Below, piece after piece: positions 1 through 58,919 of a stretch of 58,919 bases of DNA. The number at the start of each line of letters is the position of its first letter. Position 1 is the stretch's first letter. Location: the IMG/VR virus record IMGVR_UViG_3300022871_000577, positions 1 to 58,919 of that record; one strand, given 5' to 3'. This DNA is from a virus. Made by a program: the position numbers and the translations under genes. The notes under the pieces were generated by a model that saw only the letters and a program-made list of their open reading frames with translations, was not told where the DNA came from and made no database searches.

Positions 1-131
1 TAGCATTAACTGGAGATTTAGTAGATATTAGTGATTATACTTCTTGGCTAGTTTTTCAATTAGAGGTTTTAGCAACTGCCGATACCGGAACATTTGAAGT
101 GGATTACATTATAGAGTACGATGAAGTTTAA
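1..131 (+). CDS. C-terminal end of a small virion-associated protein (5' truncated)
   Basis: An open frame enters from the left edge and stops with TAA at 129-131; about 42 residues are visible. Its last part (FQLEVLATADTG then a short beta-rich tail) resembles the end of the next gene (IKFEIIAVAGS), so the two look like tandem paralogues. Acidic, beta-rich and without cysteine, it fits a small fibre or appendage protein by position, but no family is recognised. Confidence 0.6.
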   Translation, partial: ALTGDLVDISDYTSWLVFQLEVLATADTGTFEVDYIIEYDEV

Positions 132-164
132 AAATAAATTATAAAACGAAAGAGGAGATAAATT

Positions 165-425
165 ATGAGTGTTAAGTATAAAGCAGACTCAATTACAGTT
201 ACAACAAGTGCTACGCTAATAAATCCTGAATTTGATGTTGTATCAATTTCTTTAATATCAGATGAGGGTGCAGTTAAATTACGAGCGTATAGTGCCGAGG
301 GTTGGGGAGATTGGATTACAGTACCTAAAGATGTTTCTTTTGATGACAGTATTGCTTGTATTAAATTTGAGATTATAGCAGTTGCAGGAAGTGTAGCTGT
401 TAATTATTACGCAAAAGGTGAATAA
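165..425 (+). CDS. Small hypothetical virion protein, paralogue of the upstream gene
   Basis: 86 residues, preceded by a good ribosome binding site (AGAGGAGA, 8 nt before ATG). The composition suggests an all-beta fold, with alternating hydrophobic residues and few charges. The C-terminal half is similar to the gene cut by the window start. It lies directly upstream of a tail-fibre-like gene with its own SD, so it probably belongs to the same late transcript. Function unknown; a fibre-associated or decoration role is inference. Confidence 0.6.
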   Translation: MSVKYKADSITVTTSATLINPEFDVVSISLISDEGAVKLRAYSAEGWGDWITVPKDVSFDDSIACIKFEIIAVAGSVAVNYYAKGE

Positions 426-448
426 AAATATTTAAGGAGGCATAAGAA

Positions 449-2266
449 ATGGGATATAAAGGAATAGGAGTAAGCTCATCTGTATTAAGATTAAAAGCTC
501 CAGTAGCTACATACAATGACTTACCATTAACAGAAAATTTAGAAAATGATGGTAGATTTACGAAAGATACCGATTTATTATATACATGGACTTTAGCAAG
601 TGCAAGTGGAACACTAGATAGCTGGAAATTAGTGGGGGCAATCTCAACAATGGCTTGGGCTAATATTACAGATAAGCCTAGTTCTTCTGTTGCAGATATT
701 GATGACGCTGTTGATAAAAAACATACACAAAATTCTGATACAGATTTAGATGCTACATTTGAGGCTACGTTTGTAAAAAAGACCGATACAGTAAATGTAT
801 TATCAGATATTACTTCTTCTGGTACAGATATTGAAGACGCTGTTACAAAAAAACACGCTCAGAATAGTGACACAGATTTAGACGCAACATTCGAAGCTAC
901 ATTCATGAAAAAAGTTGATACGGTGAACGAATTAAGTGACATCACTTCGGCTGGAGCTGACATCGAAGACGCTGTTACAAAAAAACACGCATCTGGTTCT
1001 GATAATGAAACAACAACATCTATGGGAACTTTAATTAACGGAGCAGATGCAAAAACAACTCCTGTTGATACTGATTTAGTACCTATTAGAGATACCACAG
1101 GTTCATTACTTGAAAAAGTAACATGGGCAAATATTAAAGCAACATTAAAAACATATTTTGATGCCATTTATAACACCGCTGTAAAAGCAACTGGAGCAGA
1201 AATAGATACAGGAACAGATGATGCTAAATTTGCTACTTCTAAAGCATTACAAGATAGTTCTATTCCTAAAGGAGATGGAACAGTTAATCCTACCAACCTA
1301 CTTTCCAACGGAAACTTTGAGTCTTGGAGTGCAGGGACAGCGGTAGCTCCTGATGGTTGGATTTTGTCAGGATTAACAAGTGGTGCTATTGCAAGAGAAG
1401 CAACAATTATTAAACAAGGAACTTATTCAGTTAAAATGACAAGGAGTGGAACAGACGGTAATATTTATCAATATTATAGTGTTCCAAAAGGAATTACTTA
1501 TTGGAAAGGCAGAAATGTAACTTATGGTTGTTGGGTATACGCTACAGAAGCAAGTACTACAAGAATAGGAACAGGTGATTTGGAGGGTGGTTTAACTTAT
1601 TCTTCTTGGCATACAGGTGGCTCTGCTTGGGAATGGCTAACGGTAACTAGAACAATAGATGCTTCTGCATCAGGTTCATATTGTATAAATTATGTAGTTG
1701 ATACAAATACATCTTCTTACTTCGACGGAGCTATGCTAGTAGAAGGAGCTAGTGCATTTGCATTTAGTCCTAAGCCAATTACAGGTTCAGGAAACAATGA
1801 TGCCTATGTTTATTCTAATATAGCTAAAACAGAAGCTGACTCTGCGGTGGCTAAGATAACACAAGACAACGCAGGAGCAAGCGAGCCTGCCCTCGAAATA
1901 AAGAACGATGGTACAGGTGCAGGGATAGAGATAGACCAGAATGGAGACGGGCAAGCACTTCGCATAGTAAACTCAGGAGCAGATGAGTCTATGTATGTGA
2001 ATCAAACTGGAGTGTTAGATGCTGGAAAACAGGTTTTATATCTTTACTCCAATGCAGAACAAGTGAATTACAATAGTGCTTTATTATTAGCACAACAAGA
2101 CAACGCTGCTTCCTCAGAACCAGCTATAGAAGTAATAAACGCTGGTACAGGTGCAGACATAGAAATGGCTGCTTCAGGTGGTGGAGTAATCTTTCCAACG
2201 AATGACCCCGGAGTTGCAGGTCGTTGGTGGGATAATGCAGGAACATTAACTAAATCATCAGGATAA
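449..2266 (+). CDS. Tail fibre / receptor-binding-like protein with tandem repeats
   Basis: 605 residues with AAGGAGG upstream. The start (YNDLPLTENLENDGRF, DLLYTWTLAS) resembles N-terminal motifs of many phage fibre proteins. Residues about 80-190 hold two full and one partial 44-residue repeats containing DIEDAVTKKH and NSDTDLDATFEATF. Residues about 285-440 look like a jelly-roll carbohydrate-binding module (NLLSNGNFESW, then PDGWILSG). The C-terminus has further beta repeats (DNAGASEPALEI, DNAASSEPAIEV) and ends GGVIFPTNDPG with a WW pair, a common fibre tip. Adhesion to the host surface is inferred from this architecture; no depolymerase motif is visible. Confidence 0.75.
   Translation: MGYKGIGVSSSVLRLKAPVATYNDLPLTENLENDGRFTKDTDLLYTWTLASASGTLDSWKLVGAISTMAWANITDKPSSSVADIDDAVDKKHTQNSDTDLDATFEATFVKKTDTVNVLSDITSSGTDIEDAVTKKHAQNSDTDLDATFEATFMKKVDTVNELSDITSAGADIEDAVTKKHASGSDNETTTSMGTLINGADAKTTPVDTDLVPIRDTTGSLLEKVTWANIKATLKTYFDAIYNTAVKATGAEIDTGTDDAKFATSKALQDSSIPKGDGTVNPTNLLSNGNFESWSAGTAVAPDGWILSGLTSGAIAREATIIKQGTYSVKMTRSGTDGNIYQYYSVPKGITYWKGRNVTYGCWVYATEASTTRIGTGDLEGGLTYSSWHTGGSAWEWLTVTRTIDASASGSYCINYVVDTNTSSYFDGAMLVEGASAFAFSPKPITGSGNNDAYVYSNIAKTEADSAVAKITQDNAGASEPALEIKNDGTGAGIEIDQNGDGQALRIVNSGADESMYVNQTGVLDAGKQVLYLYSNAEQVNYNSALLLAQQDNAASSEPAIEVINAGTGADIEMAASGGGVIFPTNDPGVAGRWWDNAGTLTKSSG
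697..1005 (+). repeat. 132-bp (44-residue) tandem repeat in the tail fibre gene
   Basis: Two full copies and one partial copy. NSDTDLDATFEATF begins near 736 and again near 868, and DIEDAV-KKH occurs three times. Nucleotide divergence is mostly at third codon positions, so the copies are kept at the protein level rather than being a fresh duplication. Confidence 0.7.
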
Positions 2267-2275
2267 GGATAACAT

Positions 2276-2625
2276 ATGACAGCTGAAAGAGAAGGCCAAC
2301 AAGTAGATACGCTTCCTTCGCAGATATATGGAAAGAAGCCGGAAAGGCTGTTTATATAGACCACATGGTTGCTGTTGCTCCGCTCGGTTCAAATTCGAGT
2401 TTTACTATGTATACCAAAACTACTGCTTATAAAAGATTTAATACAATCGTTGCTTCTGCTAGAGCTAGACTTTTATTTCAAGCTTCTGATTTAAGAGAAA
2501 TGCCTGTTTTTATAGAAAAAGGCGGTATGTTAAAATCCGAATATAATGATGATTATACAGATGATGTTTCAGAAGTAGAGCTGGGTATGAGATATTTATA
2601 TATACCACCAACTGTAAACGGTTAA
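2276..2625 (+). pseudogene. Small late protein with a probable frameshift near its start
   Basis: The intact downstream frame (ATG at 2365, 86 residues) has no ribosome binding site, yet it stays open upstream to 2287 and reads FADIWKEAGKAVYIDH into MVAVAPLG. A separate ATG at 2276 starts MTAEREGQQ but stops at 2359. Removing a GA dinucleotide around 2288-2292 would join MTAER to the long frame and give about 115 residues. So this is a frameshifted gene, a sequencing or assembly indel, or less likely a recoding site. No family recognised. Confidence 0.5.
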
Positions 2626-2644
2626 GAAAAGAGGTTAAATAATT

Positions 2645-2944
2645 ATGTTCAAACTTATTTATTTGTTAATAAAAGATTACGGAGCTTTTGGAATAGGTAT
2701 AGCACAGCTATGTATTATTTGTTATTTTGGTTGGAAGTTATTTTCAAATCATTTAAAACATTTAGAAATAAAAGTAGATAGTTTATGCGAAGGTGTAAAA
2801 GATGTTAGAGTAGAATTAGAGAAAGATAAAAACGCTACCAATAAATTAGGAAATAGAATTTCTAGAATCGAAGGACATCTAGAAGAAAAAGATAGAATGA
2901 TTATTGTTAAACATAAAAAGAAAGTAAAAAATAATGGAATTTAA
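2645..2944 (+). CDS. Single-pass membrane protein with coiled coil (holin-like or accessory)
   Basis: 99 residues. A hydrophobic helix near residues 12-32 (GAFGIGIAQLCIICYFGW) is followed by a charged heptad-like segment (LEIKVDSLCEGVKDVRVELEKD) and a Lys-rich tail. This layout occurs in some phage holin-like and Rz-like accessory proteins, but nothing proves lysis activity and no endolysin is seen nearby. Its end overlaps the next gene by 11 nt. Confidence 0.6.
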   Translation: MFKLIYLLIKDYGAFGIGIAQLCIICYFGWKLFSNHLKHLEIKVDSLCEGVKDVRVELEKDKNATNKLGNRISRIEGHLEEKDRMIIVKHKKKVKNNGI

Positions 2945-3113
2945 AGTTTTTTCAGGTGGAGGTAAATCTAACAGATGCCCTAAATGTGGCAGTAAGTTAA
3001 GAGCTATTTTATCTAAAGGTACTAAAAGATTCGTATGTCATTGCGGTTATTGGCACGATATAAAGAAGTATGCTAAAAACGCAGTAAATACTAAGTTAAT
3101 ACCTAAGAGTTAG
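2934..3113 (+). CDS. Small zinc-ribbon protein
   Basis: 59 residues; ATG at 2934 overlaps the previous gene's end. Two metal-binding pairs are visible: CPKCGSKL and, about 20 residues later, CHCGYW. The C-terminus is basic. It is one of several tiny zinc ribbons in this phage. Function unknown; nucleic-acid or protein binding is the usual guess for such ribbons. Confidence 0.6.
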   Translation: MEFKVFSGGGKSNRCPKCGSKLRAILSKGTKRFVCHCGYWHDIKKYAKNAVNTKLIPKS

Positions 3114-3188
3114 CAGTAATATTTACATTGTTTTGATAGAAAAATTATTGGATTCGACCATTTAATAGTGTTTTCTATAACGAGTTAT

Positions 3189-3210
3189 CTGTATTTAATA
3201 ATAGAAAGAG
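3189..3210 (+). promoter_or_regulatory. Candidate late promoter element (copy 1)
   Basis: In the 109-bp gap before the tail-tube-like gene, CTGTATTTAAT begins a 21-nt stretch that recurs at 14270-14290 with 18 of 21 positions identical, again in a gap before a gene. No sigma70 -35 box accompanies it. A phage-sigma late promoter is one reading; this is inference from recurrence and position. Confidence 0.3.
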
Positions 3211-3222
3211 GAGGACTAAATT

Positions 3223-3621
3223 ATGGCAGATTTAAAAGCAAATGTTGGAAGAATCACGATTGGCTCCGGAGTAGATGAACACGAAGTTGCTAGTTGCGAA
3301 GGAATTGAAGTTGATTATGATTTTAATCCTATTAAGCATTTTGCCGCCGATAGACAGTATCCGATTTTTGTAGCTCATGGAAATAGTGAACTAACAATTA
3401 CGGTAGATTGTGCAGAGTACAAAGCCGATAGCGATTACGCTATTGAGACTATAGCACAAAATGGAACTGCTGTTACGGTAGCACTTTTAGCAGGATATAG
3501 AGGCGGTGGAATCCCGGCCGCAACTTACACGAATTGTGTAGTTGTACAATACACCGTTACTTCTCGTCAAGGAGACGTTGTAAAAGCAAGAGTTGTTTTA
3601 AGTAAGCAATCAGATACTTAA
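3223..3621 (+). CDS. Putative tail tube protein
   Basis: 132 residues behind AGAGGAGG. The sequence (MADLKANVGRITIGSG start, beta-rich body, EYKADSDYAIETI, and an end VKARVVLSK) is typical of small siphovirus tail-tube or major tail proteins, though I see no diagnostic motif. The tail module downstream of the connector genes (16-18 kb) lacks a tube gene between terminator and chaperone, which supports assigning that role here, in a displaced position before the prohead protease. Alternative: a decoration or neck protein. Confidence 0.45.
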   Translation: MADLKANVGRITIGSGVDEHEVASCEGIEVDYDFNPIKHFAADRQYPIFVAHGNSELTITVDCAEYKADSDYAIETIAQNGTAVTVALLAGYRGGGIPAATYTNCVVVQYTVTSRQGDVVKARVVLSKQSDT

Positions 3622-3662
3622 TACACAATAATTGATATAATAATAATAAGGGAGGAAGAATA

Positions 3663-5189
3663 ATGAATTTAGGTAAAAAATGCAATGGTTTTTTAAAGAC
3701 CGCTATTCGTTCAGTAGACGAGGCAGGTCTGAAAATTACTCATACCATTAATACTAAAGCATTAGATAGATATTACACTTCTGTTCTACCTCAAGGTGCA
3801 GATGTTAAGCACTTTTTAAATAATGCAGTTGTATTATGGTCTCATAATATGGATGAAGCAACTCCTAAAATTCCTATCGGAAGATGTATTGATTTGGATA
3901 TTAGAGAAGATGAGATTATAGCAACTACTGAATTTAATAAGAATGACCCTTTAGCAGTAAAAGTTTTTAACGCTTACAAGGACGGTTTCTTACATGCTTG
4001 GTCAATAGGTTTTATGCCTATTAAGTATAAAGAGGTAACGCTTGAGAATAGAGAAGAGCTTAATTCTGAATATAAGTTAAATATTTCTCTTGAACAATTA
4101 GAAGAAGCCGGTATGGACGGTGCTTATGTTGTTCATAAATGGGAATTACGTGAATATTCTGCTGTTCCAGTTCCGGGCAATCCCGAAGCTTTAAGTGCTG
4201 ATAAAGTTGATTTCTTTAAAAGAGAGCTAGTTACAAGAGGTTTAGTAAAAGAATCTGATGTAGATACTATCGAGATTAAAAAAGCAAAAGGCAAAAAGGA
4301 AGAAAAAGATGAATATTCTTGTGAATGTCTAGATTGTGGCGAAGAAGTAAAATCTAAAGAACATTGCAAAGATATTAAATGTCCTAAATGTGGGGGTGAA
4401 ATGCGAAGAAAAGACAGAACCGGCACAGGCAAAGATGCTGAAGTAGAAGTTAAAGATGTCGAAGTAAAAACAAGAGATGCTGAAGAAGTATCTAAAGAAG
4501 TTAAGGCCGAGGAAGTTAAAGGCGAAGAGACTGTAGCAGAAAAGGTCGAAGTAAAAGAAGAAGTAAAGCCTGAAGAAGTCAAAGAAGAAAAGGTTGAAGA
4601 AGTCAAAGCTGAAGAAGTTAAGACAGAAGAGCCTAAGGCTGAAGAGGTTAAGACTGAAGTTAAAGTGAAAGAGGTAAAAGAAGAAGAAGCTAAAGCTGAA
4701 GTCAAAGAAGAAAATAAAGCTGAAGAGCCTAAGGCTGAAGAGGTTAAGACTGAAGTTAAAGTGAAAGAGGTAAAAGAAGAAGAAGCTAAAGCTGAAGTCA
4801 AAGAAGAAAATAAAGCTGAAGAGCCTAAAACTGAAGTAAAAGAAGAAAAGGAAAATACTGCCTCAACAACAGAAGATAAAACTGAAAAGTCTGAAGTGGT
4901 CGAAAAGTCTGAAGTAAAGGTAGAGGAAAAAGCTGAAGAAGTAAAAGAAGAGGAAACACCAGCTAATTTCGCTTCCATTATCAAAGACCTTCTTCAGAAG
5001 AATAAAGAATTATTGGATAGACTTGAAGTAAACGAAGCAAAACTAGAGGAGTTAGCAAGTGTTAATTCTAAAGTGGATGTTATTCAGAAAAGTCTTGATG
5101 TTGACAACATAGATAAGGTCAGAGAAGCTTCTCAGAAGAGAAAAAGTGGTAACTCTGATACGTGGTTCAGTACGTTACTAAGACAATAA
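3663..5189 (+). CDS. HK97-type prohead protease fused to a Lys/Glu/Val-rich, scaffold-like region
   Basis: 508 residues with GGGAGGA upstream. Residues 1-190 match the phage prohead protease family (S78/U35): catalytic His in VVLWSHN (about 57-62), Ser in HAWSIGF (about 110-116), and the usual EYSAVPVPGNPEA segment. Residues about 218-245 add a four-Cys ribbon (CECLDCG, CPKCGG). Residues about 258-432 are low-complexity KEE/VKAEE repeats, and the end (about 440-490) is a coiled coil (LLQKNKELLDRLEVNEAKLEEL), as expected of a scaffold (delta) domain. Protease and scaffold are thus in one chain immediately before the capsid gene. The zinc ribbon and the very long acidic/basic linker are unusual. 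Confidence 0.88.
   Translation: MNLGKKCNGFLKTAIRSVDEAGLKITHTINTKALDRYYTSVLPQGADVKHFLNNAVVLWSHNMDEATPKIPIGRCIDLDIREDEIIATTEFNKNDPLAVKVFNAYKDGFLHAWSIGFMPIKYKEVTLENREELNSEYKLNISLEQLEEAGMDGAYVVHKWELREYSAVPVPGNPEALSADKVDFFKRELVTRGLVKESDVDTIEIKKAKGKKEEKDEYSCECLDCGEEVKSKEHCKDIKCPKCGGEMRRKDRTGTGKDAEVEVKDVEVKTRDAEEVSKEVKAEEVKGEETVAEKVEVKEEVKPEEVKEEKVEEVKAEEVKTEEPKAEEVKTEVKVKEVKEEEAKAEVKEENKAEEPKAEEVKTEVKVKEVKEEEAKAEVKEENKAEEPKTEVKEEKENTASTTEDKTEKSEVVEKSEVKVEEKAEEVKEEETPANFASIIKDLLQKNKELLDRLEVNEAKLEELASVNSKVDVIQKSLDVDNIDKVREASQKRKSGNSDTWFSTLLRQ
4631..4822 (+). repeat. Two identical 96-bp tandem copies in the protease-scaffold linker
   Basis: Units 4631-4726 and 4727-4822 look identical base for base (32 residues each, beginning PKAEEVKTEVKVKEV). 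Perfect identity, synonymous sites included, implies a very recent in-frame duplication. The linker around it consists of older diverged KAEEVK units. Confidence 0.85.
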
Positions 5190-5219
5190 TTTTTTAAAAC
5201 AATAAAAAGGAGAAATGCA

Positions 5220-6158
5220 ATGGATTTTGTAATTCCAGCAGGAGATTCACTTAATTTACCAAAAGAATTAATTGATAAAATCGTAGAAGATGCAGTAGAG
5301 AAGTCGCTAGTTTTAAAAATGGTTTCTTCAAGAGACCAATTCATCGAGATTGTGAATGAAGGAACTGTTCCAGTTATTGGTGAAGCTGATTTAGACAAGG
5401 TTTTTAGACTTGATGCTACTTCAGATATTACTACACTAGCTGAGATGGACTTTGATATTAAACCGGCTGATTTAGACCCGGTTGAAATGGGTACTTATAT
5501 TTATTTAAAGAAGAAACAAATCGCTCAGTATCCAGAGCTAAAGCTAGACCAGTTATTTAGAAATAAGATTTCTGGTGCTATTGCTAGAACCGCTGACAAA
5601 ATTGCTCTTAAAGGCGACGATGAAACGGTTGGAGCAACTGACCCTCTTTCCATCTGTGATGGTATTGAGAAGTTAGCTTTAACAGCAAATTGTGCTAACG
5701 CACCGGTTGAATACACTACTTCAAATTCTCAAAATGTTGTGGATGCTGTTGCAGAAGCACAAGAAGATTTGGGAGTTTACGGTAACCAAGAAGCTATTGA
5801 AGATTTAGTATTGTTTGCATCTTCAAACTTTGTAACGGCCGCTAAAAAGTCTGCGGATAAGAACGTAATCGGATTTGACATCGAAGATGTTCCTGCACTA
5901 GGCTTGAAGAAAGTGGTTCATGTTCAAGGTATCCCTGTTATTCGTAGATTGAATATTACAGGTGAGAAAGCTATTCTTGCTAACATGAAGGGTGCTTTCG
6001 CTGGTTATTATGGTAACATCGAAGTTGATGTTGAGCATAAAGCTGGTCGCAGAGCTGACTTACTTGTTGTAACATACTGGTTTGACTTTGTTTGGGCATA
6101 TGTTAATGGCTCAAGTAAATCAGAAGGTTTGATTACTATTCAAAAAGCAAGTTCGTAA
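5220..6158 (+). CDS. Major capsid protein, HK97 fold
   Basis: 312 residues, directly after the protease, with AAGGAG upstream. The layout is typical of HK97-like capsid proteins: helical N-terminus (PKELIDKIVEDAVEKSLVLK), beta segments (GTVPVIGEADLDKVFRLDAT), the long helix region (LDQLFRNKISGAIARTADKI) with ALKGDD after it, and a C-terminal P/A-domain stretch ending in QKASS. There is no long delta domain of its own, consistent with scaffold function in the preceding gene. It is followed by a strong terminator, as expected for a highly expressed gene. Confidence 0.85.
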   Translation: MDFVIPAGDSLNLPKELIDKIVEDAVEKSLVLKMVSSRDQFIEIVNEGTVPVIGEADLDKVFRLDATSDITTLAEMDFDIKPADLDPVEMGTYIYLKKKQIAQYPELKLDQLFRNKISGAIARTADKIALKGDDETVGATDPLSICDGIEKLALTANCANAPVEYTTSNSQNVVDAVAEAQEDLGVYGNQEAIEDLVLFASSNFVTAAKKSADKNVIGFDIEDVPALGLKKVVHVQGIPVIRRLNITGEKAILANMKGAFAGYYGNIEVDVEHKAGRRADLLVVTYWFDFVWAYVNGSSKSEGLITIQKASS

Positions 6159-6177
6159 AGAGTAATTAGTAAATTCG

Positions 6178-6222
6178 ATAGTAGAGTTATGGGGGGTAAT
6201 TTCTGTAGCTCTACTATTTTTT
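6178..6222 (+). terminator. Rho-independent terminator after the capsid gene
   Basis: A perfect 9-bp stem, ATAGTAGAG (6178-6186) with CTCTACTAT (6209-6217), has a 22-nt loop and runs into six T residues. It sits 20 nt after the capsid stop codon and separates head genes from the endonuclease/glycan block. Confidence 0.75.
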
Positions 6223-6274
6223 AAATTGAAATTTTTAAAATAAATTGTAATCTTAAATTGATAGGATTAAAAAA

Positions 6275-6925
6275 ATGCCTTGTAGACTTACCTCAGAAAA
6301 AAAAGCAGTTCTTACCAAAAATTTTCTTTTTCAAGAATATTACTGTCATAAAAAATCTCAGCAAACTATAGCTGATGAAAATCAGATTTCTAGAGAAACT
6401 ATACGAAGATATTTTAAAAATTTTGAAATGTCTAGTCGCTCTCACAAAGAATGTACTGAACTAAGAAATCTATCAGGTAAAAATAATCCAATGTATAGTC
6501 ATGGAAAGTGTATTAAAGCGTCTAAGTGTAAATTTTGTGGTAAACAATTAGTGGCCTTTTCTGCAACTATGTGTAAATCTTGTGCTAATTCAGGCAAAAG
6601 AAATCCTAGATATGGTAAAAGAGCATCTCACGGTAAATGGACACAGTATAAAGATGTTAATTTTAGAAGTTCTTGGGAAGCTAAATTTGCAAAATATTTA
6701 GATAAAGAAAATATCAAGTGGTTTTACGAGTACACAACATTTTATGGTGAGAATTATTCTTATACACCAGATTTTTATTTATCTGAAACAAATGAATATG
6801 TCGAGATAAAAGGATGGTGGCGAGAAAAGAGCTTAGAGAAAGTTCAAAAGTTTATTATAGATTTTCCCAATGTTATATTATCTGTTAGAGGTAAAGATAC
6901 CTTAAAAAGATTAGGAGTTCTATAA
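6275..6925 (+). CDS. Free-standing homing endonuclease, PD-(D/E)XK type with NUMOD3-like motifs
   Basis: 216 residues. A helix-turn-helix-like N-terminus (QQTIADENQISRETIRRYFK) is followed by two NUMOD3-like DNA-binding motifs (GKNNPMYSHGK about 67-77, GKRNPRYGK about 107-115) flanking a four-Cys finger (CKFCG, CKSC). The C-terminal 90 residues carry the nuclease signature: RSSWE, YTPDFYL, YVEIKG. This domain is clearly homologous to the C-terminal half of the N-terminal terminase ORF at 45130-46296, down to the ending LGVL-stop. Its TAA overlaps the ATG of the glycosyltransferase gene (TAATG). Role: double-strand cleavage that spreads itself and linked DNA. Confidence 0.8.
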   Translation: MPCRLTSEKKAVLTKNFLFQEYYCHKKSQQTIADENQISRETIRRYFKNFEMSSRSHKECTELRNLSGKNNPMYSHGKCIKASKCKFCGKQLVAFSATMCKSCANSGKRNPRYGKRASHGKWTQYKDVNFRSSWEAKFAKYLDKENIKWFYEYTTFYGENYSYTPDFYLSETNEYVEIKGWWREKSLEKVQKFIIDFPNVILSVRGKDTLKRLGVL

Positions 6926-9297
6926 TGTCATCTGCTATTAGATTAATTTCTGAAGAAATAGATACCTACCTTCCAAACTCAGACAATACAGCTTTAATTA
7001 AAAGAAGAAACTATATTTTACCTTCTCCAAGGGGTAAATTTTTTATTGTTGCTTTTATTAGTCATAAAAGAGATGGTGCAAATATTTCTCCTGTTATACA
7101 TAAAGCAATCAAGCATGATATTGGTGTATTATATGTTTGTGATAAACTTCCTTCGAGTCCTATTATACACCCAAATGTTCATTATATTGAAGTTCCTGAT
7201 ATATGGTTTATTCACACATTATTTATGAATCCCTTAATGTTTTCTGCATCATACGCTTCAAGGTCAAAGAGACAGTTATCTAAAGCATTTCACGGCTTTA
7301 CGAAGTATCAAATTCCAATTATATCCACATCTTCTGATGTTCCAAAAATAGTAGAGAATTACGAAAAAAATAAGAATAATATTTTAGTAGATATTACCGG
7401 TGGGGTAGGTGACCATTTACTTACAATTCCTTCTCTTAAAACACTCGCAGTAAAGCACGACGTATACGTTTTATGTGAAAAGCATAGAGAACCCTGTTTT
7501 TATAATTTATCTTATATTAAAGGCTTTTACAATAAACGTCAAGATGTAGATATTTCTAAGTTCAGAAAGGTAATTCATCTTCATTTCGGACAATTATTAA
7601 ATGATTATAGATTAGACCTAAATAAACAAAATAGAATTTATTCCGTAGCAGAAGTATGTGGCTTATCTAAAGAAGAGTTAGTTATAAACAGACCAGAAAT
7701 TATTTTGACAGATATGGAACGAAAGACAGCTTCTCTAAAATATGACTCCTATAGGAATAAGGTATTCTTAGGTTATGATAGTGCAAGAGTTGATTCTAAA
7801 ATTCCCTCAGACTTAACACAAAGATTAATAGATGATTTAAAAAGAAAAAGTTGCTCGGTTTTTACAGCCTCAGTTAGAAGAAAAAAATTTCAAAACTGTA
7901 CTGATTTGAGCAGAGACATTTCGTTACGAGAATTATTTGCTTTAATTTCTGTAATGGATTGTGTATATACTATAGATACGTCTTTTTTACATATAGCGGC
8001 CGCTTTTGATAAACAGATTTTTTGTATGCTAAATTATTTTAAACCCGAGTGGAGATGCGGAACCTATATTAATTGTAAAACCTATACACCTAATGTTTCT
8101 TGTTTTCCTTGTGTTGCTTTTCAATTTGTAGAACATGAGAATAGAAAGTGTCATACTAAGTCATGTTATTATTTTCAAGATATAGATTTAATTTTAAAAG
8201 ATATTAAAGAGTATCTAAAAAATAAACCAAAGAGGATAGAAAATATTCAGATTGTTGATACCTCTTATATTCCAGATACAAAAAAGGATATTTCATTAAT
8301 GGATTTACCGGGTAAAATTGTTTCTAGCAGAGAGAACGATAAATTAAGAATAGGTGCTTTTTGGATGGGCGGTGTTGGTGATACCGTAATGCTAGGATAT
8401 TTATGTAGAGCAATACATAGAAAATATCCAAATAGTTATATAGATGCTTACGTTAGAGATAAGACACAGGCTCAATTATTAGTATTTGACTATCCTAATA
8501 TCAGAGGAATTAGCTCTAATTTAGGCTGGGGTGCTACTGTTGGTAAGCATAAACACGATTATGATATTATTTACGAGTTTAGACATTATCCATATGTCTG
8601 GAATAAATCTAATCCTAAATTAAATAGACCTTTTGATAAATCTAAGTATGATAATTGGCAATTAGCCTCGGAAGATATTATCAATAATTGGAAGTCAGAA
8701 GTATTTCGTTACTATGCAAAACAGACTGGGTTAAGCCTGAATAAATCAGATTTAATAATTCCACTTGCTAAAATTAATGAAGATATTTCTTACGGTTATT
8801 TAAAAAAATATAAGTTACCTAAAAAATATATTACTATACATGCAGGCTGTGATAAAGGTGTTGGCATTATGAAGCTTTGGAACAGAAAAAAATGGCAAGA
8901 ATTGATAGTTTTATTACAAGAGAAAGATATTGAAGTTATTCAAGTAGGAACATCTAGTGAGAAAGCGTTTGATAATATACAAAAAGTAGGCGTAGATAAT
9001 CTTACTGATTTAGCTTATATCTTAAAGCTGAGTACACTTCACGTCGATAATGAAGGCGGTCTGGTTCATTTAGCTCATGCAGTAGAAACGAAGTCTGTAG
9101 TATTATTTGGGGCAACCAGTCCTACACTTTATGGTTATCCTGATAATATTAATTTATACAAAGATGTCTGTTCTACATGCTGGTGGAAAGTTAATAAGTG
9201 GAGTAGTAATTGTATGAAAGGTAATAAAAGTTGTGTTAATTTAGATAAATTGTCTGTTTTAGAAGTTTTAAATGCTATAGAGAGAAATTATGAATAG
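6925..9297 (+). CDS. Double-domain GT9 (heptosyltransferase-type) glycosyltransferase
   Basis: 790 residues. Two GT9-like units are visible: the first starts near residue 158 (DITGGVGDHLLTIPSLK) and ends around ACKTYTP; the second starts near 478 (WMGGVGDTVMLGYL) and contains the donor-site region with HAGC (about 647), then LHVDNEGGLVHLAHA and VVLFGATSP (about 705-730). About 130 N-terminal residues precede them. GT9 enzymes transfer heptose or related sugars from ADP-activated donors in Gram-negative LPS core synthesis; the acceptor here is unknown. The end overlaps the SDR gene by 8 nt, so the block is translationally coupled. Confidence 0.8.
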   Translation: MSSAIRLISEEIDTYLPNSDNTALIKRRNYILPSPRGKFFIVAFISHKRDGANISPVIHKAIKHDIGVLYVCDKLPSSPIIHPNVHYIEVPDIWFIHTLFMNPLMFSASYASRSKRQLSKAFHGFTKYQIPIISTSSDVPKIVENYEKNKNNILVDITGGVGDHLLTIPSLKTLAVKHDVYVLCEKHREPCFYNLSYIKGFYNKRQDVDISKFRKVIHLHFGQLLNDYRLDLNKQNRIYSVAEVCGLSKEELVINRPEIILTDMERKTASLKYDSYRNKVFLGYDSARVDSKIPSDLTQRLIDDLKRKSCSVFTASVRRKKFQNCTDLSRDISLRELFALISVMDCVYTIDTSFLHIAAAFDKQIFCMLNYFKPEWRCGTYINCKTYTPNVSCFPCVAFQFVEHENRKCHTKSCYYFQDIDLILKDIKEYLKNKPKRIENIQIVDTSYIPDTKKDISLMDLPGKIVSSRENDKLRIGAFWMGGVGDTVMLGYLCRAIHRKYPNSYIDAYVRDKTQAQLLVFDYPNIRGISSNLGWGATVGKHKHDYDIIYEFRHYPYVWNKSNPKLNRPFDKSKYDNWQLASEDIINNWKSEVFRYYAKQTGLSLNKSDLIIPLAKINEDISYGYLKKYKLPKKYITIHAGCDKGVGIMKLWNRKKWQELIVLLQEKDIEVIQVGTSSEKAFDNIQKVGVDNLTDLAYILKLSTLHVDNEGGLVHLAHAVETKSVVLFGATSPTLYGYPDNINLYKDVCSTCWWKVNKWSSNCMKGNKSCVNLDKLSVLEVLNAIERNYE

Positions 9298-9880
9298 AAT
9301 TATTATTATAACTGGAGGTAAAGGAAATTTAGGACAATATTTAACCGATAAGTTAGGTATAGCCGATACGATTATAAGTTTATCGCATAGTAGTTGTGAT
9401 ATTACTTCAACAAAGTCTATTAAAAAGACTGTAAAGAATATTATTAAAAAATATAAAAAAATAGATGTATTAATTAATAATGCAGGTATAATGAAATTTG
9501 ATAGTGTAGAGAACATCAAAGAAGAGGATATTTATAAAACATTTAATGTGAATACTATTGGAACCATTAATATGACTAGAGAAGTTTTAAAACATATGCA
9601 AAAAGAAAATAAAGGCGTAATAATTAATGTTTCTTCTATTCGTGGAATAACGGGTGCACCGACGAAATCTATTTACTCGGCCTCCAAGTTCGCATTACAG
9701 GGATTTTCAGATTCTATACGATATGAATTAAAAGATACGAGCATTAAAGTTACGAATATTTGTGGAGGAAAGTATCAGGACTCTCTTACTTATAAGGATA
9801 TTTATAATACAATTAAATATATCTTTACTCTTTCTAGCAGAACTTGTTTAAGGAATATTATATTAGGTGGTCAACTATAA
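9290..9880 (+). CDS. Short-chain dehydrogenase/reductase (SDR)
   Basis: 196 residues with a full set of classical SDR motifs: the TGGKGNLG cofactor loop, DVLINNAG, NVSSIRG with the catalytic Ser, and YSASK (Tyr/Lys, about residue 127-131). Shorter than usual (about 240), it ends soon after the active site and may be C-terminally abbreviated. NAD(P)-dependent oxidation or reduction of a sugar or polyol is likely from context; the substrate is not predictable. Confidence 0.82.
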   Translation: MNRIIIITGGKGNLGQYLTDKLGIADTIISLSHSSCDITSTKSIKKTVKNIIKKYKKIDVLINNAGIMKFDSVENIKEEDIYKTFNVNTIGTINMTREVLKHMQKENKGVIINVSSIRGITGAPTKSIYSASKFALQGFSDSIRYELKDTSIKVTNICGGKYQDSLTYKDIYNTIKYIFTLSSRTCLRNIILGGQL

Positions 9881-10368
9881 TGAAAAGTATATTAATTAAT
9901 CCAAGAAAAGATTTAGTATTCGACTTAAAGGCAAAAGAATCTTGTAAGTCTTGTAAAAGATACTCACAGAAAGCGACCTGTCCGCCTTATGTAGATAATA
10001 TGCAGTATTACAAAAAATTATTGAAGTCTTATAAATACGGCGTTATTTATTATGAGCAGTTTAAATCAACAAAAGACCAATGGGAAGAGATAGGTAAAAA
10101 ATCTTCTTTAGCTATGCACATGCACTTACTGAAAATTAGAGATGATTTATTTTTAAGAGGGCATCATTTCGTAATTGCATTTGGTGCAGGCTCATGTAAG
10201 CTTTGTAAAGAGTGTTCATTTCCTTGCAGAAATCCTTCAAAGTCCTTAATTCCTATGGAGGGCACAGGCTTAAATGTTGTAGAGCTTATGAAAAGAAAAA
10301 AGGTAGAGATTAAGTTTCCTGTTACAGAGAGTATCTATCGAGTAGGGATAATTTTATATGATTTATAA
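9880..10368 (+). CDS. DUF2284-like cysteine-rich metal-binding protein
   Basis: 162 residues from ATG 9880, which overlaps the SDR stop (TAATG). An upstream TTG in frame is less likely. Cysteine motifs CKSCKRY, CPPY, CKLCKECSFPC and the PSKSLIPMEGTGLNV segment match the DUF2284 family of predicted metal or Fe-S binding proteins, whose function is unknown. Finding it in a glycan block is odd; it may be a passenger or serve redox chemistry with the neighbouring SDR (inference). Confidence 0.75.
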   Translation: MKSILINPRKDLVFDLKAKESCKSCKRYSQKATCPPYVDNMQYYKKLLKSYKYGVIYYEQFKSTKDQWEEIGKKSSLAMHMHLLKIRDDLFLRGHHFVIAFGAGSCKLCKECSFPCRNPSKSLIPMEGTGLNVVELMKRKKVEIKFPVTESIYRVGIILYDL

Positions 10369-10813
10369 TAAAAGAATCATTTATACGGCAGGAACATTTG
10401 ACTTATTTAATGTAGGTCATCTAGAGATATTTAAGAAGTCTAGAAAACTAGGTGATATATTAATTGTCGGTGTAAGCACAGATAAGCTTGTTAAGAGCTA
10501 CAAGATGACAGCACCAGTAATATCTTATGCTGATAGAGTAAGAATTATAGAGTCTTGTAAGTACGTTGATAAGGTAATCAAGCAGACTAAGTTATTGGCT
10601 ATTAAGACTTTAAAGAAATATAAAGTAGACTGCATTACTATCGGGTCTGATTGGAAAAATAAACACGTTGAAGGTCTTGAGTGGATGAAAAAGAATGGTG
10701 AAGTTATTTATTTACCCTATACAAAACGAGTTAGCTCGTCTGAAATTAAGAAAAAAATAATAGAAAATTCTTACGATATTATTAAATCAGCTTTTGAGAG
10801 AAAAATAAAATGA
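10358..10813 (+). CDS. Cytidylyltransferase-like nucleotidyltransferase (TagD/RfaE2 type), copy 1
   Basis: 151 residues. HIGH-family motifs are clear: TAGTFDLFNVGHLEIFKK at the N-terminus, DRVRIIESCKYVD mid-protein, and VSSSEIKKKI in place of the usual ISST motif. Such enzymes activate a phosphorylated alcohol or sugar with CTP or ATP (glycerol-3-phosphate, or heptose-1-phosphate in RfaE2/HldE). Its start overlaps the previous gene by 11 nt and its end overlaps the LicD-like gene (ATGA). Together with the HldE-type kinase at 35.9 kb it could form a two-gene ADP-heptose-like route (inference). Confidence 0.78.
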   Translation: MIYNKRIIYTAGTFDLFNVGHLEIFKKSRKLGDILIVGVSTDKLVKSYKMTAPVISYADRVRIIESCKYVDKVIKQTKLLAIKTLKKYKVDCITIGSDWKNKHVEGLEWMKKNGEVIYLPYTKRVSSSEIKKKIIENSYDIIKSAFERKIK

Positions 10814-11439
10814 CAAAGAAAATTAAATGGAAAGATAGAGCAGAGACAGACAAGACAGAGTATATAAATCAAGCTGATATTTTCTGTAAATGGTTTACTG
10901 ATTTATTCAATGTACCAATCTATCTAATTTATGGAACTTTGCTGGGGTGTGTTCGAGAGCATAATTTTATAGATAATGATGATGATGTCGATTTAGCTTA
11001 TTTGAGTAAACACACTAAATTTGAAGATGTATTCAAAGAAATGCTAGAAATTAATCGTGTATGTGATAACTTGAGACTAATAAAAACTTTTGGTCAAGGT
11101 AGCGGTCTTCCCAGATATTGTGGTCATTCACATATATTTTCAAAGAATAAGAAGTGTATTTTTGATGTATGGACTTCGTGGATAGATGAGAAAGGTAAGT
11201 ATAACTTTTATACTATGGGAAAAAATATTAATCAAGACGTTTTATTGCCATTAAAATTAAATACGCTTAGAGACAAAACATTTTTAGTTCCAAATAAATC
11301 AAAGAAGCTACTTTCTTATTTATACACAGATGAATGGAAAACACCTTTATCTAGAAAATCTTATCAATACAGAAAGTTTCATTGGAAACCGCTTGTTACT
11401 ATTTATAACGATATGTTGAAAAAGAAAGACTTAGCGTGA
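10810..11439 (+). CDS. LicD-family phosphotransferase
   Basis: 209 residues. The LicD signature is visible: IYGTLLGCVREHNFI followed by the acidic metal-binding cluster DNDDDVDLAY (about residues 55-62), then CIFDVWTSW. LicD proteins transfer phosphocholine or similar groups from CDP-activated donors to glycans. The adjacent cytidylyltransferases could supply such a donor. ATGA overlap upstream and GTGA overlap downstream place it firmly in the operon. Confidence 0.8.
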   Translation: MTKKIKWKDRAETDKTEYINQADIFCKWFTDLFNVPIYLIYGTLLGCVREHNFIDNDDDVDLAYLSKHTKFEDVFKEMLEINRVCDNLRLIKTFGQGSGLPRYCGHSHIFSKNKKCIFDVWTSWIDEKGKYNFYTMGKNINQDVLLPLKLNTLRDKTFLVPNKSKKLLSYLYTDEWKTPLSRKSYQYRKFHWKPLVTIYNDMLKKKDLA

Positions 11440-12143
11440 GCTTACTTAATAAAAAAATACTTTTTGCAGGAACAACATCTTCAGGCTCATCAGCCTTATT
11501 TGATTATTTTAGATGCTTTAAAAATACATATAGTCTTGAAACAGAGATGTCAAAGACTTGGAGAAGGAATATTTATTCTGAATGGAAAAGTCAAAATTTC
11601 TCAGACACTAACGCAGAACTATACAGAGTAATATTAAATGCTAGAATTGAGATAGAGTTCAATAAAAGATTTAAAAATATATCTCAAGACTCAATACTAT
11701 TACTCAATAATATAGTAACCTGTCTGACTTTACAGGGTATTAGTTTATTAGATAATACTATGGTTGTTTGCGTTCTAAGAGACCCACGCTCTACTTGGCT
11801 AAAAAGACGCTTTTTGTGTATGAAAAAGAATAAATCTATTAAAGTAGAGCAGTTTATTAAAGAGTATAGAGGTCAACGAGAACGCTTTTCTGAGAATTTA
11901 AAGAATTTAAAGTGCAAGTATAAAATTTATATCGTTAATTTTGAGGATTTTATATTAAGCGATGAGTATAAAGAGACTGTAGTAAATCATCTAGGTTTCA
12001 ACATGAAAGATTATCCAGCTAATCCAGAGTATGCGCCTTATTGTAAAGAGAGGTCAATTCTACAACATCATTTTTATGAAAATCAAGATGAAATTGAGCT
12101 AATTAAAAAAGAATTAAAGAGGTATTGTCATGCGAAAGTATAA
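11436..12143 (+). CDS. Sulfotransferase-like P-loop protein
   Basis: 235 residues from a GTG start that overlaps the LicD stop codon. The N-terminal FAGTTSSGSSALFDYF resembles the 5'-phosphosulfate-binding loop of sulfotransferases, and VVCVLRDPRSTWLKRR resembles the 3'-phosphate-binding motif (RDPRS). The rest is diverged. If active it would move sulfate from PAPS to a sugar hydroxyl. A non-catalytic P-loop protein cannot be excluded. Confidence 0.65.
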   Translation: MSLLNKKILFAGTTSSGSSALFDYFRCFKNTYSLETEMSKTWRRNIYSEWKSQNFSDTNAELYRVILNARIEIEFNKRFKNISQDSILLLNNIVTCLTLQGISLLDNTMVVCVLRDPRSTWLKRRFLCMKKNKSIKVEQFIKEYRGQRERFSENLKNLKCKYKIYIVNFEDFILSDEYKETVVNHLGFNMKDYPANPEYAPYCKERSILQHHFYENQDEIELIKKELKRYCHAKV

Positions 12144-12531
12144 GGTCGGAATTACATTTGGTGCATATGAGCTTTTTCATATTGGACATTTGAATTTAAT
12201 TAAGCAGGCAAAAAGATTATGTGATAAGTTGATTGTATGTGTTAGTGATGATGAATATATTAAAGTAAAAAAAGGGCATGATTCTAGAATCATTTTAAAA
12301 CATAGAAAAGAAATAATTTTATCTTTAAGACAGGTAGATATTGTAGCTATTCAAAGTTTAGATTTTGGAAAGAAGAAGTTAGTTAAACAGTACAGTCCAG
12401 ACGTAATTTTTGTAGGTGGTGATTGGACACCAGAAACATTTACAGGCGAAGGCTTAGGTATTCCAGTAGTTTATCTTGATAGAACTGAAGACATTAGTTC
12501 AACCTTGTTAAGACAAAAGTATTTTAACTAG
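12130..12531 (+). CDS. Cytidylyltransferase-like nucleotidyltransferase (TagD type), copy 2
   Basis: 133 residues, near the length of glycerol-3-phosphate cytidylyltransferase. Motifs: TFGAYELFHIGHLNLIKQ, VCVSDDEYIK, IFVGGDWTPE, and EDISSTLLRQKY, the standard ISST(x)LR ending. It conserves the catalytic motifs better than copy 1. Likely product: a CDP-alcohol for LicD-type transfer (inference). Overlaps the sulfotransferase-like gene by 14 nt. Confidence 0.78.
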   Translation: MRKYKVGITFGAYELFHIGHLNLIKQAKRLCDKLIVCVSDDEYIKVKKGHDSRIILKHRKEIILSLRQVDIVAIQSLDFGKKKLVKQYSPDVIFVGGDWTPETFTGEGLGIPVVYLDRTEDISSTLLRQKYFN

Positions 12532-12544
12532 AAAGAGTGAAATT

Positions 12545-13348
12545 ATGAAAGTATGTGTAATAGGTTTAGGCGAGATAGGTTGGGAAACATTTAAAGAGTT
12601 AGACAAAGATAATAGCATTGATTTATCTGGCGTAGAAATATCTGAAATTAGAATAGCTGAATTAAAAAAGATTACATCTAGAGATATTAAAAATACTATT
12701 CCTTCTCGCTGTGATATTTATATCTTATCTGTATATACTCCAAAGCAAATTAAAGATGTCATTTCAAAGATTGATTTATCATTGCGACCATTAATTGTAA
12801 TTGAGTCAACTATGTTACCGGGCGATACAGATATAATTTTAAAAGCTTACGAGAATATTGATTTAGTTTTATTTCCTCACAGATACAATCCTAACGATAA
12901 GGCTCATCATGTGTTTAATTTAAATAGAATAATGGGAGCAAATACAAAAGAAGCTTTAGATAGGGCTGTTCAGTTTTATGGCAAATACATGCCACTAGAT
13001 AAATTGAGTCTTGTTTCTCTGCAAATAGCTGAGTTATCAAAACCTTTAGAAAATGCTTATAGATTTATAGAGATTGCTATTGCTGAAGAAGTTAGAATGG
13101 AGTGCGAAAAACGAGGTATTGATTTTAAAGAACTAAGAGATTCTGTAAATACTAAATGGAATATTGACATGAAAGAAGCTAGAGATGGTATAGGATTAAA
13201 ATGTTTACCAAAAGATTGTAAATTTATTAATAAGTTTTTTAGAACTAATACATTATTTAAAACTGTAATAGACGTTGATAAAAAATACAGAGAATATTTA
13301 ACCAATAAAGGACAGGAGACCTCTGATTACAGAGAAGTAGATATTTAA
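12545..13348 (+). CDS. UDP-glucose/GDP-mannose dehydrogenase-like protein, shortened
   Basis: 267 residues; NAD-binding start KVCVIGLGEIGWETFKEL. The central part matches the NDP-sugar dehydrogenase core: VIESTMLPGDTDIIL, ELSKPLENAYRFIEIAIAEE, and GIGLKCLPKDC, where the Cys aligns with the catalytic Cys of the usual GG-C-PKD motif. The C-terminal UDP-binding domain of full enzymes (400+ residues) is missing. It may oxidise an NDP-sugar to a uronic acid, act on a different substrate, or be inactive. Confidence 0.72.
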   Translation: MKVCVIGLGEIGWETFKELDKDNSIDLSGVEISEIRIAELKKITSRDIKNTIPSRCDIYILSVYTPKQIKDVISKIDLSLRPLIVIESTMLPGDTDIILKAYENIDLVLFPHRYNPNDKAHHVFNLNRIMGANTKEALDRAVQFYGKYMPLDKLSLVSLQIAELSKPLENAYRFIEIAIAEEVRMECEKRGIDFKELRDSVNTKWNIDMKEARDGIGLKCLPKDCKFINKFFRTNTLFKTVIDVDKKYREYLTNKGQETSDYREVDI

Positions 13349-13395
13349 TATGAATTTAAAAGATAATTTGTCTAAGTCAAGCGAGGAATTTTATT

Positions 13396-14250
13396 ATGAA
13401 TCTTAAAGAAAAGAGCATATTATGGATAACAGACCATACAACTAAAGATGTGCCGGCAGGTGGTGCCGAGATTACTGACTCGCATATTATTCGTGCAGGA
13501 AAAGAGATAGGTTACGATATAACGGTATGCCAATCTAAGTTTTTGCGTTCTGATACATTAAAAAGTAGTGATTTGGTAGTTTTTAGTAATTGTTACGATG
13601 TGTATAAATCGGTTAGAGATAAGATTATGACTACTAAAGATTACATTGTATATTCACATGATTCTGGTAGATGGAAGAGTGTCTTAAAAGAAAATCCTCT
13701 TATGATGAAAGAGTCTTTAATTAATATATTTTTATCGCCTCTGCACAGAGATTGTTTTAAGAAAGAGCTATATCATAGAAAAGACTCTTTATTAGTTTGT
13801 CCTCATTTAGATATTAATTTCTTTGATAGAGGCGAAGATAGAGTGAACAGAATTATGTTTGCAGGTAATGTTCACGAAGGAAAAGGCGTATTGAGCATTA
13901 TTGAATTTGCTAAGAGTAATCCTGATATTAATATAGATTTCTATTGTCATCGAGCCTCATCACATTTGAAGATACGTTTAAAGGCTTTAAAGAATTGTCA
14001 TTTAAAAGGCCATATTCCACAAAATAAAATGACAGATTACTATAATAAATATAAATATTTTATACATATTCCTGAGTGTAGTGAAGCATTTGGGAGAGCT
14101 GTCGGGGAAGCGATACTCTGTGGCTGTAAAGTCATAGCTAACAATAGGATAGGTGCATTATCATACGATTGGGACTACGAGACATTGAGACAAAATACGC
14201 TATACGCACATTATTACTTCTGGAATGAGCTTCAGAAGCGATTAAAATAG
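13396..14250 (+). CDS. GT4-like (GT-B) glycosyltransferase
   Basis: 284 residues. The N-terminal ITDHTTKDVPAGGAEITD resembles the acceptor-side loop of GT4 enzymes. The C-terminal half has a donor domain: IMFAGNVHEGKGVLSIIEFA, then CSEAFGRAVGEAILCGCKV with the E-x7-E motif (about residues 227-243). No signal peptide or membrane helix, so cytoplasmic. Start chosen at ATG 13396 behind GCGAGGAA. It is the last glycan gene before the right-hand endonuclease. Confidence 0.82.
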   Translation: MNLKEKSILWITDHTTKDVPAGGAEITDSHIIRAGKEIGYDITVCQSKFLRSDTLKSSDLVVFSNCYDVYKSVRDKIMTTKDYIVYSHDSGRWKSVLKENPLMMKESLINIFLSPLHRDCFKKELYHRKDSLLVCPHLDINFFDRGEDRVNRIMFAGNVHEGKGVLSIIEFAKSNPDINIDFYCHRASSHLKIRLKALKNCHLKGHIPQNKMTDYYNKYKYFIHIPECSEAFGRAVGEAILCGCKVIANNRIGALSYDWDYETLRQNTLYAHYYFWNELQKRLK

Positions 14251-14269
14251 TCTTTTTAAATAGACTTAA

Positions 14270-14290
14270 CTGTATTTAATAGTAGAGAGT
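14270..14290 (+). promoter_or_regulatory. Candidate late promoter element (copy 2)
   Basis: CTGTATTTAAT followed by AGTAGAGAGT, matching 18 of 21 positions of the element at 3189-3210. It lies in the short gap between the glycan block and the right-hand endonuclease, and would drive that gene and the connector/tail genes. Functional reading is inference. Confidence 0.3.
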
Positions 14291-14311
14291 AAATTGAAAA
14301 GGAGTAAATTG

Positions 14312-14827
14312 ATGGAAAAACGCAATCTGTTAATCAGAGCAGAAAGTAATAGAAAAGGTGCCAACAATCCTAATTGGAAGTGCGGAATCTCGACCAATAA
14401 AACTTGTTCTGATTGTGGTAAACTCATCTCTAAGGCCGCTAAGAAATGTAGAAGCTGTTCTCGAACAGGTAAATCTTGGAGCTGGTCTGAAAACTCAAAG
14501 AAAAATATAAGAATGGAAAAGAATTCGCAATGGAAAGGCGGACGTTCTGTAACTGATAAAGGTTATGTAAGAATATATTTGCCTGAACATATTAATGCTA
14601 CAGGTAGAGGCTATGTTTATGAGCATAGATTGATTATGGAGAAGCATTTAGATAGATATTTAGATAGAAAAGAAATTGTTCATCATATAGATGGAAATAA
14701 ACAGAATAATAAATTAGAAAATTTAATGTTGTTTCCTAATCAAAAGGCACACTTTAATTTTTCTCATTTTAATAAGCAAACTTTTATCTGTAAATATTGC
14801 GGAAAAAATCAAAGGAGTACAAAATGA
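14312..14827 (+). CDS. HNH homing endonuclease with NUMOD3-like motif
   Basis: 171 residues from ATG 14312, 9 nt after AAAAGGAG (an upstream in-frame TTG lacks an SD). NUMOD3-like GANNPNWK, a four-Cys finger (CSDCG, CRSC), a second motif (EKNSQWKGGR), then an HNH_3-type core: GYVYEHRLIMEKHL, EIVHHIDGNKQNNKLENL. A final CKYCGK lies at the C-terminus. It marks the right edge of the glycan block and overlaps the next start by ATGA. Confidence 0.85.
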   Translation: MEKRNLLIRAESNRKGANNPNWKCGISTNKTCSDCGKLISKAAKKCRSCSRTGKSWSWSENSKKNIRMEKNSQWKGGRSVTDKGYVRIYLPEHINATGRGYVYEHRLIMEKHLDRYLDRKEIVHHIDGNKQNNKLENLMLFPNQKAHFNFSHFNKQTFICKYCGKNQRSTK

Positions 14828-15270
14828 AGGCTTTCATCTACGGTAATCATACATACGGAGACAAAATCATCCTTTCTTATTTGCAGAGTGCGTTAGAAAA
14901 CTGTGAATATTTAGGTGCAAAAGTTGATTTATCTCGAATCACGCCAGTAGAAGAAAATCTCATTATAATTTCAAATTCAAGTTTATTCCATATAGACCAA
15001 GATAAAATTCTAGGTTATATTAAGAAAGACTTATCTAAACCTTTAATGGTAGTTAGAAAATTAAAGACGTTTGGAACTGTTTTGTTTAAAGCAAATTTTG
15101 AAGTAGATAGGATTACTACAAATAAATCATATAATTTTGCAGGTATGCTTTATTTACCTAAAAAATATTTTGATATGTTAGAAGAGAAAACACGCACAAT
15201 CGCAGAAATATTTAGAACAGTAGATTACGCAGATTGGCGATTTTATATTGTAGATGGAAGGAAAAAATAA
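14824..15270 (+). CDS. Hypothetical protein between the glycan block and connector genes
   Basis: 148 residues from ATG 14824, with AAAGGAG 7 nt upstream inside the end of the endonuclease gene. It is beta-alpha in pattern (MKAFIYGNHTYGDKIILSYL; ENLIIISNSSLFHI) and ends NFAGMLYLPKKYFDML and YADWRFYIVDG. The last part loosely resembles sugar-nucleotide transferases, but no catalytic motif is certain. It may belong to the glycan block or to the virion module. Confidence 0.55.
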   Translation: MKAFIYGNHTYGDKIILSYLQSALENCEYLGAKVDLSRITPVEENLIIISNSSLFHIDQDKILGYIKKDLSKPLMVVRKLKTFGTVLFKANFEVDRITTNKSYNFAGMLYLPKKYFDMLEEKTRTIAEIFRTVDYADWRFYIVDGRKK

Positions 15271-15301
15271 TGTTTAGAAATACTTTTTCAAGGAGGATAA
15301 A

Positions 15302-15883
15302 ATGATTACCAAGGCAGGCGTAGCTATTGTCTTAGGCATAGAAACCGCAGATATTTCTGATTCTGTTTATGATTGGGCTGTAAAGCAGTTCTTCCTAGTT
15401 ACAGGTCTTAAATCTGCCGAAGAGACCAAGACACAAAGACGATTTGTAAATAGAGCTACTTTATACTTTAAATTAAATGCAAGAGACATTAAATCAATAG
15501 ATACTTTAAAAATAGATAATGACGAAAAAGATTTTACTTTATTCTCAGATTTAAAGTTCAATCCGGATTCTGGTTTAGTTTATTATACAGGAGGCTTTAG
15601 TGGTGGTCAGTTAGTTGAAATGACCTATACTGTAAATTCTTATACTGAGAAAGATATTCACGATTATCTAGTCTCTTTATTAGTTGCTAAATCTATGAGT
15701 ATGTTTACTCCGGATAAAATTCAACAAGTTAGTTCTATTAAAATAGGTAAATTTTCCAAAAAGTTTGGTTCTGCCGCCTCTAACTTAGAGAGTTATAATG
15801 AAGTTTTAGAGAGTGAGATTCAAAGAACTGTTTATTTAATTAACGATAATGATACAGATTTAGATTTAGGTCATATTATTTAA
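15302..15883 (+). CDS. Head-tail connector (gp6/adaptor-like) protein
   Basis: 193 residues behind AAGGAGGA. The position (first of connector, closure, gp10, terminator) and the helix-rich ends (DSVYDWAVKQFFLVTG; DIHDYLVSLLVAKSMSMF) around a beta insert (DLKFNPDSGLVYYTGG) fit a phage adaptor protein that binds the portal. The family is assigned mainly by order. Confidence 0.6.
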   Translation: MITKAGVAIVLGIETADISDSVYDWAVKQFFLVTGLKSAEETKTQRRFVNRATLYFKLNARDIKSIDTLKIDNDEKDFTLFSDLKFNPDSGLVYYTGGFSGGQLVEMTYTVNSYTEKDIHDYLVSLLVAKSMSMFTPDKIQQVSSIKIGKFSKKFGSAASNLESYNEVLESEIQRTVYLINDNDTDLDLGHII

Positions 15884-15895
15884 GAAAGAGATATT

Positions 15896-16021
15896 ATGGA
15901 AGATACTTTTCAACATACTAAAAAATGTCCAAAATGCGGTAAACATAAGGTCTATCTTGTAGTCGAAGAGGATGGATTTTCATTTGTTTGTACAGCTTGT
16001 GGCGAAACGTGGAGTGAATAA
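15896..16021 (+). CDS. Tiny zinc-ribbon protein
   Basis: 41 residues between the connector and head-closure genes; AAGAAAGAG lies before ATG 15896, and TAA overlaps the next ATG (TAATG). Two Cys pairs, CPKCGKH and CTACGETW, form a TFIIS-like ribbon. Tight packing in the head module supports its being real. Function unknown. Confidence 0.65.
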   Translation: MEDTFQHTKKCPKCGKHKVYLVVEEDGFSFVCTACGETWSE

Positions 16022-16365
16022 TGTCTGATTCGACTTTTAATGCGTTATTGACACAGACTTGTACTATTTATAGAAGAGTGTACGATGCCTCTACTGAAGA
16101 TAAATGGGGTGCATCTTCTGAGTCATTTTCAACTATCACATCTACGGAGAGTTGTTTACTACAACAATTAGATGAAATGATTGAGTTTACTCGACGAGGA
16201 GAAAAGATATATACAAAAACGGAAGTGTATATGAAGTACGAAGCCGATATTGAAGTAGATGATATTTTAGAATTTGAATCAAGAAAATACTCTGTTTTAT
16301 CTGTGGCTGATTCTGCAGGTCAACAGCATCATAAAGAAGTTTTAATTGTAGGATTGGAAAATTAA
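16021..16365 (+). CDS. Head closure / head-tail joining protein
   Basis: 114 residues. The pattern CTIYRR near the start, WGASSESFSTI, then YEADIEVDDILEFESRKYSVLSVAD and a final HHKEVLIVGLEN matches the head-closure (SPP1 gp16-like) family, small beta-barrel proteins that plug the connector. Order (connector, this, gp10-like) agrees. Confidence 0.75.
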   Translation: MSDSTFNALLTQTCTIYRRVYDASTEDKWGASSESFSTITSTESCLLQQLDEMIEFTRRGEKIYTKTEVYMKYEADIEVDDILEFESRKYSVLSVADSAGQQHHKEVLIVGLEN

Positions 16366-16366
16366 T

Positions 16367-16891
16367 ATGGCCGCAAATTTTACAATAGATGATAAAGAAT
16401 TAGCAACATATATAAATAGATTTACTACTGCAGGTGCAAGATTATCTCATATAGCAGGTAAATCTTTAAGAGTAATGACTAATTATACTGAAAGACAGAT
16501 GAAGAAGTATTCAAAGTCGAGAACTTCTAGGGGAACAGGAAAACTTAGCTCAAGTATAACCGCTAATTATTCGATAAATAGCTCAGAAGTATCCGGTTCA
16601 GTTTTTGTTCCGCCTGAAATTAAATATCAGTTTGCATCTGAATACGGTAGTCGAGGTGGTCAGGTAATTTCAGGAACGCCTACAATGACATTTGGTACAT
16701 CTGCTTGGCGTAATTCTTCTGCTGTCAAAGTTCCTCATAGAGGGTATTTTGTTTTTACTCAAGTTAAACGAGGAAAATATGCAGGAAAACATTTTACACA
16801 AAGAGCCTTTGAAGATTTAAAGAATTTATATAGAACTAAAGTTTCACATAAATTAGCACAAGATGTTGTTTTATCCTTGGGAGGAAGATAG
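16367..16891 (+). CDS. HK97 gp10-like tail/neck protein
   Basis: 174 residues starting 2 nt after the closure gene. Typical of the HK97 gp10 family: a basic amphipathic N-terminal helix region (ERQMKKYSKSRTSRGTGKLSSSI), a central beta part (QFASEYGSRGG), a P-H-R-G segment (VPHRGYFVF), and a C-terminal helix with FTQRAFEDLKNLY. It works in joining the tail to the head. Confidence 0.75.
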   Translation: MAANFTIDDKELATYINRFTTAGARLSHIAGKSLRVMTNYTERQMKKYSKSRTSRGTGKLSSSITANYSINSSEVSGSVFVPPEIKYQFASEYGSRGGQVISGTPTMTFGTSAWRNSSAVKVPHRGYFVFTQVKRGKYAGKHFTQRAFEDLKNLYRTKVSHKLAQDVVLSLGGR

Positions 16892-16893
16892 TA

Positions 16894-17319
16894 ATGAAGA
16901 TTATTGCAGAACGAATCATAGCAGTATTAAAGGCAGATAGTGCATTAGTTGCATTATTAGGCTCAGCAAAGAATGTCTTTGCTAGAAGTTTAGCAGAAAA
17001 AACTAAACGACCTGCAAAATATGTATCTGTCGAGGCAAGTCTTGGTGCAGATTTAAATTATAGTGAGGGACAAGATGACGATTTTGAAGTAGAGATAGGG
17101 ACTAACAGAAGAAGTGCAAATGCGTTCTCTAATTTGATGTCTATTTTAGATAGAGTAGATGCTCTAATTAACAAGCAAGAATTAACTCTTTCAACTGCCG
17201 CCTTTAAGATTATCAGTATTTATAGAACTGATTGTCCTACTAGAGGTGTTTTAATAGATGATAAGAATAACGAGTTTTATATTACTATAAAATATTCTTA
17301 CATTATAGATGAAAACTAA
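16894..17319 (+). CDS. Tail terminator / tail completion protein
   Basis: 141 residues. The start MKIIAERIIAVLKADSALVALLG and the later DRVDALINKQELTLSTAAFKI followed by a beta hairpin fit the tail-completion family (gpU/SPP1 gp17-like). It sits between gp10-like and chaperone genes, the usual slot. Protein-level assignment rests on pattern and order. Confidence 0.65.
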   Translation: MKIIAERIIAVLKADSALVALLGSAKNVFARSLAEKTKRPAKYVSVEASLGADLNYSEGQDDDFEVEIGTNRRSANAFSNLMSILDRVDALINKQELTLSTAAFKIISIYRTDCPTRGVLIDDKNNEFYITIKYSYIIDEN

Positions 17320-17353
17320 CAAAGTAAACTGACCTAAAAAAGGAGTAAGTACC

Positions 17354-17659
17354 ATGAGCGAGAAAATAGTTTTATCAAAAGTAACAGAGTTTGAATTAAG
17401 AGGTGGAGTTTGTGTTAAGGTATATCCAGCTAGTCTAGAAACCTTAGCATTGATGAATCCAAAATTAAAGAAGTTAGATAAGATGGAGAAAAACGCAGAA
17501 TTAGACAAACAGATTGACCTTTTCGTAGATGTTGTTTATGATTTTTTAAAAGAAGATAACGATATTAAAAAAGCTGAGTTAAAAAAGGCTTTAACTATCG
17601 AAGCTTGTCTTAAAATTATTCAAACATCAATGGGCTCTGTAAGTTCTTTGACTGAATAA
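17354..17659 (+). CDS. Tail assembly chaperone, first part (gpG-like)
   Basis: 101 residues behind AAAGGAG. Begins with the beta-strand start common in these proteins (KVTEFELRGGVCVKVYPASLETLALM) and continues as helices (KLDKMEKNAELDKQIDLFVDVVYDFL). Its position just before the tape measure gene is characteristic. The second part follows in the +1 frame after a 4-nt gap rather than through an obvious slippery site. Confidence 0.7.
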   Translation: MSEKIVLSKVTEFELRGGVCVKVYPASLETLALMNPKLKKLDKMEKNAELDKQIDLFVDVVYDFLKEDNDIKKAELKKALTIEACLKIIQTSMGSVSSLTE

Positions 17660-17663
17660 TATT

Positions 17664-18068
17664 ATGAAAAATAAAGACTCTTTATATTTTATATTAGATT
17701 TATTAATTTCAGAATACGGTTGGTCTTTAGAGTATTGTCTACAGTTGCCCGGTGACGTTGTTACCGAACTTGTAAACGCTATTACTAAAAGACAACATGT
17801 ACGCTGGCATAGTTTCACTAAATTATCTGGTATTGCTGTTTCTACAGGGTTTTCTGGTAAACTAGAGGATATTGATAAAATATTTGATAAAGATAATGAA
17901 GAGTCTACGAAAGATAAAGAGGTAGATAAAGAGGCGTGGAAGGGACAAGTTAAATCTATGTGGATGAAAATGAAGAGTTCAAAAAAACAATTATCTACAG
18001 AAGAAGTAAAAGAATTAAGTGAGAGTTTTGAAGCAAAGTGGTCAAAAGGCGAATCAATAGACTTTTAA
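17664..18068 (+). CDS. Tail assembly chaperone, second part (gpT-like)
   Basis: 134 residues. The segment EYGWSLEYCLQLPGDVV with ALVNAI-like helix (VTELVNAITKR) is typical of the distal tail chaperone partner. There is no SD before ATG 17664, so translation probably relies on termination-reinitiation from the gene ending at 17659. A frameshift fusion is not excluded, but the frame upstream of 17652 is closed by TGA (17649-17651). Confidence 0.7.
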   Translation: MKNKDSLYFILDLLISEYGWSLEYCLQLPGDVVTELVNAITKRQHVRWHSFTKLSGIAVSTGFSGKLEDIDKIFDKDNEESTKDKEVDKEAWKGQVKSMWMKMKSSKKQLSTEEVKELSESFEAKWSKGESIDF

Positions 18069-18081
18069 AAGAAAGTAAATT

Positions 18082-20457
18082 ATGGCAGAGCGAAATCTAC
18101 AAATAAACATGAAAATTGGTCTACAGCAGGCCAAGTCCAGTATAGGTGCTTTTAGAGGTAGCTTAAATGGTTTAAAAGGAGCTTTTAGAGCTTTAGGTAG
18201 AGTTGGCGGTAAATCTATAAGTTTTCTAAAGAGAAAGTTACAGGGTTTACGAGGCATATCAAATCTAATTAAATCTTCCTTTAGAGCTGTTTTTAGAACA
18301 GGAATCGTTGCAGGATTCTTCTTTGCATTTAGAGCAGGTATGCAAACTATCACTAATCTTAAAGAAAGCATAATGGGTTTAACCGGTGAGTTTGCTAAAC
18401 TTAGATTAAAGGCTACAGAAACCGCCGCTATTATTACCGGTGGTGGAGATGCTTTTACGGCAACCTTTCAAGAAGCTCTAACTTTAGCCAGACAATTATC
18501 AACTGAAATAGGTTTTACTGCACAAGAGATTCAAAATGGTCTTGTAACGGCCGCTCGTTCTGGTCTTTCTTTAACTGATTCGTTTAATTTAACAAATTCT
18601 GCAATGATGTTAGCCACCGCCAATGGTGAAGATTTTCAAACTACTCTAAATGATTTGATTGGAGTTTCTAGAGCTTTCAATGTTGAGTTAGATGACATGG
18701 GAACTTTTGCTGATGCTTTATCGGCCGCAGTTACAAAGTCAAATGTTAGTTTGGGGGGATTGTTTGCAGGGCTTAAAAAAGTAGCACCTGTTGCTTCTAC
18801 TGCTTTCGGTTCTAGTGCTGAAACTATAGCTGATACGACTGCCGCCTTGATGACCTTAAACGATACGGGTATGCAATCAGAGAGAGCTGGTACCGGTCTA
18901 AGAGCCGCCATGCAGAAACTACTTGGTGGTACCGGAAGAACAACTACTGCATTTGCTAAATACGGTATTAATATGTTTAAGGCAAATGGAGAGTCTCAAA
19001 AATATTTGGACACATTATTAAAAGCACAAAAAGCAACGCAAGGCACAGAAGATAAAATCAATAGTTTAAAGAACGCTGAAATGGAAATGCTTATTGCAGG
19101 AAAGCAAAATACTTCAGCATTTCAAGATATTCAAAAAGAATTAGGTGAGACAGATTCTTATTTAAATACATTAAAAAAGGGTCTAGATACTGTCTACGAA
19201 CAGTTTACATTAGCTGGGGGTAAATTAAAGCCATTATCTGCTGTATTAGATGAGATAGCCTCAAAAGCGCCTATAGAGGTTGTTGGACGAGCCTTTGGTA
19301 TTCGAGGTGGTGCTCCAATGATGCAGATTTTACAAAATATAGAAAAGTTTAAGAAGTTTAAGAAAATTGTAGAAGAGTCTCAAGAAGCCTCGGCTAAAGG
19401 TCAGAGTCTTACTAAAGATATGTACATGAAATTTTTAGATACTGTTCTTATTGGCTGGCAAAGAATTAAGAATACTGCAATGGCTATATTAGGTTCAATA
19501 GGTGATGGATTTTTTGAAGCTGTAAAACCTTTAATCGGTCCCGTTCAAAATGTATTGACTGATATTTTTAATGCGATAGATAAGCATAAGGGGGCGTTTG
19601 CTGAAATATTTAAAGGTGTTGCTGACCTACTTTTACCGGTATTGGCTCAAATGCAAATGTTTGGTCAAGGCTTTGGTTTAGCTCTTAGTGATGTTCTTAC
19701 TAAAGGCTCGGAGGCAAATGTTCCTGTTTTACGACCAGATGGTAAAGAAGGGCAGTTAAAAATAGAGCATGTAAAGATTACGGGAACTGTTCCGGAGAAG
19801 CTAAAAAAGGCATTTAAATTATTAGGCGAATCTTTTATTAGTGTACTAAGAGCCGGTTTAAAGAAGTTAAATCCTGCTTTTAAGTATTTAGCAGAAGTAT
19901 TTGCAGATGGATTTGCTGTATCAATACAGGCTAAGAGTATGCTTCTTATGAATATAGGTGCTAAAATTGGTGGCGCAATGGCTTTAGCATTTGGTAAGGC
20001 ATTTATGGCCGCTGTTCCTGATATGTTACAAGCTTTCGCAGATATATCATCAACATTAGGTATCGGAGATAAAATTAGAGTTGGCGGTAAGGTTCTAGGT
20101 ATGGATATAAGTAATCCTTTTGGTGCAGGCAATACTCAAAAAGCCGCAACTGCTGTTAAAGCTAAAAAGCAACAAGAAGAGGACAATAAGGCTAATATAG
20201 CTAATAAGAATAAAACAGGTTTTAGTAGATTACATCAGATTACAAATACACCATCGGGAGCTTCAAGTTGGATTACACCTAGCAGTCTTAAATTCTCTAA
20301 TAGTGGTGATTCTTTAAAAGGTGCCCTTGATGGTTTAAAGGCAGGAACAACAAAACAGAATGAAAATGCTATAATTTTGCGTAATGGCGTTTGGACTAAT
20401 CAAAAAGCTATCGAAGCTACAAATAGACTTATTAAACAATACGGTGCTCAAAGATAA
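18082..20457 (+). CDS. Tape measure protein
   Basis: 791 residues. The core region about 110-290 (DAFTATFQEALTLARQLS, TAQEIQNGLVTAARSGLS, LMTLNDTGMQSERAGTGLRA) matches the phage tail tape-measure family (TIGR01760-type). A basic N-terminus, a hydrophobic segment near residue 75 (GIVAGFFFAFRAGM) and another toward the C-terminus fit a protein that sets tail length and enters the membrane at injection. By the usual length relation it implies a tail of roughly 110-120 nm (inference). Confidence 0.88.
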   Translation: MAERNLQINMKIGLQQAKSSIGAFRGSLNGLKGAFRALGRVGGKSISFLKRKLQGLRGISNLIKSSFRAVFRTGIVAGFFFAFRAGMQTITNLKESIMGLTGEFAKLRLKATETAAIITGGGDAFTATFQEALTLARQLSTEIGFTAQEIQNGLVTAARSGLSLTDSFNLTNSAMMLATANGEDFQTTLNDLIGVSRAFNVELDDMGTFADALSAAVTKSNVSLGGLFAGLKKVAPVASTAFGSSAETIADTTAALMTLNDTGMQSERAGTGLRAAMQKLLGGTGRTTTAFAKYGINMFKANGESQKYLDTLLKAQKATQGTEDKINSLKNAEMEMLIAGKQNTSAFQDIQKELGETDSYLNTLKKGLDTVYEQFTLAGGKLKPLSAVLDEIASKAPIEVVGRAFGIRGGAPMMQILQNIEKFKKFKKIVEESQEASAKGQSLTKDMYMKFLDTVLIGWQRIKNTAMAILGSIGDGFFEAVKPLIGPVQNVLTDIFNAIDKHKGAFAEIFKGVADLLLPVLAQMQMFGQGFGLALSDVLTKGSEANVPVLRPDGKEGQLKIEHVKITGTVPEKLKKAFKLLGESFISVLRAGLKKLNPAFKYLAEVFADGFAVSIQAKSMLLMNIGAKIGGAMALAFGKAFMAAVPDMLQAFADISSTLGIGDKIRVGGKVLGMDISNPFGAGNTQKAATAVKAKKQQEEDNKANIANKNKTGFSRLHQITNTPSGASSWITPSSLKFSNSGDSLKGALDGLKAGTTKQNENAIILRNGVWTNQKAIEATNRLIKQYGAQR

Positions 20458-20466
20458 GGATTTAAT

Positions 20467-20853
20467 ATGAGTGTTCATGCTACACGACGTGTGAAATGGA
20501 AGAGTATTTTTGTTGGAGATTACGCTTATGTTTCGTTTGATTATAACTCAAATAACGATATTAGAATTATCCCTAAAGCAAAGGGCGTTAAGATAAGAGC
20601 CACGTCTGAGTTAGGCGGAGGATACTTAGCTATCTCTGTCAATGCGTTAGTTGCAAAAGATAATAGATTTGAATTAGAACAATATTTTTATAATATGGAT
20701 AGTAATTTTTCAGTAACAGAAAAAGGTGATTTAGTAATATCTGACGATAATGGGACAATGACATTAACTGATTGTTATTTAGAGAGTTTTACGCAATCAG
20801 GAGATGATTTAAAAGTAGCTACTTTTAGTTTAAAATTTATTAAAAGTCTATAA
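20467..20853 (+). CDS. Distal-tail region protein, hypothetical
   Basis: 128 residues, 9 nt after the tape measure gene, with AAGGAT before the ATG. All-beta pattern (VKWKSIFVGDYAYVSFDY; GDLVISDDNGTMTLTDCYLE). Its place between the tape measure and the large tip proteins fits a small distal tail or baseplate protein. A second tail-tube-like fold is also possible. No motif decides. Confidence 0.55.
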   Translation: MSVHATRRVKWKSIFVGDYAYVSFDYNSNNDIRIIPKAKGVKIRATSELGGGYLAISVNALVAKDNRFELEQYFYNMDSNFSVTEKGDLVISDDNGTMTLTDCYLESFTQSGDDLKVATFSLKFIKSL

Positions 20854-20889
20854 TAGTAAATTGAATTTATAATAGGAGTTAATCAACGT

Positions 20890-20931
20890 ATGGCCAATCC
20901 ACTAAATAATTCGTTCTTGCGAGGGTGCTGA
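20890..20931 (+). CDS. 13-residue leader ORF (or displaced start) before the 1158-residue tail protein
   Basis: The only good SD in the gap (ATAGGAGTT) serves the ATG at 20890, which encodes 13 residues (starting MANPLNNS) and stops with TGA at 20929-20931, two nt before the GTG start of the next gene in the +1 frame. Possible readings: a coupling leader, a +1 recoding site at TGC-TGA, or an indel. Confidence 0.35.
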   Translation: MANPLNNSFLRGC

Positions 20932-20932
20932 A

Positions 20933-23900
20933 GTGTCCTATACTACAACATTTACGGAATTAAATTCGTTAGATGATTCTGAGGTTTCTATTTATTCAGA
21001 CGCAGGTAGAACTATAGAAGTCGCAGGCTCACCAATTACAACTGCTGGCGGAGGTGTTGCTACTCTTGATTTAGTAAATGGCACATATTATTATACTGCC
21101 TCAAAATTTGGTTATGATGATTTAGAAGATTCTTTTACTATAGCTGATGCTATTGAAGCTGTGGATTTCACATTAGTAGCATCATGGTTAACAGGTTGGA
21201 CATATAGAAAAAAAATAACTATAGACCATGCTGAAATAGATGCAACTCTTACAAATTTTCCGTCTTTAGTTAAATTAACAACAACTAATTTTGATTTTTC
21301 TAAAGTTGAAACCAATTTAGATGATATTCGTTTTACATCTTCTGATGGAAAAACATTATTAAAATATGAATTAGATTCTAATGATGCTACACCTACGTTT
21401 GCTAATTTTTGGGTAAAAATTCCTTCTGTATCTAGTACCGTTGACACAGATTTTTATATTTATTACGGATATGCTTCAGCTACTAATGGAGAAGATGCTT
21501 CTAATGTATGGGATTCTGATTATAAAGCTATTTATCATTTACAGGAAACTTGTGATGGAACAGCAGATGAAATAAAAGATTCTTCTGGAAATTCATATGA
21601 TTTAACAGGACAATCACCGTATTTAACACAAGAAAATGGATTTATTGGTAAAGCATTAAATGGTGGTTCTAATGGTTATGCAAAAAAATCTGCGAGTAGT
21701 GCTGATTTAGATTTAATTGGGGATTTTGTTTTAGAGTGGAAGATGCGTTGGGACACTACTGTAACAAAATGTTCTCTTATGGGTAAATCGCAGGGTGGCG
21801 GTCCGGCAGTTAAATGGGTTTTAAATTTTAAAGGTCTTTATTCCGCAGATACCATGAATTTTATGATGGGTTTTGGGGGTTCCGAATCTTGGGTTCGATT
21901 CGGTTGGGTTCCAGCGGCCGATACAGACTATAATTGTGCTATGCGAAGAGATGGCAATGATTGGAAATTTTTTGTAAATGGTGTTCAAACAGATACTACT
22001 CAATCAAATTCTAGCACAGTTTTAGCATCTACTACACCTTTTCATTTATTTACAGATGGCGAAGCTTGGAAGTATTTTGATGGCTTATTAGATGAGGTTA
22101 GAGTTACTAAAGGCGATTCTCGTTCCGATGCTTATATTACAGCAATGCACTCTTCCGATACAGATGATTTATTAACATTTGGTGCAGAAGAAAATGAGAA
22201 TCCTTTAGGTACAGTAGATTTATACCCTAAATTAGATTGGATTACAAATAATCCTGATATTCAAAAAACACCTTCTTTAGATTGGCTAACAAAGCAATCT
22301 GATATTCAAAAAACACCTTCTTTAGACTGGTTAGCTAAGCCTGAACACAGATTTTGCCCTAATTTAATTAATTATGAATTTGATTTTTTAACACCTACTA
22401 TTTATAGTAGCAAGAATACCGCAACTGTTTCTGGTATTTTACACTCGCTAACTCTTAATATGAAGAATACGGGAAGTTCTGGAAGCACGATTATTGAGCT
22501 ATACTACGATAATGTATTAATTACTACAAAAACAATTACTGCTGATAATGCTGAATATAATGATATAGAATATTTTGATATGACAGATTTAATTTATCCT
22601 AAAGATATTTTTGAAGTTAAGATTACGCAAGTAGCTGTTGGCTGTTCAGATTTAAAAATAGGTGTTTACGAAATGACCTTTCCATTTGCAGTAGAAAAGT
22701 CTTTCATCGGAAATATAAAAGATAGTACAGAGATAGTTTCTATTAATAGAGATTATTTATTTAACAATGCAGATTATTGGACTATTGACTTTAATCAACC
22801 TCTAAATTCTGTAGCATCTGTTACAGGACTCAATGTTAATGGTGATACGGTCAATTTCACACCTGAGTTAATTGACGGAGATTTTTATAATAGTAGAATA
22901 AAAGTTACACCTTCTACGCTATCTAATATAGAAAAGCTTTCTATTAAAGCAACAGATTTAAATAATAAAAATTATTCTTTTATTTTTTATCCAACTGCAA
23001 AAAATTATATGGCAGAGTATCCTTTCTATGTTTCTAATGACGAAGAAGAAATAGAGATATTTACTCCTGCAACATATTATAAATATAGTTTCGATTTGGG
23101 CGTTACTTGGTCTGACTGGGAGGCTGTTTCGACCACAGATACGATGACAATAGATTTTTCTGCTCAGACAGAGGGGTTAAAAACATTAACTGTAAGATAT
23201 AGAAATGCTACGACTGAATTTGAGGAAGATGTAGAGATTTATTATGTTCTAGGTGAGATTTCGTGCGGAGTTAATTTCGTAGAAAAAGATGCGAAGTTAT
23301 CCTATACTGATGATGTTCCTTTAGATAGAGTTGAAGTGTATTATGATGATGTTTTAACGGACACTTTAGAATTACAGATTGTTATGGGAATGGAGACAGT
23401 AACTTTAAATACTACAGCTAAAACACTTACTGTAAGTGAAGGCTATGTTTATGCGAATAATAGAACATATTATTATGATGGTGCGGTTTTAGCTTTAGAC
23501 CCAGATGTTGCCTCACTTGAAAATAGTGGGTGGAGATATATTTTAGTTTTTAATACGAGTACAAGTTTATTTGAATGGAAAGAGGAAATATTTTATATGA
23601 CTTCTGATGCCATAGAAGAGGTAAAATATGAGGGATGTATTGTCATAGCTATTGCTGATTTTTATACTACTCCTTCACTAAGAGCCGAGGTTATGGAAAG
23701 CTGGATAATGAAACAAATCGCAACTTATTCAAATATTTCAAATTGGAATAGATTTCCTTTAAATTTAGAACAAGATAGTGAAATAAAGATACGAGTTATT
23801 GATGTTGCGAGTAGAGAACGAGATTTTTCTGCTACTTACACTCTAACAAAGTATAATATTTGGCGAACATTAAATGTATCTAGAGATAATGTAGAGGCTA

Positions 23901-24409
23901 GTAATTACACAGGCACTAATTATCCAAAATATGCTTATGACCAAACAGTTGGACACAAATGGGTGTCTGAAGATTTACCTGCATGGAATAGATTTGAGTG
24001 CGGTTTAGATAATAAGAAAACTTTAAAAGAATATTCAGTTACACCATATGACACTTCTCAACCGGGTCTTCCTAAATCGTGGAAAATACAGGGCAGTAAT
24101 GACGGAGGAACTTGGACAGATTTGCATGAAGTAACCGATGAAGTCTCTTGGAGTAGTTATGTTCCAAAAACATATGCAGTAACTAATGATATAGCTTATG
24201 CTTTTTATAGAATATACGTAACTGCTGTTGTTTCCGGAACCGTTGTTCAGTTAATTTATCTGGATTTAAAAGAGACTATAGGCGGAACTCAATTTGCAGT
24301 ATACGCAGAAACAGGTCTCTTACCGGGCGTAATACATCAAAGCTCTACTCTAGAGTTAGATGTTGATACCGAAGATTGGGTTTTAGACGACACGAACGGA
24401 GAAGCATAA
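20933..24409 (+). CDS. Large tail-tip/receptor-binding protein with DUF2341, LamG-like and F5/8-type-C-like domains
   Basis: 1158 residues from GTG 20933 with GAGGG 7 nt upstream. Residues about 5-80: PEGA-like beta domain. About 85-420: DUF2341-like start (TGWTYRKKITIDHAEID, DFYIYYGYASATNGED) continuing into a concanavalin/LamG-type lectin domain (KWKFFVNGV-like strand, FDGLLDEVRVTKG). About 430-465: 15-residue repeats (QKTPSLDWL). About 975-1110: F5/8-type-C (discoidin) pattern (NVEASNYTG, YAYDQTVGHKW, WKIQGSNDGGTWTDLHEV). Several carbohydrate-binding folds in one chain argue for glycan recognition at the tail tip. Confidence 0.78.
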   Translation: MSYTTTFTELNSLDDSEVSIYSDAGRTIEVAGSPITTAGGGVATLDLVNGTYYYTASKFGYDDLEDSFTIADAIEAVDFTLVASWLTGWTYRKKITIDHAEIDATLTNFPSLVKLTTTNFDFSKVETNLDDIRFTSSDGKTLLKYELDSNDATPTFANFWVKIPSVSSTVDTDFYIYYGYASATNGEDASNVWDSDYKAIYHLQETCDGTADEIKDSSGNSYDLTGQSPYLTQENGFIGKALNGGSNGYAKKSASSADLDLIGDFVLEWKMRWDTTVTKCSLMGKSQGGGPAVKWVLNFKGLYSADTMNFMMGFGGSESWVRFGWVPAADTDYNCAMRRDGNDWKFFVNGVQTDTTQSNSSTVLASTTPFHLFTDGEAWKYFDGLLDEVRVTKGDSRSDAYITAMHSSDTDDLLTFGAEENENPLGTVDLYPKLDWITNNPDIQKTPSLDWLTKQSDIQKTPSLDWLAKPEHRFCPNLINYEFDFLTPTIYSSKNTATVSGILHSLTLNMKNTGSSGSTIIELYYDNVLITTKTITADNAEYNDIEYFDMTDLIYPKDIFEVKITQVAVGCSDLKIGVYEMTFPFAVEKSFIGNIKDSTEIVSINRDYLFNNADYWTIDFNQPLNSVASVTGLNVNGDTVNFTPELIDGDFYNSRIKVTPSTLSNIEKLSIKATDLNNKNYSFIFYPTAKNYMAEYPFYVSNDEEEIEIFTPATYYKYSFDLGVTWSDWEAVSTTDTMTIDFSAQTEGLKTLTVRYRNATTEFEEDVEIYYVLGEISCGVNFVEKDAKLSYTDDVPLDRVEVYYDDVLTDTLELQIVMGMETVTLNTTAKTLTVSEGYVYANNRTYYYDGAVLALDPDVASLENSGWRYILVFNTSTSLFEWKEEIFYMTSDAIEEVKYEGCIVIAIADFYTTPSLRAEVMESWIMKQIATYSNISNWNRFPLNLEQDSEIKIRVIDVASRERDFSATYTLTKYNIWRTLNVSRDNVEASNYTGTNYPKYAYDQTVGHKWVSEDLPAWNRFECGLDNKKTLKEYSVTPYDTSQPGLPKSWKIQGSNDGGTWTDLHEVTDEVSWSSYVPKTYAVTNDIAYAFYRIYVTAVVSGTVVQLIYLDLKETIGGTQFAVYAETGLLPGVIHQSSTLELDVDTEDWVLDDTNGEA
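22256..22340 (+). repeat. 45-bp direct repeat in the large tail protein gene
   Basis: GATATTCAAAAAACACCTTC begins at 22256 and recurs at 22301, a period of 45 bp or 15 residues (DIQKTPSLDWL). A third diverged LDWI unit lies just upstream. It links the lectin-like part to the rest of the protein. Confidence 0.7.
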
Positions 24410-24410
24410 A

Positions 24411-26927
24411 ATGGAGACATACATATTATTAGACGATAACTCAGGCTGGTTAATAGAAACACCTGTATTAGTTCCTTTAACTTGGCGATATAAGACTACA
24501 ACTCGGGTTTCTTTACAGGGAGATGGGGGCTTACGCACACAAACAGGCGGTGTTATCGGGGGTAGACCCGGCATAAGCACTACATTAGGCGCTTGGACTC
24601 TAGGTGGTTGTGCTACAATAGGTGTCGGAGTTTCTAAAAGTGGTGCAGGCTCTCCATGGAACGGGTTATACTATAGTGAAGTAAGAAAATATAATGGCGA
24701 TACAAAAACCACTCGACTTTGGGGAAAATATACCATTACTAATACAAATACTAATGTTGAGATTGATTGGGAAACATCATTGGCCGGTCTAAAGGCTTCT
24801 TATGACAATAGATTTTATGCTATTGGTGCAGTAAGACCCTGCGATAGTGCAGGAAAAGAGCTTTATCCATCAGAGCTTAGTATTGATGTGAAGAACTTAG
24901 TTAATATAACAAATATGAACGCAGGATATAAGTCTGAAGATGCTGAGGCAAGTGAGCTTTTTGACTTTCAGCAGAATCTTAATTATGACGATTTTGACTC
25001 CGTTACAGGTGCGGAAGACCCTCTAGGAAACCCCATTTCGCAAACATTTCAGAGTTTGAATAGTGCTAATTTACCGGGTGTTACAAATGACGCCGCAGGT
25101 GCAATGTTTTCTACCGCCGCCAATGACGTAATAACGGCAGATGGTATTGGTAGCGTAAGCAATAATAGTGAGTGTACACAGATGTATCTGTTAGTTTATA
25201 TTCAAAGAGTTTATGGCACTTCTGGTACCGTGAATCCTGAAGTTCTGATAGATACTCCGGAATTAGATAAGTCGATGCCGAATGTTAATTTTGGAACTAG
25301 CGGTTCTACAGGTAACGGTTCAAATGATGAGGGTATGAATACCTTTAGTAGTAATTATGGTAATTCAAATCTACCCTTTAATTCCATTTATTTAACTGGC
25401 GCAAATTATAATAGTTTTATCGCCGCTGGTGGGGGTATTGTTTCAAATTCCGGAATATTTCCAATTTCTGATACCTTATATATAGAGTCTGTGAGATTAA
25501 GTGCCGAAGGAAGTTCTGCAACAATTAAAGAGCTTGTTGCTTTTGACAGTACGCCCTCATTAACTATTGGTGATAGATTATACATATATTTATTTAATGA
25601 TAACAATGTAAGTAAGCCTGTATTCTATGGTTTTATTACTTCTCAAAGAAGAAGTCTAAACGGTAGAACTACTGAAATTACTTATGAGTGTAATGATTTA
25701 ACTTATTTTTTAGACCAATTTTATACTCCTTCTCACTATATTTATAGACCACCGTCATATAATGGTTCTGGAGTCGTTAAAACTTATGATAGAGTATTAA
25801 AAGAAATATTAAATATAGCTGGTATTCCAACTGCAATATTAGATATTCCTACCTTTAATTCACCACCAATGAAATGGATATATCAATCTTTAAAGAGTGT
25901 ATTGGAATGGGCATCAGGATTCTTTGGTAACTATGTGTATTATATAGATAAGTATGGAAGATTAAGATTTAGAGCTGTTAGTTCTGGTTCTGTAGTTAAG
26001 TCTTATGCTGTAGGTAGTTTATCTGAAGATAACTGTGTAGAAGCCTTTTCCCCACTTACAGATTACTCTCGTTCTAGAAGTAGAGTAGTTTTAACCGGAG
26101 ACTTCGCAGTTACAGAGAAAAAGATTACTTCTTATTTTGGTAGAGGCGGACAATTAGACCCTAGTGCTTGTGAACAAACAGGTATATTTTGGTTTTATGA
26201 TACCGTAGATGATGACTTATACGATGATAAAGATGGACAAGAGCATAAGTTTTATTATTTTATGTTTAAACCGGGCGAAACCTTAAATGATAAGTTATTA
26301 ACTGATAGAAATAAGTCTTGTAGAGTTGTCATTAAGAATTACAAGAATGAAGATGGCGAGTATGAAGATGTAGAAATATCTCCTAGAGTTTTTAAAACAG
26401 AAGAGGGAGATTCCGAAATTTATTGTGAAGATGATAGATTCAAACAAGGCAGGAGAATAGAGGTTATTTATGCTGTTCGCACAAATTCTCCTATTCAAGT
26501 TGCTACAAACACAGGATATAATGGCGGAACAGAAGTTGTAAGACGACCTGAGTTTAAGAAAGCCACCAGTTTATATGATTCTATAAATGATACTGCTATA
26601 ATGAATAGTTATCTTTCCACATTAAAGGAGTTTTTTAAGCCTGTTTCCGGGGGTTCTTTAGTTGTAGATGGACTAGATTTAGATATTGACTTAATAGACA
26701 AAGTATCTATTACAGGAACTTCTTTACCTGTAGCAGAGTCTACTGGTTTAACTGTATATGGTATTAATTATGATTGCGTTAATCTAAGAACTAATATAGA
26801 ATTATCGAATAAAACAATGCTTAATTTACCATTCTTCGATGTTATGAGAGAACGGTCAAGAAATAAGAATGAGCTGTTAGCTAAAATGGGTATCATAGAA
26901 GATATGACACTCTATAGAAGAGGTTAA
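24411..26927 (+). CDS. Tail hub / baseplate protein (Tal/gp27-like)
   Basis: 838 residues, starting 1 nt after the previous stop. The N-terminal half is Gly/Thr-rich with VSLQGDGGLRTQTGG and a beta-sandwich region. Residues about 380-620 look like a tail-hub domain (GDRLYIYLFNDN, VFYGFITSQRR, ITYECNDLTYFLDQFY, then LEWASGFFGNYVYYIDKYGRLRFRA). The C-terminus ends in helices. Hub proteins close the tail tube and hold the fibre machinery. No peptidase motif seen. Confidence 0.68.
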   Translation: METYILLDDNSGWLIETPVLVPLTWRYKTTTRVSLQGDGGLRTQTGGVIGGRPGISTTLGAWTLGGCATIGVGVSKSGAGSPWNGLYYSEVRKYNGDTKTTRLWGKYTITNTNTNVEIDWETSLAGLKASYDNRFYAIGAVRPCDSAGKELYPSELSIDVKNLVNITNMNAGYKSEDAEASELFDFQQNLNYDDFDSVTGAEDPLGNPISQTFQSLNSANLPGVTNDAAGAMFSTAANDVITADGIGSVSNNSECTQMYLLVYIQRVYGTSGTVNPEVLIDTPELDKSMPNVNFGTSGSTGNGSNDEGMNTFSSNYGNSNLPFNSIYLTGANYNSFIAAGGGIVSNSGIFPISDTLYIESVRLSAEGSSATIKELVAFDSTPSLTIGDRLYIYLFNDNNVSKPVFYGFITSQRRSLNGRTTEITYECNDLTYFLDQFYTPSHYIYRPPSYNGSGVVKTYDRVLKEILNIAGIPTAILDIPTFNSPPMKWIYQSLKSVLEWASGFFGNYVYYIDKYGRLRFRAVSSGSVVKSYAVGSLSEDNCVEAFSPLTDYSRSRSRVVLTGDFAVTEKKITSYFGRGGQLDPSACEQTGIFWFYDTVDDDLYDDKDGQEHKFYYFMFKPGETLNDKLLTDRNKSCRVVIKNYKNEDGEYEDVEISPRVFKTEEGDSEIYCEDDRFKQGRRIEVIYAVRTNSPIQVATNTGYNGGTEVVRRPEFKKATSLYDSINDTAIMNSYLSTLKEFFKPVSGGSLVVDGLDLDIDLIDKVSITGTSLPVAESTGLTVYGINYDCVNLRTNIELSNKTMLNLPFFDVMRERSRNKNELLAKMGIIEDMTLYRRG

Positions 26928-26928
26928 T

Positions 26929-27012
26929 ATGATATACGAAATCATAGCGTTAATAACGCTCATAGTCTTATTGTTTGTAATTAGACACATGCAACATATC
27001 AACATAGTTTAA
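26929..27012 (+). CDS. 27-residue membrane peptide
   Basis: Starts 1 nt after the hub gene (GAGGTTAATATG supplies a weak SD). It is almost entirely one hydrophobic helix (IIALITLIVLLFVI) followed by a short polar tail. The size and tail-module end position recall tiny holins or spanin-like peptides, but the assignment is open. Confidence 0.45.
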   Translation: MIYEIIALITLIVLLFVIRHMQHINIV

Positions 27013-27023
27013 AATATCGTTTA

Positions 27024-27074
27024 TTCTTATATGGTATAGGCATAAAGAAGCAATCTCACTCTAAAGCAAGATTG
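27024..27074. terminator. Weak hairpins in the convergent gap (possible bidirectional terminator)
   Basis: The 107-bp gap between the converging arms has an imperfect hairpin at 27024-27049 (TTCTTATATG with CATAAAGAA) and a perfect 6-bp stem at 27051-27074 (CAATCT / AGATTG). Neither has a clear U tract. Termination is expected here from gene orientation more than from the structures. Confidence 0.25.
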
Positions 27075-27119
27075 TATTGTATATAGTAGAAGATGCTCTT
27101 AAAACTCAACCTCGAAAGA

Positions 27120-27344
27120 TTACTGCTTGTTCTTAGTCCAGTTGTAACACCCATAAATATTCACAAAAATAAGAATGATAGATAACACTAACAATGAGTA
27201 GTTACCTAAGAGATGTGCTTGTATTACATAGAGAAGATTCGCTACAATTTGTAGATGCCAACCATAGATTTTCTTTCTAGTCAATAGTAAAGCACCAAAT
27301 AGAAATCCTATATTTCCTACCCAACCTAATATTTGTTCTATCAT
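27120..27344 (-). CDS. Three-helix membrane protein resembling half of a PnuC transporter
   Basis: 74 residues with three predicted transmembrane helices. The segment LLLTRKKIYGWHLQIVANLL and the ending NIYGCYNW match the repeat pattern of PnuC vitamin transporters (a 3+1+3 helix fold), so it could be a single three-helix repeat acting as a dimer, like SemiSWEETs versus SWEETs. Role in nicotinamide riboside uptake is inference. Confidence 0.55.
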   Translation of the reverse strand: MIEQILGWVGNIGFLFGALLLTRKKIYGWHLQIVANLLYVIQAHLLGNYSLLVLSIILIFVNIYGCYNWTKNKQ

Positions 27345-27688
27345 AATAACTTCTTTCTACATTCATAACATAGAGATTGAACATAAAGACCTGTATCTTT
27401 AGAGACACAATCAAAACTGCCGCACTCTTCACATATCGCTGTACTGCTCATTTCAGCAAGCCTCACTAAATCTGCGATTTTAGTTCGTCTTTCTGCTATT
27501 TTACCTTCTTTATAGTAAACTCTAAGACTACCAAATTTCTGTTTCACCTGAGTAAACCTCACAGTAGAATCTAATGCTATAATGTTCTTACAGAGATTAC
27601 TCATCAATCTGTTCCAACCTGTACCTACATTATAATCGTTACTCGCTAAAGCTCTCTTATAATAAGATTTAATATTATCATTCATCAT
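27341..27688 (-). CDS. Conserved phage-type hypothetical protein with Zn-binding Cys
   Basis: 115 residues. The pattern VGTGWNRLMSNLC, FTQVKQKFGSLRVYY, then ICEECGSFDC and a final CYECRKK resembles a small protein I know from many phages and prophages, always of unknown function. Two Cys pairs suggest one zinc. Overlaps its downstream neighbour by ATGA and the HNH remnant upstream by 11 nt. Confidence 0.6.
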   Translation of the reverse strand: MMNDNIKSYYKRALASNDYNVGTGWNRLMSNLCKNIIALDSTVRFTQVKQKFGSLRVYYKEGKIAERRTKIADLVRLAEMSSTAICEECGSFDCVSKDTGLYVQSLCYECRKKLL

Positions 27689-28174
27689 TAACCTCTATAG
27701 TAGTAGTGTTGTTAGTTAATTTTTTGAATATAAATTTATGCGTAGTTTTCCACTCATTATTAATACATTTATGTATAGATGACCTATTGATATTTAATTC
27801 TCTAGAGGCCTCAGAGATACTGTTAAAAAATTTAATAAAATTATTATTTAAGTCATACTGTATTACTTGAGTAGATAAATTAGTTCTATCGACACGTTTA
27901 CTATTCTCACTTTGTTCAATAAATCTACAGTTAGCATATATGTAGTTATCTTTACTGTCAATTCTATCAATGCTAGGTTTAGTCATTTTAAACGCTTTAT
28001 CGCGCAACCAGAGCTTTTTTATCTCATATTTAGTAATGAGACACTTAATATCTTTAGCACCGTACCATTTATACGCTTTACAGTTTGGATTTTCACATCT
28101 TTCTTATTCTTATCTACATGAAATAGATTGAGTGTTTTAATCTGTCTACATTTACTACATAGTTTAGTATTCAT
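27678..28174 (-). pseudogene. Frameshifted HNH endonuclease remnant with NUMOD1-like C-terminus
   Basis: ATG at 28174 (overlapping the upstream stop as TAATG) encodes MNTKLCSKCRQIKTLNLF, a zinc-finger start, but this frame stops near 28016. The frame shifted within the A-rich stretch near 28095 continues as CENPNCKAYKWYGAKDIKC into KPSIDRIDSKDNYIYANCRF, the HNH-like core shared with the gene at 41067, then a NUMOD1-like part (SISEASRELNINRSSIHKCI). A single indel plus probable internal loss explains it; the downstream part could still be translated from an internal start. Confidence 0.7.
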
Positions 28175-28806
28175 TATTCAGTCTCTATTATAGTAGGTTC
28201 ATTAGTCATTTTATACTGTTCATCTAAAAGCGCCACGTTATAGAATGAAATCCCGCCAGAGTTTACAACTCTGCCGCCATTCATATGTATGTGACCAAAA
28301 ATTGAGTTCAACGGAGATTTCTTCGTAATCTCCCTTTGCAATATTTCACAACCACATCTTACATCATGTAAATTTCTATCTAAAATTCCATAAGGGGGAC
28401 AATGCGTAATTAAGAAATCTAGATTCTGGGGAACAAGTTCCCAGTTATTCTTTAATTCTATAGAACCTCTTTCATACATGAAAGACCAATTATTGAACAT
28501 AGGACTATAGGGGCTACCATAGAAAGTCTTTCCCATTAATTCTATTGCTTCATTATGTAAGTAATGAGCATTAGTAAATAATTGTTTTGACGTGACGGGA
28601 CCTATTTTTTCAAGAAAAGTGTCGTGATTTCCGGCAATGCAGATAACATGTTTGAAGTTTAAACTACCGAACCAGCAATTCATTTCATATAGAGAAGCTT
28701 CTGATGTAATTCTCATGTCTCCTGCATGAATTAATATATCGCCAGATATAGGATTCAGGTTTAGGTGGAGGCCGTGTGTGTCGCTTATAGCGATAATTCT
28801 AGTCAT
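28174..28806 (-). CDS. Calcineurin-like metallophosphoesterase
   Basis: 210 residues. The metal-binding motifs are intact: ISDTHG, AGDMR, AGNHDTF, ITHCPPYG and GHIHMNGG. A variant of the phosphoesterase family also found in bacteria and phages with unknown substrates (nucleotides or phosphoproteins). A junction SD (CTAAGGAGTAATAATG) precedes it. Confidence 0.85.
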   Translation of the reverse strand: MTRIIAISDTHGLHLNLNPISGDILIHAGDMRITSEASLYEMNCWFGSLNFKHVICIAGNHDTFLEKIGPVTSKQLFTNAHYLHNEAIELMGKTFYGSPYSPMFNNWSFMYERGSIELKNNWELVPQNLDFLITHCPPYGILDRNLHDVRCGCEILQREITKKSPLNSIFGHIHMNGGRVVNSGGISFYNVALLDEQYKMTNEPTIIETE

Positions 28807-28815
28807 TATTACTCC

Positions 28816-29028
28816 TTAGTCAGTAAATATTCTCCCAAATAATCTATCAGGTTTAGCAGAATCACAAGAACATCTTCTATCCTCTACTTTTTTAAAACAC
28901 TCTTTATGGTATTTAATATCTCCGCCATTTCTTTCTAATATGTATTTTTCTCCGACGTTTATATATTGTCCACATTCCCTACATACTGAGTTTAATCTTT
29001 CTTCGTCGTTCTCTATTGTGCCTCTCAT
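28816..29028 (-). CDS. Small zinc-binding protein
   Basis: 70 residues with CRECGQYI and, later, YHKECF and CSCD; a probable zinc-finger of LIM or treble-clef type. Its last codons (TTTACTGACTAAGGAG) include the SD of the next gene, one of the recurrent junctions in this region. Function unknown. Confidence 0.55.
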   Translation of the reverse strand: MRGTIENDEERLNSVCRECGQYINVGEKYILERNGGDIKYHKECFKKVEDRRCSCDSAKPDRLFGRIFTD

Positions 29029-29029
29029 C

Positions 29030-29389
29030 TCACCCCTCCTTAGTCAGTTCATCTAAATTATTCTGCCTGTCTTTAATTTCTAGCTCTAATCTCTTTATTT
29101 CAGCTTTTTTAAATTCTTCTTTTTGAGTCTTCTCTCTTTCTGATTTTTGAGTTAATGTTTCAGATGGAATTGCTGTAAAAAATTTACTACCTTTATCGCT
29201 TGGTCTAACTGTCATAGCATCAAATCCCATTCTTTTACTCAATCTTTCCCAAGCCCTATTAGCATTTTCTTGAGGTGATGAAAAAGCATTATTCACTCCA
29301 TTAAAAGATATGCAAGGAACAGGTTTGCAGTTCTCTAAAATTTTCTTTAAATCAGTTTTACTCATTTCATATTCTACTCTTGAATTCAT
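29030..29389 (-). CDS. Hypothetical protein with C-terminal coiled coil
   Basis: 119 residues. The N-terminal part (LENCKPVPCISFNG, NRAWERLSKRMGFDAMTVRP) is folded-looking; the C-terminal 40 residues are a charged helix (KKAEIKRLELEIKDRQNNLDEL) that ends LTKEG at the recurrent junction sequence. No family recognised with confidence. Confidence 0.55.
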   Translation of the reverse strand: MNSRVEYEMSKTDLKKILENCKPVPCISFNGVNNAFSSPQENANRAWERLSKRMGFDAMTVRPSDKGSKFFTAIPSETLTQKSEREKTQKEEFKKAEIKRLELEIKDRQNNLDELTKEG

Positions 29390-29403
29390 ATCCTCACTCC
29401 TCC

Positions 29404-29730
29404 TTAATCAGCTACGTTTTTATGACTCTCTGTGTAATAATCATATTCCTGTTGTTTATCTATTTCCCAAATTCCAGGACTTAACGTAATGTTGTCATGG
29501 CGTTCTTTAACGACACATCTAACATCTGTTTCTACATCATTTTTTAGATACAGAACTCCATCTTGCTCGTAAAATTCCACTCCATCTTTAATGTCTATAA
29601 CATGATGATTGCCTGAAACTTCTGACTCAGCTATAATATGATACTGACCTTTTATCGTAACTTTTTTTGCTGATTTTGGAATACTATTTACTTTTCTTAA
29701 GGAAACTTCGCCGTGTAGTACCATTTTCAC
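29404..29730 (-). CDS. Hypothetical beta-rich partner of the DUF6745-like gene
   Basis: 108 residues; a beta-rich core (VTIKGQYHIIAESEVSGNHHVID, VEFYEQDGVLYLKND) ends in an acidic, Tyr-rich tail. It lies 3 nt from the repeat protein gene at 29734-31008. I recall similar small proteins beside DUF6745 genes in other genomes, which would suggest a functional pair, but cannot check this here. Confidence 0.55.
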   Translation of the reverse strand: MKMVLHGEVSLRKVNSIPKSAKKVTIKGQYHIIAESEVSGNHHVIDIKDGVEFYEQDGVLYLKNDVETDVRCVVKERHDNITLSPGIWEIDKQQEYDYYTESHKNVAD

Positions 29731-29733
29731 CTC

Positions 29734-31008
29734 CTATTTAATGTTGGTTAATGTATCGTTCTTGCCTTTTAGTCTATACTGAATCGCTTTTGGTAAAGTA
29801 TCACTTTGAGGACTTACTGCTTCAACGTGGAAAACTCCATCAACGCTGAGATTTTTCATACGCAAATGATAGGCGTGGTCCAAGTTAAATAAGCTCCCCA
29901 AATCCCATAACTCATATTCTGATTTTTTCCACCATTCTTGATTGTGATTTTTCCAATCGTCTATTTTATTTCCTAGTGTAAGTAATCTATCCACACCATA
30001 CTTGCGTACAAACTCTGTTCTAACGTCTGCGTTCTGTTCTTTCTTAAAAAATTCAATATCTAATAGCTCCGACGATGTTTCGGCTAGATATTTTGGAACA
30101 GCTATTCCGTTAAGCATATGCAGCCCATACCCATCGGAATATTCTAAAGCCATTCCTCCGTCTTTATGTAATTGCCCCCTTTCATTTAATTCTAGTTTAT
30201 TTGGTTTTTCACATACAAACACTATGTTCTTGAATGTATAGCACCACCCACAAGAACAAGCTAAGTCATACCAGATATCAAATATCTTGAAGTTTTCATC
30301 GTATGGCAATAATCCATACTTTTCAAAATATTTGTGATAAGCTATCCAGTTGATATCGTGCTGACACCACGAATATGTTTCAATGTTTTCTAATTTGGTA
30401 TTATTGATGTTATCCCTGATGTTATCCCTGATGTTAGCCCTGATGTTAGCCCCGGTGTTATCCCAGATGTTATCCCAGATGTTCTCCCTGATGTTATCCC
30501 AGATGTTATCCCCGATGTTCTCCACGATGTTAGCCCTGATGTTATCCCTGATGTTATCCCTGATGTTAGCCCTGATGTTATCCCTGATGTTATCCCCGAT
30601 GTTCTCCACGATGTTCTCCACGATGTTATCCCTGATGTTCTCCCTGATGTTCTCCCCGATGTTCTCCCCGATGTTCTCCCCGATGTTAGCCCTGATGTTA
30701 TCCCTGATGTTAGCCCCGATGTTCTCCCAGATGTTATCCCTGATGTTATCCCCGATGTTATCCCCTTTATCTACAACTTTAAATGCTTTAACAATCTCTG
30801 GAAAAATATTAATTATAATTTGAGCCTGTAAAGGACTTTGACAATACCAAAATTTAGGCTTATCTTTTTTTAATATCTTATAGAATTTATTCCAAGACTC
30901 TTCCGTAACTTTTTTATTGATAGATGATGTGTCTCTCCCAATCTTTAAACAATATTCTCGCCATTCGGCGATACCGTATTTTTGTTTCTTAGTTAATTTA
31001 TCTTTCAT
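29734..31008 (-). CDS. DUF6745-like protein with thirty tetrapeptide repeats
   Basis: 424 residues. N-terminus about 1-80 is helical with WREYCLKIG and FWYCQSPLQAQ. Residues about 83-202 are thirty consecutive (D/E/A)-N-I-(R/G/W/V) units. The C-terminal about 210-424 has W- and C-rich segments (WYDLACSCGWCYTFKN, QLHKDGGMALEYSDGYGLHMLNG, AVPKYLAE, ADVRTEFVRKYGVDRLLTLG) that match my memory of the DUF6745 family, whose members can carry similar period-4 valine repeats. Function is unknown for the family. The repeats probably form a regular helix or solenoid. Confidence 0.7.
   Translation of the reverse strand: MKDKLTKKQKYGIAEWREYCLKIGRDTSSINKKVTEESWNKFYKILKKDKPKFWYCQSPLQAQIIINIFPEIVKAFKVVDKGDNIGDNIRDNIWENIGANIRDNIRANIGENIGENIGENIRENIRDNIVENIVENIGDNIRDNIRANIRDNIRDNIRANIVENIGDNIWDNIRENIWDNIWDNTGANIRANIRDNIRDNINNTKLENIETYSWCQHDINWIAYHKYFEKYGLLPYDENFKIFDIWYDLACSCGWCYTFKNIVFVCEKPNKLELNERGQLHKDGGMALEYSDGYGLHMLNGIAVPKYLAETSSELLDIEFFKKEQNADVRTEFVRKYGVDRLLTLGNKIDDWKNHNQEWWKKSEYELWDLGSLFNLDHAYHLRMKNLSVDGVFHVEAVSPQSDTLPKAIQYRLKGKNDTLTNIK
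30403..30762 (-). repeat. 12-bp minisatellite, 30 units, coding for tetrapeptides
   Basis: Thirty in-frame 12-bp units (plus-strand form GATGTTATCCCT with variants). On the coding strand AACATC (Asn-Ile) is almost constant. The codon after it is AGG, GGG, TGG or GTG (Arg, Gly, Trp, Val) and the next is GAT, GAG or GCT (Asp, Glu, Ala). One unit has ACC for ATC. Frame is never broken. Confidence 0.92.
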
Positions 31009-31012
31009 ATCC

Positions 31013-31231
31013 TCACTCCTTAGTTAAAATTACTTCTTCCTTACAAATAGAGTCATCAAAATAACATAAATTCTTTTCAGCTTCTTTTAATGTTGAGAAA
31101 CTGTCTGTGCAACTAGCACCACACAAACTATTTAACCAAGCATCACGCCAGCCAAGCAACCATCCTTTTTGTTGGATAACATAACATACTCGATTGTCTA
31201 CACAAATTCGTTTAATAATTCTACACTTCAT
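31013..31231 (-). CDS. Hypothetical protein, cysteine-containing
   Basis: 72 residues. RVCYVIQQKGWLLGWRDAW followed by FSTLKEAEKNL resembles a small phage protein fold in which aromatic residues precede an 'EEAE' helix; five cysteines. It ends LTKE inside the shared junction CTAAGGAGTGAGGATATG. Function unknown. Confidence 0.55.
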   Translation of the reverse strand: MKCRIIKRICVDNRVCYVIQQKGWLLGWRDAWLNSLCGASCTDSFSTLKEAEKNLCYFDDSICKEEVILTKE

Positions 31232-31246
31232 TTCTCACTCTCCTTG

Positions 31247-31441
31247 TTAAACTAAAAGATTTTTCTCTTTTAAATAATCTAAAACTGCTCTAGCTGTGTA
31301 TCTATCTGCTAATTTTACTTTATATTCAAGTTTTGAATAATCTCCTTTAGTCCAATATTCTTTGCCCTTAATATCAATACAATATTGACAGTATGCTTTA
31401 TGAACTCTTTCACATATATTTTCAAAATCACATGCATTCAT
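31247..31441 (-). CDS. Hypothetical small protein
   Basis: 64 residues. The core YWTKGDYSKLEYKVKLADRYTARAVLDYL is a helical, charged pattern seen in small phage proteins of unknown role; three Cys near the N-terminus (ACDFENICE, YCQYC). It starts right after a CTAAGGAGTGAGGATATG junction. Confidence 0.5.
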   Translation of the reverse strand: MNACDFENICERVHKAYCQYCIDIKGKEYWTKGDYSKLEYKVKLADRYTARAVLDYLKEKNLLV

Positions 31442-31445
31442 ATCC

Positions 31446-31784
31446 TCACTCCTTAGTTAGTTCATCTTGTTTTTGGCAGATTGCTTTGGCTAAGAACTTA
31501 CAATGTCTCTCTAAGATACCTCTTTCTCCCTCAAGACTGTCCCAATAATGGTCTGTCATTATCTCCTCTATCTCCTTGCAAGAGGGTAGGGAACTTACGC
31601 TGATAAAATCTTCCTGACATTTCTCTGTCCACTTCTCCCAATCATCACACGCATATCCCTCATTACAAATATCATCACCAGTATGAGAACACATTTCGTT
31701 TTTTGATTTCTTTAATTTTTCTATATAACAAATTAATCCAATAATAATCAGAACTTGTATAAATGGAATAATAGCTTCAATCAT
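31446..31784 (-). CDS. N-terminally anchored membrane protein, hypothetical
   Basis: 112 residues: one transmembrane helix (IIPFIQVLIIIGLICYI), then a Cys/acidic domain (CSHTGDDICNEGYACDDWEKW, LPSCKEIEEIM, LERHCKFLAKAI) and the LTKE ending. It overlaps the membrane protease gene by ATGA, so the two may act together at the membrane. Confidence 0.55.
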   Translation of the reverse strand: MIEAIIPFIQVLIIIGLICYIEKLKKSKNEMCSHTGDDICNEGYACDDWEKWTEKCQEDFISVSSLPSCKEIEEIMTDHYWDSLEGERGILERHCKFLAKAICQKQDELTKE

Positions 31785-32509
31785 TTTATCCTTCTTTCAT
31801 CTAACAAGTTCATCATCTTAGCCAGAATTGTAATATAAACTAAGTCTATTGATAATAATAGAATCATATTTACTGGTATTTTATTACCATACGCTGAGAT
31901 AAACCATACTGCAATAATCGCTACCTGAGCTATCATTAATGCCCAGAATGAGATACCAATTAAATACTTGTAAAATCTATCAGACATCTTTCTGCGTAAT
32001 GGAAATATCCAAAGATAACCGCCATCAAGTGCAGGTATTGGTAACATATTAAATACGAATAATGTACTATTTAGAAATGCTGTATAGAATAATATTATGT
32101 TAAAGTTCTCTACACGAACATAGCTAATAGCACCTGTAAAGAAATACGCACACATAGAATAATCTATATAAATACCTTTAAGAATAGAGCCATAGTGAAT
32201 TAGATAGCATACAAAAGCGATTGATAGATTCATCGCAACACCAGCCATTAAAATAATACATTGTTTCCAATAAGCTATATTCGTCAAACTATTCATTACA
32301 GTTAAAGACTCCTCTATCTCGCAGTAACCGCCTAATGGTAATAAAGATAATCTCCAGTCAATCTTACCTATCTTCTTGTGTAGTAGTACGGGACCGAAGC
32401 CTATCGAGAAAGCACTCACAGGAACCTTAAAGTAGAGTGATGCTAAAAGATGACTCAATTCGTGTAAGATTACTGAACCCAAAAGTATTGCAACATATAG
32501 TATCCACAT
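31781..32509 (-). CDS. M50 (site-2 type) membrane metalloprotease
   Basis: 242 residues, polytopic. Zinc motif HELSH near residue 16 inside the first hydrophobic segment, followed by GFGPVLLHKK and LPLGGYCEIEES, and the second metal site in LPIPALDGGYLW (LDG motif) near residue 165. Further helices follow. These are the hallmarks of S2P-like proteases, which cut substrates within the membrane; there is no PDZ domain. Such a protease is unusual in a phage. A target could be a host anti-sigma factor or membrane sensor (inference). Confidence 0.85.
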   Translation of the reverse strand: MWILYVAILLGSVILHELSHLLASLYFKVPVSAFSIGFGPVLLHKKIGKIDWRLSLLPLGGYCEIEESLTVMNSLTNIAYWKQCIILMAGVAMNLSIAFVCYLIHYGSILKGIYIDYSMCAYFFTGAISYVRVENFNIILFYTAFLNSTLFVFNMLPIPALDGGYLWIFPLRRKMSDRFYKYLIGISFWALMIAQVAIIAVWFISAYGNKIPVNMILLLSIDLVYITILAKMMNLLDERRIK

Positions 32510-32512
32510 AAG

Positions 32513-32638
32513 TTAAATCCTCTCCTTTAGATGATTAAGTATATCTATAATTTTACATAGAGCCAATGGAACTGAGACTACTACTATAAAAGTTAAAATT
32601 TCTATGACCTTAAACATGCTTATTTTAAAATTTTTCAT
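32513..32638 (-). CDS. 41-residue membrane peptide
   Basis: ATG at 32638 to TAA at 32513; one hydrophobic helix (VIEILTFIVVVSVPLALC) followed by a short basic tail, with AAGGAG at its very end serving the protease gene. Packed between the zincin-like and M50 genes. Function unknown. Confidence 0.5.
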   Translation of the reverse strand: MKNFKISMFKVIEILTFIVVVSVPLALCKIIDILNHLKERI

Positions 32639-32647
32639 AAGTGTATT

Positions 32648-33307
32648 CTATTTCGTAACACAGCGTTTATACAACGTATTTAACCACTCACTATTCTCTG
32701 AGAAATTATAATCTAAATTAGTCGGCATTAATGCTAGTATCATTTCATTATTATAGGGTTCTTTTCCTATGATATACCATTTACGATATTCTTTAATATA
32801 ATTATAAAATAGTACATATGCACTAGCTTCTTTACAATAGTCTTTAACATCAATAGGTAAATTATATTTTTTAATCTTCACTATTGCTCTTCTTTCACAG
32901 TCTAATTCTAAATCTCTAACTATCTCTGCATATTTAGCTATGACGTTTTTACTTCTTTTAATCTTCTTATTCTCTACCCAATTAAATAATAACGTGCAGG
33001 CATCACTTCTACCTACAGTTAAAGCAGTCCAGTATTTACTCTTCTCTCTCCATTGGTCAAAATGACAAGATTCATGCACTAGAGTTCTTAACCACTTTTT
33101 ACTGCCAAAAGCACAAGCTAAAATACCTCTATTCTTTGTGCAACCTTCAAAGAAACCATTAGATTTACTTCCACTCCAATCAACGTACTTATCTAATGAC
33201 ATACGAAATAAAACATTATGCTCAAATAAAGTCTTTGATAAATCTTTAAGAAACTTATCTGTATTTTTATTGTGAGTTCTAATATTATATATTTGTGTTA
33301 TTTTCAT
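32648..33307 (-). CDS. HExxH zincin-like protein
   Basis: 219 residues. LVHESCHFDQW (about residue 77) contains the HExxH zinc motif, with a candidate third ligand in LELDCERRAIVKIKK. The N-terminus is a short domain around FRMSLDKYVDWSGSKSNG. This is the layout of a predicted zinc peptidase family I know from phages, activity unproven. Its start overlaps the upstream small gene by ATGA. Confidence 0.65.
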   Translation of the reverse strand: MKITQIYNIRTHNKNTDKFLKDLSKTLFEHNVLFRMSLDKYVDWSGSKSNGFFEGCTKNRGILACAFGSKKWLRTLVHESCHFDQWREKSKYWTALTVGRSDACTLLFNWVENKKIKRSKNVIAKYAEIVRDLELDCERRAIVKIKKYNLPIDVKDYCKEASAYVLFYNYIKEYRKWYIIGKEPYNNEMILALMPTNLDYNFSENSEWLNTLYKRCVTK

Positions 33308-33459
33308 TTTTTTAATCTCTTTTTGACTGCTTTAGCTAATATCCCACCATATTCATAAATCATAAGCTTAACAATATATTTAACATCAGAGTCATTCATT
33401 GCCTTAACCATAATTCTTTCAAGCTCTGCTTTACTAGGGTCTTTATACTTCTTTGTCAT
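33304..33459 (-). CDS. 51-residue basic hypothetical protein
   Basis: Reads MTKKYKDPSKAELERIM and ends VKKRLKK; helical and basic. ATGA overlap with the zincin-like gene downstream and a 17-nt overlap with the gene upstream support it. Its EKIL/DDSD pattern resembles the small protein at 36793-36969 (both have a helix, then DSD/DSE, then a second helix), so they may be distant paralogues. Confidence 0.5.
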   Translation of the reverse strand: MTKKYKDPSKAELERIMVKAMNDSDVKYIVKLMIYEYGGILAKAVKKRLKK

Positions 33460-33739
33460 TTATTTTCCTTACATTATACCAAACAATATGTGTGAATTCC
33501 TTAGGCATTGCTACTGTAGGAACTTTAACTTCTGTAAATGTATTTGTTTTATAATCATAGAGATTACTTTTTCCTGTTACATGATGAGTAAATACTGTGA
33601 TATTTGACTCTTGCGTTTTTGTTGCAAAATGACCATATCCTTCGTTGTCTTTAAATATACCCTCTTTTGCAAACTGTTTCCATGTAGACAATTTTAGATG
33701 TAATCCTACTTTTGAAATTTCTGTTCCTATCCATTCCAT
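33443..33739 (-). CDS. Hypothetical protein
   Basis: 98 residues, mixed alpha/beta (WKQFAKEGIFKDNEGYGHFA; ITVFTHHVTGKSNLYDYKTN; FTHIVWYNVRKIND). No motif recognised. Preceded by GAAAGGC and in the tightly packed early operon. Confidence 0.45.
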   Translation of the reverse strand: MEWIGTEISKVGLHLKLSTWKQFAKEGIFKDNEGYGHFATKTQESNITVFTHHVTGKSNLYDYKTNTFTEVKVPTVAMPKEFTHIVWYNVRKINDKEV

Positions 33740-33753
33740 ATCTAAGCCTTTCT

Positions 33754-33978
33754 TTAGTCAACATAATGTAAGTAATCATAAACAATCGAATCTAAAGTTG
33801 CCTCTGTTTGCTTATGACATATAAGTAAATGCAATGCTGTATCAATCGAGTCTACCTGCAATATCAACTCATAAATTCTATCTGTCTCTACTAAGTTAAA
33901 ATAGTAGTGTAATACTTTAGAAATTTTATGAACATCTTTTTTCTTTAATGTATTTAATATTTGTCTTGGATATATCAT
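33754..33978 (-). CDS. Hypothetical helical protein
   Basis: 74 residues, mostly alpha-helical (RQILNTLKKKDVHKISKVL; IDTALHLLICHKQTEATL). ATGA overlap with the upstream 52-residue gene. No known family. Confidence 0.45.
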   Translation of the reverse strand: MIYPRQILNTLKKKDVHKISKVLHYYFNLVETDRIYELILQVDSIDTALHLLICHKQTEATLDSIVYDYLHYVD

Positions 33979-34133
33979 TTGTTTTTCATCTTTAGTAATG
34001 CTCTATAAAATAGATTTCTCTTTCTGAAGCGTTCGATAGCATCAGAGATTGTCTCAATATATTTCAAGGTATCTTCTGAGCCGTCATCTGCAATTTGAAT
34101 CATCATACTCTGTAAAGCTGTATAGTGTTCCAT
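33975..34133 (-). CDS. 52-residue helical hypothetical protein
   Basis: ATG 34133 to TGA 33975; two predicted helices (YTALQSMMIQIADD, TLKYIETISDAIERFRKRN). Starts 2 nt from the cupin gene and overlaps the next start by ATGA. No family recognised. Confidence 0.45.
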   Translation of the reverse strand: MEHYTALQSMMIQIADDGSEDTLKYIETISDAIERFRKRNLFYRALLKMKNK

Positions 34134-34134
34134 A

Positions 34135-34524
34135 TTATTTACTCTCTAGTTTATATGCAGGTTGTAATTTAATATTATCATCGTCATCTGTTAGAGAAAC
34201 TTCCATAATAATACTTTGATGAGATAATGACTTAAATTTATGAATTGTTAAAGGATTAATTCTGAATTTATCTCCTGCATCTAAAACAGTTCTTTTGTTC
34301 TCAGTTGTCTCAGTAGCGTATTCAAGTTCTACTGTTCCTTGTAATATAATAAATGTTTCATCTTTTCTTTCGTGATAGTGCCAGCTGGAAGAGAAACCTC
34401 TATTTAATATCAATAACTTATTGCAGTATAATTCGTTATTCTCTATCCAAAGTTCATATCCCCAGAGATGGTCGTATTTTTCTCCTTTAAATGTTGCTAT
34501 GAAAGAGTTTATTTGTTTGCTCAT
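34135..34524 (-). CDS. Cupin-domain protein
   Basis: 129 residues. Cupin motif 1 is present as SSWHYHERKDETFIILQG and motif 2 as DAGDKFRINPLTIHKF, giving the His/His/Glu metal site and second-motif His. Similar stand-alone cupins include sugar-phosphate isomerases and sugar-nucleotide epimerases or ketoisomerases, so a link with the phage glycan genes is possible. The substrate is not predictable. Confidence 0.72.
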   Translation of the reverse strand: MSKQINSFIATFKGEKYDHLWGYELWIENNELYCNKLLILNRGFSSSWHYHERKDETFIILQGTVELEYATETTENKRTVLDAGDKFRINPLTIHKFKSLSHQSIIMEVSLTDDDDNIKLQPAYKLESK

Positions 34525-34682
34525 TTTCCTCTACCTCCACACCAATCACAAACAGTACCTAATCCAGAGTCCCATTCGTGATGACAACTATCGCAATGAA
34601 GTATTTGAGGTGTTACTGATTGAACTGCGTGTAATCTTTTGATAATATCGTCTACAATTTTCTCTACTGATTCGTCGCTCAT
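34521..34682 (-). CDS. 53-residue zinc-finger protein
   Basis: An N-terminal acidic helix (VEKIVDDIIKRLHAVQ) is followed by a zinc finger CDSCHHEW and CDWCGGRG. ATGA overlaps on both sides (with the cupin gene and the next upstream gene). Similar to the other tiny ribbons of this phage; function unknown. Confidence 0.55.
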   Translation of the reverse strand: MSDESVEKIVDDIIKRLHAVQSVTPQILHCDSCHHEWDSGLGTVCDWCGGRGK

Positions 34683-34837
34683 TTTATATCCTTTAATTGT
34701 GATTCTAAAACTATCTGTTCTTTATCATTCTTATCTCTAACTAAATACATCTTCATATCAAGATGATAAATATAAGCAGATTCCTTTATTGTTACTGTTT
34801 CATTTGTCTCTATAAGACATGCTGTTTTATTTTTCAT
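34679..34837 (-). CDS. 52-residue hypothetical protein
   Basis: Beta-rich small protein (CLIETNETVTIKESAYIYHL; MYLVRDKNDKEQIVLES). Overlaps the zinc-finger gene by ATGA and the gene upstream by 11 nt. No family recognised. Confidence 0.45.
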   Translation of the reverse strand: MKNKTACLIETNETVTIKESAYIYHLDMKMYLVRDKNDKEQIVLESQLKDIK

Positions 34838-35006
34838 TATTAACCTCGTTAGTGTTTTTAATGATTAATGTTGAGTGTTTGCATCTAGACCTCGTGCATA
34901 TGTAAAAATAGATATTACTAGAACCGTTTTTAAGATGGTCGTCTAGCTTTCGAGTTTTACTTCCACATTTAGAACAAAGAACATTATCGCTTTTCTTTTC
35001 TTTCAT
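34827..35006 (-). CDS. 59-residue zinc-binding protein, probably leaderless
   Basis: CSKCGSKTRKL and CTRSRCKHS provide four Cys/His ligands. The ATG at 35006 lies 6 nt after the -10 box of a near-consensus promoter, so transcription should start at or within one base of the start codon. First gene of the early operon running down to 27 kb. Confidence 0.6.
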   Translation of the reverse strand: MKEKKSDNVLCSKCGSKTRKLDDHLKNGSSNIYFYICTRSRCKHSTLIIKNTNEVNNEK

Positions 35007-35012
35007 AGTCTA

Positions 35013-35041
35013 AGTATAGCACACTTTCAGCTATTTGTCAA
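35013..35041 (-). promoter_or_regulatory. Sigma70-type promoter P1
   Basis: On the minus strand TTGACA (35041-35036), 17 nt, TGC-TATACT (-10 at 35018-35013). The -35 is perfect, the spacer ideal and the -10 extended. It overlaps the last codons of the gene at 35031-35555 and drives the small-gene operon to its left. Confidence 0.88.
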
Positions 35042-35555
35042 GTTTTATTTTTTCTTTTAAATCTTTTTGTCTCTTTGTAATGTACGCTGAAGTTAATCGT
35101 TTCACTATGACATCGTGTAACTTAGTCGACCTATGCTCTGTCAATTTTTTAGGTGTGCGTATTGTTTTAACTAAGCTCTCTAATTCATAGATATTATTCA
35201 GTTCACACATTTTATTCCACTTATCTTCTTTAAAAACTAATATACCGTATTTTGAATTTGTTTGGTCTACCCATTTTTTAGCTTCTTCTAATAAAGATTC
35301 TGGAACACACATAATAAAGTATGTTGCATTTAGATATGTATTACGTCTATTATAATGTTTTCTTTTTCTAGCCTCACCTTGCCATAAATCAGATTTACTA
35401 ATTTTTATCTCTATGTCGTAGAAGCCTTTATCAGATTCAACCAAGACATCACTCTTACCATTATTACAGTAGGCCTCATCTACACATAGCATCTGTCGTC
35501 TAAATCTATAATAAGATAATACTGCTGTTTTGATGATGTCTGCTGATAGTTTCAT
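35031..35555 (-). CDS. PD-(D/E)XK nuclease-like protein
   Basis: 174 residues. The segment KSDVLVESDKGFYDIEIKISKSDL carries a candidate catalytic core (Asp, then E-x-K in IEIKIS). A helical N-terminus and a basic C-terminus (KRQKDLKEKIKLDK) follow. Similar domains occur in MmcB-like DNA-repair nucleases. Activity is inferred. The C-terminal codons KLDK-stop coincide with the -35 of promoter P1. Confidence 0.6.
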   Translation of the reverse strand: MKLSADIIKTAVLSYYRFRRQMLCVDEAYCNNGKSDVLVESDKGFYDIEIKISKSDLWQGEARKRKHYNRRNTYLNATYFIMCVPESLLEEAKKWVDQTNSKYGILVFKEDKWNKMCELNNIYELESLVKTIRTPKKLTEHRSTKLHDVIVKRLTSAYITKRQKDLKEKIKLDK

Positions 35556-35848
35556 TACAGTCTATTTCTGAAGTCAAAGTCAGGCGGTTCTATATCCGGT
35601 TTATCCTCTTCATCAAATAACTCTTTCTCAAAATCTTCTTCTTTATAAAATGTTTCCTCTTCTTTTACAAACTGTTTTTCTTCTTCTATAGTTTTTAATT
35701 TAGAAACTACCGAAATAATAGGCATTGCTCCACCATCTATGCTAATTGTTATTATAGAGGGAGTTAATCTACTCGTAATTAATTCATGTTTTCTCAAAAC
35801 TCGAATAATATCTTGCTCAAATAATAGTGTCTCATAATCTTTTTTCAT
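35555..35848 (-). CDS. Acidic hypothetical protein
   Basis: 97 residues; an N-terminal alpha/beta part (DIIRVLRKHELITSRL, SIITISIDGGAMPIISVV) and a strongly acidic tail (EEETFYKEEDFEKELFDEED). Stop overlaps the next start. No family; the acidic tail recalls DNA mimics, but that is speculative. Confidence 0.45.
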   Translation of the reverse strand: MKKDYETLLFEQDIIRVLRKHELITSRLTPSIITISIDGGAMPIISVVSKLKTIEEEKQFVKEEETFYKEEDFEKELFDEEDKPDIEPPDFDFRNRL

Positions 35849-35861
35849 CTCTATCCTCTTT

Positions 35862-36803
35862 CTACAAATGACTATTTAGTTCGTCTAAAGTACAGACATC
35901 TGCACCGCTTTTACACGCAACAATACCGGCAGTTTTATTAGCAAGATATGCACTTTTTTCTAAACTTAGACCGTTCGATAAACCTAAAGTGAATGTGGCG
36001 ATTAATGTATCACCGCAACCTGTTACATCAACAATTTCTTTTCTTTCTGCTTTTAAATGATTGCTAACAACATCATCTGCATAATATAAACCGTTCTCAC
36101 TTAATGTTATAAGCACATTATTAAACCTGAACATTATCAATAACTCTTTGGCGAGTTCAAAGGAATCTTTATAATCATATATTTTAGTTTTAAAGATATT
36201 CTCTAACTCCTTTAAATTAGGCGTAATAGAGGTATAATTAGAAAAACAAGTAATATCTCTTTTCTTTGTATCAACTGTAATAATCTTATCTTCTTTTAAA
36301 GCAAGTTCTCCTATAAATACTGCGAGTTCTTCATTAATCATACCCTTATTATAATCAGATACTATTATTGCATCAAAATATTTGACATGTCTAACTAAAT
36401 TTTCCTTTACCTCTTTTAATTTAAAATTATTAAAACAAATATGTTCTCTATCAACTCTCAGTAGATGCTGATTATCTGCTATGTATCTTGTCTTTTTTGT
36501 CGTGATAACCTTTTTATCTGCGATTAATAAATTTGTATTGATTTTATTGTCTTGTAATAACTCTGTAACCCGAGTACCTGCAATATCTTTGCCTATTTTT
36601 CCTATAATCCAAACATTAGAACCTAAAGCTGTTAGATTTTTAGCCACATTAGCACAACCACCTAACTTATATTCACCTGATTGTTTATTCAATATAGGAA
36701 CAGGCGCTTCTGGAGAGATGCGTGATACTGAGCCTCTAACATACTTGTCAAGCATTAAATCCCCTATGACAAGTATATTCTTTTTATTTAATTTATTTTT
36801 CAT
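35862..36803 (-). CDS. HldE/RfaE1-like sugar kinase (PfkB family)
   Basis: 313 residues, the length of the kinase half of HldE (D-glycero-beta-D-manno-heptose-7-phosphate kinase). Motifs: LVIGDLMLDKYVRGSVSRIS at the start, EAPVPIL, GGCANVAKNLTALG, VDTKKRD, TPNLKEL, and DVTGCGDTLIATFTLGL with the catalytic Asp (usual GAGD is GCGD here). This start is so like bacterial RfaE that a heptose- or related sugar-phosphate kinase is likely. The nucleotidyltransferase half is absent, but two such proteins are encoded at 10.4 and 12.1 kb. Confidence 0.85.
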   Translation of the reverse strand: MKNKLNKKNILVIGDLMLDKYVRGSVSRISPEAPVPILNKQSGEYKLGGCANVAKNLTALGSNVWIIGKIGKDIAGTRVTELLQDNKINTNLLIADKKVITTKKTRYIADNQHLLRVDREHICFNNFKLKEVKENLVRHVKYFDAIIVSDYNKGMINEELAVFIGELALKEDKIITVDTKKRDITCFSNYTSITPNLKELENIFKTKIYDYKDSFELAKELLIMFRFNNVLITLSENGLYYADDVVSNHLKAERKEIVDVTGCGDTLIATFTLGLSNGLSLEKSAYLANKTAGIVACKSGADVCTLDELNSHL

Positions 36804-36969
36804 TTTCTTTTATAATCGTTTTGTTAATTGTTTTTAAAATAAACATACAATAAAGACTGATTGCTTTTATCTTTTCAGATTCGCTATCGTCAGTATTAAT
36901 TATTTTCATAACAGCAATCATTGGTCCCTTGACTGCCTTAATAAGAACTTTCTCTATTTTATCGTCCAT
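36793..36969 (-). CDS. 58-residue hypothetical protein
   Basis: ATG 36969 to TAA 36793, overlapping the kinase start by 11 nt. Two helices around NTDDSESEKIKAIS; basic tail. Weakly similar in layout to the 51-residue protein at 33304-33459. Function unknown. Confidence 0.5.
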   Translation of the reverse strand: MDDKIEKVLIKAVKGPMIAVMKIINTDDSESEKIKAISLYCMFILKTINKTIIKENEK

Positions 36970-36984
36970 AATATATTCTTTCTG

Positions 36985-39900
36985 TTAATCATTCATAAAT
37001 GTTAGAAAACCACCATCATTCAAAATGTCTGTTTCTCGCTCATTACATTCTGTAAGAGTATTATTAGCAAATCTAAACTTAAAGAATAATGAACCATGTA
37101 AAGCATCGCCCGTCTGATTCTTAGAAACAAAGAGTTCCATAATAGGATTGTATGCACCATTTTCATCTACCCAATGTAAATTACTATCTTGAATATTTTT
37201 TACTTGATGAAAGTTAGAATAAACACCACCAACGAATCTTGAGGCATACCACAAATCAATAGATTCTTTAATATCTTTACCACTAGGCTTAGCAGATGAT
37301 GACTTTGGAACTTCTGCTGTAGATATAATAGGACAATTAATCTGCTGTGGCAATCTCTTTAAATAAGAGGCAACTCTTTGAGCATTTTGTGTGGCCTCTA
37401 AGTGCTTTCCACTAGCTTGTAAGTCATGTAGATTGTCAATTACTACTACAAATTTCTTACCTCTTTCCATAGCTATCGTAGAGTGAATCTTAACATAATT
37501 ATCTAAATCGTCAAGAGTTCTAATATGAGAACCATCTTTAATAATAATATTATCTTTCATTTTCTTTAAGTTAGCCATACCGTTGAACCACTTATCATGT
37601 GTCTCACTATCAGGCTGTCTTACTTGCTTAGAAGTTAATCCTGAAGTGATACTCATTAATCGAGGTAGAATAGCTCTCTTAGCACCATCATCTAATGAAT
37701 AGAAGGCGACAAGAGTATCTTCATTCATCGCTAATTTATAAACAAAGTTTAATAGAAATGTTGTATTATGAGTTAATGTAAAGTCTCCTAATAAATATCT
37801 TCCTTTAGACTCTTTGTCTAGCGTAAAGCCATAATAGTCATCTACACCAAGAGCTTCAACAGAGAATCCTGTTTTTAGCGCATTCTTATTGCTTACACGA
37901 ATACGAGCGTGTTTTCTCTTTAGTTTTGTTGGTATTTTATTAATTTCTCCGAATATGTTAATTAAAAAATATTCTCTAATTTCATTTTTTTCTTTATAAA
38001 CATATTTAACTTTTTTAACTCTGTATGTTGAGCCTAGACCTAAAGAACGTGTTAAAAATAAAATATCATCTTTTAATTCACTCTCTTTACATGTAATAGA
38101 AAACATGCCTTTTGAATAGTAACCATCGGAGTCCAGTAATCCTGCAAGTAGTTGTAATCTATTTTCCTTCGAATTAATTAAATAATTATTTGGTACTCTT
38201 TTTATGTTATCTCTAACACACAGTCTTAGCTCATTTAATAAAGGATTATTACGATTCTTCCACTTATTGGTAAATGTATGCTTACTACATCTATTCTCTC
38301 TGTTTAACTTTTTATATATTAATTTATTTTCTTCTGCGAATTGTATAAAATAAGACTCTAATTCAATGTCTTTTCCTGTAATTTCAGGTTGATTTTTGGT
38401 TCCGTTACCTAACCAAAGACCTATAAAATAAGGGTCATATTTTACATACTGTTTCTTAAATTCAACAGACTTTCTTATTAGTTTACATCTATCTCTAAAA
38501 CATTTACTCTTTTTTAAATACGCATTAACTGAAAGTTCTAAAGTCAAATATTCTCTTTTTTTAGTTTTTTGATTTAATTGATTATAACTCAACACCAAAA
38601 TATGAGATTTATTTACGCCAAAAGACTCCCCTTTATTGGGTATAATATTAAATGTCTCTTCTTTACCTTTACAGACAGATTTAATAGTTACAGGATTACT
38701 ATTTTCTCCCATAAGAATATCATCTATATTAAGATTTTCTACAGATTTACTACTACCGTCATACATTAAAATTTTAGTTCCCTTAGTATGACACTTACCC
38801 GTTTCTGGAAAGCCTGCTAATAGATAGAGCGTATCCTCAAAACCACCAAATCTTTTATCGAATAAAGGAAAACCAGAAGGAATACCAGCAAAATTCTTAT
38901 TCCATGCGAGTTCTGTAAAGTCCTCTAACAATTCATCGTAAGCATCTTTCTCTTGCACATACTGAATCATGTTGAAAGAAGTTGAAGAATTAGACATATC
39001 ATCTATTGATTTTGTAAGCTGTCTTTTACCAATTTTTAAAGATTCTGCACATTCCGTAATGTAAGCCTCTTTTCTAATTAAGTTAGGACAACCTGCAATG
39101 AAGTCATAGATAATCTTTTCTTTAATTAATCCTTTTTCATAGTTCTCTATAAGATACTTTAAAGCAGAAAGTTTAGGTAAGTCTTTAAAATCATCTAGAG
39201 TATGCGTTTTCATATACTCATCGGGGTCTGGTTTAGCCTCGCCCTCTATAACAGGAATCTTGATAATAGAAATTTCAGAGTCTAGATTTTTCATTCTAAC
39301 TACTGTTCTTAAAAAACCATCTCTTGCTGTTCCTTTGTATAAATTATCTGGGTCTAAAGCTAAAAAGATTTTCTTAAATTCTATATTTGCTATCTTCTCT
39401 AAATTAGCATCATTGATAACATTTGTTAAACAACCAATAACATTTTGATTTGGATGTAAAGCAATAGCATCAAAGGGCCCTTCTACAATAGTTAATGTAT
39501 CATGTCCTCTAACACGCTCTATATTAAACAAATTACTTCCTTTAATACAGATTTTGATATACGGGTCATTATCTTCAGTATTAAACATACGAATAATTAG
39601 ACCAGAGTATTGATTGTTTTCATTCAAAATAGGAATTACAAGACCTTCTTTATGAAATACTGTAAGTAATCTATAATCGAATAAGCTTTTACATTCTTTA
39701 TTTAATTCAGGCGTAATATCGTTTGGAGATAAGCAACCAATTTTCCATGTCTGAAGTTTCTCTTTATTAATGTTTCGTTGCTTATAGTATGGAACGCCCT
39801 TTTGCAAGTTTTTCTTTTGAATAGATAGCTTATGAATATTCTCTAAAAATTTTCTTTGTCTATTTAGTGCCTTCTCATTTGCAGAATACTCATATTCTTC

Positions 39901-40218
39901 CTCTACAGGAATACTGTATTTTCTAGCCAAAACTTTAACTGCCTCGAAAAAGCTTGAACCTTTTATTGATACATTATTCTTAATACCATAAACATCAAAT
40001 ATATCGAAAGAACGCCGTTCTACAAAACAATATATTAAGTGATTCTTAGAGTCAGGTAAAAAGGCCGCTGATAATTTAGTTTCATCGTTATGGTCATGCG
40101 CCTCGGAATGCGGACATTGAACTTTCGTACCATTAGTTCTACACCCTAACTCATTAAGATATTCAGGTAATTTAGATTTAATTAGCTCTTTAATCTTATC
40201 TAAATTTTTAATGTGCAT
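36985..40218 (-). CDS. DNA primase-helicase with LAGLIDADG intein
   Basis: 1077 residues including a 343-residue intein; extein about 734. N-terminal primase zinc finger (CRTNGTKVQCPHSEAHDHND), TOPRIM motifs (TLTIVEGPFDAIALHP; FLALDPDN), then a DnaB/gp4-type RecA domain: GIPSGFPLFDKRFGG, AGFPETGK broken by the intein and resumed as TTFLLNF, Walker B FVVVIDNLHDL, and a C-terminal FRFANNTLTE strand. It should prime and unwind DNA at the phage fork. Activity requires splicing, because the P-loop is interrupted. Confidence 0.9.
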   Translation of the reverse strand: MHIKNLDKIKELIKSKLPEYLNELGCRTNGTKVQCPHSEAHDHNDETKLSAAFLPDSKNHLIYCFVERRSFDIFDVYGIKNNVSIKGSSFFEAVKVLARKYSIPVEEEYEYSANEKALNRQRKFLENIHKLSIQKKNLQKGVPYYKQRNINKEKLQTWKIGCLSPNDITPELNKECKSLFDYRLLTVFHKEGLVIPILNENNQYSGLIIRMFNTEDNDPYIKICIKGSNLFNIERVRGHDTLTIVEGPFDAIALHPNQNVIGCLTNVINDANLEKIANIEFKKIFLALDPDNLYKGTARDGFLRTVVRMKNLDSEISIIKIPVIEGEAKPDPDEYMKTHTLDDFKDLPKLSALKYLIENYEKGLIKEKIIYDFIAGCPNLIRKEAYITECAESLKIGKRQLTKSIDDMSNSSTSFNMIQYVQEKDAYDELLEDFTELAWNKNFAGIPSGFPLFDKRFGGFEDTLYLLAGFPETGKCHTKGTKILMYDGSSKSVENLNIDDILMGENSNPVTIKSVCKGKEETFNIIPNKGESFGVNKSHILVLSYNQLNQKTKKREYLTLELSVNAYLKKSKCFRDRCKLIRKSVEFKKQYVKYDPYFIGLWLGNGTKNQPEITGKDIELESYFIQFAEENKLIYKKLNRENRCSKHTFTNKWKNRNNPLLNELRLCVRDNIKRVPNNYLINSKENRLQLLAGLLDSDGYYSKGMFSITCKESELKDDILFLTRSLGLGSTYRVKKVKYVYKEKNEIREYFLINIFGEINKIPTKLKRKHARIRVSNKNALKTGFSVEALGVDDYYGFTLDKESKGRYLLGDFTLTHNTTFLLNFVYKLAMNEDTLVAFYSLDDGAKRAILPRLMSITSGLTSKQVRQPDSETHDKWFNGMANLKKMKDNIIIKDGSHIRTLDDLDNYVKIHSTIAMERGKKFVVVIDNLHDLQASGKHLEATQNAQRVASYLKRLPQQINCPIISTAEVPKSSSAKPSGKDIKESIDLWYASRFVGGVYSNFHQVKNIQDSNLHWVDENGAYNPIMELFVSKNQTGDALHGSLFFKFRFANNTLTECNERETDILNDGGFLTFMND
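37765..38793 (-). other. Intein with LAGLIDADG endonuclease inside the helicase P-loop
   Basis: 1029 nt, 343 residues, from Cys1 (codon 38793-38791) to the terminal Asn (37767-37765); +1 residue is Thr. Block A is CHTKGTKILMYDGSSKSVEN, block B GVNKSHILVLS, LAGLIDADG copies FIGLWLGNGTK and LLAGLLDSDGYYSK, and the C-terminal splice block GDFTLTHN (penultimate His present). Removal restores GFPETGKTT. It looks splicing-competent, with both endonuclease motifs in place. Confidence 0.9.
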
Positions 40219-40647
40219 TTATCGCCTCTTCTTTCTTTTACTCTCTTTGGTCTCTCTTAGAAAGACTGTTGATTCTTCTCCAGCCTGTTTTTTCTCAGCA
40301 CGTCTTTTAAAATAAGACTTCTTGGAAGGCGTTTCTACAACGGTTTCTGCAACTGTTTCTTCAATGTTCTCATTAATAGTTTCTTTTACTGGCTGAACTT
40401 TATCAACTTTCTTAATTTTTCTAGATTTTTCTGCTCTCTTTTTATTAGGATTTCTCACTACTGCAACTTTACTGAGATGAGTAGCACTTTTAACTATAGC
40501 CTCTATAGTGGGCTTTAGATAAGATACACCACCTCGTAATAAAGTCTTGCACTTGTCGCAATACTCATAAGAAATTAAAACGATACCGTCATGTCGTGGC
40601 TCTCTTTTATATTTCTTTATTATATTTTTATGTTTACATTTAAACAT
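40219..40647 (-). CDS. Basic zinc-finger protein, hypothetical
   Basis: 142 residues. C/H ligands in FKCKHKNIIKK and YEYCDKCKTLL form a putative zinc finger; the C-terminal half is low-complexity, very basic (KKRAEKSRKIKKVDK, ESKRKKRR) with an acidic interlude (ENIEETVAETVVE). Directly upstream of the helicase gene; a DNA- or RNA-binding role is plausible. Confidence 0.5.
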   Translation of the reverse strand: MFKCKHKNIIKKYKREPRHDGIVLISYEYCDKCKTLLRGGVSYLKPTIEAIVKSATHLSKVAVVRNPNKKRAEKSRKIKKVDKVQPVKETINENIEETVAETVVETPSKKSYFKRRAEKKQAGEESTVFLRETKESKRKKRR

Positions 40648-40660
40648 GATTTACTTTCTA

Positions 40661-41065
40661 TTATACTAGGATTCGAGACCAAGAATAAAACTCAATAGAA
40701 GTCTTTTCTTTAGTTTCTGTTTTATTATAAACTGATAATTTGTTTACTGCTTTAAGTGGCTTAGCTTTATAATCAACTGGACGAGCATCACTAGAGTATT
40801 TCTTGACAGCTATTGCTAGACCTTGCATCACTCTCTGAAATAATACTTTAATATCCTTCTTCTCAAGAAGCATACAAGCTGTTGAGGATAGAGGAAGTGT
40901 TACTCCGTATGATGTAGCTTTATCAACTAATGTAATATGATACTGATTATCTTTCCCTCTAAAAGGGTCCAAATAACAATATGTCCTATTACTATACTCA
41001 GAGTTGTCAAATATAATCTCCTTAAAGCATTGTCTGCAAAGCTCGTTCATATTCTCTGGATTCAT
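40661..41065 (-). CDS. Hypothetical protein
   Basis: 134 residues, with CRQCFKEI at the N-terminus, then an alpha/beta stretch (YHITLVDKATSYGVTLPLSS; LLEKKDIKVLFQRVMQGLAIAV). No family recognised. Adjacent to an HNH gene and 1 nt from it. Confidence 0.45.
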   Translation of the reverse strand: MNPENMNELCRQCFKEIIFDNSEYSNRTYCYLDPFRGKDNQYHITLVDKATSYGVTLPLSSTACMLLEKKDIKVLFQRVMQGLAIAVKKYSSDARPVDYKAKPLKAVNKLSVYNKTETKEKTSIEFYSWSRILV

Positions 41066-41066
41066 C

Positions 41067-41465
41067 TTAATTACTCCTTTTTGCGTTTTGTCTTAATTCC
41101 ATAAATCTACAATTCTCAATCGTATAATTTTCACCACTATCTATTCTATCAATACTAGGTTTTAGCATTAAGCCTGCATTATCTCTTAACCACAGCTCTT
41201 TTAATTCCTCTGCCGTAATCTTGACTTCAATACCTTTTGCCCCATAGTATTTATAATCTTTAAGCTTTACGTTATAACATCTTTGTTTAATCTTTACAAG
41301 AACTCTTAGCCAAGGAAACTTTTCGTGCTTAATTCTGGCCTTTTCTTTTAATAGTCTTTTGTTTTCTTCTCTATATAACTTGGCATTAACTATCGCATCT
41401 TCTCTATGAGTTTTACGATATTGTATCTCACATTCTTTTTGTTTTTGTTTATCGTTATATGGCAT
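41067..41465 (-). CDS. HNH endonuclease (PSIDRID type)
   Basis: 132 residues. A basic helical N-terminus (KQKQKECEIQYRKTHRED) leads to IKQRCYNVKLKDYKYYGAKG, LKELWLRD and the core KPSIDRIDSGENYTIENCRF. The same core occurs in the remnant at 27678 and in the gene cut by the right window edge, so one mobile family occupies three sites. Its ATG overlaps the stop of the FmdB-like gene (TAATG). Confidence 0.78.
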   Translation of the reverse strand: MPYNDKQKQKECEIQYRKTHREDAIVNAKLYREENKRLLKEKARIKHEKFPWLRVLVKIKQRCYNVKLKDYKYYGAKGIEVKITAEELKELWLRDNAGLMLKPSIDRIDSGENYTIENCRFMELRQNAKRSN

Positions 41466-41659
41466 TATTTTGTGTCCTTTGGGTAATCGTTCTGATAGAA
41501 TCCTTCACCTCTAAGAATGAAGTTCTTGGTACAACTAATAAGTCTAATCATAAGATTTTTACATTTAGAACATTCTCTAGCATCATCTCTTTTAGATATA
41601 GCTACAAAATCTTCCTCTTCATGACCACACTTCTCACATTTAAAGTCATACGTTGGCAT
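41465..41659 (-). CDS. FmdB-like zinc-ribbon protein
   Basis: 64 residues. MPTYDFKCEKCGHEEEDF is the FmdB-type N-terminal ribbon; the second pair is CSKCKN and the protein ends ILRGEGFYQNDYP, the family's usual tail. FmdB-like proteins are common in bacteria and phages with unclear roles; a transcription-linked role is only suggested by name. Confidence 0.78.
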   Translation of the reverse strand: MPTYDFKCEKCGHEEEDFVAISKRDDARECSKCKNLMIRLISCTKNFILRGEGFYQNDYPKDTK

Positions 41660-42126
41660 TATGCGTCTACCTCTGGATTATCAGATGTTTGAGATGCGAA
41701 TTTTTGACTGTTAATAATGTTTCTACATGTTTTCATTACTTCAGTAGCACCATTTAGTGAGCCTAAAACCTTATCTCTTAACTTTCTTTCCGGAGCCGTA
41801 TACAAGGCAGACTCTTTATCAGCCGAAGCAGATACAAATTTTGTATTCTCAGCTTCTAGTTTGTTTTTAAGATACATATAATAGGCTAGTTCTTTATTCT
41901 TTTTTAGAGATGATATTTTTTGATACCATTCTTCTAGAATAATATAGTGGGCGTTTACATCTTTTTCTAACTCTTTTATTTGATTAATGTTATTCACATT
42001 TAATTTTAAAAGAATACTTTTTGTGCTGGTTATTGCTTTACACGAACTGTCTACAATCTTCTCCACTTTTAGCAATGCTTTGGAGTCATCTTTTTTCAAC
42101 TCATCAATTTGTTTTTCTAAAGACAT
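41659..42126 (-). CDS. Helical hypothetical protein next to the portal gene
   Basis: 155 residues from ATG 42126, which has AAGGAG 8 nt upstream (a longer start lacks an SD). All-helical, with LAYYMYLKNKLEAENTKF and an Arg-Lys helix PERKLRDKVLGSLNGATEVM ending CRNIINSQK. I have seen similar patterns in proteins beside portal genes, without assigned function. Expressed from promoter P2. Confidence 0.55.
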   Translation of the reverse strand: MSLEKQIDELKKDDSKALLKVEKIVDSSCKAITSTKSILLKLNVNNINQIKELEKDVNAHYIILEEWYQKISSLKKNKELAYYMYLKNKLEAENTKFVSASADKESALYTAPERKLRDKVLGSLNGATEVMKTCRNIINSQKFASQTSDNPEVDA

Positions 42127-42163
42127 CGTATTTCTCCTTGTTATCAATTTGTTTTATACAGTA

Positions 42164-42192
42164 AGTATAGCATACAAACTACACTTTGTCAA
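42164..42192 (-). promoter_or_regulatory. Sigma70-type promoter P2
   Basis: Minus strand: TTGACA (42192-42187), 17 nt, TGC-TATACT (42169-42164). It sits in the gap after the portal gene stop. The transcript would have a leader of about 30 nt with a clear SD, and would drive the genes from 42126 leftward (FmdB-like, HNH, primase-helicase). Confidence 0.88.
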
Positions 42193-42195
42193 GTT

Positions 42196-43470
42196 TTATT
42201 TTTTCTTTTTGTCTGTTTTCTTAGTTTTGCTATCCTTTGTTTTTTCTGCGGCCTCAACATCTGACTCAGACTTTGCAGGTAAATGAAAGAATAGACTTCT
42301 TGCTTCATCTATAGTTAGAATACCTTCTTCATTGCCCGTCAATAGATTTGCAATTCTAGCTTTGTCATAATTAAGTCGTGTTCCTAGAAGATTGGAAACA
42401 ACTGTAGTTTCTAGATTTTGAAAACCTAATCTGACCAAAACATTATTATAAATAAAAGACTCATACTTGAGAATAGGCATTACAACATTCTCTAGAAATC
42501 GAGCCTTCTGTTCTCTTGCGTTTAATGAACCTGTACCTTGAGCTAGATTTAACATAAACGGTGGAACTTTATAAATAGATGCAACTTTAAGACCCATCCA
42601 TTTCTGAATCTCAATAATATCTGAAGGTTCCCAATAAGGAATTGTCTTTAAATCAACTTCTTTATTGATACCCAACATCTTAGCACCTTCAACCATAAGT
42701 CCATTTAAATATTCTACAAATTCTTCTAATTCTTTCTTAGATACGGAAGAACCTTTTTTAAATGAAACAAATGCAGGTTTATAAAAACCTCTTTTAACAA
42801 AATCAACCAATTTCTTAGCAGACTCTTTATCTGTTGTTATATCATCATACCCTCTTTGAATAGAGCTAGTGCCTAATGTTGCATCACTATCTTTATTAAT
42901 ACAAAAGTGCATAACTTCTTTGTGCTTTAATAGAAGGTCTTTCTTTTCGTTCTTATCCTGCTTAAACTCAGAATTACTTCCTATTTTTAAAAACTTATAC
43001 TTGGGTGGATTATCGTCTGTAATTCTCAGAGTATACCCCGGCACAACTGTTAGCTGACTAGGTAATTTATTCTTATACTCAATAACACACGCACCATTTC
43101 CCCATCTAAGCATATCCTTTAAATACTGCTTTCTAATCATAAATAGAGGTTCTACTAAAGAAGGATAATTTAGAAATCCTTGAATATCATCTACTTCTGA
43201 CCGTGGGTCCGTATATAGGTCATACTTAACAACCTCGTCTACGATTGTCTCAATACATGCTTCTGCCCATATCGTAGTCATAATAAGCTCTCTAAGCTGT
43301 GCTACAGATTGCCTTGCATATGGCTGATATATTACAGACTTTGTTCCGAAGCTTACAGACTCCAGTTTTCTATCTCTTACTTGTTGCGTAGGCTTTAATC
43401 TAACTGCCGATTTTCTTGGACGACCTACTGGGTTTTTTGTTACTCTTTTATTTACTTTCTTAGACATCAT
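42196..43470 (-). CDS. Portal protein (HK97/SPP1-like family)
   Basis: 424 residues. Hallmarks: Arg/Lys-rich N-terminus, YDLYTDPRSEVDDIQGFL, MLRWGNGACVIEYKN, then LKTIPYWEPSDIIEIQKWMGLKVA and IYKVPPFMLNLAQGTGSLNAREQKARFLENVV, the typical stem/crown-region pattern (the real gene has NAREQ in the position of the usual EQ motif). The C-terminus is Lys-rich. It forms the dodecameric DNA gate to which terminase docks. Encoded on the minus strand, opposite to the capsid gene. Confidence 0.85.
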   Translation of the reverse strand: MMSKKVNKRVTKNPVGRPRKSAVRLKPTQQVRDRKLESVSFGTKSVIYQPYARQSVAQLRELIMTTIWAEACIETIVDEVVKYDLYTDPRSEVDDIQGFLNYPSLVEPLFMIRKQYLKDMLRWGNGACVIEYKNKLPSQLTVVPGYTLRITDDNPPKYKFLKIGSNSEFKQDKNEKKDLLLKHKEVMHFCINKDSDATLGTSSIQRGYDDITTDKESAKKLVDFVKRGFYKPAFVSFKKGSSVSKKELEEFVEYLNGLMVEGAKMLGINKEVDLKTIPYWEPSDIIEIQKWMGLKVASIYKVPPFMLNLAQGTGSLNAREQKARFLENVVMPILKYESFIYNNVLVRLGFQNLETTVVSNLLGTRLNYDKARIANLLTGNEEGILTIDEARSLFFHLPAKSESDVEAAEKTKDSKTKKTDKKKK

Positions 43471-43486
43471 TTCCTCCTAATTAGGG

Positions 43487-45133
43487 TTATTTGCCAATTA
43501 CAGCTAACGGTTCTCCGTCATCTTCTTCTACTATTGAAAATACAAATCCTGCTAAACAATCTGAAACATCTTTTGAACCATGATTGATGCCCTCTTCTCT
43601 CATTCTCCATTTACTAGCTTTCGGGTGGTCAATCCTATTTTTATCGGTAATAAGCAATTCTGTTAGCTCTCTTATTGCAGGTGGATAAAGATAATAATTA
43701 ATATCTCTTTTATATATAAAATCTTTGAGTGTATCATAGGGCCCAGTATTCTTCTCTAAAGAAATAATCTTTGCACCTATTCCGTTTTTCTCGCAGATGT
43801 TTAAAAATAGTGCCGAGTTCCATCCATCAGCGGTTACTTTTATAATCGGGAACTTCAACTTTTTAAATAACTTTGTAATAACAAATTCTAAGATTTCGTT
43901 TAAATCAATCTCTTTAGACTTATCTTCAGATTGGGGAGAACGTATCTGTAACATTAAATCAACATAGATTTTTGTTTTATCTAAGATGTGATAAGTGTGT
44001 CCCATAGAAAGTCCCGCACAATCAACTACGCCTCTAGAAAGGTCAATATGTACATAATACTGAGCGTTTGAGTGCTTTTCTTTCTCAAATTTAATTTTCT
44101 GTGCTAACTCTTCTGAAGGATTCTCTTCATAATCTCTTTCCATTACTTCTATTTCGTGAGTATGATAGGGTCTAAACCAATGTTCTAGTTCTTCGTTCAT
44201 TATATTATGTGTCCAGACTCTATTTAACGCACTTTCATTATTGTTTTCTTCTAGTATAATAGGAGACTCTCGCTCATAATTAATACAATCTGTAATTCTA
44301 TCAGCTCTCTTAATAAAGTTATTCGCTCTATACTTCGGTATCTTACATTCATACATTAACATTGCTGTGGAAGGGTCCTCGTCGAACTCTTCTTTATAAG
44401 TTTCTTTGTGTACTGCGTATTTCTTTATTTCGGGTAAACAAGATTTATCTGACCTAATATCCCAAGTGGCCGCTCTATCACAATAAGTCTTTGACATATG
44501 TCCATCTTCTGCTCTATCTAAAAGATAAGACATGTAATCATTCGGCGAAGTCAAATAAGAAATATAAAATAATTTATAATGTTTAGGACAACGTGTTCTT
44601 GCTGATGTTCTAATATGTTTTCTTATATTCTGTGCTTGGTCAAATCTAAAAGTTCCAATCTCATCAAAGATTCCTAGAACAACATTCTTACCCTCAGATT
44701 TTGATTCTCTAGAGTTCATAGACCACGCTCTAATGTTCTTTGGAAATAAAATAGCATTACGAATAATATCTCTTTCAATATTCATGCCTAATTCTTCAAA
44801 GAAATTCTTTCCTGTAGCAGGGTCTATTGTCTGACTAACCATTCTTACAAATTTCTCAAAAAATACAGATTTTGCTTGGTCAGCATCAAACGCAACATTA
44901 ACAACGTCTATAGGTTCACCACTTTTAATGCCTAATGTTTCTTGTGGGTCGTTTAAGCAACATAGCCAATAAATAGTATAGCATAACAGACAGGCGATAG
45001 TTAGGTCTTTTCCTGAATTATGATGTAGTATTCCTTGATTATCATAATAACAGTTAGTCTGCTTAACTTCTAAATCATAGTAAACTTGAGTTTCTAACTC
45101 TTCTATTTTTGTTATAGTCTCGTACTTTTTCAT
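43487..45133 (-). CDS. Large terminase subunit, C-terminal fragment led by the C-half of a split intein
   Basis: 548 residues. The first 39 are IntC (ends YYDNQGILHHN) and the extein begins SGKDLTIACLL, completing the Walker A loop. Walker B VLGIFDEIGTF; the RNase-H-type nuclease motifs are YYVHIDLSRG, KVTADGWNSAL and SKDVSDCLAGF with acidic residues in place. ATG 45133 overlaps the upstream fragment's TGA (ATGA). Joined with the 77-residue N-extein encoded upstream, it would restore a terminase of about 586 residues. Confidence 0.88.
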   Translation of the reverse strand: MKKYETITKIEELETQVYYDLEVKQTNCYYDNQGILHHNSGKDLTIACLLCYTIYWLCCLNDPQETLGIKSGEPIDVVNVAFDADQAKSVFFEKFVRMVSQTIDPATGKNFFEELGMNIERDIIRNAILFPKNIRAWSMNSRESKSEGKNVVLGIFDEIGTFRFDQAQNIRKHIRTSARTRCPKHYKLFYISYLTSPNDYMSYLLDRAEDGHMSKTYCDRAATWDIRSDKSCLPEIKKYAVHKETYKEEFDEDPSTAMLMYECKIPKYRANNFIKRADRITDCINYERESPIILEENNNESALNRVWTHNIMNEELEHWFRPYHTHEIEVMERDYEENPSEELAQKIKFEKEKHSNAQYYVHIDLSRGVVDCAGLSMGHTYHILDKTKIYVDLMLQIRSPQSEDKSKEIDLNEILEFVITKLFKKLKFPIIKVTADGWNSALFLNICEKNGIGAKIISLEKNTGPYDTLKDFIYKRDINYYLYPPAIRELTELLITDKNRIDHPKASKWRMREEGINHGSKDVSDCLAGFVFSIVEEDDGEPLAVIGK

Positions 45134-46065
45134 AATACACCTAACTTGATTAAGTCGTTTTTTCTTAGCACTTCATAATTAACATCAAATTCTTCTTTGA
45201 AAGTTTCTGTTTTTTCTTTTGAATCACGAAAACAGAAACTTTTAATTTCGATAAACTTATTATGTTCCTTAATATAAAAATCAGGAATATATGTCTTACC
45301 GTTTTTAAAAGTAAAACTATGCTTTTCATATTCCCATGTCAATTCTTCTGCATCTAGATATCTTGCAAAAGCTACTTCCCAGCTAGAACGCATTTTTATA
45401 TTTTTATACTTAAATACGTTACCTAACCATTCACCTCGCATAGCTTTACAAAAAGCACATGAACAATCTTTTTTATGATTCTTCATACCTTTATTTATCA
45501 ATGCCATTTTTTGTTTTGTCTCTTTTGATAATTTTGTACCGAGTAACTTTTCTGATATTTTATTTTTGACTGACTGTGACCGTTCAATACCTTTATTCCA
45601 GGTTGTGTGTCCTTTTTCAAATCTACCTGAATTTGAGGAATTTTTGATATTCTCTTTATGCTCTTTTGTCTTAGAAACATTTAACATTGATTTAGATATT
45701 TTATCTCTTCTAGCAGTTTCTTGTGTAGCTGACATATTTTCTTTTGGCGAATCATTAACTAATATCTTGTCTGTTTTCTTTAACTGACTTAGCGTTACCC
45801 AACCATTTTTAGTTTTGAATTTATGTTCCGCACTAACTACAACTGTTTTTTCGCTTTCTAAAGTTACTCTGTATAATTTAGCCTTACCTGCTTTAAATGG
45901 AATACCAGATTTAACTATCTTATCCTTATAACGAATAATATTATTTGCATCTTTGTACGTCTCACAAGTCTTGATATTAATTGCTTTCTTCTCTTTTGCA
46001 AACTGCTCTACACTTTTTACCTCTTGAGTAATCTCATCTTTCAATAAAGTATTCTTATGTAAACA
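45017..46065 (-). other. Fractured terminase: split intein with homing endonuclease
   Basis: 1049 nt between the codon for Cys1 (46065) and the terminal Asn codon (45019-45017). It contains IntN, the nuclease reading to its natural stop, then IntC in another frame via an ATGA overlap. +1 residue is Ser. The site splits Walker A as GKG/SGKD. Trans-splicing of two polypeptides is required for function. Confidence 0.85.
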
Positions 46066-46296
46066 GCCCTTTCCCCAAGCTAATACAAATTCATTAAACT
46101 TATCACTCAGCATTGTATGGCCATTATTAAATGCGGCCGATACAGCTTTTTGCTGTCTAGGAAATAAAGGGGACTTTAGCCAATCCCTAAAGAATATCTC
46201 AGAGGATACAGGTTGAATAGCAAACTTTTTTGACTTGTTTACTACTTTCTGCTCTGCATCTTCCCAGAAATTTTCCCAATTCTTATTATCTGCCAT
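45130..46296 (-). CDS. Large terminase N-terminal fragment + split intein N-half + PD-(D/E)XK endonuclease
   Basis: 388 residues. Residues 1-77 are the terminase N-terminus, ending VLAWGKG, the first half of Walker A. Residue 78 is the intein Cys1 (CLHKNTLLKDEITQ); the IntN blocks run to VVVSAEHKFKTKNGW and DKILVNDSP (about 78-185). The remainder is a homing endonuclease like that at 6275-6925: a NUMOD-like linker (GHTTWNKGIERS), CSCAFCKAM, RSSWEVAFARYLD, YIPDFYI, FIEIKSF, ending LGVL-stop. Confidence 0.86.
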   Translation of the reverse strand: MADNKNWENFWEDAEQKVVNKSKKFAIQPVSSEIFFRDWLKSPLFPRQQKAVSAAFNNGHTMLSDKFNEFVLAWGKGCLHKNTLLKDEITQEVKSVEQFAKEKKAINIKTCETYKDANNIIRYKDKIVKSGIPFKAGKAKLYRVTLESEKTVVVSAEHKFKTKNGWVTLSQLKKTDKILVNDSPKENMSATQETARRDKISKSMLNVSKTKEHKENIKNSSNSGRFEKGHTTWNKGIERSQSVKNKISEKLLGTKLSKETKQKMALINKGMKNHKKDCSCAFCKAMRGEWLGNVFKYKNIKMRSSWEVAFARYLDAEELTWEYEKHSFTFKNGKTYIPDFYIKEHNKFIEIKSFCFRDSKEKTETFKEEFDVNYEVLRKNDLIKLGVL

Positions 46297-47045
46297 TATG
46301 CTCTATCCTTGTACTCAGCATCAATAACTTCTTCTGTATCGAGCGAGTCTAAATTAATTGTTCGTAAGCGTTTAAAAGCGTAACTTCTTTTATCTTCAGG
46401 TATCAAATCTGTAATAATAGCTTTAAATACCTTCATAATACTTTGTAATACTTCTACAGATACATAATTTTTATCCATTAAAGATTGAGGATTAAATAAA
46501 CTTAATAACTTGGATTCTTTATCAACTCTATCTAAAATTGCCTTTAACGAATCTATTCTCGATGTAATGTAGGTTGGGTATTTAGGTTCGTCATAGATAG
46601 CAATATATCTCTCTCTAAGCTCTCTGGCTTTAACTCTCTTCTCTTTATTAGTATCATCTGCCTTATACTCTGTCTCAGCAATATCAAGCTCTGCTTTAAC
46701 TGTCTTTACTTCTCTTTTCCACTCAGCTAATTTCTGTTTATTTTCTTTTACTTTATCAGTAATTTCTTGATACAGATTCCAATATTCGGTTTTTAATAAA
46801 CCAACTTCATCAATCAACTGCTCTACTCTTTGATATTGTTTCTTAGCTAACTGAGAATTTTTTACAATTAAACTTGAATATCTTGCTTGTAAGTATTTAA
46901 TATCGTTTAATGTAGTAGTATAAGCAACTTGCAGAGATTTAGAGATTGCATTAGGAGATTTTCCTTTTAAAAACAATTCTCTTGTCTTTTCTCGTCGAGA
47001 TACTATCATATCTTTTGATGGTCTACCGCCAGTATTTTTTGTCAT
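46296..47045 (-). CDS. Small terminase subunit (likely)
   Basis: 249 residues directly upstream of the large terminase. N-terminal helix-turn-helix segment (EKTRELFLKGKSPNAISKSLQVAYTT), a long coiled coil (KKQYQRVEQLIDEVG to LDIAETEYKADD) and a C-terminal acidic helical part (LVPEDKRS-like). This is the usual small-terminase layout: DNA-recognition head, oligomerisation helices, ATPase-binding tail. Its stop overlaps the large subunit start by 1 nt. Confidence 0.65.
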   Translation of the reverse strand: MTKNTGGRPSKDMIVSRREKTRELFLKGKSPNAISKSLQVAYTTTLNDIKYLQARYSSLIVKNSQLAKKQYQRVEQLIDEVGLLKTEYWNLYQEITDKVKENKQKLAEWKREVKTVKAELDIAETEYKADDTNKEKRVKARELRERYIAIYDEPKYPTYITSRIDSLKAILDRVDKESKLLSLFNPQSLMDKNYVSVEVLQSIMKVFKAIITDLIPEDKRSYAFKRLRTINLDSLDTEEVIDAEYKDRA

Positions 47046-47370
47046 TTACAACACTCCTTGAGTTCATTTTTATTTGATGCTTTAAATCATTCCAGCCTTT
47101 TAAATAATCAGAGGAAGAAATCTTTGCTGGAAAACATTTATTCTCTAGCATATCATAAGTTGCGAGATTTCTACCTAAATTCATTAAATGTAAAATAATA
47201 TCTTTTCGTGTATACTTCGTTACCTTTACCATTTCTTGAATAGTTAAATTAGCACTTATACACTTTAACAAAAGAACTTGTTTCTTAGTTAAGAACTTTC
47301 TTAAATTAGTCGGTAATGCTAATTGAAGATTCTTTACTTTATTACTACTAAATATTTCCCTTTTAGACAT
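47023..47370 (-). CDS. Sigma region 4-like helix-turn-helix protein (second half of a split sigma factor?)
   Basis: 115 residues from ATG 47370. LTKKQVLLLKCISANLTIQEM then VTKYTRKDIILHLMNLGRNL reads like sigma70 region 4 (L-T-x-x-Q, x-E-h-A-like helix, recognition helix ending in R-x-L). The remaining C-terminal part is basic. Overlaps the neighbouring sigma-region-2-like gene by 8 nt in another frame. Alternative: a generic LuxR-like HTH regulator. Confidence 0.55.
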   Translation of the reverse strand: MSKREIFSSNKVKNLQLALPTNLRKFLTKKQVLLLKCISANLTIQEMVKVTKYTRKDIILHLMNLGRNLATYDMLENKCFPAKISSSDYLKGWNDLKHQIKMNSRSVVNDKKYWR

Positions 47371-47653
47371 TATCACTTCTCATCTCATTACTTAATTTTT
47401 GCATGTATTTTTTTTCACTTTTGTAAGAGTCTAATTTATTAAGTAATCGACATTTAAAGAACATGAACCAATGATTTTTATTAGTAACATCTTTTACTAC
47501 GCCGGAATTTAAATTCTCTAAATAAAGAACAACTAAATCTTGATACAAGTCATCTTTATCATGTATTGAACTTCTTAGCGACCTAGAAAACGTGAATGAT
47601 AAGTAACTCATAATTTCTTTAATATCTGACGGAATTTTAATTTCTTTGCTCAT
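47363..47653 (-). CDS. Sigma region 2-like protein (first half of a split sigma factor?)
   Basis: 96 residues from ATG 47653 with AAGGAAAGG upstream. DIKEIMSYLSFTFSRSL then HDKDDLYQDLVVLYLENL, and WFMFFKCRLLNKLDSYKSEKK resemble sigma70 region 2 (core-binding D-L-x-Q-E type helix and the aromatic/basic melting segment). The length suits a lone region-2 protein, as in T4 gp55 or RsoA-type half sigmas. It could direct RNA polymerase to late promoters (inference). Confidence 0.55.
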   Translation of the reverse strand: MSKEIKIPSDIKEIMSYLSFTFSRSLRSSIHDKDDLYQDLVVLYLENLNSGVVKDVTNKNHWFMFFKCRLLNKLDSYKSEKKYMQKLSNEMRSDNV

Positions 47654-48380
47654 TTGATACCTTTCCTTGAATAACATTAAAATTTAACTTTGAACTTGTG
47701 CCTATGCGTTTAACGCCTAGACTTATTAATAGTTTGGATTGTTGTTCTGTTCTTATTCCTCCGGAGGCCTTTATTGGTAGAATAAGATTGTTTTCTTTCA
47801 TAATTTGTTGTGTGGCATTAATAGATTGAACTAGAGTTTTGAAGTCCTGCGATAAAAGACCTGTATTGGTTTTAAAGAAGTCTATGTTACTGTCCTTTAA
47901 TAGTGAAATTATTTCATAAAGTGCGATATATTTATTAAATACAGTTCCCAATTCAACAATAACCTTCATCGGTCTCTTATATCGCTCTTTTAAACTCTTA
48001 AATAGCTTATATATCTTCATAAAACTGCCTTTTGAGTACCAATAAATAGGAAAGACTAAATCTATTTCATCAGCAATGCCCTCATCTATTACTCTCTTAA
48101 TACTGTCAACTTCCTTAGTATCGTATAAGCCTAGATAGACAGGGATTCGTTTTCTATTTTTCGCTACTTTAAAATGATGAAACATACGCATCGGAGGAAA
48201 TCCACCTACTGTAATAATCTTTAAATCTTCACTAGCATATTTTTTCGCTATACCTAAACATGACCTGTCTAGACATACACCGTAATATTTATTCTTATTA
48301 GCAGTTTCTATAAATTCTTTTAATTCTTTTCTGCTAGGTGATTTAAGATTTGTATACTCAATATGCTGATTCAAATTCAT
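47637..48380 (-). CDS. Deoxyribose-phosphate aldolase (DeoC-like)
   Basis: 247 residues, close to bacterial DeoC (about 220-250). The Schiff-base Lys is seen in FFKTNTGLLS and the second Lys in PIKASGGIRT, with the phosphate site after it (SLGVKRIGTSS). Substrate-side residues near YGVCLDRSC are present. It would cleave deoxyribose-5-phosphate, feeding catabolism of host DNA sugars or salvage. First enzyme after the small membrane gene behind promoter P3. Confidence 0.85.
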   Translation of the reverse strand: MNLNQHIEYTNLKSPSRKELKEFIETANKNKYYGVCLDRSCLGIAKKYASEDLKIITVGGFPPMRMFHHFKVAKNRKRIPVYLGLYDTKEVDSIKRVIDEGIADEIDLVFPIYWYSKGSFMKIYKLFKSLKERYKRPMKVIVELGTVFNKYIALYEIISLLKDSNIDFFKTNTGLLSQDFKTLVQSINATQQIMKENNLILPIKASGGIRTEQQSKLLISLGVKRIGTSSKLNFNVIQGKVSNEQRN

Positions 48381-48535
48381 GTTCTATCTCCAATGGTTAA
48401 CATAATTATCGCACCTCTTATAATCCAAATTACTATCTGTATCAATGCAATTACTACTAATAATACAGGTATTGCGGGTAAGGCAACGATAGTAAAGAGT
48501 GCTGTTTTAAGAATTGTGTTTAGTTTGTTTTTCAT
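48377..48535 (-). CDS. 52-residue membrane protein, probably leaderless
   Basis: One long hydrophobic helix (TIVALPAIPVLLVVIALIQIVIWII) with short polar ends. ATG 48535 lies 6 nt after the -10 of promoter P3, so the mRNA should begin at the start codon. Its TGA overlaps the aldolase start (ATGA). Confidence 0.55.
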   Translation of the reverse strand: MKNKLNTILKTALFTIVALPAIPVLLVVIALIQIVIWIIRGAIIMLTIGDRT

Positions 48536-48541
48536 AATATA

Positions 48542-48570
48542 AGTATAGCATACTTTCTATTGATTGTCAA
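48542..48570 (-). promoter_or_regulatory. Sigma70-type promoter P3
   Basis: Minus strand: TTGACA (48570-48565), 17 nt, TGC-TATACT (48547-48542). It overlaps the last codons of the gene at 48557-48721. Directs the leaderless membrane gene, aldolase, split sigma and terminase/portal group. Confidence 0.88.
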
Positions 48571-48721
48571 GGTCTTTTTTAAAGTCTCTTTTAACTTTTG
48601 CTCTTCCTTGTTTCTTTTTATCCTTATCGAGAACTCTGCTGACAGGTGCAAAACCCCAAAGCTTTCTTAGTCGACGATAAGTCTCTAAAAACGTATCTGG
48701 TTTTTTTCTATTTCTTTTCAT
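48557..48721 (-). CDS. 54-residue basic protein
   Basis: Starts with a basic stretch (KRNRKKPDTFLETYRRLRK), continues GFAPVSRVL and ends Lys-rich (KKKQGRAKVKRDFKKDL). TAATG overlap with the phosphoesterase gene and promoter P3 in its tail. Small nucleic-acid-binding protein or no function; not assignable. Confidence 0.5.
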   Translation of the reverse strand: MKRNRKKPDTFLETYRRLRKLWGFAPVSRVLDKDKKKQGRAKVKRDFKKDLDNQ

Positions 48722-49752
48722 TATTTATTTCCGTCATAAATCTTTCCATTAACAATAAATTTACCCTGTACAATTCTAACTAGCTGTACATCAAAGTATC
48801 CATTAGGAAAGAAATAACCTATAGCGAAACCGTGTGTCCAACTGTTTGGTCGTTTTCTCATAAAGTCTGGAGATAAATCGCAGACTGCACCAATATTATA
48901 ACCTGCAAATGCAATTTCTCTAGCTATTGATGAGGATAATCTCATACCTAATGTATGCGTATGACCAAATAAAATGTTTACTTTGAGTTCATCTAAATGC
49001 TTCTTGATAGGATTAGCACCCGCATAAATACCATGAGTTACATATAATCTACCCAACTTCAATAACTCATTATACTTATGTGTTTGATAACCTCTTTCTT
49101 CTAGCTTTAGCTGACTTGCAGGCTCAATCATACCCTCTAGTGCAGGCATTTCTTCTAATAAGTCATGTGCCCAATCTTCGTGATTTCCGTCTAGATAATG
49201 CTTCTCACACTTCTTAGGTAATCTTGAATCAATTTCATCTAATAAAGCGTTGCCTAGAATATAATCGTTCTTTAATCTCTTTAGTTCAAGAGTTCTATGT
49301 TTATTTCTATCCCAATGACCAATACAACCCAAATCCATAAAGTCTCCAACAATAGTCATAATATCAAATTGCTCATCATTCATCAATTTCAATATAGCTT
49401 TGCAAGAGGGCTCGTTTTGATGAGGGATATGTGTATCAGGCCAAAATAGAGCTTTTTTAATTTTCTTATTTTTACTACCTAGAACTTTAGATTTTTTAAT
49501 CTGCCACTTTAAAATAGCCTTCTCTTTAGCCTCTGCAAAATTTTCATCGTCTAACTCCTCTAAATTGATAGAATCAATAAACTTTTTTGTAGAAGCTTTC
49601 TGAACATAATGTTCTCTTAAATCATATCTATTAATAGCACTACTAACAGCATCAAGAGATGTGTCAAACTTCTTAGCTATTTCTTTATTTGAAATTCCGT
49701 TTCTTAAATAAGTAGTAAGAATTTCTATTTTTTCGTCTGTCCAAAATTTCAT
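48721..49752 (-). CDS. Metallophosphoesterase with N-terminal HTH
   Basis: 343 residues. Residues about 1-60 are a helix-turn-helix (WTDEKIEILTTYLRNGISNK, AVSSAINRYDL). The phosphoesterase core follows with FWPDTHIPH, IVGDFMDLG, LDGNHEDWAH, THGIYAG and FGHTHTLG. Metal ligands are complete. An HTH fused to a phosphoesterase is unusual; the HTH may guide it to DNA ends or specific sites (inference). Confidence 0.82.
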   Translation of the reverse strand: MKFWTDEKIEILTTYLRNGISNKEIAKKFDTSLDAVSSAINRYDLREHYVQKASTKKFIDSINLEELDDENFAEAKEKAILKWQIKKSKVLGSKNKKIKKALFWPDTHIPHQNEPSCKAILKLMNDEQFDIMTIVGDFMDLGCIGHWDRNKHRTLELKRLKNDYILGNALLDEIDSRLPKKCEKHYLDGNHEDWAHDLLEEMPALEGMIEPASQLKLEERGYQTHKYNELLKLGRLYVTHGIYAGANPIKKHLDELKVNILFGHTHTLGMRLSSSIAREIAFAGYNIGAVCDLSPDFMRKRPNSWTHGFAIGYFFPNGYFDVQLVRIVQGKFIVNGKIYDGNK

Positions 49753-49764
49753 AACTGTTCTCCT

Positions 49765-49965
49765 TTATTTTCCTGCACAATCAACGCCAAAGGCAATTTT
49801 CTGACCATTAGGTTGTTGTGCAACTAATATATAACTATCTTCTATCCATTTGCCTGTTCCTTTACAGGTAGGACATTTTTTAGTTTTCGTTTTTTCAAAT
49901 CCTTTACCGTTGCATCTGTAGCACTCTAGCTCAACTGAAGTGTCTATAATTTTCGTGTTTTTCAT
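49765..49965 (-). CDS. DnaJ-type zinc-finger protein
   Basis: 66 residues. Two CxxCxGxG units (CYRCNGKGF, CPTCKGTGKW) form the zinc-binding pair of DnaJ central domains, without the J-domain. A beta tail follows. Likely binds unfolded protein or RNA; role unknown. Confidence 0.65.
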   Translation of the reverse strand: MKNTKIIDTSVELECYRCNGKGFEKTKTKKCPTCKGTGKWIEDSYILVAQQPNGQKIAFGVDCAGK

Positions 49966-50105
49966 TTTTTGTTTCCTCTGTTTTCTAGAATCATATTTAA
50001 AAGATAATCACTAAAGCTTATCGGTTCATTTTGCTTAATATCTATTTGCAATTTTTCCTTTTGTTCAAGTCTGAGTTTAATAGCTTTCAGTAACCTCACA
50101 AACAT
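49962..50105 (-). CDS. 47-residue hypothetical protein
   Basis: ATG 50105 with AAGGAG 7 nt upstream; helical (RLLKAIKLRLEQKEKLQID). TGA overlaps the next start (ATGA). First gene behind promoter P4, with a normal leader of about 20 nt. Confidence 0.5.
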   Translation of the reverse strand: MFVRLLKAIKLRLEQKEKLQIDIKQNEPISFSDYLLNMILENRGNKK

Positions 50106-50128
50106 CTCTTATCTCCTTTGTTACTCTA

Positions 50129-50157
50129 AGTATAGCACATAAATAGCTGTTTGTCAA
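50129..50157 (-). promoter_or_regulatory. Sigma70-type promoter P4
   Basis: Minus strand: TTGACA (50157-50152), 17 nt, TGC-TATACT (50134-50129), preceded by the same A-rich stretch (AAAATAAAAC) as P1 and P2, probably an UP-like element. Drives genes from 50105 leftward. Confidence 0.88.
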
Positions 50158-50160
50158 GTT

Positions 50161-50298
50161 TTATTTGTATACTTCGGCATAATACTTTTGTTCCCAAATA
50201 AAGCTAGGATAGAATTTACAGTCATCACAAAAGAAATCATAAATATCCTCTAATTTCCAACAGACAAGCATCATAGCACCATAAAATAATTTCTTCAT
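50161..50298 (-). CDS. 45-residue hypothetical protein
   Basis: ATG 50298 with AAAGGAGAT upstream. Aromatic-rich (LFYGAMMLVCWKLED, FFCDDCKFYPSF) with CDDC pair; ends just before promoter P4. Last gene of the transcript above it. No family recognised. Confidence 0.5.
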   Translation of the reverse strand: MKKLFYGAMMLVCWKLEDIYDFFCDDCKFYPSFIWEQKYYAEVYK

Positions 50299-50308
50299 AA
50301 TATCTCCT

Positions 50309-51004
50309 TTATACTAAATCTAATTCTTTTAAATCTATTAACATATAAAATAGTTCACTAAGAATTTTAAATACTCGTAAATAAACTCTTTCCTCTTCAG
50401 GCGTATTGATATATACGTCCCACTTTTTAGGCTTATCTCTAGGTATTAATAATATGCCTGATTTCATCGTCGAGGAATCTATTTTATTTAATCTACAATA
50501 GAGTTCTTTATATACGCATGACTGAATCTTATGCGAAAGTCTAACTGCCTTAGATGTCTTTAAATCGAATAGTATAGGTATGTGAGAGCTTTTTCCCACA
50601 AGGTCAACTGTACCTGCTGTCTTATACTCATCTTTATCCCAGACAACTAATTCTGAGTGTTCACACTTAAAGTCATACTGTTTCTCAAACTCTTTATATC
50701 TTGTTAAAGCATTATGGTCATTATCTTTTTGTTTTGTAACGTAATCTTCAATAATTTTATGAATATTCGTACCTTCTTTAGCTAATGAGTTTAATAGCTG
50801 TTTGTGAAATACAAAACCTAAAGAGGTTGATGTCTTTGAGAGGTCTCCTCTTTCTTTTAAGAACTTGATTGTCTGCATAACTGCCCACAGAACAATCTTG
50901 GGCTTAGGAAGAATACCAATTATAGTTGTTACAGAAGGAAAATCTCCGATATTCTCAATATCATAAAATCTGTAACTACCTTTGTTTCTAACATTTATGT
51001 TCAT
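50309..51004 (-). CDS. Cas4/RecB-like PD-(D/E)XK exonuclease
   Basis: 231 residues from ATG 51004 (SD AAAGGAAAG). Motifs: FPSVTTIIGILPKPKIV, GTNIHKIIEDYV (metal-binding His), TAGTVDLVG and ILFDLKTSK, the D-x-K nuclease core, then IQSCVYKELYC. There is no Fe-S Cys cluster of full Cas4. Likely an exonuclease in phage recombination or host DNA breakdown. Confidence 0.78.
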   Translation of the reverse strand: MNINVRNKGSYRFYDIENIGDFPSVTTIIGILPKPKIVLWAVMQTIKFLKERGDLSKTSTSLGFVFHKQLLNSLAKEGTNIHKIIEDYVTKQKDNDHNALTRYKEFEKQYDFKCEHSELVVWDKDEYKTAGTVDLVGKSSHIPILFDLKTSKAVRLSHKIQSCVYKELYCRLNKIDSSTMKSGILLIPRDKPKKWDVYINTPEEERVYLRVFKILSELFYMLIDLKELDLV

Positions 51005-51432
51005 TTCTTCTTTCCTTTTTTCTCGCATTGTCTTTCTATGTTTCTTATGATACGAGTAAACTTTCTTACTAATCTTTCTTCTTCATTTTTAAGTAATTTT
51101 CTCTGCTTCTTTACATTAATAGATTTCTTATTCTTTACCTTATCTAAAATGTTATCCATTCTACTTGTCAAAGAAGTCAATAGTACATGCCAAAATTCAT
51201 GTATAATAGAATCTCGTAAAGATGCTACAGACTTATTCATTTTACTATTTACATTGACATTAAAATCTCTACCATCAAACTCATAGACAACCTCAGCATA
51301 AGTATCTTTCTTATTGACTACCTTAACATGGATAGACCAATTCTTATTTAGACGCATCTTATTCTTATACTCAACGAATAACTCGTCTAGAACTTTCTTG
51401 AAAAATTCTCTGCTGTCCTTATGTTTACTCAT
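51001..51432 (-). CDS. HExxH zincin-like protein
   Basis: 143 residues. SIIHEFWHVLL carries HExxH (about residues 78-82); the N-terminal half has a beta sheet pattern (WSIHVKVVNKKDTYAEVVYEF) and the C-terminal helix is charged, with ERQCEKKGKKK at the end. Resembles small phage/SprT-like putative metallopeptidases. Overlaps both neighbours by ATGA, so it is translationally coupled with the M16 and nuclease genes. Confidence 0.6.
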   Translation of the reverse strand: MSKHKDSREFFKKVLDELFVEYKNKMRLNKNWSIHVKVVNKKDTYAEVVYEFDGRDFNVNVNSKMNKSVASLRDSIIHEFWHVLLTSLTSRMDNILDKVKNKKSINVKKQRKLLKNEEERLVRKFTRIIRNIERQCEKKGKKK

Positions 51433-52586
51433 TTTTTCTTTCTTGGTAGAATTGCAACTAACTTACTATTGTTGAAGTTTATTCTTTTAATAAAGCTGTT
51501 TACTTCTTCTAGAGAAATATCGTTAATAGACTTCTCATAATCTCTTAGATAAACATTATAATCTAAATTGCTTAAAGAACAGTCAATTAAAATTCTAGCA
51601 ATATTAGACGGCTTATCAATACTTAATTCATGTCCACCTAATAGTTTGCCTCTTGCAAAATCTAATTCTTCTTTAGATACAGTCTTTGTTAATTGTTCTA
51701 GCATAAGCTTTTTTGCAAACTGAACTTTTTCTGGTTTTAAACCTGCAAAGCCCCAGTATTGAACAGTTCCACAACTATGTTCCTGCATATATAAAGTAGT
51801 ATTATATACTAAATTATTTTGTTCTCTAATAACTTCAAAGAATCTCCCACAAAAACCATTAATTACAGAGGAAAATAAATCCATAATCAATCGCTCTTTC
51901 ATAGTATTAATATAAAATAGACCTGTTAATACCATGTTGGCTTGACTAATATCATTTCTATACTCTATGACATCTTTCTTATCATAAGTGATAGGCTCTT
52001 GTGCAAATCTAGAGGTAATATAAACTCTGTTTCGTGCCTCTTCTGCTGAACCACCAATCTCTAGCTTAATAGCGTTCTTATAATATTTATTATAATATTC
52101 AACCAATACATCTCTTGTAATACCTGTAACACTTTCTCTAGTTCCAATAATAGGAATGTGAAGATTCGAGCCATCAGCAAAGATTTTACTCTGAGCTAAT
52201 TCAAATACTGCTGACTGAGGATTATCTTGATACATTTCTAATTCCTGCAAAACTACTTGTTTTTCTTTTTCAAGTTCTTCTGCTGGAAATATAGAATTTT
52301 CTACCATATCATCTATAATCTTTCGTGCCTCAGATACATATTTATTGCTAATAACAACATAGAAAAATGTATGTTCTTCTGAAGTCCAAGCATTAAACAC
52401 AGCACCATATTTATCTATAGCTTGTTTAATCTCTGTCATGTTGCGAGTCTTAGTTCCTTTAAATAACATGTGTTCTAAAAAATGAGAGATACCCTTAATA
52501 TTATCCGGCTCATTGCGAGAACCTACAGGAATAAATGTTCCTACGATTGTTGACTTACCCTCTACTTTAATTTTAATGTTTGCCAT
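51429..52586 (-). CDS. M16-family (pitrilysin/processing-type) metallopeptidase
   Basis: 385 residues, close to the M16B single-domain length (about 410). The inverted zinc motif HFLEH (about residue 35-39) lies in GISHFLEHMLFKGTKTRN, and the distal Glu is in KEKQVVLQELEMYQDNP, exactly as in bacterial M16 enzymes. The second half has the partner-domain pattern (ANMVLTGLFYIN; LSIDKPSNIARIL). No signal peptide. Function in a phage is unknown; peptide turnover or virion processing are guesses. Confidence 0.87.
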   Translation of the reverse strand: MANIKIKVEGKSTIVGTFIPVGSRNEPDNIKGISHFLEHMLFKGTKTRNMTEIKQAIDKYGAVFNAWTSEEHTFFYVVISNKYVSEARKIIDDMVENSIFPAEELEKEKQVVLQELEMYQDNPQSAVFELAQSKIFADGSNLHIPIIGTRESVTGITRDVLVEYYNKYYKNAIKLEIGGSAEEARNRVYITSRFAQEPITYDKKDVIEYRNDISQANMVLTGLFYINTMKERLIMDLFSSVINGFCGRFFEVIREQNNLVYNTTLYMQEHSCGTVQYWGFAGLKPEKVQFAKKLMLEQLTKTVSKEELDFARGKLLGGHELSIDKPSNIARILIDCSLSNLDYNVYLRDYEKSINDISLEEVNSFIKRINFNNSKLVAILPRKKK

Positions 52587-52588
52587 GA

Positions 52589-54013
52589 TTATCTCCTTAG
52601 CTCTATGTAGTTAATATTTTCTTGTTGTTTAAGAATATCTTTATGTGTAACAATTATAATCTGATTTAAAAAGTTTAATTTAAAAAAGTAGTTAAATAAT
52701 TGTATTAATTTTATTGAGTTCTCATTGTCGATTTTTTCTAAACCTTCGTCAATCAACATAAAATCAATTTCGGTTTTACAGAGTTGCTTAAAGATAGATA
52801 TAACGCCTAGTCTAAAACATAAATTGACCAATACTCTCTCAGAACCCGATAGGTCTTTCATCTCTAAAGTTTCTTTACCTCTCTTAATAAAGGGTTTGAA
52901 ATCAGGTCTATTTGATTCTGCTCTCTCTGTTCTTATATCTACAGTAGTATCTTTAAATATCAATCTTAGTAACTTATTGGCAGTATTAATAATAACAGGA
53001 ATGTATGCTTGTAATAAGTAGGACGGAAATGCTTTGGGACTAAATACTGATAATACAGACTTAATCTCTGTGATTCTTTTTTCGTTTCTAAGCTCTGTTT
53101 TTTTATTTGCCTGTTCTTTAATAATAGTTAAAACTCTATTACATCTATCAATTTTATCACTCAAGTTATTAATAGCTCTTTGAAATTTAGCCTCAGATAG
53201 AGCCAATTTATTTTTCATCTGAGTTAATTTTGATTCCTTTACTTTTAATAATAGAGTGGCTTCTTTTAATTTTTTTAGTCCCTTCTCTATATCCGTAGAA
53301 GAGTATTCTCTTTCACATTTAGAACATTTACCTGCTTTTAGTAAATTTGTTTTTCTTTGTATCTCACTAAACTTCTGCTCTATCTTTCCTTTACTACTAT
53401 ATAAAGTATTAATATTATTTCTTAGTCTTTCTAGTGCTTCTTTATATGTAATAACTTTATCTACTTTCGTATTTTTATAATTCTTAATTCTTAAATATCT
53501 TTTCTTTAGTAAATCTTTATTGACCTTAGCTATCTCTGTATTAATTTGTGTTAGCGTATTTAATTCTACATTTAATCTTTGATAGATAGTTGAATATTCA
53601 TTTAAGTTAAATAATTCGATAAGAAAATTTCTAAGATAAGAAGCATCAAATAAATTCTGCTGTTCGTGTGATGAAATATAAAAGATACTTAAAAACTCCT
53701 TATAGTTTATGTTCAATAAATTATCTAACTCTATCTTCTTAATTTTATTTAATGATGATGTTGCTTTTGTTCTGTCTCTTTGCACAATAGTATCATTAAG
53801 ATTTATTTCGGATATAGCTTTGTCTGCATCGAAGTTGATAATCTTTTCTAATTTTGAGTTCTGTGTTTTACCGAATAAAGCATAGCAGACACCTTCCATT
53901 ATCTGAGTTTTACCCGCTGTGTTCTCTCCTATAATAGCATTGAGCCCTTCTTTAAATGTAATATCTAAAGAGTTATGAATACCGAAATTAGTTAGCTTAA
54001 CATTTTTTAACAT
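52589..54013 (-). CDS. Rad50/SbcC-like (gp46-type) ATPase
   Basis: 474 residues. Walker A GENTAGKTQIMEGVCYALFG at the N-terminus; a coiled coil with a zinc-hook Cys pair CSKCERE near residue 232; C-terminal signature DLSGSERVLVNLCFRLG and Walker B/D-loop DFMLIDEGLEKID. It pairs with the Mre11-like gene at 55088 and is in the same operon. Short coiled coils compared with bacterial SbcC, similar to phage gp46. Confidence 0.87.
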   Translation of the reverse strand: MLKNVKLTNFGIHNSLDITFKEGLNAIIGENTAGKTQIMEGVCYALFGKTQNSKLEKIINFDADKAISEINLNDTIVQRDRTKATSSLNKIKKIELDNLLNINYKEFLSIFYISSHEQQNLFDASYLRNFLIELFNLNEYSTIYQRLNVELNTLTQINTEIAKVNKDLLKKRYLRIKNYKNTKVDKVITYKEALERLRNNINTLYSSKGKIEQKFSEIQRKTNLLKAGKCSKCEREYSSTDIEKGLKKLKEATLLLKVKESKLTQMKNKLALSEAKFQRAINNLSDKIDRCNRVLTIIKEQANKKTELRNEKRITEIKSVLSVFSPKAFPSYLLQAYIPVIINTANKLLRLIFKDTTVDIRTERAESNRPDFKPFIKRGKETLEMKDLSGSERVLVNLCFRLGVISIFKQLCKTEIDFMLIDEGLEKIDNENSIKLIQLFNYFFKLNFLNQIIIVTHKDILKQQENINYIELRR

Positions 54014-54449
54014 TGTATGTTATTACTCCCATTTTTTGTAGTGCGAATAAATATCCGTAATAATGTTCCTGCTCTGTTTCTCTCAGGTCCCAATTACTTA
54101 AAAAGTCTAAACCATAATCAACTGCATGAGTATAAGTTTCAGGATAATATGATTTCAATACTTTATATGTTAGATGAATAATTCTTTTTTCTTGTAAGTA
54201 TCTGTCATCATTATACTTATAGTAGTACCAGAAATGACATAGTTCATGTATTACTACCATTATCAAATCATTATTAGACTGTATTCTATCTGTATTTAAC
54301 ATGATTGTTTCATTCTCACAATCTATACAGGCTTTCATTGACTCTTCACAATCACTTTCTTTAACATAAACTACTTTCAAACAAGGTAACTTCATTATTG
54401 TTGTCCACATTGCTACAAAATTCTCTGTATGTTTTAAATAATTTTTCAT
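53997..54449 (-). CDS. HExxH zincin-like protein
   Basis: 150 residues. VVIHELCHFWYYY (about residue 88) supplies HExxH; DLRETEQEHYYGYLFALQKM provides possible further ligands. Like the zincin-like genes at 32.6 and 51.0 kb but not close in sequence. Inserted between Rad50-like and RuvC-like genes, with 17-nt overlap to the former. Activity unproven. Confidence 0.6.
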   Translation of the reverse strand: MKNYLKHTENFVAMWTTIMKLPCLKVVYVKESDCEESMKACIDCENETIMLNTDRIQSNNDLIMVVIHELCHFWYYYKYNDDRYLQEKRIIHLTYKVLKSYYPETYTHAVDYGLDFLSNWDLRETEQEHYYGYLFALQKMGVITYNVKKC

Positions 54450-54450
54450 A

Positions 54451-55086
54451 TTACTCTTTCTCTATTAGACCGGATAATGCTAACATAAAAGCATCTGAAA
54501 GATTATCGTCTGTTATTTCTAAGTTAAACTTCTTATCAATGAAATCAATAATTTGTTGCTTCAGATTCATAGGTTTTCTATCCCAAATCTTTTTTCTTTT
54601 CTTCTTTCCCTTAATCATTACTTGCTCAAAATGAAATGCACCCGTATCTGCTGAAAAACCGACCTTTGCTCTAACGGAAACTGGTTGAATAGGTTCTGGA
54701 ATATTGTGTGTCCATTTAAACATTGTAAAGAAACTTATTGTAGCATACTTAGCTAATACCTTCAATGTCCAAACATTCAATCCGAAAAAACAATCCTCTA
54801 TAATAACTTTTCTATCATACTTCTTATCATAATCAGGAAGCTCTGCTCTAAAATCTTTAAACTTCTGAAAGTATTCAATTAACTTTGTATGCAAATTATT
54901 TTTACAAATACCTTTCATTTCAATACCATAAAAATCTTCCACATAAAATTTATCCTTTGTTGTTCTTAAAATACATAGACCTGTGTGTTTTGTCGCACCA
55001 TCTACTCCGACGCAAACTGTATTGGTCTTTATCTCTTTGTTAAGTATATCACACACTTCAGCGATTGTCAAGGTTAATTGTGCCAT
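54451..55086 (-). CDS. RuvC-like Holliday-junction resolvase
   Basis: 211 residues. RNase-H-fold motifs: VCVGVDGATKHTGLCIL (first Asp), KVIIEDCFFG (Glu), and DDNLSDAFMLALSGL (two Asp near the end). ATG 55086 gives a 22-residue N-terminal extension relative to a usual RuvC start, and the -35/-10 of promoter P5 lie inside it. The product resolves branched recombination or packaging intermediates. Confidence 0.8.
   Translation of the reverse strand: MAQLTLTIAEVCDILNKEIKTNTVCVGVDGATKHTGLCILRTTKDKFYVEDFYGIEMKGICKNNLHTKLIEYFQKFKDFRAELPDYDKKYDRKVIIEDCFFGLNVWTLKVLAKYATISFFTMFKWTHNIPEPIQPVSVRAKVGFSADTGAFHFEQVMIKGKKKRKKIWDRKPMNLKQQIIDFIDKKFNLEITDDNLSDAFMLALSGLIEKE
55043..55071 (-). promoter_or_regulatory. 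Sigma70-type promoter P5 (intragenic)
   Basis: Minus strand: TTGACA (55071-55066), 17 nt, TGA-TATACT (55048-55043), within codons about 6-15 of the RuvC-like gene. Downstream AACAAAGAGATAAAGA resembles the leader after P4, but no ATG follows in frame nearby. Confidence 0.8.
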
Positions 55087-55087
55087 T

Positions 55088-55987
55088 TTATTTTTTCTCC
55101 AGTTCTAAAGTAATCAAATCGTAATTAATATTCTTTTCTTTACAATACTTTTTAAGAAGCTTCTCTCTATCAAGATACTCAGGCACTTCTTGTTTCTCGC
55201 TCAATAATTGTAAGTCTTCCTTATAGTATTCTACATTATATTTCTTCTTGAGTTTTTGAATAAAAGAATATACTGCTGAAATAGAAACATCATCTGAAAT
55301 AACTTGAATCTTTAAATCAATATCTTTGTCTTTACTTTCTAATAAAGTTTTGATATTAGAACTCTTAATTTTATTATTAATTGCTTTTAAGTTTACTCTA
55401 TACATCGGTCTTGTTTCAATATCAATAAAGGAAAGCTTATCATTCTCTATGACAGCTATTCTTTTTACATCTTCTTCTTCTGATAAAGATACTTTATATA
55501 TTGAACCCACATAGTGAACATTATCAAAAGAACATCGTGGACTATGCACATGCCCTAGAACATATATTAAATCTTTATTCACTTCTTTTTTACTATCAGA
55601 TAAATAACCATTTATATATTTAGTTCCCTTAACCTCGTAATGACCAAACACATATTTACCTAATGTTAATTCGTCATGTTGATAGAAGTCTGGACATAAA
55701 GTCATCCAATCTTTTTCATGTATTGCATTATTTTCAAATGTATGTTTACCATTACCAATAATGAAATCAAATCTCTTAGTGTGTTTTCTTAGTTTCAATA
55801 TAAACTGAGCTAGTAATTCTCTCACACTTGCTGTTGGTTTAGTATGAAATAAATCTCCTAATAAAATAATTCTATCAAATTGTTGTCCTTTTATTTTGTT
55901 CAATATGCTATCTTCTGCAAAATGAATCGCCTCTACTCTACTATCTTGATAGTGTAAATCACCGATTATTAAGATTTTTTCTGACAT
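55088..55987 (-). CDS. Mre11/SbcD-like (gp47-type) nuclease
   Basis: 299 residues from ATG 55987 (a longer start would be TTG). Phosphoesterase motifs: ILIIGDLHYQDSR, IILLGDLFHTKP, FIIGNGKHTFE, YVFGHYEVKG and VLGHVHSPR. The usual G-N-H-D is replaced by G-N-G-K-H, an insertion at a key site. C-terminal capping domain follows. Forms the nuclease partner of the Rad50-like protein. Confidence 0.8.
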   Translation of the reverse strand: MSEKILIIGDLHYQDSRVEAIHFAEDSILNKIKGQQFDRIILLGDLFHTKPTASVRELLAQFILKLRKHTKRFDFIIGNGKHTFENNAIHEKDWMTLCPDFYQHDELTLGKYVFGHYEVKGTKYINGYLSDSKKEVNKDLIYVLGHVHSPRCSFDNVHYVGSIYKVSLSEEEDVKRIAVIENDKLSFIDIETRPMYRVNLKAINNKIKSSNIKTLLESKDKDIDLKIQVISDDVSISAVYSFIQKLKKKYNVEYYKEDLQLLSEKQEVPEYLDREKLLKKYCKEKNINYDLITLELEKK

Positions 55988-56385
55988 CTTCTTCGCTTTC
56001 TTTTTATTAACCAATATTTAGATTCTAATATAATAAATACTAATATAGCACTTAGAATACCATAGAAGAAATAGCCTAAACCTATACAGAAACCTATTGG
56101 AACAGATATCCATATTAAAGATGCTGTTGTAATACCCTCGATACTATTTCCTTTTTGATGAATAACAGCAGAGCCTAGAAAACCAATGCCTGCTAAACTA
56201 TAAGAGAACATTCTAACAAAATCGAATTGCACACCTGTCTTTTGAAGCTCTAGAGTTAAAATAGCTAACATACAAGTTGACAATGTAATTAAGGCCATAG
56301 TTCTTGAACCACCAGACTTATCCTTAGCCTTGCGTTCTTTACCTAAAAAGTATCCTATTAAAATAGCTAAAATTAAACGAAACAT
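55969..56385 (-). CDS. MgtC-family membrane protein
   Basis: 138 residues, about four transmembrane helices. The family start (RLILAILIGYFLGKERKAKD, GGSRTMALITLSTCMLAIL) and AGIGFLGSAVIHQKGNSIEGI match MgtC/SapB. MgtC proteins in bacteria modulate F-ATPase and magnesium homeostasis; why a phage carries one is open. No C-terminal soluble domain, the short version. Confidence 0.82.
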   Translation of the reverse strand: MFRLILAILIGYFLGKERKAKDKSGGSRTMALITLSTCMLAILTLELQKTGVQFDFVRMFSYSLAGIGFLGSAVIHQKGNSIEGITTASLIWISVPIGFCIGLGYFFYGILSAILVFIILESKYWLIKRKRRRCQKKS

Positions 56386-56394
56386 CAGTTTCTC

Positions 56395-56526
56395 CTATCG
56401 CCAAAATATAAGTGCGTTCACTAATAAGCATAATATACCTATTGCCTTTGCTTTTAAATCTGCACCTGTAACACTTAAATAACCAAAGCTCAATAACATT
56501 ACGACATAAACAATATGATATTTCAC
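56395..56526 (-). CDS. 43-residue membrane peptide (GTG start)
   Basis: GTG 56526 overlaps the preceding stop (TAGTG) with AAAGGAG upstream. Two hydrophobic helices (HIVYVVMLLSFGYLS, IGILCLLVNALIFW). Adjacent to the MgtC gene, so it could be a partner peptide, as MgtR-type peptides are in Salmonella (analogy only). Confidence 0.45.
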   Translation of the reverse strand: MKYHIVYVVMLLSFGYLSVTGADLKAKAIGILCLLVNALIFWR

Positions 56527-56831
56527 TACATGTCTCCTTTACGTTGAACATGACATACAACATAATACTGTGGCATATCTAAAATTAATATTGATTTTTC
56601 CTTATTCATTACTAAAGCATCTTTACATAATTTATCACACATATCTTCCGTTACTCTAATGGAATGTTTATCTGTACTTTTATTATCTAATACACAATCT
56701 TCTGTGCTGAAATCGCCTTTGAAAGATAATGCACCAGAAACAAGATGTTTAAAAACTGTATCCTCTTTTCTATTAGCTTTCTTTTTAATAGACTCGTCAC
56801 CTTTATTATACCAAGCAGGATACTTACTCAT
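56526..56831 (-). CDS. Small PD-(D/E)XK nuclease-like protein
   Basis: 101 residues. GALSFKGDFSTEDCVLDNKS then RVTEDMCDKLCKDALVMNK resembles the small phage resolvase-like nucleases (KGD, ECK-type core; the second acidic-x-Lys here reads DNK). No other motif. Function in DNA junction or mismatch cleavage is inferred and uncertain. Confidence 0.5.
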   Translation of the reverse strand: MSKYPAWYNKGDESIKKKANRKEDTVFKHLVSGALSFKGDFSTEDCVLDNKSTDKHSIRVTEDMCDKLCKDALVMNKEKSILILDMPQYYVVCHVQRKGDM

Positions 56832-57241
56832 TTTGTTCCTCTATCTGTAAATAAAATCCCGTCCCAATGGTCGAGTTCATGTTGAACAATAACGGCAAGT
56901 ATATCACTAAATCTATATAATTTATTGTCGCCATTTCTAACTGTAATGTATTTATTTCTTCGTGTATTTTCCCATACATCTGGAATAGATAAACAACCCT
57001 CTTTAAAAATAATAGTTTCTCTTGAACGCTTTACAATACGAGCATTATATAGTTTACAATGTACTTTACAATACTTTACAATACATGCTCTTAAAGGAAT
57101 GTTTATTTGAATAGCACTTAATCCTACACCTGATGTACTGTCTAATTCATTGTTTAAACTCTGCCAGACAGCTTCTAAGACACTTTCGTCGCTTACTTCA
57201 CTACTTCTCTGTCTTAAAATATTTACGTCTGTAATAATCAT
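56828..57241 (-). CDS. def: Peptide deformylase
   Basis: 137 residues from ATG 57241. All three motifs are present: GVGLSAIQ, EGCLSIP and QHELDH, giving the Cys and two His metal ligands and catalytic Glu. Slightly shorter than host enzymes (about 165), as in other phages. It removes N-formyl groups from new proteins, and may favour phage proteins during takeover. Confidence 0.9.
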   Translation of the reverse strand: MIITDVNILRQRSSEVSDESVLEAVWQSLNNELDSTSGVGLSAIQINIPLRACIVKYCKVHCKLYNARIVKRSRETIIFKEGCLSIPDVWENTRRNKYITVRNGDNKLYRFSDILAVIVQHELDHWDGILFTDRGTK

Positions 57242-57242
57242 T

Positions 57243-57671
57243 TTAAAGCTTCTTTTCTGTATGAGGTGGAAGTGCATTAGGATACTTAACAATGATTTGT
57301 TCTGCTAATTTATTCATATCTGCAACCCAGCCTGATTTAACTTTTGGTGGTCTATCATCTACCCAATTTTCCTCTATCATACTATCTCTTAACACCATTA
57401 ATCCAGCCATGGCTTTTGTTATATGACTTAGTCCTGAATCAGGGTCAATATCTTCGCCTTCCCACCAAGCTGTCATATGTCTAAAACTAGCATCATAATA
57501 AACACTCGCTCTGACTCCTGCAGTTCTCCAATTATGTCTGCCATATTTTCTTGCACCCTCTAGTAAAGCTAAACCTATCTCTGCAAGAACTCTCCACGCT
57601 AAAACTGAAAATGGTACTTTTTTTATTCCTACTGCATCTTTTGGATTTGTTGGTTTTACTTCATTAGACAT
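57243..57671 (-). CDS. dATP/dGTP diphosphohydrolase-like protein
   Basis: 142 residues from ATG 57671 (SD AAGGTGAG). NPKDAVGIKKVPFS, EGARKYGRHNWR, VRASVYYDASFRHMTAWWEG and EDIDPDSGLSHITKAMAGL are typical of the all-helical dATP/dGTP diphosphohydrolase N-terminal family, related to MazG/MazZ, of some phages. It would trim dNTP pools. In Z-genome phages MazZ accompanies PurZ; no PurZ is visible in this window. Confidence 0.78.
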   Translation of the reverse strand: MSNEVKPTNPKDAVGIKKVPFSVLAWRVLAEIGLALLEGARKYGRHNWRTAGVRASVYYDASFRHMTAWWEGEDIDPDSGLSHITKAMAGLMVLRDSMIEENWVDDRPPKVKSGWVADMNKLAEQIIVKYPNALPPHTEKKL

Positions 57672-57951
57672 CTTGCTCACCTTGTTTCTTTTTTCTTCTA
57701 CGTTTAATTTTAGATTTAGTTTCATAAATCTTATCCACCAGCTTCTTTAATTCTTTAGATTTTGCTGTCTTGTATGTGAAAATATCTTTAATCATTTTTA
57801 AACAAGAATCACACACCTCGAATGTATCCTTACTAGGTGTAACTCTACCATAAGAATAGTCTGCTTGAAGAATATCATCTTCAAATATAATGATAACATG
57901 CTTCTTCGCCTTTAATACTACATCACAGATGTCGCAATAAGTTACCTTCAT
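57664..57951 (-). CDS. Zinc-binding hypothetical protein
   Basis: 95 residues: CDICDVVLK and CDSCLKMIK pairs around a beta hairpin, then a basic tail (KSKIKRRRKKK). Overlaps the following gene by 8 nt. A treble-clef style finger, function unknown. Confidence 0.55.
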   Translation of the reverse strand: MKVTYCDICDVVLKAKKHVIIIFEDDILQADYSYGRVTPSKDTFEVCDSCLKMIKDIFTYKTAKSKELKKLVDKIYETKSKIKRRRKKKQGEQDV

Positions 57952-57953
57952 AT

Positions 57954-58565
57954 TTACTCCTTCCCAGAAATGTCTTTTAAATTATATTTTTTCTTTAGAA
58001 ACTCTATCAACTCATTATCAGAATTGAAGAAGCCTCCCTTTGTAGCAAATACTGCATGACAAAAACTACCTTTATAATCTGTTCTAGGCATAGTCTGTAA
58101 AACATAAATAGGAATATCATGCTCTAAAGCAATACCGCATTCCATAAATGTCCCACATGGCGAATCACCTTTTTCCATACGAGCAATTAAGAATTTGGAA
58201 TTTATAACATAATCAACATCTCCTAAAACTTTGATTAGTCTAGCTTGACCTGCTCCAGTTCTTTCTAGATGAGTCTTACCTTTCCATATGAGACCCGCAT
58301 ATTCTTCTACTAATTCATTATTGCCCGATGCTAACCAACCTTGAATCTTAGCGTGTAATGTTTCAGCTTCCATGCCCGTCTTATTCTGTTCTTCAAGAGT
58401 AGGGTCAAAAATGTAGATAGAGTTATCTTTAGCATCTCTTAATCTATTAATCTTTTTGGTAATTGAAGTTCTCCAACCTCGACCACCATCTTTCTTTTCT
58501 ACATCTTCCATGGGACCAATTAAATATGTTTTTAACCAGTCATTAATTATATTCTCATTTCTCAT
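57954..58565 (-). CDS. Nucleoside 2-deoxyribosyltransferase-like protein
   Basis: 203 residues from ATG 58565 (SD AAAGGAG). YLIGPMEDV at the N-terminus, GRGWRTSITKKI, IYIFDPT, then DSPCGTFMECGIALEHDIPI with the Glu in the expected catalytic position, and IYVLQTM. This is the NDRT-like Rossmann layout; typical enzymes exchange bases on 2'-deoxynucleosides. Joins the aldolase and diphosphohydrolase in the nucleotide group. Confidence 0.7.
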   Translation of the reverse strand: MRNENIINDWLKTYLIGPMEDVEKKDGGRGWRTSITKKINRLRDAKDNSIYIFDPTLEEQNKTGMEAETLHAKIQGWLASGNNELVEEYAGLIWKGKTHLERTGAGQARLIKVLGDVDYVINSKFLIARMEKGDSPCGTFMECGIALEHDIPIYVLQTMPRTDYKGSFCHAVFATKGGFFNSDNELIEFLKKKYNLKDISGKE

Positions 58566-58609
58566 AAATTTCTCCTTTCTCAATAGCATAAAATCTTATT
58601 TACTATTTA

Positions 58610-58771
58610 TTAATTTGTACATAAGCGTCTACAATAATCTATCTCACCATCGTAGTCCATGCAATTCATAAAACATGTGCTGTCTAATTGACCATAAGAT
58701 AGCGCGTAAACCTTTGGCATACATAATAGCAACAACATCAATGTAAGTATTAGATAATAGGATTTTCTCAT
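58610..58771 (-). CDS. 53-residue secreted or membrane-anchored Cys-rich peptide
   Basis: ATG 58771 to TAA 58610. A signal-peptide-like start (basic, then YLILTLMLLLLCMPKVYA) is followed by about 30 residues with four Cys (CFMNCMDYDGEIDYCRRLC) in two pairs, suitable for two disulfides. TAATG overlap with the HNH gene upstream. Possible periplasmic or superinfection-related role; not demonstrated. Confidence 0.55.
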   Translation of the reverse strand: MRKSYYLILTLMLLLLCMPKVYALSYGQLDSTCFMNCMDYDGEIDYCRRLCTN

Positions 58772-58919
58772 TATTTTATTTTCTCCTGTTTCTTTAATTT
58801 TGAATCTCTATGTTGTTTTTTAGAGTTTTCACTTAACTCTATAAATCTACAATTAGAGTATTCATAATTTCCATCATTATCAACTCTGTCGATACTTGGC
58901 TGTTTCATTTCACACGCTT
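58771..58919 (-). CDS. HNH endonuclease (PSIDRVD type), cut by the window edge
   Basis: About 49 C-terminal residues are visible: ACEMKQPSIDRVDNDGNYEY, SNCRFIELSENSKK, then a basic end. Homologous to the genes at 41067 and 27678. Starts outside the window. Ends with TAA overlapping the next ATG, as do the others. Confidence 0.75.
   Translation of the reverse strand, partial: ACEMKQPSIDRVDNDGNYEYSNCRFIELSENSKKQHRDSKLKKQEKIK

Follow-up and report, generated by a model that had tools for sequence, protein, structure and literature searches.

Organization of the locus

The window, that is, the whole stretch of 58,919 nucleotides analysed here (IMG/VR record IMGVR_UViG_3300022871_000577), belongs to an uncultured phage in which a nine-gene glycan (sugar-assembly) locus adjoins the major capsid gene. 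The nine genes and two endonuclease genes at the edges were found as open reading frames at the coordinates given in the first-pass annotation, all on the plus strand. The left neighbour, the major capsid protein (MCP; 5220..6158, plus strand), matches the PHROG major head protein at 3e-5. The capsid terminator claimed earlier corresponds to a strong intrinsic-terminator-like hairpin of 19 pairs followed by a T-run between the capsid gene and the block (6177..6218, plus strand), the longest stem in the region. At the left edge lies a free-standing PD-(D/E)XK endonuclease gene (6275..6925; PHROG endonuclease/resolvase matches to 3e-12; motif sequence TPDFYL...EIKGW) and at the right edge an HNH endonuclease gene (14312..14827; PHROG HNH, 2.8e-27), probably starting at ATG 14312, and the PHROG matches agree with the identities first proposed. 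The gene to the right of the HNH gene, which probably starts at ATG 14824, encodes a conserved 148-aa protein (14824..15270) that is the last gene of the locus in every complete relative; it was aligned in nine loci and is also present in the L028 record. Its predicted structure has a weak RmlA/IspD-like fold (Foldseek TM about 0.45, pLDDT 67), and naming it by fold was dropped, the structural similarity being too weak. The open reading frame at 15302-15883 does exist, but it has no family match and owes its name of connector to position alone. The G+C content of the block (30.2%, versus 32.1% overall) falls within the span shown by other stretches of 8.5 kb, so that base composition gives no mark of recent arrival.

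Enzymes encoded in the window

The left anchor of the locus is a double GT9 (ADP-heptose-type) glycosyltransferase (6925..9297), a single 790-aa protein with two Glyco_transf_9 stretches (1.8e-18) that is WaaF-like by PDB sequence match, and the right anchor is a GT4-like glycosyltransferase (13396..14250; Glycos_transf_1, 1.5e-6). The double GT9 gene is followed by two swapped modules, a short-chain dehydrogenase (SDR; 9290..9880; adh_short, 2.7e-40) that retains YxxxK and a Cys-rich DUF2284 predicted metal-binding protein (9844..10368; PF10050, 4.3e-29), both present, among the complete loci compared, solely in the window, L006 and L025. Next come CTt1 (10358..10813; CTP_transf_like, 8e-21), a cytidylyltransferase-like protein of the CDP-alcohol type that matches ethanolamine-P cytidylyltransferase (5e-24) and glycerol-3-P cytidylyltransferase (2e-19) in the PDB, and a LicD-like phosphotransferase (10810..11439; LicD, 6e-7) with the motif GTLLGxxR ... 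DDDVD. The LicD-like gene occurs in the window, L015, L006 and L025, and a PDB sequence search with its protein gave nothing useful. CTt2 (12130..12531; CTP_transf_like, 1e-14) is a HIGH nucleotidyltransferase of the ADP-heptose synthase or CDP-glycerol type; its matches to rfaE_dom_II (7e-22, 77.8 bits) and g3p_cytidyltrns (6e-21, 74.9 bits), both under cut-off, and to TagD (2e-18) suggest that it is as close to CDP-glycerol enzymes as to ADP-heptose enzymes. The NDP-sugar dehydrogenase-like protein (12545..13348; UDPG_MGDP_dh, 8e-13; Cap5O, 6e-13), encoded in five of the 11 complete loci, has the catalytic Cys aligned but is missing the family's C-terminal sugar-nucleotide domain, and so falls short of the full UDP-sugar dehydrogenase architecture. 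Pfam agrees with the family names originally given to the double GT9, SDR, DUF2284, LicD-like, NDP-sugar dehydrogenase-like and GT4-like genes; the two supposed HIGH-type nucleotidyltransferases both match CTP_transf_like, but the CTt1 motif is N-V-G-H and not H-x-G-H.

The protein at 11436..12143, present in 8/11 complete loci, has no sequence match in Pfam, PHROG or PDB. Its AlphaFold model (pLDDT 79.8) matches PDB tyrosylprotein sulfotransferase 2 (TPST2) in Foldseek (E 5.6e-5, prob 1.00, with TM-scores of only about 0.5), and GTxxSGSSA and RDPR are invariant. The protein thus combines a PAPS-binding loop, the RDPR motif and the predicted fold of a sulfotransferase, a model that supports its earlier description as sulfotransferase-like.

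Outside the block, on the minus strand, a PfkB kinase (35862..36803) resembles D-beta-D-heptose 7-phosphate kinase (HldA); PDB 4e84 (8.8e-43) is its sole match at 1e-10, and the activity is predicted from this similarity. The kinase is a probable donor supply for the locus, and its presence in the genome means that the GT9s may use phage-assisted ADP-heptose. It also occurs in the L010, L011 and L018 records and is missing from those of L025 and L028, so heptose may not be universal in the lineage. A cupin at 34135..34524 (minus strand; Cupin_2, 2.7e-9), weakly D-lyxose-isomerase-like (Lyx_isomer, 2.4e-8), is tentatively a possible sugar isomerase near the heptose kinase. L031 and L032 likewise have cupin-like open reading frames, judged by eye, close to the kinase gene. 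A search of six records, with a positive control, yielded no GmhA-type isomerase (SIS_2); this activity could be supplied by the host.

A fixed site with changing interiors

The comparison set comprised 16 related phage contigs with capsid proteins 57-100% identical to that of the window, all records of uncultured phages and possibly incomplete; 15 of them extend past the capsid gene and are informative, and 11 loci are complete. A wider search with an MCP profile returned no relatives beyond the same 16. The same GT9 gene lies past the capsid gene in 15/15 informative contigs, and the complete loci contain GT9 in 11/11 and end with the same GT4 gene in 10/11 cases, while the locus size varies from 5.5 to 14.8 kb and 22 of the 35 families of open reading frames in complete loci were found in one locus only. 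It had been anticipated that some relatives would have a direct capsid-connector junction, but no such empty site, with capsid and connector genes and no glycan genes, was found among the 15 informative contigs.

It is the interior of the locus that varies. Between the window and L015, dS is 0.01 for the MCP gene and 0.017 for the connector-side gene at 15302, versus 0.17 for GT9, 0.65 for CTt2, 1.23 for the sulfotransferase-like gene and saturation for LicD; in L015, SDR-DUF2284-CTt1 is replaced by a different cytidylyltransferase, an SDR and UPF0047. L016 and L017 share 98.4% DNA identity across 9.2 kb and then have unrelated interiors of 4.2 kb and 0.7 kb, respectively, and interiors differ even among phages with capsid proteins 99.7% identical. 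The locus genes are under purifying selection (dN/dS 0.08-0.21). The first-pass annotation had named glycan genes in the same place in all relatives, diverging as the head genes do, together with a lack of glycan or phenotype, as evidence against its proposal; the shared place holds for all informative relatives, but the divergence is very unlike that of the head genes.

The interior modules of the relatives are polyol-phosphate-like (SDR, cytidylyltransferase, LicD), sulfating (APS kinase, 5.6e-59, with a sulfotransferase, 2e-18), methylating, glycerophosphotransferase-bearing (Glyphos_transf match) or phosphonate-like with amino-sugar genes, the last in a locus of 14.8 kb; CapE/CapG-like proteins are also encoded. 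In L028, PEP-mutase-like, phosphonopyruvate-decarboxylase-like, Fe-ADH and cytidylyltransferase genes stand amid glycosyltransferases. The PEP-mutase-like protein is best matched by TIGR02320 at 243 bits, under the NCBIfam cut-off of 320, and reads EDNVYPKTNS at the motif EDKxxxxxNS, with N replacing the K of EDK; a PDB sequence search with a sulfatase-like L028 open reading frame gave nothing useful. The occurrence of APS kinase plus sulfotransferase, or PEP-mutase-like protein plus decarboxylase, at the same site strengthens the original suggestion that the block serves glycan synthesis, with charged groups as its theme.

Proposed function of the locus and competing explanations

The explanation that we favour, with moderate confidence, is that of a fixed-site modular locus making a heptose-based charged glycan, with the virion as the most likely acceptor. 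The placement of the glycan genes within the head-gene cluster makes a virion protein, and above all the capsid, the likeliest acceptor. The anchors, double GT9 on the left and GT4 on the right, would build a glycan core, probably from ADP-heptose that is partly phage-made, and the interior genes would add a charged or capping group, in the window phage probably a CDP-activated alcohol (SDR plus cytidylyltransferase) transferred by LicD, plus sulfate. Homologous recombination via the conserved edges would exchange the interiors, and near-identical phages would thereby make different glycans. Synthesis would take place late, and the phage may benefit by evading decoys or predators, or through a change in adsorption. 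More tentatively, and with somewhat less than even expectation, the locus could specify a capsule-like, serotype-switching virion coat, in which constant anchors beside the capsid gene and exchangeable phosphoryl-polyol, sulfate (with its own APS kinase), phosphonate and methyl modules yield charged glycans built on heptose and give near-identical phages different surface chemistries. If true, the phage surface would be polymorphic in the manner of bacterial serotypes, and the question would become which force selects it: decoy binding, grazers or adsorption. Against the favoured explanation stand the terminator lying between the block and the capsid gene, the failure to find a GmhA-type isomerase, the lack of the heptose kinase in the L025 and L028 records, the equal closeness of CTt2 to CDP-glycerol enzymes, the possible incompleteness of the records, and the fact that the LicD and many GT9 enzymes of bacteria act on cell-surface glycans.

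The main rival, which we consider rather unlikely, is that during infection the enzymes of the block alter a glycan on the host surface (LPS core heptose or capsule), to block superinfection or to keep debris from adsorbing released virions. GT9 enzymes are LPS-core heptosyltransferases; bacterial surface loci typically contain LicD, UGDH, CapE/CapG-like and CDP-alcohol enzymes; and, according to work cited in PMC12619734, temperate phages modify host serotype. However, the genes lie within the head-gene cluster in every relative, a late-cluster position that suits a virion target better than a role in superinfection exclusion; no tyrosine integrase was found in six records searched, the lineage appearing to be one of virulent-looking tailed phages; and Pfam matched none of the block proteins scanned to a flippase, polymerase or exporter.

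An intracellular or lipid product that aids host metabolism (auxiliary metabolism), with no glycan coat, is improbable: no part in glycan synthesis is defined for DUF2284, UPF0047 or the short dehydrogenase, but the anchors are glycosyltransferases, and an interior chemistry that changes while the anchors stay is ill suited to a fixed metabolic need. Hypermodification of phage DNA by the glycosyltransferases is less probable again, even though virus-encoded glycosyltransferases place a variety of glycans on DNA (Pyle 2024, as cited in PMC12619734). No thymidylate synthase or hydroxymethylase family was found in six records, with a positive control (a TET/JBP search was without a working control), and the genes are placed with head genes, not replication genes. 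DNA modification is not known to involve sulfotransferase, LicD or phosphonate modules.

The first-pass annotation had further proposed that the two flanking homing endonucleases could carry the whole block as a mobile unit. Both endonucleases are real, and in L025, too, each edge position is occupied by an endonuclease of the corresponding kind. Each is nevertheless a separate insert, of 663 bp at the GT9 start codon for the PD-(D/E)XK gene and of 492 bp for the HNH gene, with a clean empty site in L015 and L006, which retain the block; the HNH gene is absent from the relatives except for a fragment in L025. With a nuclease domain and an empty site in relatives, both qualify as free-standing homing endonucleases whose cleavage activity is predicted. 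The PD-(D/E)XK gene and its L005 copy differ by a dS of 0.008, versus 0.564 for the adjoining GT9 and 0.735 for MCP in the same pair; this gene, which is not part of the glycan machinery, has moved alone. Given also that L015, L016 and L017 have no edge endonuclease of either kind, yet interiors differ between L015 and the window and between L016 and L017, and that the block is never absent from an informative relative, transfer of the whole block by its endonucleases is the least credible of these explanations.

Comparison with known systems

Searches of annotated phages at the nucleotide and protein levels returned no useful relative, only weak GT9 matches (28-30%) in Caulobacter jumbo phages, and a prophage and host search of genome contigs with MCP and GT9 profiles gave no match, so that neither a host nor a cultured relative was found. 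The literature searched, most subscription papers lying outside its scope, contained no precedent for a phage locus of the phosphonate, sulfotransferase or ADP-heptose kind. The window endonucleases resemble free-standing phage homing endonucleases in being small genes between other genes, with clean empty sites and, for the PD-(D/E)XK copy, far less divergence than the neighbours; they sit at the locus edges but do not carry the locus. The L028 gene set is like the bacterial phosphonoglycan PepM loci (Acker 2022, PMC8931226), but it belongs to a phage, adjoins the capsid gene and includes the atypical PEP-mutase-like protein described above. If lineage-wide, loci of this kind may place phages among the organisms known to make sulfated and phosphonate glycans.

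Bacterial capsule and O-antigen loci likewise have constant edge genes, an interior replaced among close relatives and the same enzyme families (UGDH, LicD, CapE/CapG-like, CDP-alcohol enzymes), whereas the present locus lies in phages beside the capsid gene, and no Wzx, Wzy or ABC exporter is encoded among the block proteins scanned. The virions of mycobacteriophages Che8, Corndog and Myrna are glycosylated by phage glycosyltransferases, with capsid and tail tube carrying the glycan (Freeman 2023, as reported in PMC12363180 and PMC12619734), and in the related F1 phage Maravista the glycosyltransferase gene(s) lie near the genome 3' end (PMC11256854). The present lineage likewise has phage-encoded glycosyltransferases in tailed dsDNA phages, here with a predicted glycan, but in place of one or a few glycosyltransferase genes it has a capsid-side locus of 5.5-14.8 kb whose interiors are swapped and whose enzymes include donor-making and charged-group types. 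Virion glycosylation is known from a few cultured phages with one or a few glycosyltransferases; exchangeable donor and charged-group modules in one locus throughout a lineage would make the phage surface as polymorphic as bacterial serotypes.

Gene Content of the Locus

The glycan genes of the window, the source of which is a virus record of IMG/VR, lie between the capsid gene (MCP, 5220-6158) and the connector-side gene (15302-15883). The nine glycan genes, two endonuclease genes and terminator (6177-6218) lie where the first-pass annotation had put them, as ORF and family checks bore out. The locus opens with a double GT9 gene (6925-9297), followed by SDR (9290-9880), DUF2284 (9844-10368), nucleotidyltransferase CTt1 (10358-10813), LicD (10810-11439), sulfotransferase-like (11436-12143), nucleotidyltransferase CTt2 (12130-12531), UGDH-like (12545-13348) and GT4 (13396-14250) genes, and is closed by the gene at 14824 for a 148-aa protein. 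Pfam recognises eight of the nine glycan ORFs, six with E-values below 1e-12, and the set as a whole is far beyond what chance would give. The one glycan ORF lacking a Pfam match is 11436-12143, in whose family the motifs GTxxSGSSA and RDPR are kept; its AlphaFold model, built with eight relatives (pLDDT 79.8), matches tyrosylprotein sulfotransferases in predicted fold (E 5.6e-5, probability 1.00, TM ~0.5).

Elsewhere in the genome, the prohead protease gene (4400-4970) contains a long repetitive Glu/Lys/Val-rich linker that differs in length among relatives. The 1077-aa ORF at 36985-40218 combines primase and DnaB-like helicase matches with a stretch that is terminase-like by PHROG, and possibly contains an insertion such as an intein. 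Genes for MgtC-like protein, peptide deformylase, M16 peptidase and M50 peptidase are found at 55969-56385, 56828-57292, 51429-52586 and 31781-32509, respectively.

A Fixed Locus With Exchangeable Interiors

Searches with MCP yielded 16 related virus contigs, one of which (L003) stops right past this gene. In all 15 others a GT9 gene lies downstream of MCP, with an endonuclease gene between the two in L005 and L025, and the flanking head genes are present wherever the contig extends that far. The first-pass annotation had proposed looking for relatives with a direct capsid-connector junction; none of these 15 informative contigs has a locus empty of glycan genes. Eleven loci, that of the window included, are complete from MCP to the 14824 gene, the shortest measuring 5.5 kb and the longest 14.8 kb. 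GT9 is present in 11/11 and GT4 in 10/11, the nucleotidyltransferase and sulfotransferase-like families in eight each, UGDH-like in five, LicD in four, and SDR and DUF2284 in three each, while 22 of the 35 ORF families occur in a single locus. Past the 148-aa gene and ahead of the connector, L010 (17404-19818), L011 (17327-18775) and L012 (13394-17800) have a second variable region, with large ORFs that possibly encode virion decoration proteins.

The window and its relative L015 are 99.7% identical in MCP (dS 0.01) and close in the connector-side gene (dS 0.017), whereas inside the locus dS rises to 0.17 in GT9, 0.65 in CTt2 and 1.23 in the sulfotransferase-like gene and is saturated in LicD. 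Window DNA at 9306-10880 has no counterpart in L015, which carries at that site a different cytidylyltransferase, a short dehydrogenase and UPF0047. Similarly, L016 and L017 share 98.4% identity across 9.2 kb as far as the N half of GT9, and 93.7% beyond the interior, whereas the interiors themselves (4.2 vs 0.7 kb) are unrelated in sequence. Similar flanks around divergent or unrelated interiors in both pairs show that interiors have been swapped by exchange via the conserved edges. Every shared gene tested is under purifying selection, with dN/dS of 0.08-0.21 for the glycan genes. We consider it almost certain that the locus is fixed in place, modular and recombining.

Endonucleases as Visitors

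It had been suggested that the two endonucleases bounding the block could carry it whole between phages. The PD-(D/E)XK gene (6275-6925) is a 663-bp insert at the start codon of GT9, and the HNH gene (14312-14827) a 492-bp insert preceding the 14824 gene. The whole-block reading fails, as both sites are empty in L015 and L006, where the block is retained, and the PD-(D/E)XK gene has moved alone, because its dS between the window and L005 is 0.008, compared with 0.735 for MCP and 0.564 for GT9. Other relatives hold further nuclease sequences: in L025 the same left site is occupied by a diverged PD-(D/E)XK copy and the right one by the remnant of an HNH gene, and a nuclease-like sequence (HNH or zinc-finger) is fused in frame upstream of a cytidylyltransferase gene (5876-7036); in L016 an HNH domain is joined in frame ahead of CTt2 (14287-15312); and an intein containing a LAGLIDADG-like domain, missing in the 98% identical L016, splits the double GT9 gene of L017 (8997-12491) in frame. 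The locus is a recurrent target of nuclease elements, not cargo carried by them.

Predicted Chemistry and Donor Supply

By their family assignments, the interiors carry several putative routes by which a charged or capping group could be added. The window, L006 and L025 combine SDR, cytidylyltransferase and LicD; L016 encodes both APS kinase (5.6e-59) and a sulfotransferase of the classical kind (2e-18); L018 has CDP-glycerol glycerophosphotransferase-like, class III aminotransferase and TylF-like genes; and methyltransferases occur in L010-L012, L016 and L017. L028/L029 have a PEP-mutase-like protein joined to a cytidylyltransferase, parts of a phosphonopyruvate-decarboxylase-like protein, and Fe-ADH, beside CapE-, RmlD- and UDP-GlcNAc-2-epimerase-like genes. 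Phosphonate production by this locus is a lead and not a result, since the PEP-mutase-like protein scores under the NCBIfam cut-off and has N in place of K in its motif. The capsid-side locus of L028/L029 also has a CapG-like gene, and a sulfatase-like ORF in L029 (5976-7025) is without a family match.

Outside the block, the sole PDB match of the gene at 35862-36803 is D-beta-D-heptose 7-phosphate kinase (8.8e-43), and this kinase was found again in the L010, L011 and L018 records. Together with the heptosyltransferase-type GT9 anchors and with CTt2, whose scores for ADP-heptose synthase and for CDP-glycerol synthase are nearly the same, it makes phage-assisted synthesis of ADP-heptose plausible. 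No GmhA-type isomerase is encoded in the six records searched.

Product and Acceptor

The most probable reading is that the block enzymes build a heptose-based, charged glycan on a virion protein. The enzyme families by themselves fit a host-surface target equally well, and modification of DNA by the block glycosyltransferases is unlikely. A virion target is nevertheless favoured, with moderate confidence, because the genes lie in the head cluster, tyrosine integrase is absent from the six records searched, and virion glycosylation has a precedent in the mycobacteriophages Che8, Corndog and Myrna (PMC12363180).
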